Below are positions 1 through 25,331 of a stretch of 25,331 bases of DNA, piece after piece (within the stretch, counting starts at the first letter, position 1; the number at the start of each line of letters is the position of its first letter). A model generated the notes under the pieces. The model made no database searches, was not told where the DNA came from, and saw nothing but the letters and a program-made list of their open reading frames with translations. Made by a program: the position numbers and the translations under genes. Source of the stretch: a virus; IMG/VR virus record IMGVR_UViG_3300006754_000153, positions 1 through 25,331 of that record; one strand, 5' to 3'.

Positions 1-171
1 AGGTTTGAATGTTCCCAAGCCTTCGCTATCTATCCTCTGCATTTCATACTGAGGACTCATCGCACTGTATAGCCCAGCCAATGCATGTCTTAATTTCTTT
101 TGTTCCTCCTCATTTCTTTCAAGGGCATGGATTAAGTCAGCTTTCTTCATACTTTTATATCGATCATCCAT
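1..171 (-). CDS. Hypothetical protein, N-terminal 57 residues (cut by window edge)
   Basis: The reading frame is open from an ATG at 171 down to base 1 and runs off the window, so only the N-terminus is visible. It begins MDDRYKSMKKADLIHALERN, followed by a run of charged residues (NEEEQKKLRHAL) that looks like an amphipathic or coiled-coil helix. A GGAGAA ribosome binding site lies 11 bases before the ATG. It follows the VWA gene on the same strand, separated by a terminator-like hairpin. I do not recognise a family. The call rests on the open frame and the ribosome binding site. Confidence 0.6.
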   Translation of the reverse strand, partial: MDDRYKSMKKADLIHALERNEEEQKKLRHALAGLYSAMSPQYEMQRIDSEGLGTFKP

Positions 172-211
172 ATTTAAACTGTTCTCCAAATTAAAAAATA
201 TTTTTATTTTT

Positions 212-242
212 ATTCCCCCCCTGCCCTAGAGCAGGAGGGAAT
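212..242 (-). terminator. Terminator-like hairpin downstream of the VWA gene
   Basis: ATTCCC...CCTGC (212-224) pairs with GCAGGAGGGAAT (231-242) around a 6-nt loop, giving about 11 base pairs with one mismatch and one bulge. On the minus strand it follows the VWA stop codon, and an A/T-rich stretch ending in ATTTTTT comes about 13 nt later. The T-run is not directly adjacent, so intrinsic termination is plausible but not certain. Confidence 0.45.
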
Positions 243-248
243 CCCGAA

Positions 249-1358
249 TTAATTAATGCTGCTCACCTCCTGTATTACGATCCGATTCAGTACCTGTGCC
301 AGCACCTGATCGTTCACTTCTTTCCTGCCCATCCTGTCCACAATGCAATTCACTGGGACTACCCTGAATTCATGGGGTAAAGGAAGGTTGTTGTCCATCT
401 CTTCAGGTACTAGGTTGAGGACATAGGTGGTGACGTTAGGGCCACGCCTACGCTGCCACTCCACTGCCTGTTTAAAATCTCTGGCACTTTCAAACTCACC
501 ATCACAGAGGATGATATCGATACGAGGCTCACCTATTTTGTTTCGCCTTACCTCGTTGTTGTACATCTGCTCAAGTAGGGGAGCGAGGTTAGTCTGGATC
601 GCATCGCTTTTTAATGGGTCATCTACAGTAATATTCTGAAGATACTTGAATGCCATCTCCTTCCTTGCCTCTCGACCATACTCTCCAGTGTGTTGCTGGG
701 TAATACGATTGAACGTGAAGGCATCATATGTCAGGTATGGATACTGCTTACCTGCAGTCCACAGTTGGAGTAATAGGCTGTTAGTAATCTTACCCATGGC
801 TCGTGAACAGAAGCCTGTCTCTGGCATATGAGTAGAGCCAGAGTCATCCACCGCCAAGTTCAAGTGCTTGCGTACCTCCAGCCGTCCCTTAGTCTCATCA
901 CCCCAGCCCTGCCCATCTACGATGAGGTTGACTGGATCATCCAGTAACTCACCGTCATCTAGGTCAGCCCTTTCCTTGGCCTTGGTTGCTGAGTACAGGG
1001 CATCCAGTAATACCGATGCTGACTTTAATGTAAGTTTATCTACAGCAGCAACGTAACCCTGATTGGCATCTTCAGAGTTAGCTTCCCTTGCTGATTCCCA
1101 GAGCTGATCTATCTCAGCTTTAGTCATGCCCTTTAACTCATCCTCTGCCAGCTTCACAATCTGCATACACAGGTCTTTGTTCTCATGCTGGCGAAGTGGA
1201 TCAAGAATACCCCTGACACGTGTCCTGATATACATATCGGTGAACTCTTTCTTGGTAGTTTGTTTGAGGAAAGTTCTCTCACTCATCCCACGACTACCAC
1301 TACGGTAGTTAATCCTTCCTGAACTTACCTTCCTGTATCCTCCATCATTCTTAGCCAT
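249..1358 (-). CDS. VWA-domain (MIDAS) protein, CobT/MoxR-partner type
   Basis: This 369-residue protein has a C-terminal von Willebrand factor A-like domain. The metal-ion-dependent adhesion site is visible as D171-x-S173-x-S175 (LAVDDSGST). A candidate MIDAS threonine is T256, and the typical later acidic motif is LCDGEFE (D286). The N-terminal half is charged and helical and has no family I can name. In bacteria such VWA proteins work with AAA+ ATPases, for example CobT with CobS in cobalt chelatase, or VWA partners of MoxR. An AAA+ gene of that class lies just upstream in the same direction, separated only by a tiny ORF, so the two probably form one unit. Start: ATG with an AGGAGG site 9 bases upstream. 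The substrate remodelled in a phage context is unknown. Confidence 0.8.
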   Translation of the reverse strand: MAKNDGGYRKVSSGRINYRSGSRGMSERTFLKQTTKKEFTDMYIRTRVRGILDPLRQHENKDLCMQIVKLAEDELKGMTKAEIDQLWESAREANSEDANQGYVAAVDKLTLKSASVLLDALYSATKAKERADLDDGELLDDPVNLIVDGQGWGDETKGRLEVRKHLNLAVDDSGSTHMPETGFCSRAMGKITNSLLLQLWTAGKQYPYLTYDAFTFNRITQQHTGEYGREARKEMAFKYLQNITVDDPLKSDAIQTNLAPLLEQMYNNEVRRNKIGEPRIDIILCDGEFESARDFKQAVEWQRRRGPNVTTYVLNLVPEEMDNNLPLPHEFRVVPVNCIVDRMGRKEVNDQVLAQVLNRIVIQEVSSIN

Positions 1359-1359
1359 A

Positions 1360-1434
1360 CTAGTTTGCCTCCTGTAATTTAAACTTCGGTGTCTGGTTTT
1401 CCCTGATCTTTATTCGTCTGTCAGTCTTAGTCAT
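1360..1434 (-). CDS. 24-residue basic peptide between the AAA+ and VWA genes
   Basis: A short frame, ATG at 1434 to TAG at 1360, encodes MTKTDRRIKIRENQTPKFKL plus QEAN. It has its own GGAGA site seven bases before the ATG, and its stop codon is one base from the ATG of the VWA gene. The AGGAGG site of the VWA gene lies inside its last codons, as expected for translational coupling. It fills the gap between two genes in the same direction. It could be a real micro-protein or a leader that couples translation of the VWA gene. No family is recognisable. Confidence 0.45.
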   Translation of the reverse strand: MTKTDRRIKIRENQTPKFKLQEAN

Positions 1435-1466
1435 AACTTATCTCCAAAAAATATTTTTTTATTTTT

Positions 1467-2540
1467 TTATTCTGCTTTGGCATCTGGGTCTATACTGAGT
1501 GCTCGCCATGCAGTCTTGATGATGACATCAACTGCGTCTATGTCATGCTGGGCATCGATCTTAGTGAGGATAGATTTCCTCATAAGTTCTCTGAATCCCA
1601 CGACTGATCTGCGTGACTTCATAGCGGATGCCATCTTGGCAGCAGCCAGCCCCCTTCGGGGGGATATCTGGTAACCAATACGGTTATCCTTCCATGATTT
1701 GTAGAGGGTGTCAGTCAGGAACACTGCATCGTTAATGAATGTCTTCGCCATGCCATGTGCTTTGAACATGGCAGCCAGTGATTCCCCTGAAAGGGGAGGC
1801 ACTTCGATAGACCAGAACCTGTCACGCAGTGCCTCGTTCATTCGCCTAGTACCAACGTAGTTGGGATTCCTAGTCATGAAGCACCTGAAGTCTGGGTGTA
1901 CCTCGATTGTCTGACCAGCTACCTGAAAGGTAGACCCCACTTGAGCAGGGCGGTCAGTCATACCGTTGATGAATGACATAGCCTCTGGCTCTGCCATGTT
2001 GGCCTCATCGATCAAGGCCCAGTCTCCCTGCTTCGCAGCAGTAGCAAACTCTGCTGCTGTGAAGACAGTCGAGCCAGCTATCAACTCTCGTTGACCTACT
2101 AGGTCACGCTTCCTGAGTCCACCGTCAGCAGTTACCACTGCTAGGTTCTTGCCTAGCTTCGCTGCGAGGTGATGTATAGCTAGAGTCTTACCGCTACCTG
2201 CTGGGCCCATCAACTCAACGTGTCCAATCATGGCAGCAGCATCGAGTTCTTCCAGCCATGGTGGGGTGACGTAGTCACCGTTCACCTCGGACGTTGCCTT
2301 CGGCACATCGGGCCAGATGATTGACTCGCCCTGTTCAGGCGGTGACTGTGGTGCTGACTCTACCTTCGGTGAGTTGACCACTATCCTCGCTGGGGTCTCA
2401 CTTATCCCACCGCATGGCTTGCATTCACAGTCAGCCAGTGCCAAGACAATCTTCGATTTAATCTTGGTCGGCAGCTTATGTGTCTTAGCCAGCTTTCGTA
2501 GCTGATCTATCTCTAGATTCTCCAGTTCAATCGCTCTCAT
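1467..2540 (-). CDS. AAA+ ATPase, MoxR/CobS-like (AAA_5 type)
   Basis: This 357-residue protein has a complete AAA+ core. Walker A is GPAGSGKT (112-119), Walker B is WALIDEAN (174-181), the sensor-1 asparagine lies in FMTRNPN (near 225), and arginine-finger candidates lie in EALRDRF (near 239-241). The layout fits the dynein-related/MoxR/CobS group. The N-terminus (about 5-36) resembles a SAP/HeH-like helical motif, followed by a Cys cluster (C38, C40, C43) and a Pro-rich linker. It probably uses ATP hydrolysis to remodel a protein or complex together with the VWA protein encoded downstream. Start: ATG with GGAGAAG four bases upstream. A candidate promoter lies at 2594-2623. Marine phages, notably cyanophages, often carry CobS-annotated ATPases of this class. 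The client here is unknown. Confidence 0.85.
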   Translation of the reverse strand: MRAIELENLEIDQLRKLAKTHKLPTKIKSKIVLALADCECKPCGGISETPARIVVNSPKVESAPQSPPEQGESIIWPDVPKATSEVNGDYVTPPWLEELDAAAMIGHVELMGPAGSGKTLAIHHLAAKLGKNLAVVTADGGLRKRDLVGQRELIAGSTVFTAAEFATAAKQGDWALIDEANMAEPEAMSFINGMTDRPAQVGSTFQVAGQTIEVHPDFRCFMTRNPNYVGTRRMNEALRDRFWSIEVPPLSGESLAAMFKAHGMAKTFINDAVFLTDTLYKSWKDNRIGYQISPRRGLAAAKMASAMKSRRSVVGFRELMRKSILTKIDAQHDIDAVDVIIKTAWRALSIDPDAKAE

Positions 2541-2593
2541 TTTACTTCTCCAAAGTAACTAGTAATCGCTGTGCAAATGCACAACGCAAGGTA

Positions 2594-2623
2594 ATTAAAC
2601 CACACCCTTTAGGGTGATGTCAA
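2594..2623 (-). promoter_or_regulatory. Candidate sigma-70 promoter with a hairpin in its spacer, for the AAA+/VWA unit
   Basis: On the minus strand there is a perfect TTGACA (2618-2623), an 18-nt spacer and TTTAAT (2594-2599, five of six consensus matches). The spacer contains CACCC-TAAA-GGGTG (2603-2616), a perfect 5-bp hairpin. Transcription would begin near 2587. The leader before the AAA+ ATG then holds another hairpin, TGTGC-AAAT-GCACA (2570-2583). Confidence 0.5.
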
Positions 2624-2669
2624 AGAAATATTTTTACTGCACCTCCTTTGTTTTAAATTACAGCTGGTA

Positions 2670-2704
2670 TTCACTACTCCTCCTTTAGGAGGAGGAGTAG
2701 TGAA
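2670..2704 (-). terminator. Strong 15-bp hairpin ending the 5106-2710 gene group
   Basis: The arm TTCACTACTCCTCCT (2670-2684) pairs perfectly with AGGAGGAGTAGTGAA (2690-2704) around a 5-nt loop. It starts a few bases after the stop codon of the 2710 gene, and that stop codon itself sits in a second 6-bp hairpin (2705-2719). The minus strand beyond has A/T-rich sequence but no clean U-run. It may act as a terminator or as a 3' end stabiliser. Confidence 0.55.
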
Positions 2705-2709
2705 ACAGT

Positions 2710-3366
2710 CTAAGACTGTGGTTTTTTACAGGCTCTGCAAGCCACATGCCTTGGGTCTGAAGTTTTCACCACCCAGCTAGCTTTGACTGGGAAATTTCCT
2801 GCGTAGCTGACATTCCCCTGCTCATTTATCCTGTGCTCAGCTTGGGTAGTGTCATACACTTTGATCTCAGCAGGGGCGTAGCCCTGTATTCCACGAGCTG
2901 CCCAGTAACTCTGGCCTTGGTGCTTGAGTGTGATGTGAGTATCAGTGTGATCCAGAATCTTAGCTGGTTTGGTAGTGACTCCATCGAATGTGACTACGTC
3001 ACCTCTGACAAACATCCTCATGAATGTTCCCTGTCGTATGATCGGTGTCCTGTCTGAGCCGAAGCTATCGAACCTCGTTTTGTAGTCAGGGATACGATCT
3101 AAATATTCAGACCACTCCTTACGGTCTTCGACCGTATATCCCCACAGTACTCGATATTCTGTCTCATGTGTCGTGACTCCGAAGGAGTCTGTGGTGTAGT
3201 GGTGCGTTGTTACGACTGCACATTCAGTGCCATTCGTATCTACGATACGGAACTCGCCCTTCACAATAGCTAGAGACTTCAGTGAGTCCCCCAGCCTAGT
3301 CACTGTGTCTTCGACACGCCTGATTTCATCATCGCTATAGTCGGCTACGGTAAGTAGTAATTCCAT
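2710..3366 (-). CDS. Hypothetical protein (218 aa)
   Basis: I do not recognise a family. The protein starts MELLLTVADYSDDEIRRVED (acidic helical N-terminus). Its middle has beta-rich stretches, including MRMFVRGDVVTFDG and AKILDHTDTHITLKHQGQ, that could form a small barrel. It ends in a C-x2-C pair (ACRACKK) with no visible second half of a zinc site. The frame also has an ATG five codons upstream, at 3381. I prefer 3366 because GGAGAA lies nine bases before it, and because the two genes upstream in this operon show the same order of hairpin, GGAGAAG-like site and ATG. The TAG stop lies within a perfect hairpin. The coding DNA holds six or more of the short palindromes described in the findings. 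It is the last gene of the 5106-2710 group. Confidence 0.7.
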   Translation of the reverse strand: MELLLTVADYSDDEIRRVEDTVTRLGDSLKSLAIVKGEFRIVDTNGTECAVVTTHHYTTDSFGVTTHETEYRVLWGYTVEDRKEWSEYLDRIPDYKTRFDSFGSDRTPIIRQGTFMRMFVRGDVVTFDGVTTKPAKILDHTDTHITLKHQGQSYWAARGIQGYAPAEIKVYDTTQAEHRINEQGNVSYAGNFPVKASWVVKTSDPRHVACRACKKPQS

Positions 3367-3400
3367 TACTAATTTCTCCATTGTTCGTCCCTTCGGGACG
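3367..3400 (-). promoter_or_regulatory. Hairpin plus ribosome binding site module before the 2710-3366 gene
   Basis: A perfect 6-bp hairpin with triloop (CGTCCC-TTC-GGGACG, 3386-3400) precedes TGGAGAA and the ATG at 3366. The arrangement matches the modules before the next two genes upstream and decides the start codon here. Confidence 0.5.
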
Positions 3401-3470
3401 GCTTGTATGTTCGACCTAGTTGAGGGTCATATTGACCATAAGCAACCTCCTTCCTAGCCTTCGGCTAGTG

Positions 3471-4397
3471 TTAATTCGAATACCCAGAGTCCACCCCCCT
3501 AGCCTTTAGGCTAGAGAGGGCTTTGGCTGACTGGCTGCCCTTCGGCTGTGTCCCATGTATCAAGAGTCCGAAGGACTCTTTGCCGAACACTGCATGACTA
3601 TCGTCATGGTCTATCTCCAGTCCTTCGGACTGGGCTTGCTCTGGGCTGAACACCACCTTGGCAACCTTCAGTCCCTTTAGGGACTGGATCAGGTGGTCGT
3701 ACTTCCCACCTTCACTGGCTGTGAGAACGAAGTTCTCAGGCAGTGGCTGCCATGCCTGACGTAGCTTTGCTACGTGGTGCAGTGACTTGGTATAGGCGTA
3801 GCCTATAACTCTAGGCATCGGCTGGTTTTGTGGCAGGGTGGTGGCCCGAAGGGCCATAGCCCAGCCTTCTAAGTACTTCGTACTGTAGAAGTCACCGCCG
3901 ACATGAATTCTTATGATGACTACGTCATCAGGCTTGAACTTCTTCGTAGCATCTTTGATGCTAGCGAGGATCAGTGCAGCGATAGCATACGCTGCATTTT
4001 CTCCAATTAACTTACGTAGTAAGTTAAAGTTGTGCCAGTTTTGCTGCCTGACGTTCTCGTATCTCTCAGCACTAGCCTCGAAACACCTGAACTTTAGTTC
4101 AGGACTATCCCAGATTTTGCCAGTCACTGGATCGGCGAATGCTAAGCATTCGTTCGCTCCGGGACAGCTCCAACCTGCTGGCAGTGTCAGGGTAAGTACT
4201 CTTACCCTAGACTCTGGTATCTCCAGCTCCGCTGCTGCTGCTTTTCTCAAAGCTTTCAGCTTTGAATTGCCATTGCCGAAGCTGAGCAACTCGCCTTTCT
4301 TCGGATCAATCCCACCTTCGGTGGGTATGTCCGATGTCCAGCTCTGAGTGGCCTTGTCGTACTGCACCTTCGGTGCACTGTATGGGTTGTCGTTCAT
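3471..4397 (-). CDS. GP88-family phage protein
   Basis: The 308-residue product matches what I know of the phage 'gene product 88' family, first described in mycobacteriophages. The recognisable motifs are LPAGWSCPGANECLAFAD (73-90) with Cys78 and Cys84, LKFRCFEAS (101-109) with Cys105, WHNFNLLRKL (121-130), RIHVGGDFYS (163-172) and IGYAYTKSL (198-206). The ordered Cys and His residues suggest metal or cofactor binding, but the biochemical role of the family is not established. The length is normal for the family. The ATG has AGGAGAAG five bases upstream, with a 7-bp hairpin immediately before that. The gene carries about twenty short perfect palindromes, several lying exactly on conserved motifs. 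The neighbours upstream and downstream are unknown proteins in the same operon. Confidence 0.85.
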   Translation of the reverse strand: MNDNPYSAPKVQYDKATQSWTSDIPTEGGIDPKKGELLSFGNGNSKLKALRKAAAAELEIPESRVRVLTLTLPAGWSCPGANECLAFADPVTGKIWDSPELKFRCFEASAERYENVRQQNWHNFNLLRKLIGENAAYAIAALILASIKDATKKFKPDDVVIIRIHVGGDFYSTKYLEGWAMALRATTLPQNQPMPRVIGYAYTKSLHHVAKLRQAWQPLPENFVLTASEGGKYDHLIQSLKGLKVAKVVFSPEQAQSEGLEIDHDDSHAVFGKESFGLLIHGTQPKGSQSAKALSSLKARGVDSGYSN

Positions 4398-4427
4398 GTT
4401 TTCTTCTCCTTCACCCCTTCGGGGTGA
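4398..4427 (-). promoter_or_regulatory. Hairpin plus ribosome binding site module before the GP88 gene
   Basis: TCACCCC-TTC-GGGGTGA (4411-4427, 7 bp, triloop) abuts and slightly overlaps the AAGGAGAAG site (4403-4411), followed by AAAAC and the ATG at 4397. The hairpin fills the whole gap to the stop codon of the upstream gene (4429). Confidence 0.55.
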
Positions 4428-4428
4428 C

Positions 4429-5106
4429 TTATTTAATTAGCTTGTAACCCATTGGCTTCATCTCTCCAGTCTTGGCGACTTGGACATACAGCGAAGCTGC
4501 ATGTTTTCCAGTCGGAACAGCTCCGCTGTTACTAGCTGCCTCGATGGCTTCTCGCTTGGTACTAGCGTAGCTAGTCTCGCCGTTGTCACCGTTGGACATC
4601 GTGACTACCGTTGTCCACTTTCCCCTGTAAGGGGAATCTGGGTAAGTGTCCTTGAAAATTTCCAGCTTGCTGATCCACACCTTCGGTGTGGACTTGGCCT
4701 TGGATTTCTTGGACTTCGTCACCTTCGGTGACGATTTGGCCTTGGCTTTGGTCTTCGCTTTCCCCTTCGGGGAAGTTTTCTTGGCCTTGACCTTGACTCC
4801 GAAGGAGTCACAGCTTCGGATTCTCTCGGCTGCTGCAAGAGCTTCGCTCTTGTCAGTCTCGAAGTGGTCGGCTGGAAAGTAGCGTTTTTCGTTTATGTAA
4901 ACATAAACGCAGTACTCCTCGAACTCGTTGTCGTAGACAACCCTAGTACCTACGGTACTAGCTGGCTCCCAGTCAGCGATAGTGGCGAATTTCTTAGAGT
5001 TACGTAGTAACTCTCTACCCTCAACCCACTTGACGAACAGTGTCCCCCTCAACCCCTTCGGGGTTGAGTTGTGCTGTACCTTCTCGACTGTTTTTGCTGT
5101 TCCCAT
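4429..5106 (-). CDS. Two-domain Lys-rich protein of unknown function (225 aa)
   Basis: No family is recognised. Two globular parts flank a strongly basic linker (about residues 104-143) made of K/A/S/P and containing repeated SPKG, SPKV and TPKV. The globular parts look like diverged copies of one small domain: the first carries FETDKSEALAAAERI and the second YASTKREAIEAAS, each after a beta-rich stretch (YCVYVYINEKRY and KWTTVVTMSNGD). The linker suggests nucleic-acid binding, by inference only. The repeated PK pairs are encoded by CCGAAG at the centre of hairpins, so the DNA palindromes and the peptide repeats are linked. The ATG has AAGGAGAAG three bases upstream and a hairpin before it. 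It is the first gene of the minus-strand operon, with a promoter candidate at 5230-5258. Confidence 0.7.
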   Translation of the reverse strand: MGTAKTVEKVQHNSTPKGLRGTLFVKWVEGRELLRNSKKFATIADWEPASTVGTRVVYDNEFEEYCVYVYINEKRYFPADHFETDKSEALAAAERIRSCDSFGVKVKAKKTSPKGKAKTKAKAKSSPKVTKSKKSKAKSTPKVWISKLEIFKDTYPDSPYRGKWTTVVTMSNGDNGETSYASTKREAIEAASNSGAVPTGKHAASLYVQVAKTGEMKPMGYKLIK

Positions 5107-5132
5107 TTTCTTCTCCTTGCCCCTTCGGGGCA
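5107..5132 (-). promoter_or_regulatory. Hairpin plus ribosome binding site module before the first operon gene
   Basis: TGCCCC-TTC-GGGGCA (5118-5132) directly adjoins AAGGAGAAG (5110-5118), followed by AAA and the ATG at 5106. The layout is almost identical to the module at 4398-4427. Confidence 0.55.
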
Positions 5133-5487
5133 GCTTGTGTTTGTGGCGATAGACTCGCCGATTAGTTGGGACGTAGTCCCATTTCAGCTCTTGGATTTAC
5201 CCTTCGGGTAGAGCTGGCCTCCGCTGCCTATCTTACGTAGTAAGACGGCCGATGTCAAATCCTAGGCACGACAGGAAGGATAATCAACATTCTGGACACC
5301 TGAAAAAGGAGATCAGGTCAGACAGCGAAGCTGTCTGCGGTCAGATCGGTCTGGAAAAGTCAGCAGCGAAGCTGCTGGCGGTTCGGCTGGACTGAGGCCG
5401 AAGGGGGCATAGCTTGGCTTTCTCTCTCTAAGAGTGCTTATACCCTTGACAGAATTTTTTTGCTAAAAGATCGTTCTGATCACGTTC
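5133..5487. other. Non-coding leader and upstream region with hairpins
   Basis: I see no convincing gene here. The region holds hairpins at 5145-5159, 5167-5181, 5198-5210 (enclosed by an outer CAGCTC/GAGCTG pair at 5185-5190 and 5211-5216), 5231-5245, 5319-5337 and 5361-5377. The last two share the core CAGCGAAGCTG, and an ACCTGA/TCAGGT pair lies just before them. An isolated plus-strand TTGACA at 5446-5451 has no good -10 box at normal spacing. A seven-T run follows at 5455-5461. The part from 5281 to 5400 could be a structured RNA or a replication or regulatory site, but nothing identifies it. Confidence 0.4.
5230..5258 (-). promoter_or_regulatory. Candidate sigma-70 promoter of the 5106-2710 operon, overlapping a hairpin
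   Basis: The minus strand has a perfect TTGACA (5253-5258), a 17-nt spacer and TAAGAT (5230-5235, four of six matches). The palindrome TCTTAC-GTA-GTAAGA (5231-5245) covers most of the -10 box and half the spacer. Transcription would start near 5223, giving a leader of about 115 nt with several further hairpins before the ATG at 5106. Confidence 0.45.
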
Positions 5488-5563
5488 TGTTTCAAAGAAA
5501 CATCTTGAAATTTCTCCGAAACAACCCCTCTGTTTCACTGAAATTTCTTCTGTTTCAGTGAAA
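5488..5563. promoter_or_regulatory. Operator-like cluster of GTTTC/GAAAC palindromes
   Basis: The divergent region contains TGTTTC-AAA-GAAACA (5488-5502), then TTTCACTGAAA (5533-5543) and TTTCAGTGAAA (5553-5563). The last two are each near-perfect palindromes of form TTTCA-n-TGAAA and are also exact reverse complements of each other, so they can form one 11-bp stem with a 9-nt loop. The spacing and symmetry are typical of repressor sites between divergent operons, but no regulator gene is visible in the window. Confidence 0.5.
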
Positions 5564-5574
5564 GTAAGACAGTT

Positions 5575-5623
5575 GTGTTTCACCCTTATACCCCTTTAGG
5601 GGGTATATAAGGGAGTGAAACAC
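5575..5623. promoter_or_regulatory. 49-nt nested hairpin at the start of the plus-strand genes
   Basis: GTGTTTCAC (5575-5583) pairs perfectly with GTGAAACAC (5615-5623). Inside, CCTTATACCCC pairs with GGGGGTATATAAGG with small bulges, around CCCC-TTTA-GGGG. The outer arms carry the same GTTTC/GAAAC motif as the neighbouring palindromes. No U-run follows, so an ordinary terminator is unlikely. A protein-binding site, attenuator or 5' end structure for the plus-strand transcript is more plausible. Confidence 0.5.
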
Positions 5624-5710
5624 TCTTACTGTCAGATACTGTATGATGTTGAAATAAATGAAGAAAGACCGACTGTATTTAGCGGACTCTCTAGGAGGCA
5701 AGATAGTCCA

Positions 5711-5875
5711 ATGGAAAAGTTTATAGGAAAATTAAGACCCCAGATATTCCTTTCCATCGTGCTGCTTGGCATAATTGCCATTGTGGGAATGAGTCTTGGA
5801 ATGACCGAGGTGACTGTCGGCTGTGTTGCAGGTATCATTGCGCTGTCGAAGGATGTGTTACAGAGTGATGGTTAG
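5711..5875 (+). CDS. Small membrane protein (54 aa), possible holin-like
   Basis: The product starts MEKFIGKLRP and then has a hydrophobic segment (IFLSIVLLGIIAIVGMSLGM, about residues 12-31). A second, weaker one follows (EVTVGCVAGIIALSKDVL, about 33-50). Two short membrane spans and a charged N-terminus suit a small phage membrane protein. A holin role is only a possibility, since no endolysin is next to it. The frame extends upstream to a GTG at 5615, but that codon lies inside the nested hairpin and lacks a properly spaced site. I prefer ATG 5711, which has AGGAGG 12 bases upstream, a longer spacing than usual. It is the first gene of the rightward group. Confidence 0.55.
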   Translation: MEKFIGKLRPQIFLSIVLLGIIAIVGMSLGMTEVTVGCVAGIIALSKDVLQSDG

Positions 5876-5890
5876 TTAAAGGAGGCAGAG

Positions 5891-6169
5891 ATGAGTGTTA
5901 TCAAGCCTGACTCAGAGATGTACGGGGAAGAACTCAGGGAAGCCGAGTGTTTTTACTGTTATAAAAGGGTATGGCCTCTGGCTGTTTTGTGGAGTAGCAA
6001 TGGCTACCATCTATGGATGCATGCCAAATGTGTGAAAAGCCTTGCCGTGCGGATGTTCCGTGATGTGCATGAGGTGGAATGCATGCCTAAGCGTTTGTTT
6101 TGGGATACATCAGGCCGCTCCTATTACGGTGGTGAGTACGTGCCACGGGTTGAGGAGAATGGTAGATGA
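5891..6169 (+). CDS. Small Cys/His protein, putative zinc-binding (92 aa)
   Basis: The ATG has AGGAGG five bases upstream. The protein carries C20-x2-C23 (CFYC) and later H40, H44 and C47 (YHLWMHAKC), a plausible single zinc site. The function is unknown. Its last codons overlap the next gene in an ATGA junction, so the two are probably translated together. The neighbour has a similar W/M-H-x-K-C motif. It lies between the control region and the packaging genes, a position where small phage regulatory proteins are common. Confidence 0.65.
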   Translation: MSVIKPDSEMYGEELREAECFYCYKRVWPLAVLWSSNGYHLWMHAKCVKSLAVRMFRDVHEVECMPKRLFWDTSGRSYYGGEYVPRVEENGR

Positions 6170-6321
6170 CCAGAAAAAAGGAAAGGCTACTGGCTGACTT
6201 TGACAGTCCCTGTTACTTTTCTTACCTGACAGGATGTGGTGATATTAAGAAGGGACAGCCGATATTCCATTTAGGTTATCGAATGAACTGGCACCGTAAG
6301 TGTCAGCCTAAAGAGTTGTAG
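6166..6321 (+). CDS. Small Cys/His protein, putative zinc-binding (51 aa)
   Basis: The frame starts at an ATG overlapping the upstream stop (ATGA, 6166-6169) and ends at TAG 6319-6321, directly before the next ATG. A GAGGAG site lies eight bases upstream. Candidate metal ligands are C16, C24, H35, H43 and C46, the last two in NWHRKC, echoing WMHAKC in the preceding protein. The tight overlaps on both sides and the ribosome binding site support a real gene. The function is unknown, and the two may be diverged copies of one zinc-ribbon-like fold. Confidence 0.6.
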   Translation: MTRKKERLLADFDSPCYFSYLTGCGDIKKGQPIFHLGYRMNWHRKCQPKEL

Positions 6322-7440
6322 ATGACACATAAACCCGGACACATTGCCCCTGCCTCTGAAAATCCTTTTCAGGCATTCACCTCACCAACTCCTCAAGTCG
6401 TCCCTCCTGTAAGTCGTAAGGATCGTGGGGATCGATTTGAATTTAGTATGCAAAACCCTCTATTGGATTTTGTGCCTGTAGTAGGAACTGCTGCTAACTG
6501 GGAACAGATGGGGCCAATAGAAAGAGCAATATCATTGGGGCTTGATGCTGCCGATCTGCTTACTGTAGGTACAAGCAAAGCTGGTACTGCCCCACTCAAG
6601 ACGCTATTAAGGAAAACAGGGAAGTTTAGGGGAGTCGAAGACCCTACCCATTCTTATCTACGCTTGGGATTTGCTCCTTCTTGGGATGGATATCCAACTG
6701 TTTCCAAAAATTGGTACACACACCAGCCAGAATTAGGGACATCGGTATATCAGGGAATTAAATTTCCCGATCTCAATAAAGGTTCTGATCAATATTTTAT
6801 GAAGCCTATGCCAAAGGAAATAGTAAAAGATTTGCCTGAAACAGATTATAGATATGGGCAAGTACCAATAAAGGAAAAGCGATACAACCCATCAGGAACC
6901 GATTATTACGAAGAGGTTACAGGATATAGAAGCCCAAAACCGGGTGAAGAACCAGTCACTACGTGGGTTAATCATCCACTAACAGGTCAAAAAATGACAT
7001 ATGCGGAAAGAGAGGCATTTGAAGTAACTGGTAAACCTATGTCATCTTTAGGTTCTGACACAGAAGCTTTACTTGACCCATCAACAATTGACTACGCAAC
7101 ACCATGGAGTATACCCAAAGAAAATATTAGATTGTTTGAACCTGATTATGCTTCACCATTCGGACACTTAGGTAAACATTTTACGGAGAAGGATATAGCT
7201 TTTAATAGATTGAAAGTAAACCCTAACGTGTTCAATCCTAATACTGGCAAACCTGTAAACTTAACAGAAGAGTTTGCTAAGTACGATCAGTTTGGTAATA
7301 GGATTAATCCTCTCTGGACAGAAAGGGGAATTCCTAATCTATCACCGTGGATGGCTGATCCATATCTAAGAACTGGAACTCTTGCTTATACTACTCCAGC
7401 AAGGGGAGGGTTGACGCTATATGATCGTCTTTATGAATAA
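6322..7440 (+). CDS. Hypothetical protein upstream of terminase (372 aa)
   Basis: No family is recognised with confidence. The N-terminus is Pro-rich. It is followed by a hydrophobic patch (LLDFVPVVGTAANW and AISLGLDAADLLTVG, about residues 47-83), then a long Tyr/Pro-rich region. Near the C-terminus, FGHLGKHFTEKDIAFNR (about 275-291) resembles the G-x-H-F...A..R signature seen in some ADP-ribosyltransferase-like phage domains, but I see no complete R-S-E or H-Y-E catalytic set, so this is a weak hint. The ATG directly follows the stop codon of the upstream gene, which makes translational coupling likely. Base composition is like the late genes and it has almost none of the short palindromes of the left block. 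Confidence 0.6.
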   Translation: MTHKPGHIAPASENPFQAFTSPTPQVVPPVSRKDRGDRFEFSMQNPLLDFVPVVGTAANWEQMGPIERAISLGLDAADLLTVGTSKAGTAPLKTLLRKTGKFRGVEDPTHSYLRLGFAPSWDGYPTVSKNWYTHQPELGTSVYQGIKFPDLNKGSDQYFMKPMPKEIVKDLPETDYRYGQVPIKEKRYNPSGTDYYEEVTGYRSPKPGEEPVTTWVNHPLTGQKMTYAEREAFEVTGKPMSSLGSDTEALLDPSTIDYATPWSIPKENIRLFEPDYASPFGHLGKHFTEKDIAFNRLKVNPNVFNPNTGKPVNLTEEFAKYDQFGNRINPLWTERGIPNLSPWMADPYLRTGTLAYTTPARGGLTLYDRLYE

Positions 7441-7451
7441 AGGAATAAAGA

Positions 7452-7937
7452 ATGAGAAAGAGTAAGGATGAAACAAAAGCCTCACAGGACGCTTGGCTTA
7501 CTGCGTTTGGTCAAGTAGGTACTGTACTCAGTGCCTGTAAGGCTGCAAATGTTGCTCGATCTACTTATTACAACTGGATTGAGAACAATATTTATAATTT
7601 TAAAGAGAAAAAAAATGTTGCTTGGGAAATATTTAGAGAATCTTTACAGGATTTAGCACTGGAAAGGATTAGGGGGCAGGGGCCAAGAGATAATCCTGTA
7701 CTACTTATGTCATATCTTAATGCATTTGTGCCAGAATACTTTAAACGTGACAGCTCTACTGGTGGTGATGCTGCAAAAGAGTTCATGGCAGAACTTAAAA
7801 AGCTACGAAACATGCAGGAAGAGTTACGTAGTGGTAAAAAAGAAACAGTTGAAGAAGATTCTGCTAAAAAAAGAGCTATAGATGAGGTAGAAAAGATACT
7901 CTCAAGGCAGATGGAATCTGATGACAACAGAGATTAA
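7452..7937 (+). CDS. terS: Terminase small subunit
   Basis: The 161-residue protein has an N-terminal helix-turn-helix (about residues 19-43, including VLSACKAANVARSTYYNWIE), which fits DNA recognition by a small terminase. A helical middle and a charged C-terminal tail (from about 110) would serve oligomerisation and contact with the large subunit. The gene lies directly upstream of the large terminase and overlaps it by 17 bases, the standard arrangement. An AGGAAT-type ribosome binding site precedes the ATG. The assignment relies on the fold pattern, size and context together. Confidence 0.8.
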   Translation: MRKSKDETKASQDAWLTAFGQVGTVLSACKAANVARSTYYNWIENNIYNFKEKKNVAWEIFRESLQDLALERIRGQGPRDNPVLLMSYLNAFVPEYFKRDSSTGGDAAKEFMAELKKLRNMQEELRSGKKETVEEDSAKKRAIDEVEKILSRQMESDDNRD

Positions 7938-9267
7938 TCCAGATGTAACAGATTACATCTTCTCTAAGTTGGATTTTAATCCAACAGAGAAACAGGAACC
8001 AATACTCAACTGCCGTAAGCGTTTCATATTGGTAGCTGGTGGTGAACAAGCTGGTAAATCTATGGTGGCTTCCAAGTATCTGGTGTCACGATTCCTAGAA
8101 ACTGATGAAGCTGGACTATATTGGCTGGTAGCTGCTGACTATGAAAGGACTAGAGCTGAGTTTGAGTACCTAACACAGGACTTTGCAGCACTGGGAGTAC
8201 TGGCTGAAGTAACTAAACGAGTTGACCCCGGCAGAATTGTACTGGCTGATGGTACTAGAATAGAAACCAAGTCAGCTAAAGACCCAAGAACTCTGGCTAT
8301 GAGAGCACCTAATGGCATTATTGGGTGTGAGGCTAGCCAGTTAGACCTTGAAACCTTCCATAGATTACGAGGTAGGTGTGCTCCAAAGCGTGGGTGGATG
8401 TTCCTTGGTGGTACATTTGAAGGTTCACTGGGGTGGTATCCACAGTTATTTCAGCAATGGCAACATGGTGGAGATGATGAACAGTCGTTTTCTCTGCCTA
8501 GCTATTCTAATCAGTACTTATATCCCGGTGGTAGGCAAGACCCTGAGATACTCAGGCTTCAAGCTGTAGCCTCTGACGACTTCTTTATGGAGCGTATTGA
8601 AGGTATACCTACACCACCACAGGGATTAGTATTCGGAGAGTTCAGGCCTGACATACATATCAGTGATGAAGCCAAGTGGTCAGCAGGTGATCCTGTTTAT
8701 TTATGGATAGACCCCGGTTATGCTGGTGGTTATGCAGTAGAAGTAGTACAGGATATCAATGGTCAGATATGTGTAATAGACGAGATATACGAACAAAACC
8801 TTATTACAACAGAGATGATCGACATTGCAAAGTCCCGACCATGGTGGAAAGATGTCCAAGGTGGGGTAATCGACATAGCTGGATACCAGCATCAGGCTAT
8901 GTCTGCCCCAGCAGAAATATGGTTAGAGGAAACTGGGGTATATCTTGCTGCTCAGAAAGTTAGAATTAACGAGGGAACTGAAAGACTGAAGTCATTTTTA
9001 AAGCCCGATCCTCTTTCTAACATGCCAAAAATAATATTTAACCCAAGTTGTCGTGGGATTCTGTCAGAGTTTGGGGCAGAACCAAATCCATTTACAGGAC
9101 AAACCCAAGCCTATCGCTGGAGAACTGATCGAGATGGTAATATAGTGGGAGAGACTCCCGAAGATAAATACAACCATGGCGTTAAAGCCGTAGTTTATGG
9201 GCTTGTAGATAGATTTGGATACGGTCATTTACGCAACAACTCGTTTATTAAAGTTAAGAGGTGGTAG
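7921..9267 (+). CDS. terL: Terminase large subunit (packaging ATPase and nuclease)
   Basis: The 448-residue protein has Walker A GGEQAGKS (40-47), a Walker B-like GIIGCEA with catalytic glutamate near 137, and the coupling motif LGGT (162-165). The C-terminal RNase H-like nuclease shows LWIDPGY (D264), VIDEIY (D286), VIDIAG (D318) and a closing acidic motif in EDKYNHGVKAVVYGL. It drives DNA into the procapsid and cuts concatemers at the portal. Its length is usual for compact large terminases. It overlaps the small subunit gene, and the portal gene starts with GTG immediately after its stop. Confidence 0.93.
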   Translation: MTTEINPDVTDYIFSKLDFNPTEKQEPILNCRKRFILVAGGEQAGKSMVASKYLVSRFLETDEAGLYWLVAADYERTRAEFEYLTQDFAALGVLAEVTKRVDPGRIVLADGTRIETKSAKDPRTLAMRAPNGIIGCEASQLDLETFHRLRGRCAPKRGWMFLGGTFEGSLGWYPQLFQQWQHGGDDEQSFSLPSYSNQYLYPGGRQDPEILRLQAVASDDFFMERIEGIPTPPQGLVFGEFRPDIHISDEAKWSAGDPVYLWIDPGYAGGYAVEVVQDINGQICVIDEIYEQNLITTEMIDIAKSRPWWKDVQGGVIDIAGYQHQAMSAPAEIWLEETGVYLAAQKVRINEGTERLKSFLKPDPLSNMPKIIFNPSCRGILSEFGAEPNPFTGQTQAYRWRTDRDGNIVGETPEDKYNHGVKAVVYGLVDRFGYGHLRNNSFIKVKRW

Positions 9268-11112
9268 GTGGCTAGAAGAAAAGTAGAAGATATTATTAGT
9301 TTAGTAGATTCACATTATGATGCTACTGAACCACTCCGATCTCGCATGGATGCTGATCATAATCTGTATAGATTGTCACCATTTGATGCTGGAGATGGGT
9401 ATCAATCGTATACTTCAAACGAACCGCAGACATATGCGGACAAGATAATATCTTGGCTGGCAGGATCGGACATGATTGTTCGTATACCTCCTGCTGGTAA
9501 TCCACGAAACTCCAGAGAAGTTAATAACGATAAAGAAAGATTTATCATTGGAGCCTTAAAGTCTGCCAATGAACGTCTTATGAAAAGACTTCAGCCATGC
9601 TTACAGGATCAACTGTCATGGTATACAACTCTTCGTGGTTGGTATGCAGGTAGAGCACTACTTGTTAAAAGAGATGACAGTGATACATTCATTGACATTA
9701 CACCATGGGATCCGATGCACACATACTGGGGAACAGATGGTGATGGGATGTCATGGGCATGTTACAAGGTTAAAAAAACCAGACATGAAATAGAATCCCA
9801 GTACAATGTCAAACTTGGTGATGAAAGAATGGATGAAGATGGGATAGAAGTTTATGACTTTTATGATCGTGAAGATAACTATGTAGCTATACCACATAGA
9901 TATATCAAGAAAAGAACAGCACATGGAGGTACTGGAGTCCCGGTATTCCTAGGCCCAGTAGGTGCTAACCCATTAATCCAGTCACTGGAGTGGTCATCGA
10001 TAGAAGATACAGTCGAGGACTATGGTGAATCAGTATTTAAATCTACAAGAGAGTTATACGAAAAGCATAACTTCATGATGTCTACAATGCTTGAGCTTAC
10101 CGCAAGGTCACGCAAGCAAGGAATAGTAATAACTTCCAGAGATGGTCAGAAGACACTGGAAGAAGACCCTTACAAAGAAGGAACTGAGATATCCCTAGCA
10201 CAGGGAGAAGAGGTAAAACCCCTAGGATTGTTAGAAGTAGCCAGAGAAACTGGTGTTTATATGGGGATGGTATCAGGAGAGTTGCAACGTGGTTCAATAC
10301 CACACTCAGTATATGGGGAGCTGCAATTCCAGCTATCTGGATTTGCTATAAATACTCTAAGGCAGGGCGTAGAATCTGTATTAGGCCCACGGATTGAGGC
10401 GTTGGAACACGCCTATATGCAGATATGTAATCTTTTATGTGACCAGTACTCCAGTGGAGCTTTCACTTCTATGGAGTTATCGGGTCGTGATAACAACAGG
10501 ATGTATTTTTCAGAAACAATTACACCTGAGAGAGTCAAAGAGGGCGGTTCTATAGAGATATCTATAGTCGCCAGACTACCTCAAGACGATATGTCTAAGT
10601 ACTCTATGGCACAGATTGCTAGAGAAGGCCCAACACCACTCATGCCTGATCTTTGGATCAGGGACAACATACTCGGCGTTCAGGATGCTGACCAGACAGA
10701 CGATGCAATTAAGGAACAAATTGCAGAAAGAACCTTGCCAGAGGCAGGGCTATGGAGTTTATATCAGGCAGCTATGAAGCAGGGACGAGATGATCTTGCT
10801 CAATTTTACCTTGGTGAATTGATGGCAGTAATGTTGAGTAAGGCTAAGATGTTGTCAGAAAGTCTTGGTGGTGGAGTACCGCCAGCCCCATCCGCTGGTG
10901 CATTGCCTCCGATGCCTCCGGGTGCTCCACCACCCGGTGGCCCACCGGGAGTACCACCGGGAGTAGCTCCTCCAGCTATGATGAGTGGAATGCCACCTCC
11001 TGCACCTACGCCACAAGCTGGGCCTAATGTGCCACCGGGACAACCTAGGCCGGGAGCACAGAGTGATGCAACACGATTAGGAAATATTGGCCTTGTCGGG
11101 CCGGGAGGATAA
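9268..11112 (+). CDS. Portal protein with Pro/Gly-rich C-terminal tail
   Basis: This 614-residue protein follows the large terminase directly and has the portal character: an N-terminal region with PQTYADKIISWLAGSDMIVR, a long alpha/beta middle, and a helical core around SVYGELQFQLSGFAINTLRQ. It would form the dodecameric ring through which DNA passes. Residues from about 531 form an unusual low-complexity tail of Pro, Gly, Met and Ala (for example PPGAPPPGGPPGVPPG), ending GLVGPGG. The start codon is GTG at 9268, touching the upstream stop. The last codons, GGA GGA, serve as the ribosome binding site of the next gene. The portal call rests on position, size and general pattern. Confidence 0.85.
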   Translation: MARRKVEDIISLVDSHYDATEPLRSRMDADHNLYRLSPFDAGDGYQSYTSNEPQTYADKIISWLAGSDMIVRIPPAGNPRNSREVNNDKERFIIGALKSANERLMKRLQPCLQDQLSWYTTLRGWYAGRALLVKRDDSDTFIDITPWDPMHTYWGTDGDGMSWACYKVKKTRHEIESQYNVKLGDERMDEDGIEVYDFYDREDNYVAIPHRYIKKRTAHGGTGVPVFLGPVGANPLIQSLEWSSIEDTVEDYGESVFKSTRELYEKHNFMMSTMLELTARSRKQGIVITSRDGQKTLEEDPYKEGTEISLAQGEEVKPLGLLEVARETGVYMGMVSGELQRGSIPHSVYGELQFQLSGFAINTLRQGVESVLGPRIEALEHAYMQICNLLCDQYSSGAFTSMELSGRDNNRMYFSETITPERVKEGGSIEISIVARLPQDDMSKYSMAQIAREGPTPLMPDLWIRDNILGVQDADQTDDAIKEQIAERTLPEAGLWSLYQAAMKQGRDDLAQFYLGELMAVMLSKAKMLSESLGGGVPPAPSAGALPPMPPGAPPPGGPPGVPPGVAPPAMMSGMPPPAPTPQAGPNVPPGQPRPGAQSDATRLGNIGLVGPGG

Positions 11113-11115
11113 TCA

Positions 11116-12822
11116 GTGGCAATAGGAGATAACCTACCCGGAATATTTGGAAACCTAGTCCAGTCTGTTATGAAGTCTGGAGGCGACCCTATGTATATGG
11201 TCGATCTGTTTGAAGGTCGTGATGCTGATAGGGAACAGGGATTAAGACTAGAAACAATGATGGGTGGCCCACCCCCATTTGAAGATATACCAGCATTTGA
11301 ACAACACTTTCAAATGACCGGTGATCCTATGATTGCTGCCGATATGGCATTGCAAGATACGCTATCTATGGAATCAATAGAATCTGATACAACAGGATTA
11401 ACTTCTGGAATAGGGGCACAGGCTTTATTTAATTTTTCTCCGGGTACTGTAGATGAATCTTTATTTGATTCGTATTCAGAAAATCTTGGAGTTACTAGAG
11501 ATCAATTAGCATCTGCATACAATGACATAAATCAAGATATGTTATTACAAGATGCAACTATGTATGGAACAGGAGAAGTGAATTTTGATCCTTTGCCCAT
11601 GATGGGAACTGGTGATATACCAAGTGAGGATATTATGAACCCACCTGCTCAACAGGTACTGGCAGCAGGTTTGCCTGATATACCGTGGGGAGGTATGCCT
11701 AACTGGGAAAAGATTGGTAATATACCGTGGGGAGGTATGCCTAACTTCAGCAAAATACATGATACAGCCAAGAAAACATCTCCTCTTTTTACTGGTACTG
11801 ATCGGGAAGGAGCATGGGGAGATAAACCTGATGGAGACCCTGATCCAATCTCTGTCGTAGAATCTGCTAGATCAGAACTAGATATAATAAGAGATGAATG
11901 GAATCAGGAAGGGGACACTGTTGCAAGAGATCAAAGACTAGAAGCCTTTGTTATATCTGGAATGGATCCAAATTCCAAAGCAAGATTTGAACAAGGTGAC
12001 ATGTCTATCATTGGTCAGGTTAACAATACTGTTAATCAGTATATCCAAAGTTTTGGTGATCCACAGGGATTAACAGAATCAGATAGTGACTTTGAATCTA
12101 GAATGGTTTCAGGAGAAGGTGCTCCTGTTTCTATGGATATTGAAGCTACTCGTTTCCAAAATCCAGACTTAAACCCTACAAATATAATGACATCACAGAT
12201 ACCAGAACAGTTAACTACTGGACAGCCTATGGGGCTTCCTGAATATCAGGGGACTGAATCTCCTGCGGAAATGTTTGAGGCGTATGGTGCTACCAATGTT
12301 CCTGATTACTATGGAGGAATGGGTTCTTCTTTAGGTAGGCAATATAGACCATTACTTGGTGCTCATCTTCTACAGCAGTCTGGCTTTGGATTTGGTGCTC
12401 CTCAAGCAGGACGCACATACGGTGCATTTTTAGAAGATGTAAGACCAGAAACATATACTCCATTAGACTGGAATAAACTCGCACCATCATGGGAAAAATT
12501 AACAGGATATGTATCATCTCAAGCAAGTAGTGGTGGCACTGATCCTGATGCAGCAGAACAAATTGCCACAGGGAACCCTGTAATGGCAGAAGCATTAACT
12601 GAAACAGGTAGTGCAGGTAAAAGAAATGCAATTGCGTTAGCATTAGCTAGATACCATGCAGGTAAACCTGTGCAGAGTTCTTATGCTAATAGAGCAGTTG
12701 CCAGTTCTTTAGAAGATATCTATGATAGAACTGCTGCGGATACAATAAGATATGGTGGTGCTAATACTACTATCAAGTTTTTAGATAACTTGATTAAGTT
12801 GAATCCTGAAAGGTTTGGATAA
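11116..12822 (+). CDS. Virion-associated protein, paralog A of a three-gene set (568 aa)
   Basis: I do not recognise a family. The start is GTG, with GGGAGG eight bases upstream. An acidic, Met- and Pro-rich N-terminal half contains a tandem 14-residue repeat with core IPWGGMPN (about 188-215). The C-terminal part has RQYRPLLGAHLL, GAFLED, and then ALALARYHAGKPV...YANRAVASSLEDIYDR. That last segment is clearly related to the C-terminus of the next gene product. Its place between portal and capsid suggests an internal or connector protein. Its stop overlaps the next ATG (TAATG). Confidence 0.65.
   Translation: MAIGDNLPGIFGNLVQSVMKSGGDPMYMVDLFEGRDADREQGLRLETMMGGPPPFEDIPAFEQHFQMTGDPMIAADMALQDTLSMESIESDTTGLTSGIGAQALFNFSPGTVDESLFDSYSENLGVTRDQLASAYNDINQDMLLQDATMYGTGEVNFDPLPMMGTGDIPSEDIMNPPAQQVLAAGLPDIPWGGMPNWEKIGNIPWGGMPNFSKIHDTAKKTSPLFTGTDREGAWGDKPDGDPDPISVVESARSELDIIRDEWNQEGDTVARDQRLEAFVISGMDPNSKARFEQGDMSIIGQVNNTVNQYIQSFGDPQGLTESDSDFESRMVSGEGAPVSMDIEATRFQNPDLNPTNIMTSQIPEQLTTGQPMGLPEYQGTESPAEMFEAYGATNVPDYYGGMGSSLGRQYRPLLGAHLLQQSGFGFGAPQAGRTYGAFLEDVRPETYTPLDWNKLAPSWEKLTGYVSSQASSGGTDPDAAEQIATGNPVMAEALTETGSAGKRNAIALALARYHAGKPVQSSYANRAVASSLEDIYDRTAADTIRYGGANTTIKFLDNLIKLNPERFG
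11678..11746 (+). repeat. Tandem coding repeat, 42-nt period
   Basis: A 27-nt stretch at 11678-11704 recurs exactly at 11720-11746. In frame it gives two 14-residue units sharing IPWGGMPN, followed by WEKIG or FSKIH. Confidence 0.85.
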
Positions 12823-13751
12823 TGGCTACTCCAGTTGGAACATTACAACAATTCGGTGATGATACCTATAGGTGGGATGGTGTTGGATGGGTGTATGTCC
12901 CTCCATCATCTACGCCAGTTTCAGGTATCCAAAATATTAGTCCTGACAATCCTTCATCTGTAGTAGTAAATGAACCAGTTGTTACATCTGGTGGTATTGT
13001 ACAACCAATTACAAATACTGGGCCAACAAGTGGGGACGTAGACGATTTAACATCTGTGCTTGGTGGTAATGGAAACGATAATGGTAATGGATCAGTAGAT
13101 ATGTCTGCTGGTGGTGATTTAGGTTTAATTGATCAAGGAGCAAATAATATGGCACCCGGAACATGGGACGATTGGTCACCTGTATTTGGTGAGTATAGTC
13201 CAGAACAACAATATACATCATTAATGTCTACAGCTATGCCTAACTACTATACCCCTAGGTATGGTCAGATGGCACAGCGTCAGTTCGCACCTACTTTTGG
13301 TAGGTACTTACTGGGCGGATATGGTGGAGGTACAACAGGACTTGGTACTGGTGCAGGATTTGCTGACTGGTATGAAGGACAAGGACTACCTGCTGGACAA
13401 GCTCCTACTGGTGGAGTAGGTATACCAGATATATCAGGAGGATATAACCAAGCTTTAGCTATGGGTCAAGCTGGAGTGGGATCAGGTGATTGGGAAACTA
13501 TGGCAGCATCTAATCCGGGTATGGCTTATGCGATGCAAGACCCACAGGCTGTACAGGCCATGGCATTAGCTAGATATTATGGTGGCGGTGGCCCTGTTGG
13601 TGGATATGCTGGTAGAGCAGTACAGAGTACATTAGGCAATCTTTATGATCGCTATATGACTACAGGTGCTCAATCAGGAGTTACAGGCCCAACTGGATTC
13701 CTAGGATACCTAGGTGGTCTTAGTGGCAATAGATTTGGGGCTATGGTTTAA
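12822..13751 (+). CDS. Gly-rich virion-associated protein, paralog B (309 aa)
   Basis: The ATG shares a base with the stop of the previous gene (TAATG). The N-terminus has GTLQQFGDDTYRWDGVGWVY, a short motif that looks like a small tail or neck adhesion repeat. A Gly/Asn-rich middle follows, then QRQFAPTFGRYLLGGYG and FADWYEGQG. The C-terminus, AMALARYYGGGGPV...YAGRAVQSTLGNLYDRY, matches the end of the 568-residue protein encoded upstream. It ends NRFGAMV. The function is unknown; a structural role is inferred from position and composition. Confidence 0.65.
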   Translation: MATPVGTLQQFGDDTYRWDGVGWVYVPPSSTPVSGIQNISPDNPSSVVVNEPVVTSGGIVQPITNTGPTSGDVDDLTSVLGGNGNDNGNGSVDMSAGGDLGLIDQGANNMAPGTWDDWSPVFGEYSPEQQYTSLMSTAMPNYYTPRYGQMAQRQFAPTFGRYLLGGYGGGTTGLGTGAGFADWYEGQGLPAGQAPTGGVGIPDISGGYNQALAMGQAGVGSGDWETMAASNPGMAYAMQDPQAVQAMALARYYGGGGPVGGYAGRAVQSTLGNLYDRYMTTGAQSGVTGPTGFLGYLGGLSGNRFGAMV

Positions 13752-14065
13752 TGCCCACAGGCTGGGAAGATTTTTTACTTGCTGAGAACCCCCAATGGGC
13801 TTACTTCAGCTCGTCACCATTTACTACTAGTAGTCAAGAGGGCTTTGCTCCTGCCCAACAGAATTACTGGAGAGGACAATATGGTAACGTCTGGAATAGG
13901 TATCTTGGGGAACTTGGTAGTTCTACAAAAGAAGAAGGAACACTAGGTGGGTTTAAAGACTACCTAGATGAAATGCCTTTTACTCAGATGTACTACCAGA
14001 ATACAACTCCCGGTCAACGAGGAAGACAGGGTAGGTATAATCCATCTACTAGATTTATGTACTAG
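13751..14065 (+). CDS. Short virion-associated protein, paralog C (104 aa)
   Basis: It begins at an ATG overlapping the previous stop (TAATG). It contains FAPAQQNYWRGQYGNVWNRY, LGELG, then GGFKDYLDEMPF. This resembles the FAPTFGRYLLG...FADWYEGQ block of the protein before it and RQYRPLLGAHLL...GAFLED of the one before that. It lacks the C-terminal LARY...YDR block. I read it as a shortened member of the same set; this is a visual comparison only. Confidence 0.6.
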   Translation: MPTGWEDFLLAENPQWAYFSSSPFTTSSQEGFAPAQQNYWRGQYGNVWNRYLGELGSSTKEEGTLGGFKDYLDEMPFTQMYYQNTTPGQRGRQGRYNPSTRFMY

Positions 14066-14074
14066 AGGTACATC

Positions 14075-17000
14075 ATGTCTCCAGAAGATAGACGTAAAGC
14101 AGAAGCATGGTGGTCAAGGCAACTTGAAAACTTTCCACAACTAGCACAAAAATATGGAACTCAAGTTCCTATAGCTCAAGATGGTCAGATTCCTAGAAAT
14201 GTAATTGCAGATGTACAGACTGCTCGTCAGGCACAAACCCCTTTAGTTGGGCAAGGCACTCCTCTTCCCGGTCAACGACAGATCGTTCCACCAGAACCAG
14301 TTAACTGGCGTGAAGTAGGAAGAGATATAACTTCTGGCATAGCAAATCTACCCACCATGGGCCTTAATTTAATTCCCGGTCTTAATCCTCAACAAGCAAC
14401 AGAAGATGTTACATCTAAAATGTTTGGGGTAGAACCCAGACCTTTTGATATTCCAGAAGATGCAGGAAAATTAAGAACAGCACTTGATCCTATAATGCCT
14501 ACCATATCAGGTATTGGAACTATTGGATCAAGATTCTTAGACCCTCTTGCTGCTGGTGCTTGGCAGTTGGGGGGAGAACTAGGTATGGGTGATCCACATG
14601 GTCAAGTCAGTGCAAGGAAAGAATTAAGAGATGCAGGATATGGGCCATTAGAATCTATTACTGGTGCTTATGAACAGGCAGATATTCCTTGGTGGCAAAA
14701 AATACCTGTTGAAATAGCTACCAGTCCTGAAGAACTAATACCCGGTATTGGTATGTATGCAGGTGCTACCAAACTTGTTGGAAGACAACTAGCAAGACAA
14801 ACAGCAGAAGAAGTAGCAGAAGAAGCAGCTCCAGTTGTAGCTAGAGAAGTAGCAGAAGAAGTTCCTGTTGTAGATGAAGTTGTACAACCAGAAGTTGTAC
14901 AAGAACCAATTCAATTAGGGCTGACCCCACGAGGGGGAGCACAGTACGCTTTTGATGAAACAGCACCTGCTCGCATTGCTGAAGATATCCCTGTACCACA
15001 AATACAGGAAGTAACTTCAACAGCTCAAAGTCGTATAGATCAGATCATAGAAGATGTTACTGATACGTATGATGTTAGGGGTATGAACATAACAAAGGTT
15101 GGTACTAGTCCTAATAAAGTAAAAGAAGCTGGACAGGAAAAAGTAAGAGAAAGATTTGGACAGCTAATAACTGGTAACTTAAATGATGCACAGGCTAAAA
15201 GAGCCAGTGACTATATATCTAAACAAACTGGGGTAGACCCTGAAGAGATAAGAAGATTAGCAGGTGAAGCTGGAGTACAGGAAACATTCGGCCCACAACT
15301 AACACCAGACCAACAACTAGTAGAAACTATTGCTGAACAAATAGACAGTGCATGGAACAGGCGTACAGAGTTTAGTCCTGAAATAGAAACACAACTAGAT
15401 AATTTAATTACCTTTAGGCAAGAAGGTAAGAATCTATTACTTGGATTTAAGTCTCATTACGGCAGAATTAGAAATCAAGTAGCTAAAGAAGTAGGTATGT
15501 CTCCTGCTGAACTTGAGAAATATATAGACAATATGTCTCAAGGTACATTCCCACAACCTGATCCTTTCCCCGGAGGTGTACCTTCACCCGGATGGAAAGT
15601 ACAACAGCTTGTAGGTGATCCTCAAAGACAAAAAGAAATAGACAGATTTGCAATACAGTTAGAGATGCCTCTACTACCTAAAGGATCAAAACCTAAAGAG
15701 GTAGAAGAAAGGCTTGCTCTTGCTAAGAACGAAGGATATCCAATTCCTGCTGATCGTCCGGGTACTACTAATGTATCTGCTGGCACACAGTTAGCACGAT
15801 CTTCAAAAGATAAACTTCTTCACGTTGTTAATGATTTAGAAACATCATTAAGAGAATTAATAAATCCTGCCGAACAAGCACATATATTAGATAAGAATGC
15901 AGGAACAACATTAAAAGATATATTAAGTGCAGCAGGAGCTAAAACTGCTATAGGAAGAAATCTTATTACCCGTTATGAAGGTGCAGTTAATGCACGTATG
16001 AATGACATACAAATAGATGCTGTACAAGGAGATAAGCTACTAGAAGGTTTAGGGTTTGGGGCAAGAGAAAGAGGAAGGTACTTTAGTACTGAAAGAAGTT
16101 TTGTTCTTAATCAGATTGACATAGGAACTGCCACTGCTCCCGGCCCTATTAGAGTTTTATACCGTGCATTACATGGTGAAGTTGGTGGACAAGAGTGGTC
16201 AGAAGTTACCAGTGAATTGTCAAAACAAATGTGGATAACAGGAGAAAATCTTCCAGCATCTGTATTGGCACATCCAGCAATGGCCCCAGAAAAGGCAGCA
16301 CAAAGAGAAGAGTTGTTTGATTTCCTGAGAGAGATGACTGACATGGAGTCAGCCATGAGAATAGACTTCGATCCAAAGATGGGATTCATTAGAGAAGATT
16401 ATTTTCATCGTGGATGGAAACCTGTAGAAAAGTTAGGGGACGATGTTATTAGAGGTAACACACAGAGGTTAGCTGAAACACCTTCATTTGCAAAAGCTCG
16501 TACTACTCTACGGTTCTGGCAATTAGAAGAAGCAGGGTTTGAGCCACTGTTCTGGAATCCTGTACATCAAGCTATTAACTCCTCACAGATGGGAATTAAA
16601 GATAGGCTACAAAAAGAACTTGTTGAGTATATGCAAAACCCTTTAGTTAATGTAGCACACGCAGTAGGTGATCAAGATGAAGCTCTTCAAAGATTAAAAT
16701 CCTTATATGGTATGGAGTTCAGGGTTCCTAAAGTAGGCCCAGCATTTGAGGGTAAGGGATTTAAAGTAACTGATGAGCTGCCAGCAATAGAAGGTGTTGG
16801 TCAATCTGCAACTCAGGATGTTTTTAGAGAAGGTATGTATGCAGTTCCAACAGGAGTAGCTGATACGCTTGAGCAGATATGGAGAGGAGGAACTACAAAT
16901 TTCAATAAGGTTTTAAATATATCAATACCTATGACAGATAAAACTTACCCGGTTAATCTTGGTAAGTTAATTGATGCAATGGTATTCATACCTAAAAGAA

Positions 17001-19420
17001 TTAAGCTGTTTGCTTCTCTTTTCCAGATCACAGACTTTTCACGAAGACTTGGTATAGGAAGTACTCATGCAATAGTTGACGATATATTTAGAAATATGAA
17101 TTCTGGTATGTCTCCTAAAGAAGCATTTGAATCTGGAGTTGAAGTAGCTGGTGGATTCAAGCAACATGCAGGTGCTGCTGGGAAGGGTTGGTGGAATATG
17201 TGGGGAGATTATTTCCAAGCAGGTAAATCAACTCATTACAGAAATCTATTAAGTAGCAGGGAGACTACAGGAATCGAAGCTGTATTAGAAGGCGGTGGAA
17301 GACAGGGACAAATTAGCTGGAACAATCTAGTAAGAAATGGTCTTAATGTCAGGGACTTAACTATATTGCCCAGAGAAGACATGCTAAGAATAGTTGATGG
17401 TATTTCTCAGAATACTAACTTCCCACTCAAGGTGGGAAGATACATAAAAGAATTAGAGTACTCATCAAGAAGAGGTTTGTTTGATAGGGTTTATCCAGCA
17501 GCTATCATGACTGATGTTAAGTACAACTTAATTCCTATGGCTATGAAAGCATACCCAAATGCTACTGATGATCAGATCATGGCCCTCGTTGCTAAACAGG
17601 CAAACATGAAGTACTCAACATTGCTTCGATCTCAAAGTGTATTTAATCAGACTGCAAGAGAAATTCTTTCAAGACTGGCATTCTCAATCAATGAAAACGA
17701 ATCATTGATTAGACAGATGACTGGAGCTTTCGCAGGTAGTGATACTAGATTCTGGAGAACATACTGGGTTAGTGCAGGTGCATTCTTTATTCTTGCAGGT
17801 AATGCAATTCATATGGCTACCGGGCTAGTCACAGAGGGAAAACCAAAGCCATTACCTGTAGATAGATATGTTCCTTTTTATCGGAAAGAAGGATTAATGC
17901 CTATAGGATTTAAATCTAGGTTTTTAAATCCTGATATCCCATTGAGAACACGATCTGGTGAAAGAGCAATGATGGATATGTTAGGTCAGTTAGATACTTT
18001 CGGCAGGATACTAGGTGGTTTTGATTTCATTAGCCAAAGACAAAGTGCACCTGTAGGAGCACTTCGTCACTTGTATTCAAAGACTGATTTCTATGGAAGA
18101 GATACAGATCAGTTTGGGTGGGCAGGGACAGCGTTGCAGTTTGCTTATGACGTAGGTGTACCTATAGGTATGGGTGAAGCTGTTATGGGAGCAACAAGTA
18201 AATTCGCAGGAGATGTACCACTTCCTTCTATGGGTACATTTATTGGGCCTGATACAACTCTAGGAGATATATTACCTGTATCAGAACAAGCTCTTGGTTT
18301 GGGTGGAATGATTGCAGAGGCAACAGGAGAAAACATTAAAGCCCAATCAGTAGTAGATATGGAAACAAGAATGATAAAGAATACTTTCCCTGATGGTGTG
18401 CCTACAGGTATAGATGAAAAAATTAAAAAAATTAAACCTTGGGCACAAATAAGAATGAAAGATTTAGATTCTGATGAGAAGTTAAAGGTTTTAAATGATC
18501 CTGCTAACCAACACTTTATAGAAGAATTAAATAGACAGTCTAAAGAAAAAGCTGATATGGATAACATATGGCATGAAGAAAAGCAGGATAGAGATGAGAT
18601 TAAATCAGGAAGGATGTTAGCAGAAGATAATTTAGTTAACAGGTATGACACACAGGCAAACAACAATATAGCTTGGGATCCAAAAGGATTTAGAGAAGAA
18701 GTAAGTAGGATATCGCTGGAAGCTCGTGCTAGATCAGAAATGGTTTCTGATAAATATGCAGATAATCTACAAAAGAAGATTAGTAACGAACCTTGGAGTC
18801 GAGAAAAAGAAGCAGAAGAAAAAGTTAAGAGGCCTATAAGATGGGCTGAATACAGATACTACAACCTATTTAAAAAGCATGGTACAGATTTTGAGCAAAT
18901 GGATTGGGATGCTTTTGATGCAGACTTTGCAGCAGAAAGAGCCTTGTGGGGTACAGAATTAACTGAAAAATTTGATGCTGTGCAAAGACAGAAGTCTGCT
19001 GAGAGGCATAACCCAAGAGTACAACAGTACTATGACGCTATGGATTTACTGGAACAAGTTGGCTGGTTTGGTAAGGAAGAAGACGATAGATTAACCGAAA
19101 TGATTACACAGTATCATGATCGTATGCCTAAAAGAAAAGATGGCTCTGGGTTAAGAGAAGAATGGGACAAGTGGCTTAAAGGTGGGACTCAAGAAAGAAC
19201 TAGGATAGAAAGAAATAGTTACTATAATGTAACTATTAAATTACTAAAACAAGAAAGAGACAGGGCAAGACAAACAATACTGATGAGTCCTGAACATGGC
19301 AAACAGGTTGATAAAGCAGTCATAGAATGGTTTGGTAGAGTTCCATCACATCAGGAAAACTTACAGTTATATTATAATTTGTATGAAGTTATGCCAAGAA
19401 AAATGCAACTAGTTCGATAG
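14075..19420 (+). CDS. Very large virion protein, presumed internal/ejection protein (1781 aa)
   Basis: The ATG has an AGAGGT-type site upstream. The protein has a Pro-rich N-terminus, a Gly/Pro-rich segment with IANLPTMGLNLIPGL, and an acidic Val/Glu repeat linker (around 245-280, EEVAEEAAPVVAREVAEEV). A long mixed alpha-helical body follows, with one convincing hydrophobic segment near residues 1230-1250 (AGAFFILAGNAIHMATGL). The C-terminal third is strongly charged and helical. I see no lysozyme, RNA polymerase or peptidase motif. Size, position between connector-like genes and the scaffold, and a possible membrane segment suit a protein packed in the capsid and ejected with DNA, or a polyvalent protein. 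This is an inference. Confidence 0.6.
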   Translation: MSPEDRRKAEAWWSRQLENFPQLAQKYGTQVPIAQDGQIPRNVIADVQTARQAQTPLVGQGTPLPGQRQIVPPEPVNWREVGRDITSGIANLPTMGLNLIPGLNPQQATEDVTSKMFGVEPRPFDIPEDAGKLRTALDPIMPTISGIGTIGSRFLDPLAAGAWQLGGELGMGDPHGQVSARKELRDAGYGPLESITGAYEQADIPWWQKIPVEIATSPEELIPGIGMYAGATKLVGRQLARQTAEEVAEEAAPVVAREVAEEVPVVDEVVQPEVVQEPIQLGLTPRGGAQYAFDETAPARIAEDIPVPQIQEVTSTAQSRIDQIIEDVTDTYDVRGMNITKVGTSPNKVKEAGQEKVRERFGQLITGNLNDAQAKRASDYISKQTGVDPEEIRRLAGEAGVQETFGPQLTPDQQLVETIAEQIDSAWNRRTEFSPEIETQLDNLITFRQEGKNLLLGFKSHYGRIRNQVAKEVGMSPAELEKYIDNMSQGTFPQPDPFPGGVPSPGWKVQQLVGDPQRQKEIDRFAIQLEMPLLPKGSKPKEVEERLALAKNEGYPIPADRPGTTNVSAGTQLARSSKDKLLHVVNDLETSLRELINPAEQAHILDKNAGTTLKDILSAAGAKTAIGRNLITRYEGAVNARMNDIQIDAVQGDKLLEGLGFGARERGRYFSTERSFVLNQIDIGTATAPGPIRVLYRALHGEVGGQEWSEVTSELSKQMWITGENLPASVLAHPAMAPEKAAQREELFDFLREMTDMESAMRIDFDPKMGFIREDYFHRGWKPVEKLGDDVIRGNTQRLAETPSFAKARTTLRFWQLEEAGFEPLFWNPVHQAINSSQMGIKDRLQKELVEYMQNPLVNVAHAVGDQDEALQRLKSLYGMEFRVPKVGPAFEGKGFKVTDELPAIEGVGQSATQDVFREGMYAVPTGVADTLEQIWRGGTTNFNKVLNISIPMTDKTYPVNLGKLIDAMVFIPKRIKLFASLFQITDFSRRLGIGSTHAIVDDIFRNMNSGMSPKEAFESGVEVAGGFKQHAGAAGKGWWNMWGDYFQAGKSTHYRNLLSSRETTGIEAVLEGGGRQGQISWNNLVRNGLNVRDLTILPREDMLRIVDGISQNTNFPLKVGRYIKELEYSSRRGLFDRVYPAAIMTDVKYNLIPMAMKAYPNATDDQIMALVAKQANMKYSTLLRSQSVFNQTAREILSRLAFSINENESLIRQMTGAFAGSDTRFWRTYWVSAGAFFILAGNAIHMATGLVTEGKPKPLPVDRYVPFYRKEGLMPIGFKSRFLNPDIPLRTRSGERAMMDMLGQLDTFGRILGGFDFISQRQSAPVGALRHLYSKTDFYGRDTDQFGWAGTALQFAYDVGVPIGMGEAVMGATSKFAGDVPLPSMGTFIGPDTTLGDILPVSEQALGLGGMIAEATGENIKAQSVVDMETRMIKNTFPDGVPTGIDEKIKKIKPWAQIRMKDLDSDEKLKVLNDPANQHFIEELNRQSKEKADMDNIWHEEKQDRDEIKSGRMLAEDNLVNRYDTQANNNIAWDPKGFREEVSRISLEARARSEMVSDKYADNLQKKISNEPWSREKEAEEKVKRPIRWAEYRYYNLFKKHGTDFEQMDWDAFDADFAAERALWGTELTEKFDAVQRQKSAERHNPRVQQYYDAMDLLEQVGWFGKEEDDRLTEMITQYHDRMPKRKDGSGLREEWDKWLKGGTQERTRIERNSYYNVTIKLLKQERDRARQTILMSPEHGKQVDKAVIEWFGRVPSHQENLQLYYNLYEVMPRKMQLVR

Positions 19421-19431
19421 GAGGAACAAGG

Positions 19432-20223
19432 ATGGTTAGTGAAAATACAGAGCCAGTACAAGCACCGTTACCAGAGGAGCCAGCACCACAGGCAGAGATT
19501 GAAAGCAATCCACTTATTGCTGAAGTAGATAAGTTAAATAGTATTCCTGATGTAATAGAAGAAACTCCTGCCCCAGAAACAGAAGTAGTAACACCAGTAG
19601 CAGAGACACCTCCGCAACCACAGACTCCTGCTGAGCAGGTACTTTCTGCACCAGAACCACCTGTGCAACCTACAGTTCCACAACAACAAATGTCACCTGA
19701 ACAGATACAGAGACTACAGCAAGATCAAATGCAGTTTCAACAGGTACAGGCACAGGCACAATTGCAGAATGAAGCACAAAGATATCAGCAACAGTTAGAA
19801 CAGCAGGGATATCTTCCTGATCAGGCACAATCTATAGCTAGACAGCATATGCAAAGTCGTGCTGCACAAATGGATCAAGCCAGACAAAATGAATTTAATC
19901 AACAGGTATTACTTGGTAAACAAGCAGCATCAGAACATTTTGCCAAACAATATAATCTTACATTTGAAGACATGGCTACTCTTAGAATGTCTAATAGTCC
20001 AGAGCAAATGGAACAGGTTGCAAAAAAGATATCTGCGGATAGAGAAAGAGATGCAGAATTAGCAAGGTTAAAGCAACAACAAGTACCACCACAGCAGTTT
20101 GATAACTCTCAAGGTGCTCCAGAAGTTGCATCTAATGATGATGCATGGTTAGATAGGTACATATATAATGGTGATAGATCGCCAAATGCGGTAGCTGCTG
20201 CAAGAAGGGCGAGCGGTCAATAG
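19432..20223 (+). CDS. Putative capsid scaffolding protein (263 aa)
   Basis: It lies directly upstream of the major capsid gene with an AGGAGG site before the ATG. The N-terminal third is acidic and Pro-rich (EEPAPQAEIESNPLIAEVDK). The middle is Gln-rich and predicted helical (QQQMSPEQIQRLQQDQMQFQ and following), and the C-terminus is charged with an Arg/Ala end. Gln/Glu-rich helical proteins in this position normally act as assembly chaperones for the procapsid. No protease motif is visible. The assignment is based on position and composition. Confidence 0.7.
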   Translation: MVSENTEPVQAPLPEEPAPQAEIESNPLIAEVDKLNSIPDVIEETPAPETEVVTPVAETPPQPQTPAEQVLSAPEPPVQPTVPQQQMSPEQIQRLQQDQMQFQQVQAQAQLQNEAQRYQQQLEQQGYLPDQAQSIARQHMQSRAAQMDQARQNEFNQQVLLGKQAASEHFAKQYNLTFEDMATLRMSNSPEQMEQVAKKISADRERDAELARLKQQQVPPQQFDNSQGAPEVASNDDAWLDRYIYNGDRSPNAVAAARRASGQ

Positions 20224-20243
20224 CAAGCCAAGGGAGGTAACCT

Positions 20244-21110
20244 ATGGCACAGACAGCCACAACTGGGAATCTGGAAAATGCCCAGCGGATAATCCTCGCA
20301 GCAGCGAGGTACACAGAGGAGCACAATGCTCCTGCTATGGCTCTTATAGAGTCATTTTCCTTACCCAAAGGGTCAAAGCAAGTGACCGTACCAAAGGTAG
20401 GTCAGATGTCTATGAGTGACTTGACTGATGGTCAAGACATAATTGACGAGGAAGAGATTGGTATGACCACAGTTGACCTTACGGCATCTGAGGTTGGAGC
20501 CAAGGTTATCCTTACTGACAAACTGGTCAGACAAGCTGCTGACAATGTTATGAGTATTGTTGGTCGTCAGCTTGGTGATGGTATGGCACGAAAGAAAGAT
20601 ACAGATGTACATGCTCTGTACTCTGGACTGAATGGTGGAACAACACTTGGTGTTGCTGGTGGAGCTGTAACACTGGCTAAGATTGCTGGTGCAATTGCAT
20701 ATACTAAAGCTAACAAGTTTGGCTCTCAGGTATATATACTCCATCATCCTAATGCGGTATATCAGATAGCTGCTACTGCTGTTACAGCATCTACAACTTA
20801 CCCTGTACCTAATGGGTGGTCTGAAGATTTGCTTGGTAACTTCTGGAGTGGGCTACGACCACTAAATGGTGTTCCAATATTTGAAGATGGAAACCTTTCA
20901 GTAGATAGTAGTGATGATGCTATCGGTGTTATAGCTGATAAGTCTGCACTTGCTGTACTGAAGTCTGTAGATACTAGAACTGAGCGACAAAGAGATGCTT
21001 CTCTTAGAGCTACTGAACTGGTTATGACTGCTGACTATGGCGTATTTGAACTTGATGACAGTAGAGGAGCACCACTTACTTATGATGCTTCTGCTCCTGC
21101 AACAAGTTAA
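20244..21110 (+). CDS. Major capsid protein, HK97-type
   Basis: The 288-residue protein has the features of a compact HK97-fold capsid protein. An N-terminal arm is followed by SFSLPKGSKQVTVPKVGQ (E-loop-like). Next come VGAKVILTDKLVRQAADNVM (spine helix region), a beta-rich middle with QVYILHHPNAVYQIAA, and RPLNGVPIFEDGNL near the A-domain. The C-terminal part has RATELVMTADYGVFELDDSRG. It forms the icosahedral shell. A GGGAGG site precedes the ATG, and a scaffold-like gene lies just before it. Capsid identity rests on pattern and context. Confidence 0.85.
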   Translation: MAQTATTGNLENAQRIILAAARYTEEHNAPAMALIESFSLPKGSKQVTVPKVGQMSMSDLTDGQDIIDEEEIGMTTVDLTASEVGAKVILTDKLVRQAADNVMSIVGRQLGDGMARKKDTDVHALYSGLNGGTTLGVAGGAVTLAKIAGAIAYTKANKFGSQVYILHHPNAVYQIAATAVTASTTYPVPNGWSEDLLGNFWSGLRPLNGVPIFEDGNLSVDSSDDAIGVIADKSALAVLKSVDTRTERQRDASLRATELVMTADYGVFELDDSRGAPLTYDASAPATS

Positions 21111-21139
21111 TCTAGATAGGGAAACCTATGGAGGACTAG

Positions 21140-21562
21140 ATGGTTAATCTAAGCGACAGACAGAGGATGAGGCAGGATTTGGTGGCAGTTGGGTATTCTT
21201 GGGAATACATTGATGAGTGGCAACCCAAGACTACTCTCTATCGCCATACTCCGGGTCTGAATGTCGATGGGGAAGAAACCTTCCCGGTTGGCTCTGCTAT
21301 AAAGGGAGTACCGGGAAGTCCCGATTATGTATTAAAAAAGGCTAGGCTAGGAATGTTCCCATTCCTACCGAGTGATACCTGCGAATGCAGGTGGTGTAAG
21401 GCCAGAAGTGTTAATGTTGAAATACCTACAGAGCCAAAGAAGGTAGAGCCACAGGAAACTGTGATGTGCCAAGAATGTGGTGAAGAGGTATCAGCAGTCA
21501 CTAAGGCTGGAGCACTATCAAGATTGAGAGTTCATACGAAGTCTCATCAGGGAACTGAATAG
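21140..21562 (+). CDS. Protein with a C2H2 zinc finger after the capsid gene (140 aa)
   Basis: The ATG has GGAGG five bases upstream. The middle carries a Cys cluster C81-x-C83-x2-C86 (CECRWC). The C-terminus is a C2H2 finger: C110-x2-C113, eighteen residues, then H132-x3-H136, with Leu in the expected hydrophobic place (ALSRLRVHTKSH). The N-terminal part contains YSWEYIDEWQPKTTLYRH. In this head-gene position it may be a minor capsid or regulatory protein; I cannot decide. The coding region also holds one isolated hairpin (21377-21392). Confidence 0.65.
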   Translation: MVNLSDRQRMRQDLVAVGYSWEYIDEWQPKTTLYRHTPGLNVDGEETFPVGSAIKGVPGSPDYVLKKARLGMFPFLPSDTCECRWCKARSVNVEIPTEPKKVEPQETVMCQECGEEVSAVTKAGALSRLRVHTKSHQGTE

Positions 21563-21565
21563 TTG

Positions 21566-21610
21566 TAACGATTGACCGTGGCTATTCAGAAAATTTATAA
21601 CGGTTGATCG
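21566..21610 (+). promoter_or_regulatory. Candidate promoter and imperfect direct repeat before the decoration-protein gene
   Basis: TTGACC (21572-21577), an 18-nt spacer and TATAAC (21596-21601) give five of six consensus matches in both boxes. Overlapping it, TAACGATTGACCG (21566-21578) recurs as TAACGGTTGATCG (21598-21610), 11 of 13 identical, with a 32-nt period (about three helical turns). A weak GCAGG/CCTGC hairpin follows at 21610-21627. It would add expression of the downstream structural genes. Confidence 0.4.
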
Positions 21611-21658
21611 CAGGGCTTAGAACCTGCTCAAATAGATAACCTTTAAGGAGGTTTAGAC

Positions 21659-22432
21659 ATGGCGTTCCCATTAACAGTAAACTTGGGTTACGGACAAGAA
21701 AAAACAGAGACTTCAGGAAAGAGACATAAACTTGGAACTAGGGCAACCACACCTGATGGTAGAGTATTTTACTATGCTCGATGTGGCAGTGCTGCTATTA
21801 CAACAGCAGGAATGATAGTAGATGCAGCAACGACATTTACTGAAGCTGCTCATGATATGGACATACCCCCTACTGCTGCTCATAGTGTTGGTGATACAAC
21901 AATTAGTTTAGAAGTACCAACTACAGACCTAACCAAAGATAGGTATGCAGATGGATATCTTATCTTCAATGATGGGCCGGGAGAAGGTGAAGTATACAGA
22001 ATTAAAGGTCACCCTGCTCACGATGCATCTGACGACAACACAGTTATCATCACCCTTGATGAGGAAGACGGTATTAGAACCGCTCTGACTACTTCTACAG
22101 AGGCACAGCTAGTTGAAAATCCCTATTTAGGGGTAAAGATTATTGATGGTGACGGCACTATGGAAACTGGTGCTTTGGGTGTAACAGTTATACCTATGAC
22201 AGCCAGTTACTATGGATGGATACAGACCGCAGGTATAGGTAGCGTAGCTATTGGTGCAGTGGTAGGTATTGTTGGTGACGGTTTGCAGATATCTCAGGCA
22301 TCAGGTGAGGATGGAAGAGCAGAACTCTACGACCTTTCTGGTGAGGATGACCTACAGTCAATAGGTACTGCAATTGTTATTCCTTCTATAGACACAGACA
22401 AGCAAGCGTGTCTTCTCACCATTAGATACTAA
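21659..22432 (+). CDS. Putative capsid decoration or head-fibre protein (257 aa)
   Basis: An AAGGAGG site seven bases before the ATG indicates strong translation. The protein is beta-rich and Gly/Thr/Asp-rich, with DGRVFYYARCGSAAITTAGM near the start and YGWIQTAGIGSVAIGAVVG (about 182-200), then GDGLQISQASGEDGRAELYD. This layout resembles small structural proteins often encoded after the capsid gene in uncultured phages, where they decorate the shell. The assignment is by analogy. Its stop overlaps the next ATG. Confidence 0.6.
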   Translation: MAFPLTVNLGYGQEKTETSGKRHKLGTRATTPDGRVFYYARCGSAAITTAGMIVDAATTFTEAAHDMDIPPTAAHSVGDTTISLEVPTTDLTKDRYADGYLIFNDGPGEGEVYRIKGHPAHDASDDNTVIITLDEEDGIRTALTTSTEAQLVENPYLGVKIIDGDGTMETGALGVTVIPMTASYYGWIQTAGIGSVAIGAVVGIVGDGLQISQASGEDGRAELYDLSGEDDLQSIGTAIVIPSIDTDKQACLLTIRY

Positions 22433-22809
22433 TGGTAGCCACTCCTAAAGAAACAGAACTATGGACTCCACCGGGGGTAACCCATAAAAGGGTTATCCCT
22501 GTGGGGTATAACTATGAAACTGGTGGTCAGATATTTGAGTACCAGTTTCTAGTACATGATGAAGTTACTAATAGGAAGCAACAGTTTAGAGTTCTGGTTG
22601 ATGACCAAACATCTAAGGCTCACATTGAAGAAATGGTGGGCAATGCGTTTGATAGATGGCTGACTGATGTGAGGATGAGACACAACAAGCCAGCTCCAAC
22701 TCCAGAACAGAGAAAAGAAATAGGAAGAATCCTAGAACAAATTAGAGTTAATAGGAACAAACGTAAAGAAAGTAGTAACAATAAAATATACTACAAAGGT
22801 CTACGATAA
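22432..22809 (+). CDS. Hypothetical protein (125 aa)
   Basis: The ATG overlaps the preceding stop (TAATG). The N-terminus is Pro-containing (WTPPGVTHKRVIPVGYNYE). The middle is beta-rich (QIFEYQFLVHDEVTNRKQQF), and the C-terminal half is helical and strongly basic (EIGRILEQIRVNRNKRKE). No family is recognised. It lies among head genes, and a structural or assembly role is inferred from context only. It contains one hairpin near 22478-22495. Confidence 0.6.
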   Translation: MVATPKETELWTPPGVTHKRVIPVGYNYETGGQIFEYQFLVHDEVTNRKQQFRVLVDDQTSKAHIEEMVGNAFDRWLTDVRMRHNKPAPTPEQRKEIGRILEQIRVNRNKRKESSNNKIYYKGLR

Positions 22810-22820
22810 GGAGGACATCT

Positions 22821-23009
22821 ATGACCACAGAAATTTCAGTTACTGATGAAGATATTAGAATGACATTACAGCAGAAAGTAAATCAGGTTACTAACCTTGA
22901 ATTACAACTAAATACTCTTGGTAGAGTTCTTGGTGAGAAGGATAATAAAATAGCAGAACTTGAAAAACAGTTAGAGCAAGAAGAATTGGAGTCAACTGAA
23001 GATGCCTAA
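22821..23009 (+). CDS. Small coiled-coil protein (62 aa)
   Basis: The ATG has AAGGAGG six bases upstream. Nearly the whole protein after residue 15 is a heptad-like helix (QQKVNQVTNLELQLNTLG and KDNKIAELEKQLEQEELE), ending acidic. Its end overlaps the start of a tiny basic gene. It could be an assembly chaperone or an oligomeric accessory protein. The function is unknown. Confidence 0.65.
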   Translation: MTTEISVTDEDIRMTLQQKVNQVTNLELQLNTLGRVLGEKDNKIAELEKQLEQEELESTEDA

Positions 23010-23073
23010 AGGTAAAGGTACTTACGGTAAACAAGTAGGAAGACCGCCTAAGAAAAAGAAACCTAAGAAATAG
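23002..23073 (+). CDS. 23-residue basic peptide
   Basis: The ATG lies inside the last codons of the coiled-coil gene, in a different frame, and the TAG ends 11 bases before the next ATG. The product begins MPKGKGTYGKQVGRPPK and is Lys-rich to its end. Short peptides with the start MPxGKGTYG and a VGRPPKK tail recur in phage structural regions, which supports a real gene. The role is unknown; binding to nucleic acid or an acidic partner is possible. Confidence 0.6.
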   Translation: MPKGKGTYGKQVGRPPKKKKPKK

Positions 23074-23084
23074 AGGTGTAACCA

Positions 23085-24359
23085 ATGGCTATAGTTCAAG
23101 GTCGCACAAGGGCTCAACTACGTCAGTCCATTGGGTATAACCTTGGTGCTACTCAAGTATCATCTGCTAGTGGAACTGGGTCTACTACTACAATAGTAGA
23201 CAATACTCTAGTTGGTGGTGATGATAACCACATAGGCAAGTGGGTGGTATTTAATGATGTCTCTGCATCTACAGTAGAGATTAGTAGGGTATCTGACTAT
23301 GTGGCTAGCACAACTACATTAACTGTATCTCCTGCATTTGCACAGACAACTGTAGCTAATGATACATATGAGTTATGGGATGATATATATCCACCTCTAA
23401 GGGTAGAAGACTTTATTAATCAATCTATCTTAGATGCTACTGGTCATGCCTATGATCCAGTAGAAAGTTTAGCTCTACACACAGATGGAAAGACACAGAG
23501 GTTTGATATACCTTCTGGTCTTTCCATGATTCAAAATCTTTACTACCGATCCAAGGTAGACTATGTACGACTTCTATCATGTAATAGTGTTATGGATGAG
23601 AACGTAGACTCTGACTTTGAAGTTACTGCTGATACCAAGATTAAGAAACAAGGTACTGCCAGTAACAGGATTGTTATTGCGGATGGGGCTGGTGCTGGAG
23701 ATATAGTTACTGACTCCATTGCGAGTAAAGACATTAGTCAGTATGATTACTTAGAGGGCTGGATTAAGATAACAAGAAGCAGTGAAGCTGCTACATCTGC
23801 TGGTAATTTAAAAATATTACTAGACGATACAGCTAACTGTGCCTCGCCTTTAGAAACTCTTGATGTTCCTGCGTTAACTGATGACACTTGGACATTCTTT
23901 AGAGTTAAGCTATCCAACCCGGAGAGCGACACAGAGATCATCTCTGTAGGTTTGGAGTACGATTCTGATTTAGGGGCTTGTACAGTCTGGTTAGATGATA
24001 TTAGTGTAGTTAAGAATGATTCAGCACAATGGGATAAGTTGCCCAGAAATCTATGGAAGATAGATAAACAAGAGAAAGCTGTAATCATTGATCACTATAC
24101 CCATGGGCTTGCTAGATATAATCTATTAAAGATTGTAGGGGGAGATAAGCCAGCATTACTTACTGCTGATTCTGATACATCAGAATTAGATGAACAGTAT
24201 CTTATAGCGACAGCTACTGCTCTTGCTTTTGCTTCAGCATCTGGTGGCCCTAATACCGATCCAGATAATAAGAACAACATGGCAGGATTCTGGATGGCTA
24301 AATCAGCACAGGCTAAGAGGCAGATACCATTTTTAACTGATATTAGATTGGTAGAATAG
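23085..24359 (+). CDS. Connector/neck protein with an inserted carbohydrate-binding-like domain (424 aa)
   Basis: The ends of the protein (about 1-165 and 315-424) look like one unit. RAQLRQSIGYNL, DDIYPPLRVEDFINQSILDA and the C-terminal ALAFASASGG...AKSAQAKRQIPF suggest a head-tail adaptor-like structural protein. Between them, about 170-310, is a beta-sandwich segment. It has QGTASNRIVI, DISQYDYLEGWIKI, NLKILLDDTANC, DDTWTFFRVKL and a closing VWLDDISV, which is the layout of carbohydrate-binding or galactose-binding-like domains. It may display a sugar-binding face on the virion neck. An AGGTG-type site precedes the ATG. Both domain calls are by pattern only. Confidence 0.6.
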   Translation: MAIVQGRTRAQLRQSIGYNLGATQVSSASGTGSTTTIVDNTLVGGDDNHIGKWVVFNDVSASTVEISRVSDYVASTTTLTVSPAFAQTTVANDTYELWDDIYPPLRVEDFINQSILDATGHAYDPVESLALHTDGKTQRFDIPSGLSMIQNLYYRSKVDYVRLLSCNSVMDENVDSDFEVTADTKIKKQGTASNRIVIADGAGAGDIVTDSIASKDISQYDYLEGWIKITRSSEAATSAGNLKILLDDTANCASPLETLDVPALTDDTWTFFRVKLSNPESDTEIISVGLEYDSDLGACTVWLDDISVVKNDSAQWDKLPRNLWKIDKQEKAVIIDHYTHGLARYNLLKIVGGDKPALLTADSDTSELDEQYLIATATALAFASASGGPNTDPDNKNNMAGFWMAKSAQAKRQIPFLTDIRLVE

Positions 24360-24369
24360 GTGTGCACCT

Positions 24370-25331
24370 ATGGTTGCTAAAGTAACTGCTAATAATGAGA
24401 TATCTCTTAATGGAGTTTACTATCCGTTAGTTCAGCCTGTACAAAGTTCTCTCGCTTCTATATACCCGGGCAAGATAATTATTGGTGACACTACTAAAGA
24501 TTCACAGACTCGCACATCTATTATTGCTTGGTCTGATTTTCAAGGTGGGATCGGTGTTAACCGAATGGAAGGTTCTGGAGATGTAGGTAGAGCGTGGTGG
24601 TCTACTTGCCAATTACGTTATAAGAACCATCTAGTCATGGGAGGACTTGCTATACAGACAGCATCAGTATCTCATGGGCTATCAGCTAATCAGGTTGGTG
24701 CAATAGGTGAATTAAGTGATGAGGTATATGCAGTATGGAATGGTACAGGATCAGAAAATCCCAAGTTATATAAGTACAACAATACCTCTGATACTTGGGG
24801 ATCAGAGATAAGTGCAAACATTCCAGATAAAGTAACAGATACGATTACTTGGACAGCAACTAATGGCACTACATATCTGGTATTTGCACACTATGACTCC
24901 AATGGTTCTGGTTATTCCTATTCTTCTAATGGTACAAGTTGGACTAATGATGGAACTGATGCCAAGTTTCTAGCTGTATGGGACGATAGGTTGTGGGGAA
25001 TAGACCATACAGGACAATTGTGGTGGTCTTATACTATTGGGTCAGAAACTAATGATGCAAAAATTCCATTACCTAATGGATATGTCACAGGTATGTTTGT
25101 TGCTAGAGATACAGGTGGCGAACCAATCATATATGTCAGCACTAAGAAGGGGCTGTTTGCTCATGATGCTGCTAACGCTAAGTTTGTAGAGACACAATTG
25201 TTTTTACCTTTTCATCCAGATGCTGGTAAAGGTGCTATGAGATGGAGAGATAGTGTTTATGTTCCTTCAGGGTTAGGAATATATAAATACATTAATGGTG
25301 CTAACGCAGCAGTAGTTACCATCATGGGGCC
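24370..25331 (+). CDS. Putative tail or fibre protein, N-terminal 320 residues (cut by window edge)
   Basis: The frame opens at an ATG at 24370 and stays open to the window end. It begins MVAKVTANNEISLNGVYYPL. The protein is beta-rich with regularly spaced Trp- and Asp-containing strands (DEVYAVWNGTGSE, TITWTATNGTTYLVFAHYD, DRLWGIDHTGQLWWSY, EPIIYVSTKKGLFAHD), suggestive of a beta-propeller or repeated-blade tail protein. The ribosome binding site is weak, and the gene starts ten bases after the previous stop, so coupling is likely. The C-terminus is not visible, so the type of tail protein cannot be fixed. Confidence 0.6.
   Translation, partial: MVAKVTANNEISLNGVYYPLVQPVQSSLASIYPGKIIIGDTTKDSQTRTSIIAWSDFQGGIGVNRMEGSGDVGRAWWSTCQLRYKNHLVMGGLAIQTASVSHGLSANQVGAIGELSDEVYAVWNGTGSENPKLYKYNNTSDTWGSEISANIPDKVTDTITWTATNGTTYLVFAHYDSNGSGYSYSSNGTSWTNDGTDAKFLAVWDDRLWGIDHTGQLWWSYTIGSETNDAKIPLPNGYVTGMFVARDTGGEPIIYVSTKKGLFAHDAANAKFVETQLFLPFHPDAGKGAMRWRDSVYVPSGLGIYKYINGANAAVVTIMG

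Follow-up and report, generated by a model that had tools for sequence, protein, structure and literature searches.

Introduction

The closest described counterparts of the locus reported here are the hairpin promoters of phage N4 and the target hairpins of DGR systems. The N4 promoter hairpins have a 3-base loop with a sheared G:A pair and are extruded at a superhelical density of -0.035 (PMC4496689); promoter P1 contains the sequence GTTGC-GAA-GCAAC (PMC12633501). The DGR target hairpins require negative supercoiling (PMC3240598), and DNA mini-hairpins with GNA loops are unusually heat-stable and nuclease-resistant (PMC4686876). Here, we describe a dense array of small palindromes in the virus record IMGVR_UViG_3300006754_000153, whose whole analysed stretch of 25,331 nucleotides is referred to as the window and its phage as W. 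The region 2603–5377 holds short DNA hairpins in an array that natural selection has preserved; its properties are best explained by selection acting on DNA structure.

Hairpin array and its genomic setting

The original prediction, made by eye, was that tight-loop palindromes are in large excess in one operon, inside genes as well as between them, and that shuffled sequences preserving protein and codon usage would not reproduce them. Both the dinucleotide and the synonymous-codon shuffles supported this. With stems of at least 6 bp and loops of 3–4 nt, 45 perfect palindromes were found in 2603–5377 against a mean of 1.44 and a maximum of 7 in dinucleotide shuffles; a few of the 45 were register duplicates, after removal of which 43 were left. 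The corresponding counts were 54 for stems of at least 5 bp (mean 5.1, maximum 12 in 300 shuffles) and 28 for stems of at least 7 bp (mean 0.36, maximum 3). In total, 30% of the bases in the region lie inside hairpins. The features of the window are as follows.

249–1358, minus strand: 369-aa gene, called VWA in the original prediction; no Pfam or PHROG match; hairpins at chance density
1467–2540, minus strand: AAA+ gene (MoxR/CobS-like, phrog_249, AAA_5); thin tail of the array
2603–5377, no strand assigned: mini-hairpin array; perfect palindromes with loops of 3–4 nt and a median gap of 35 nt from edge to edge
2710–3381, minus strand: 223-aa protein without a family match; 4 hairpins with stems of at least 6 bp, 7 with stems of at least 5 bp
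3471–4397, minus strand: GP88-family protein (PF17338); 18 hairpins with stems of at least 6 bp
4429–5106, minus strand: 225-aa protein rich in lysine; unmatched in Pfam and weakly matched by phrog_7884; 13 hairpins with stems of at least 6 bp
5118–5377, minus strand: leader portion of the array, ahead of the first gene; kept in contig G001
5118, 5167, 5198, 5231, 5319, 5361: leader hairpins, with plus-strand loops TTC, GTA, TTC, GTA, GAA and GAA, respectively
5378–5614, no strand assigned: junction of the hairpin operon, which runs leftward, with the rightward late operon
7452–9267, plus strand: small and large terminase subunits; late block that adjoins the arrays in most of the phages

When codons were shuffled synonymously, the 18 hairpins of the gp88-like gene compared with a mean of 0.78 (maximum 4), the 13 of gene 4429–5106 with 0.62 (maximum 4) and the 6 of the AAA+ gene (at 1516, 1783, 1919, 2092, 2127 and 2265) with 0.58 (maximum 4); the single hairpin of the VWA gene matched chance density (0.58). 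The predicted fading in the AAA+ gene and loss of the signal in the VWA gene were also evident in the gradient of hairpins with the signature loop described below, which numbered 11, 9, 8, 12, 6, 1, 3, 4, 0 and 0 per 500 bp leftwards from the junction. The density was highest where the operon begins, next to the late/terminase block, and thinned with distance. Right of 5378, ordinary-loop stems were in mild excess (28 against 11.5) and, in line with the predicted loss of the signal in the late module, no signature-loop hairpins were found.

The layout suggests that the hairpin operon is early. In all three cassette genes, a hairpin lies 4–13 nt upstream of the ATG. The structure model of the gp88 protein was good (pLDDT 84.8); a fold search with it gave no convincing match, with a best Z of 6.5 and radical-SAM enzymes among the middling matches. 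The model of the 4429–5106 protein was poor and of low confidence; the linker of this protein, coded by hairpins, reads SPKGKAKTKAKAK..STPK. The junction holds three near-copies of TCTGTTTCA.TGAAA and an 11-bp inverted repeat, and a long near-perfect inverted repeat lies in the junction area at 5578–5625.

Loop and stem rule

The stems are perfect, 6–7 bp long and end abruptly; as predicted, the arms all differ and are unrelated to one another, so that the array is not one repeat family. The triloop counts below are from the W family and phage HMO-2011, none of which had been located by loop pattern. The prevailing loop is GNA, or its complement TNC, within a C-G closing pair; AAA is the next in rank. 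Triloops of the form G.A, T.C, A.A or T.T accounted for 135 of 145 and C-G closure for 121 of 145, whereas loop composition in unrelated phage DNA was flat. This loop and closing-pair geometry is that of super-stable DNA mini-hairpins and of the N4 virion-RNA-polymerase promoters.

Among pooled hairpins, GNA (116) and TNC (113) were found on either strand alike. Internal non-Watson–Crick pairs showed no preference for G.T (19) over A.C (16), and GNRA and UNCG tetraloops made up 4 of 198 each. GNA loops thus lie on both strands, G-U pairing has no advantage and loops of the cUUCGg/GNRA types are uncommon, so that the unit is DNA rather than RNA. Loop energies from the DNA and RNA parameters of ViennaRNA were non-discriminating, with the same value for many C-G closed triloops. 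The flanks of 31 GNA/TNC hairpins of the window contained no conserved bases and no start-site spacing.

Conservation, selection, and spacing

The hairpins were kept perfect to a degree that indicates selection. Perfect signature hairpins numbered 286 in the pooled set against 1 expected; those with one mismatch numbered only 91, with the mismatch at the outer two positions in 75 of them, and pairing past the stem end was random (0.20–0.28). In gp88, 16 of 21 hairpins were still perfect at 22% divergence, and homologous hairpins displayed seven double-compensated pairs against five one-sided breaks. The hairpins of the AAA+ gene were gained mostly via silent changes, in both arms, and protein identity was 0.82 in hairpin codons against 0.76 outside; the AAA+ gene of contig G002 has almost no hairpins. 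The loop centre fell on codon position 2 in 46 of 71 cases.

The units stand about 50 bp apart, with a free stem sequence. Spacing in the window was more even than chance (gap CV 0.56 against 0.79, p 0.001), and gaps shorter than 12 nt made up 2% against 23%. Even spacing was observed in W, G005, G009, L010 and L011; it was not significant in G013–G017 and HMO-2011, each taken singly, and was absent in G020. Helical phasing gave weak peaks with no clear period.

Occurrence in other phages

Similar arrays were found in at least 10 unrelated IMG/VR contigs (G013–G022) and in the isolate HMO-2011, and nearly all of them carry it where the operon next to the late/terminase block begins. In G020, it is up to ~10 kb long; in HMO-2011, it lies at 53.5–55.3 kb, with gp74 as the array gene. 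The sister phages of W that lack the cassette carry no such array, none was present near the AAA+, VWA and GP88 homologues of isolates, and the stretches read of the HMO-2011-like isolates CRP-1, CRP-2, CRP-9, CRP-212, CRP-738, HTVC103P, HTVC115P and ctYwJ313 contained none. Among the 118 pattern matches listed for cellular genomes, two regions reached at least 10 hairpins per kb (L395 and L339), both with repeated arms. The original prediction had proposed no mechanism and missed both the strict loop rule and the occurrence in unrelated phages.

No single partner protein common to all array-bearing phages was found. The AAA+/VWA pair was considered as a required partner and rejected, with AAA_5 in only 2 of 10 unrelated records; the two genes are present in W, G013, G014 and G020, and phages that have no array commonly carry the pair too.

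Proposed role and alternative explanations

By analogy with the N4 promoters and the DGR target hairpin, the hairpins could extrude from the duplex at normal levels of negative supercoiling. Gyrase and transcription would supercoil the incoming DNA, so that the hairpins of the early region would extrude. Once extruded, they could form a distributed sink for torsional stress and offer sites recognised by shape, not sequence, and would thereby hold the region open for early expression. We tentatively propose this double role, torsion sink and shape-recognised sites, as the most likely one for the array of selected hairpins. Torsion alone leaves the absence of hairpins on the late side of the junction unexplained, and by our own estimate the torsion of 3 kb would not suffice to extrude a few dozen such sites simultaneously. 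As for the wider picture, the chances appear about even that unrelated tailed phages write a dense, even array of supercoil-extrudable mini-hairpins into the coding sequence of the first operon by synonymous choice, as a structural code over the protein code, through which the early genome is controlled or protected by virtue of shape and not of sequence.

The hairpins might instead act on single strands, if the array enters the cell ahead of the remaining DNA or becomes single-stranded during resection or replication; placed about every 50 nt on either strand, they would halt exonucleases or govern how single-strand-binding protein binds. The arrays adjoin the terminase block, a plausible genome end, and fade inwards, and this function is also consistent with GNA on either strand, the nuclease resistance of GNA mini-hairpins (PMC4686876) and gaps of ~35 nt. 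However, contigs G001, G002 and G003 cross the junction, contig ends, though uninformative as to a genome end, show no pile-up there, and the G020 array has the length given above; we regard this explanation as unlikely.

A structure-specific phage or host protein, such as an unrecognised virion RNA polymerase, a recombinase or an architectural protein, might bind the hairpins by shape as the N4 vRNAP does, and the loop class is identical to that of the N4 promoters. This appears quite improbable given ~50 sites in both orientations without conserved flanks or start-site spacing, and the lack of a common partner protein. Giant ORFs gave no RNA polymerase match in Pfam or PDB sequence searches, nor was RNA_pol (PF00940) matched in 11 fragmentary records, although this profile matched no control genome either.

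Template switching between the arms of inverted repeats would make and repair perfect palindromes as a mutational by-product that needs no function. The process homogenises arms and inverts spacers (PMC8604942), and one loop inversion, AAA to TTT, separates W from G001 in the junction hairpin 5488–5502. Yet exact loop inversions accounted for 0 of 57 loop differences in intact homologous gp88 hairpins, and the asymmetry between copied and template arms, though in the expected direction, was not significant (p 0.25). The silent changes in both arms of the AAA+ gene hairpins, the small number of internally decayed hairpins, the even spacing and the confinement to one cassette weaken this explanation further and make it very improbable.

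A structure of the early mRNA serving stability, translation or protection, which would suit an array on the strand that is transcribed in one operon, with a hairpin before each cassette ATG, is likewise weakened and can hardly be expected, given near-equal GNA and TNC, no G-U tolerance, and triloops rather than GNRA or UUCG tetraloops.

If this wider picture of a structural code is correct, several phage groups keep, in one and the same place of the genome, a second DNA code that is purely structural and is selected codon by codon across genes. Whether short cruciforms function in living DNA, a long-standing question, could then be tested directly outside the N4 promoters, since the isolate HMO-2011 has an array and synonymous recoding can remove the hairpins while leaving the proteins untouched. 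The array regions bias analyses of codon usage, selection and RNA structure, and they may break assemblies.

Comparison with known systems

The view in the original prediction that no phage system of this kind had been described agreed with the open-access literature examined, in which we found none that the array fits; most subscription papers lay outside this coverage. The N4-promoter, DGR, REP and template-switch readings were each tested, and none was supported.

Template-switch (quasi-palindrome) mutations resemble the array in their perfect inverted repeats and compensatory changes; they should leave inverted spacers, altered amino acids and decayed remnants, of which a single spacer inversion, that of the junction hairpin, was seen. 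REP and GTAG- or CGTC-tagged palindromes are likewise small hairpins in many copies, some of them genic. However, REPs are families of similar sequence and mostly extragenic, while the array is mostly genic, with unrelated arms, unconserved flanks and no recurrent GTAG- or CGTC-tagged family. Y1_Tnp (RAYT/Y1 transposase) had no match in 14 fragmentary records, and its controls matched in 5 genomes.

The DGR target hairpin (BPP-1 type) shares with the array a free stem sequence, 7–10 bp in DGR, and a small conserved purine-rich loop. It occurs once per target, and its GRNA tetraloop is in the sense strand, adjoining the variable repeat, in contrast to the arrayed triloops on either strand found here. 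No match to reverse transcriptase (RVT_1) was obtained in 14 fragmentary records, and controls matched in 3 genomes.

N4 has three promoters at fixed positions around the start site, whereas the array comprises ~45 hairpins in 2.8 kb, in both orientations and inside genes. The fixed bases and hairpin-to-start spacing of N4 were not seen around the 31 GNA/TNC hairpins, and the searches of giant ORFs and fragmentary records described above gave no RNA polymerase match. In their architecture, the array hairpins nevertheless correspond to the early promoters P1–P3 of the N4 vRNAP, which arise in negatively supercoiled DNA, act at the onset of infection and are partly free in stem sequence: both combine a short stem (5–7 bp) and a 3-nt loop with a sheared G.A pair and C-G closing.

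Hairpin excess in the window

249-1358 (-), gene initially called VWA
1467-2540 (-), AAA+ gene
2603-5377, array of short perfect hairpins at the start of the leftward operon
3471-4397 (-), gp88-like gene (GP88 family, PF17338)
4429-5106 (-), gene for a lysine-rich protein
5485-5563, three near-copies of TCTGTTTCA.TGAAA, between the divergent operons
5578-5625, long near-perfect inverted repeat with a TTTA loop, between the divergent operons
14075-19420, gene for a giant 1781-aa protein, between the portal-side genes and the capsid gene

Perfect palindromes with loops of 3-4 nt were scanned at two stem thresholds, with 300 dinucleotide shuffles as controls. The array contained 54 palindromes with stems of at least 5 bp versus 5.1 in the shuffles (maximum 12 in 300), and 45 with stems of at least 6 bp versus 1.4 (maximum 7 in 300), which bore out the excess noticed by eye. 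The original prediction had named shuffling that preserves protein and codon usage as its refutation. Synonymous codons were therefore shuffled gene by gene, and the claim is not refuted, because 0.8 hairpins remained against 18 observed in the gp88-like gene, and 0.6 against 13 in gene 4429-5106. The AAA+ gene forms a weaker tail of the array (6 versus 0.6), the count in gene 249-1358 was at chance level, and right of 5378 in the window there were no hairpins with signature loops (GNA, its complement TNC, or AAA, closed by a C-G pair).

The repeats at 5485-5625 are likely an operator or terminator. The 1781-aa protein had no family match and is only 28-50% identical in sister phages. In the GP88 model, the fold may be TIM-barrel-like, and its matches to radical-SAM proteins were weak; Cys78, Cys84, Cys105, and IDHDDSH are invariant.

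Arrays in other phages and in cells

IMG/VR was searched with a CCTTCGG-triple pattern; among the matches listed, 117 windows were scored, and at least ten further contigs carried local arrays. These phages span 42-68% GC and differ in gene content, with AAA+/VWA pairs (G013, G020), AAA+ (G014), and lysine-rich proteins (G015-G017, G022). The array begins 1-3 kb from the large terminase, upstream and mostly divergent, in G013, G014, G015, G017, G019, and G022, and 4-7 kb away in G016, G018, and G021; the terminase search found none in G020. In the VWA proteins of G013 (22402-24261) and G020 (19370-20953), the hairpins encode acidic linkers built of TEGG/DATEGG repeats, and in G016, G015, and G022 they encode lysine-rich KPKA linkers; thus, disordered stretches of protein appear to be shaped by the array.

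The G022 terminase led to HMO-2011, a cultured podophage that infects Candidatus Puniceispirillum marinum; this phage carries an array with 41 hairpins (stem at least 5 bp) at 53.5-55.3 kb plus 1-0.7 kb, versus 5.1 shuffled (maximum 11). Its gene 54168-54785 holds 16 versus 1.4 in synonymous shuffles, and its loops obey the loop rule less strictly. Five copies of AGTCCG-4nt-CGGACT (GU557055; 53877, 54807, 60, 1260, and 1926), with loop ACAG or inverted CTGT, form a true repeat family within and beside this array.

A similar search pattern applied to cellular DNA gave, among the matches listed (118 contigs), only two short arrays, both with repeated arms. The bacterial MAG contigs L339, L369, L303, L397, and L395 contain cGAAg hairpins in short clusters; L339, L369, and L395 show repeated arms, and in L303 a single stem type carries TTT, AAA, and GAA loops. 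The literature covered, all open-access, yielded no description of such arrays.

Hairpin unit, spacing, and gene context

The arms are mutually unrelated and the loops constrained. Across five distinct relatives, a C-G pair closed 119 of the 138 triloops (stem at least 6 bp), and GAA, TAC, TTC, GTA, and AAA accounted for most loops, compared with a flat distribution in other phage DNA. The 371 distinct triloops pooled over 16 arrays included 116 GNA and 113 TNC, one motif read from opposite strands. Since retrieval by CCTTCGG ascertains arrays for loop content, the count was redone without them: in the window's family plus HMO-2011, 108/145 loops were G.A or T.C (split 66:42, p = 0.03). The pattern-found arrays gave 91/195 with the searched core taken out (51:72 before removal), and no strand preference was consistent across the two sets. 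Stems are 6-7 bp long, and the bases outside them pair at the random rate (0.20-0.28, pooled arrays). C(GNA)G is an extraordinarily stable DNA mini-hairpin (PMC4686876).

Gaps between hairpins in the window (median 35 nt) were more regular than chance (CV 0.56 versus 0.79 random, p = 0.001), with 2% versus 23% below 12 nt. Spacing likewise differed from random in G005, G009, L010, and L011 (p = 0.001 to 0.03), was non-significant singly in G013-G017 and HMO-2011, and showed no evenness whatever in G020. Among relatives, the array moves together with an accessory cassette (gp88 and the 4429 gene): the cassette is missing from the syntenic sisters G002 and G003 and from the related contigs G004 and G006, where signature hairpins are few or absent; G003 retains about six close to its leader.

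Probable selection on DNA structure

The hairpins are very probably maintained by selection on DNA structure. Pooled signature hairpins numbered 286 perfect versus 1.0 expected and 91 with one mismatch versus 14 expected, the mismatch lying in the two outermost pairs in 75/91. Between the window and L006 (3.6% divergence outside stems), 20/21 gp88 hairpins were intact and one was broken, with two pairs altered on both sides; against L009 (22% divergence), 16/21 were intact, with seven compensated changes versus five one-sided breaks. Loop changes stay inside the stable set (e.g., GAA-AAA, TAC-TCC). A mutational origin by template switching predicts spacer inversions (PMC8604942); one was found, in the intergenic junction, but none among 57 gp88 loop differences, and this origin is disfavored.

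In the AAA+ gene, the window has hairpins where G002 and L087 encode identical or near-identical peptides without them (PPLSGE, CCT CCC CTT TCA GGG GAA; G002 PPLSGD, CCA CCA TTG TCA GGT GAT), and both arms are changed. Amino acid identity there was 0.82 at hairpin codons and 0.76 elsewhere. Compared with hairpin-free homologs, gp88 hairpin codons fit about equally well (BLOSUM 2.13 versus 2.45 for other codons, p = 0.10). The loop centre falls at codon position 2 in 46/71 gp88 loops, a phase that pairs third codon positions with first ones.

RNA is disfavored as the selected structure: G.T was not preferred among internal mismatches (19 versus 16 A.C), and GNRA or UNCG tetraloops were scarce (8/198).

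Possible function and comparison with known systems

We tentatively favor, function included, the reading that the arrays are extrudable hairpins of an early region, the operon being presumably early from its layout. The hairpins would extrude under supercoiling and serve as a torsion sink or as sites recognized by shape. The main rival is that the arrays protect entering or single-stranded DNA. N4-type promoters as such are not supported: the hairpins occur in both orientations, no conserved flanking motif surrounds them, and no RNA polymerase was found in the records searched, which are genome fragments, with a profile that matched no control genome either.

The reading of extrudable hairpins draws on two precedents. 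At the onset of infection, gyrase drives the N4 promoter hairpins, which share the geometry of the array hairpins, to extrude from DNA at a superhelical density of -0.035 (PMC4496689); N4 P1 includes GTTGC-GAA-GCAAC (PMC12633501). The DGR target is a second phage hairpin that needs supercoiling and whose stem sequence is free (PMC3240598).
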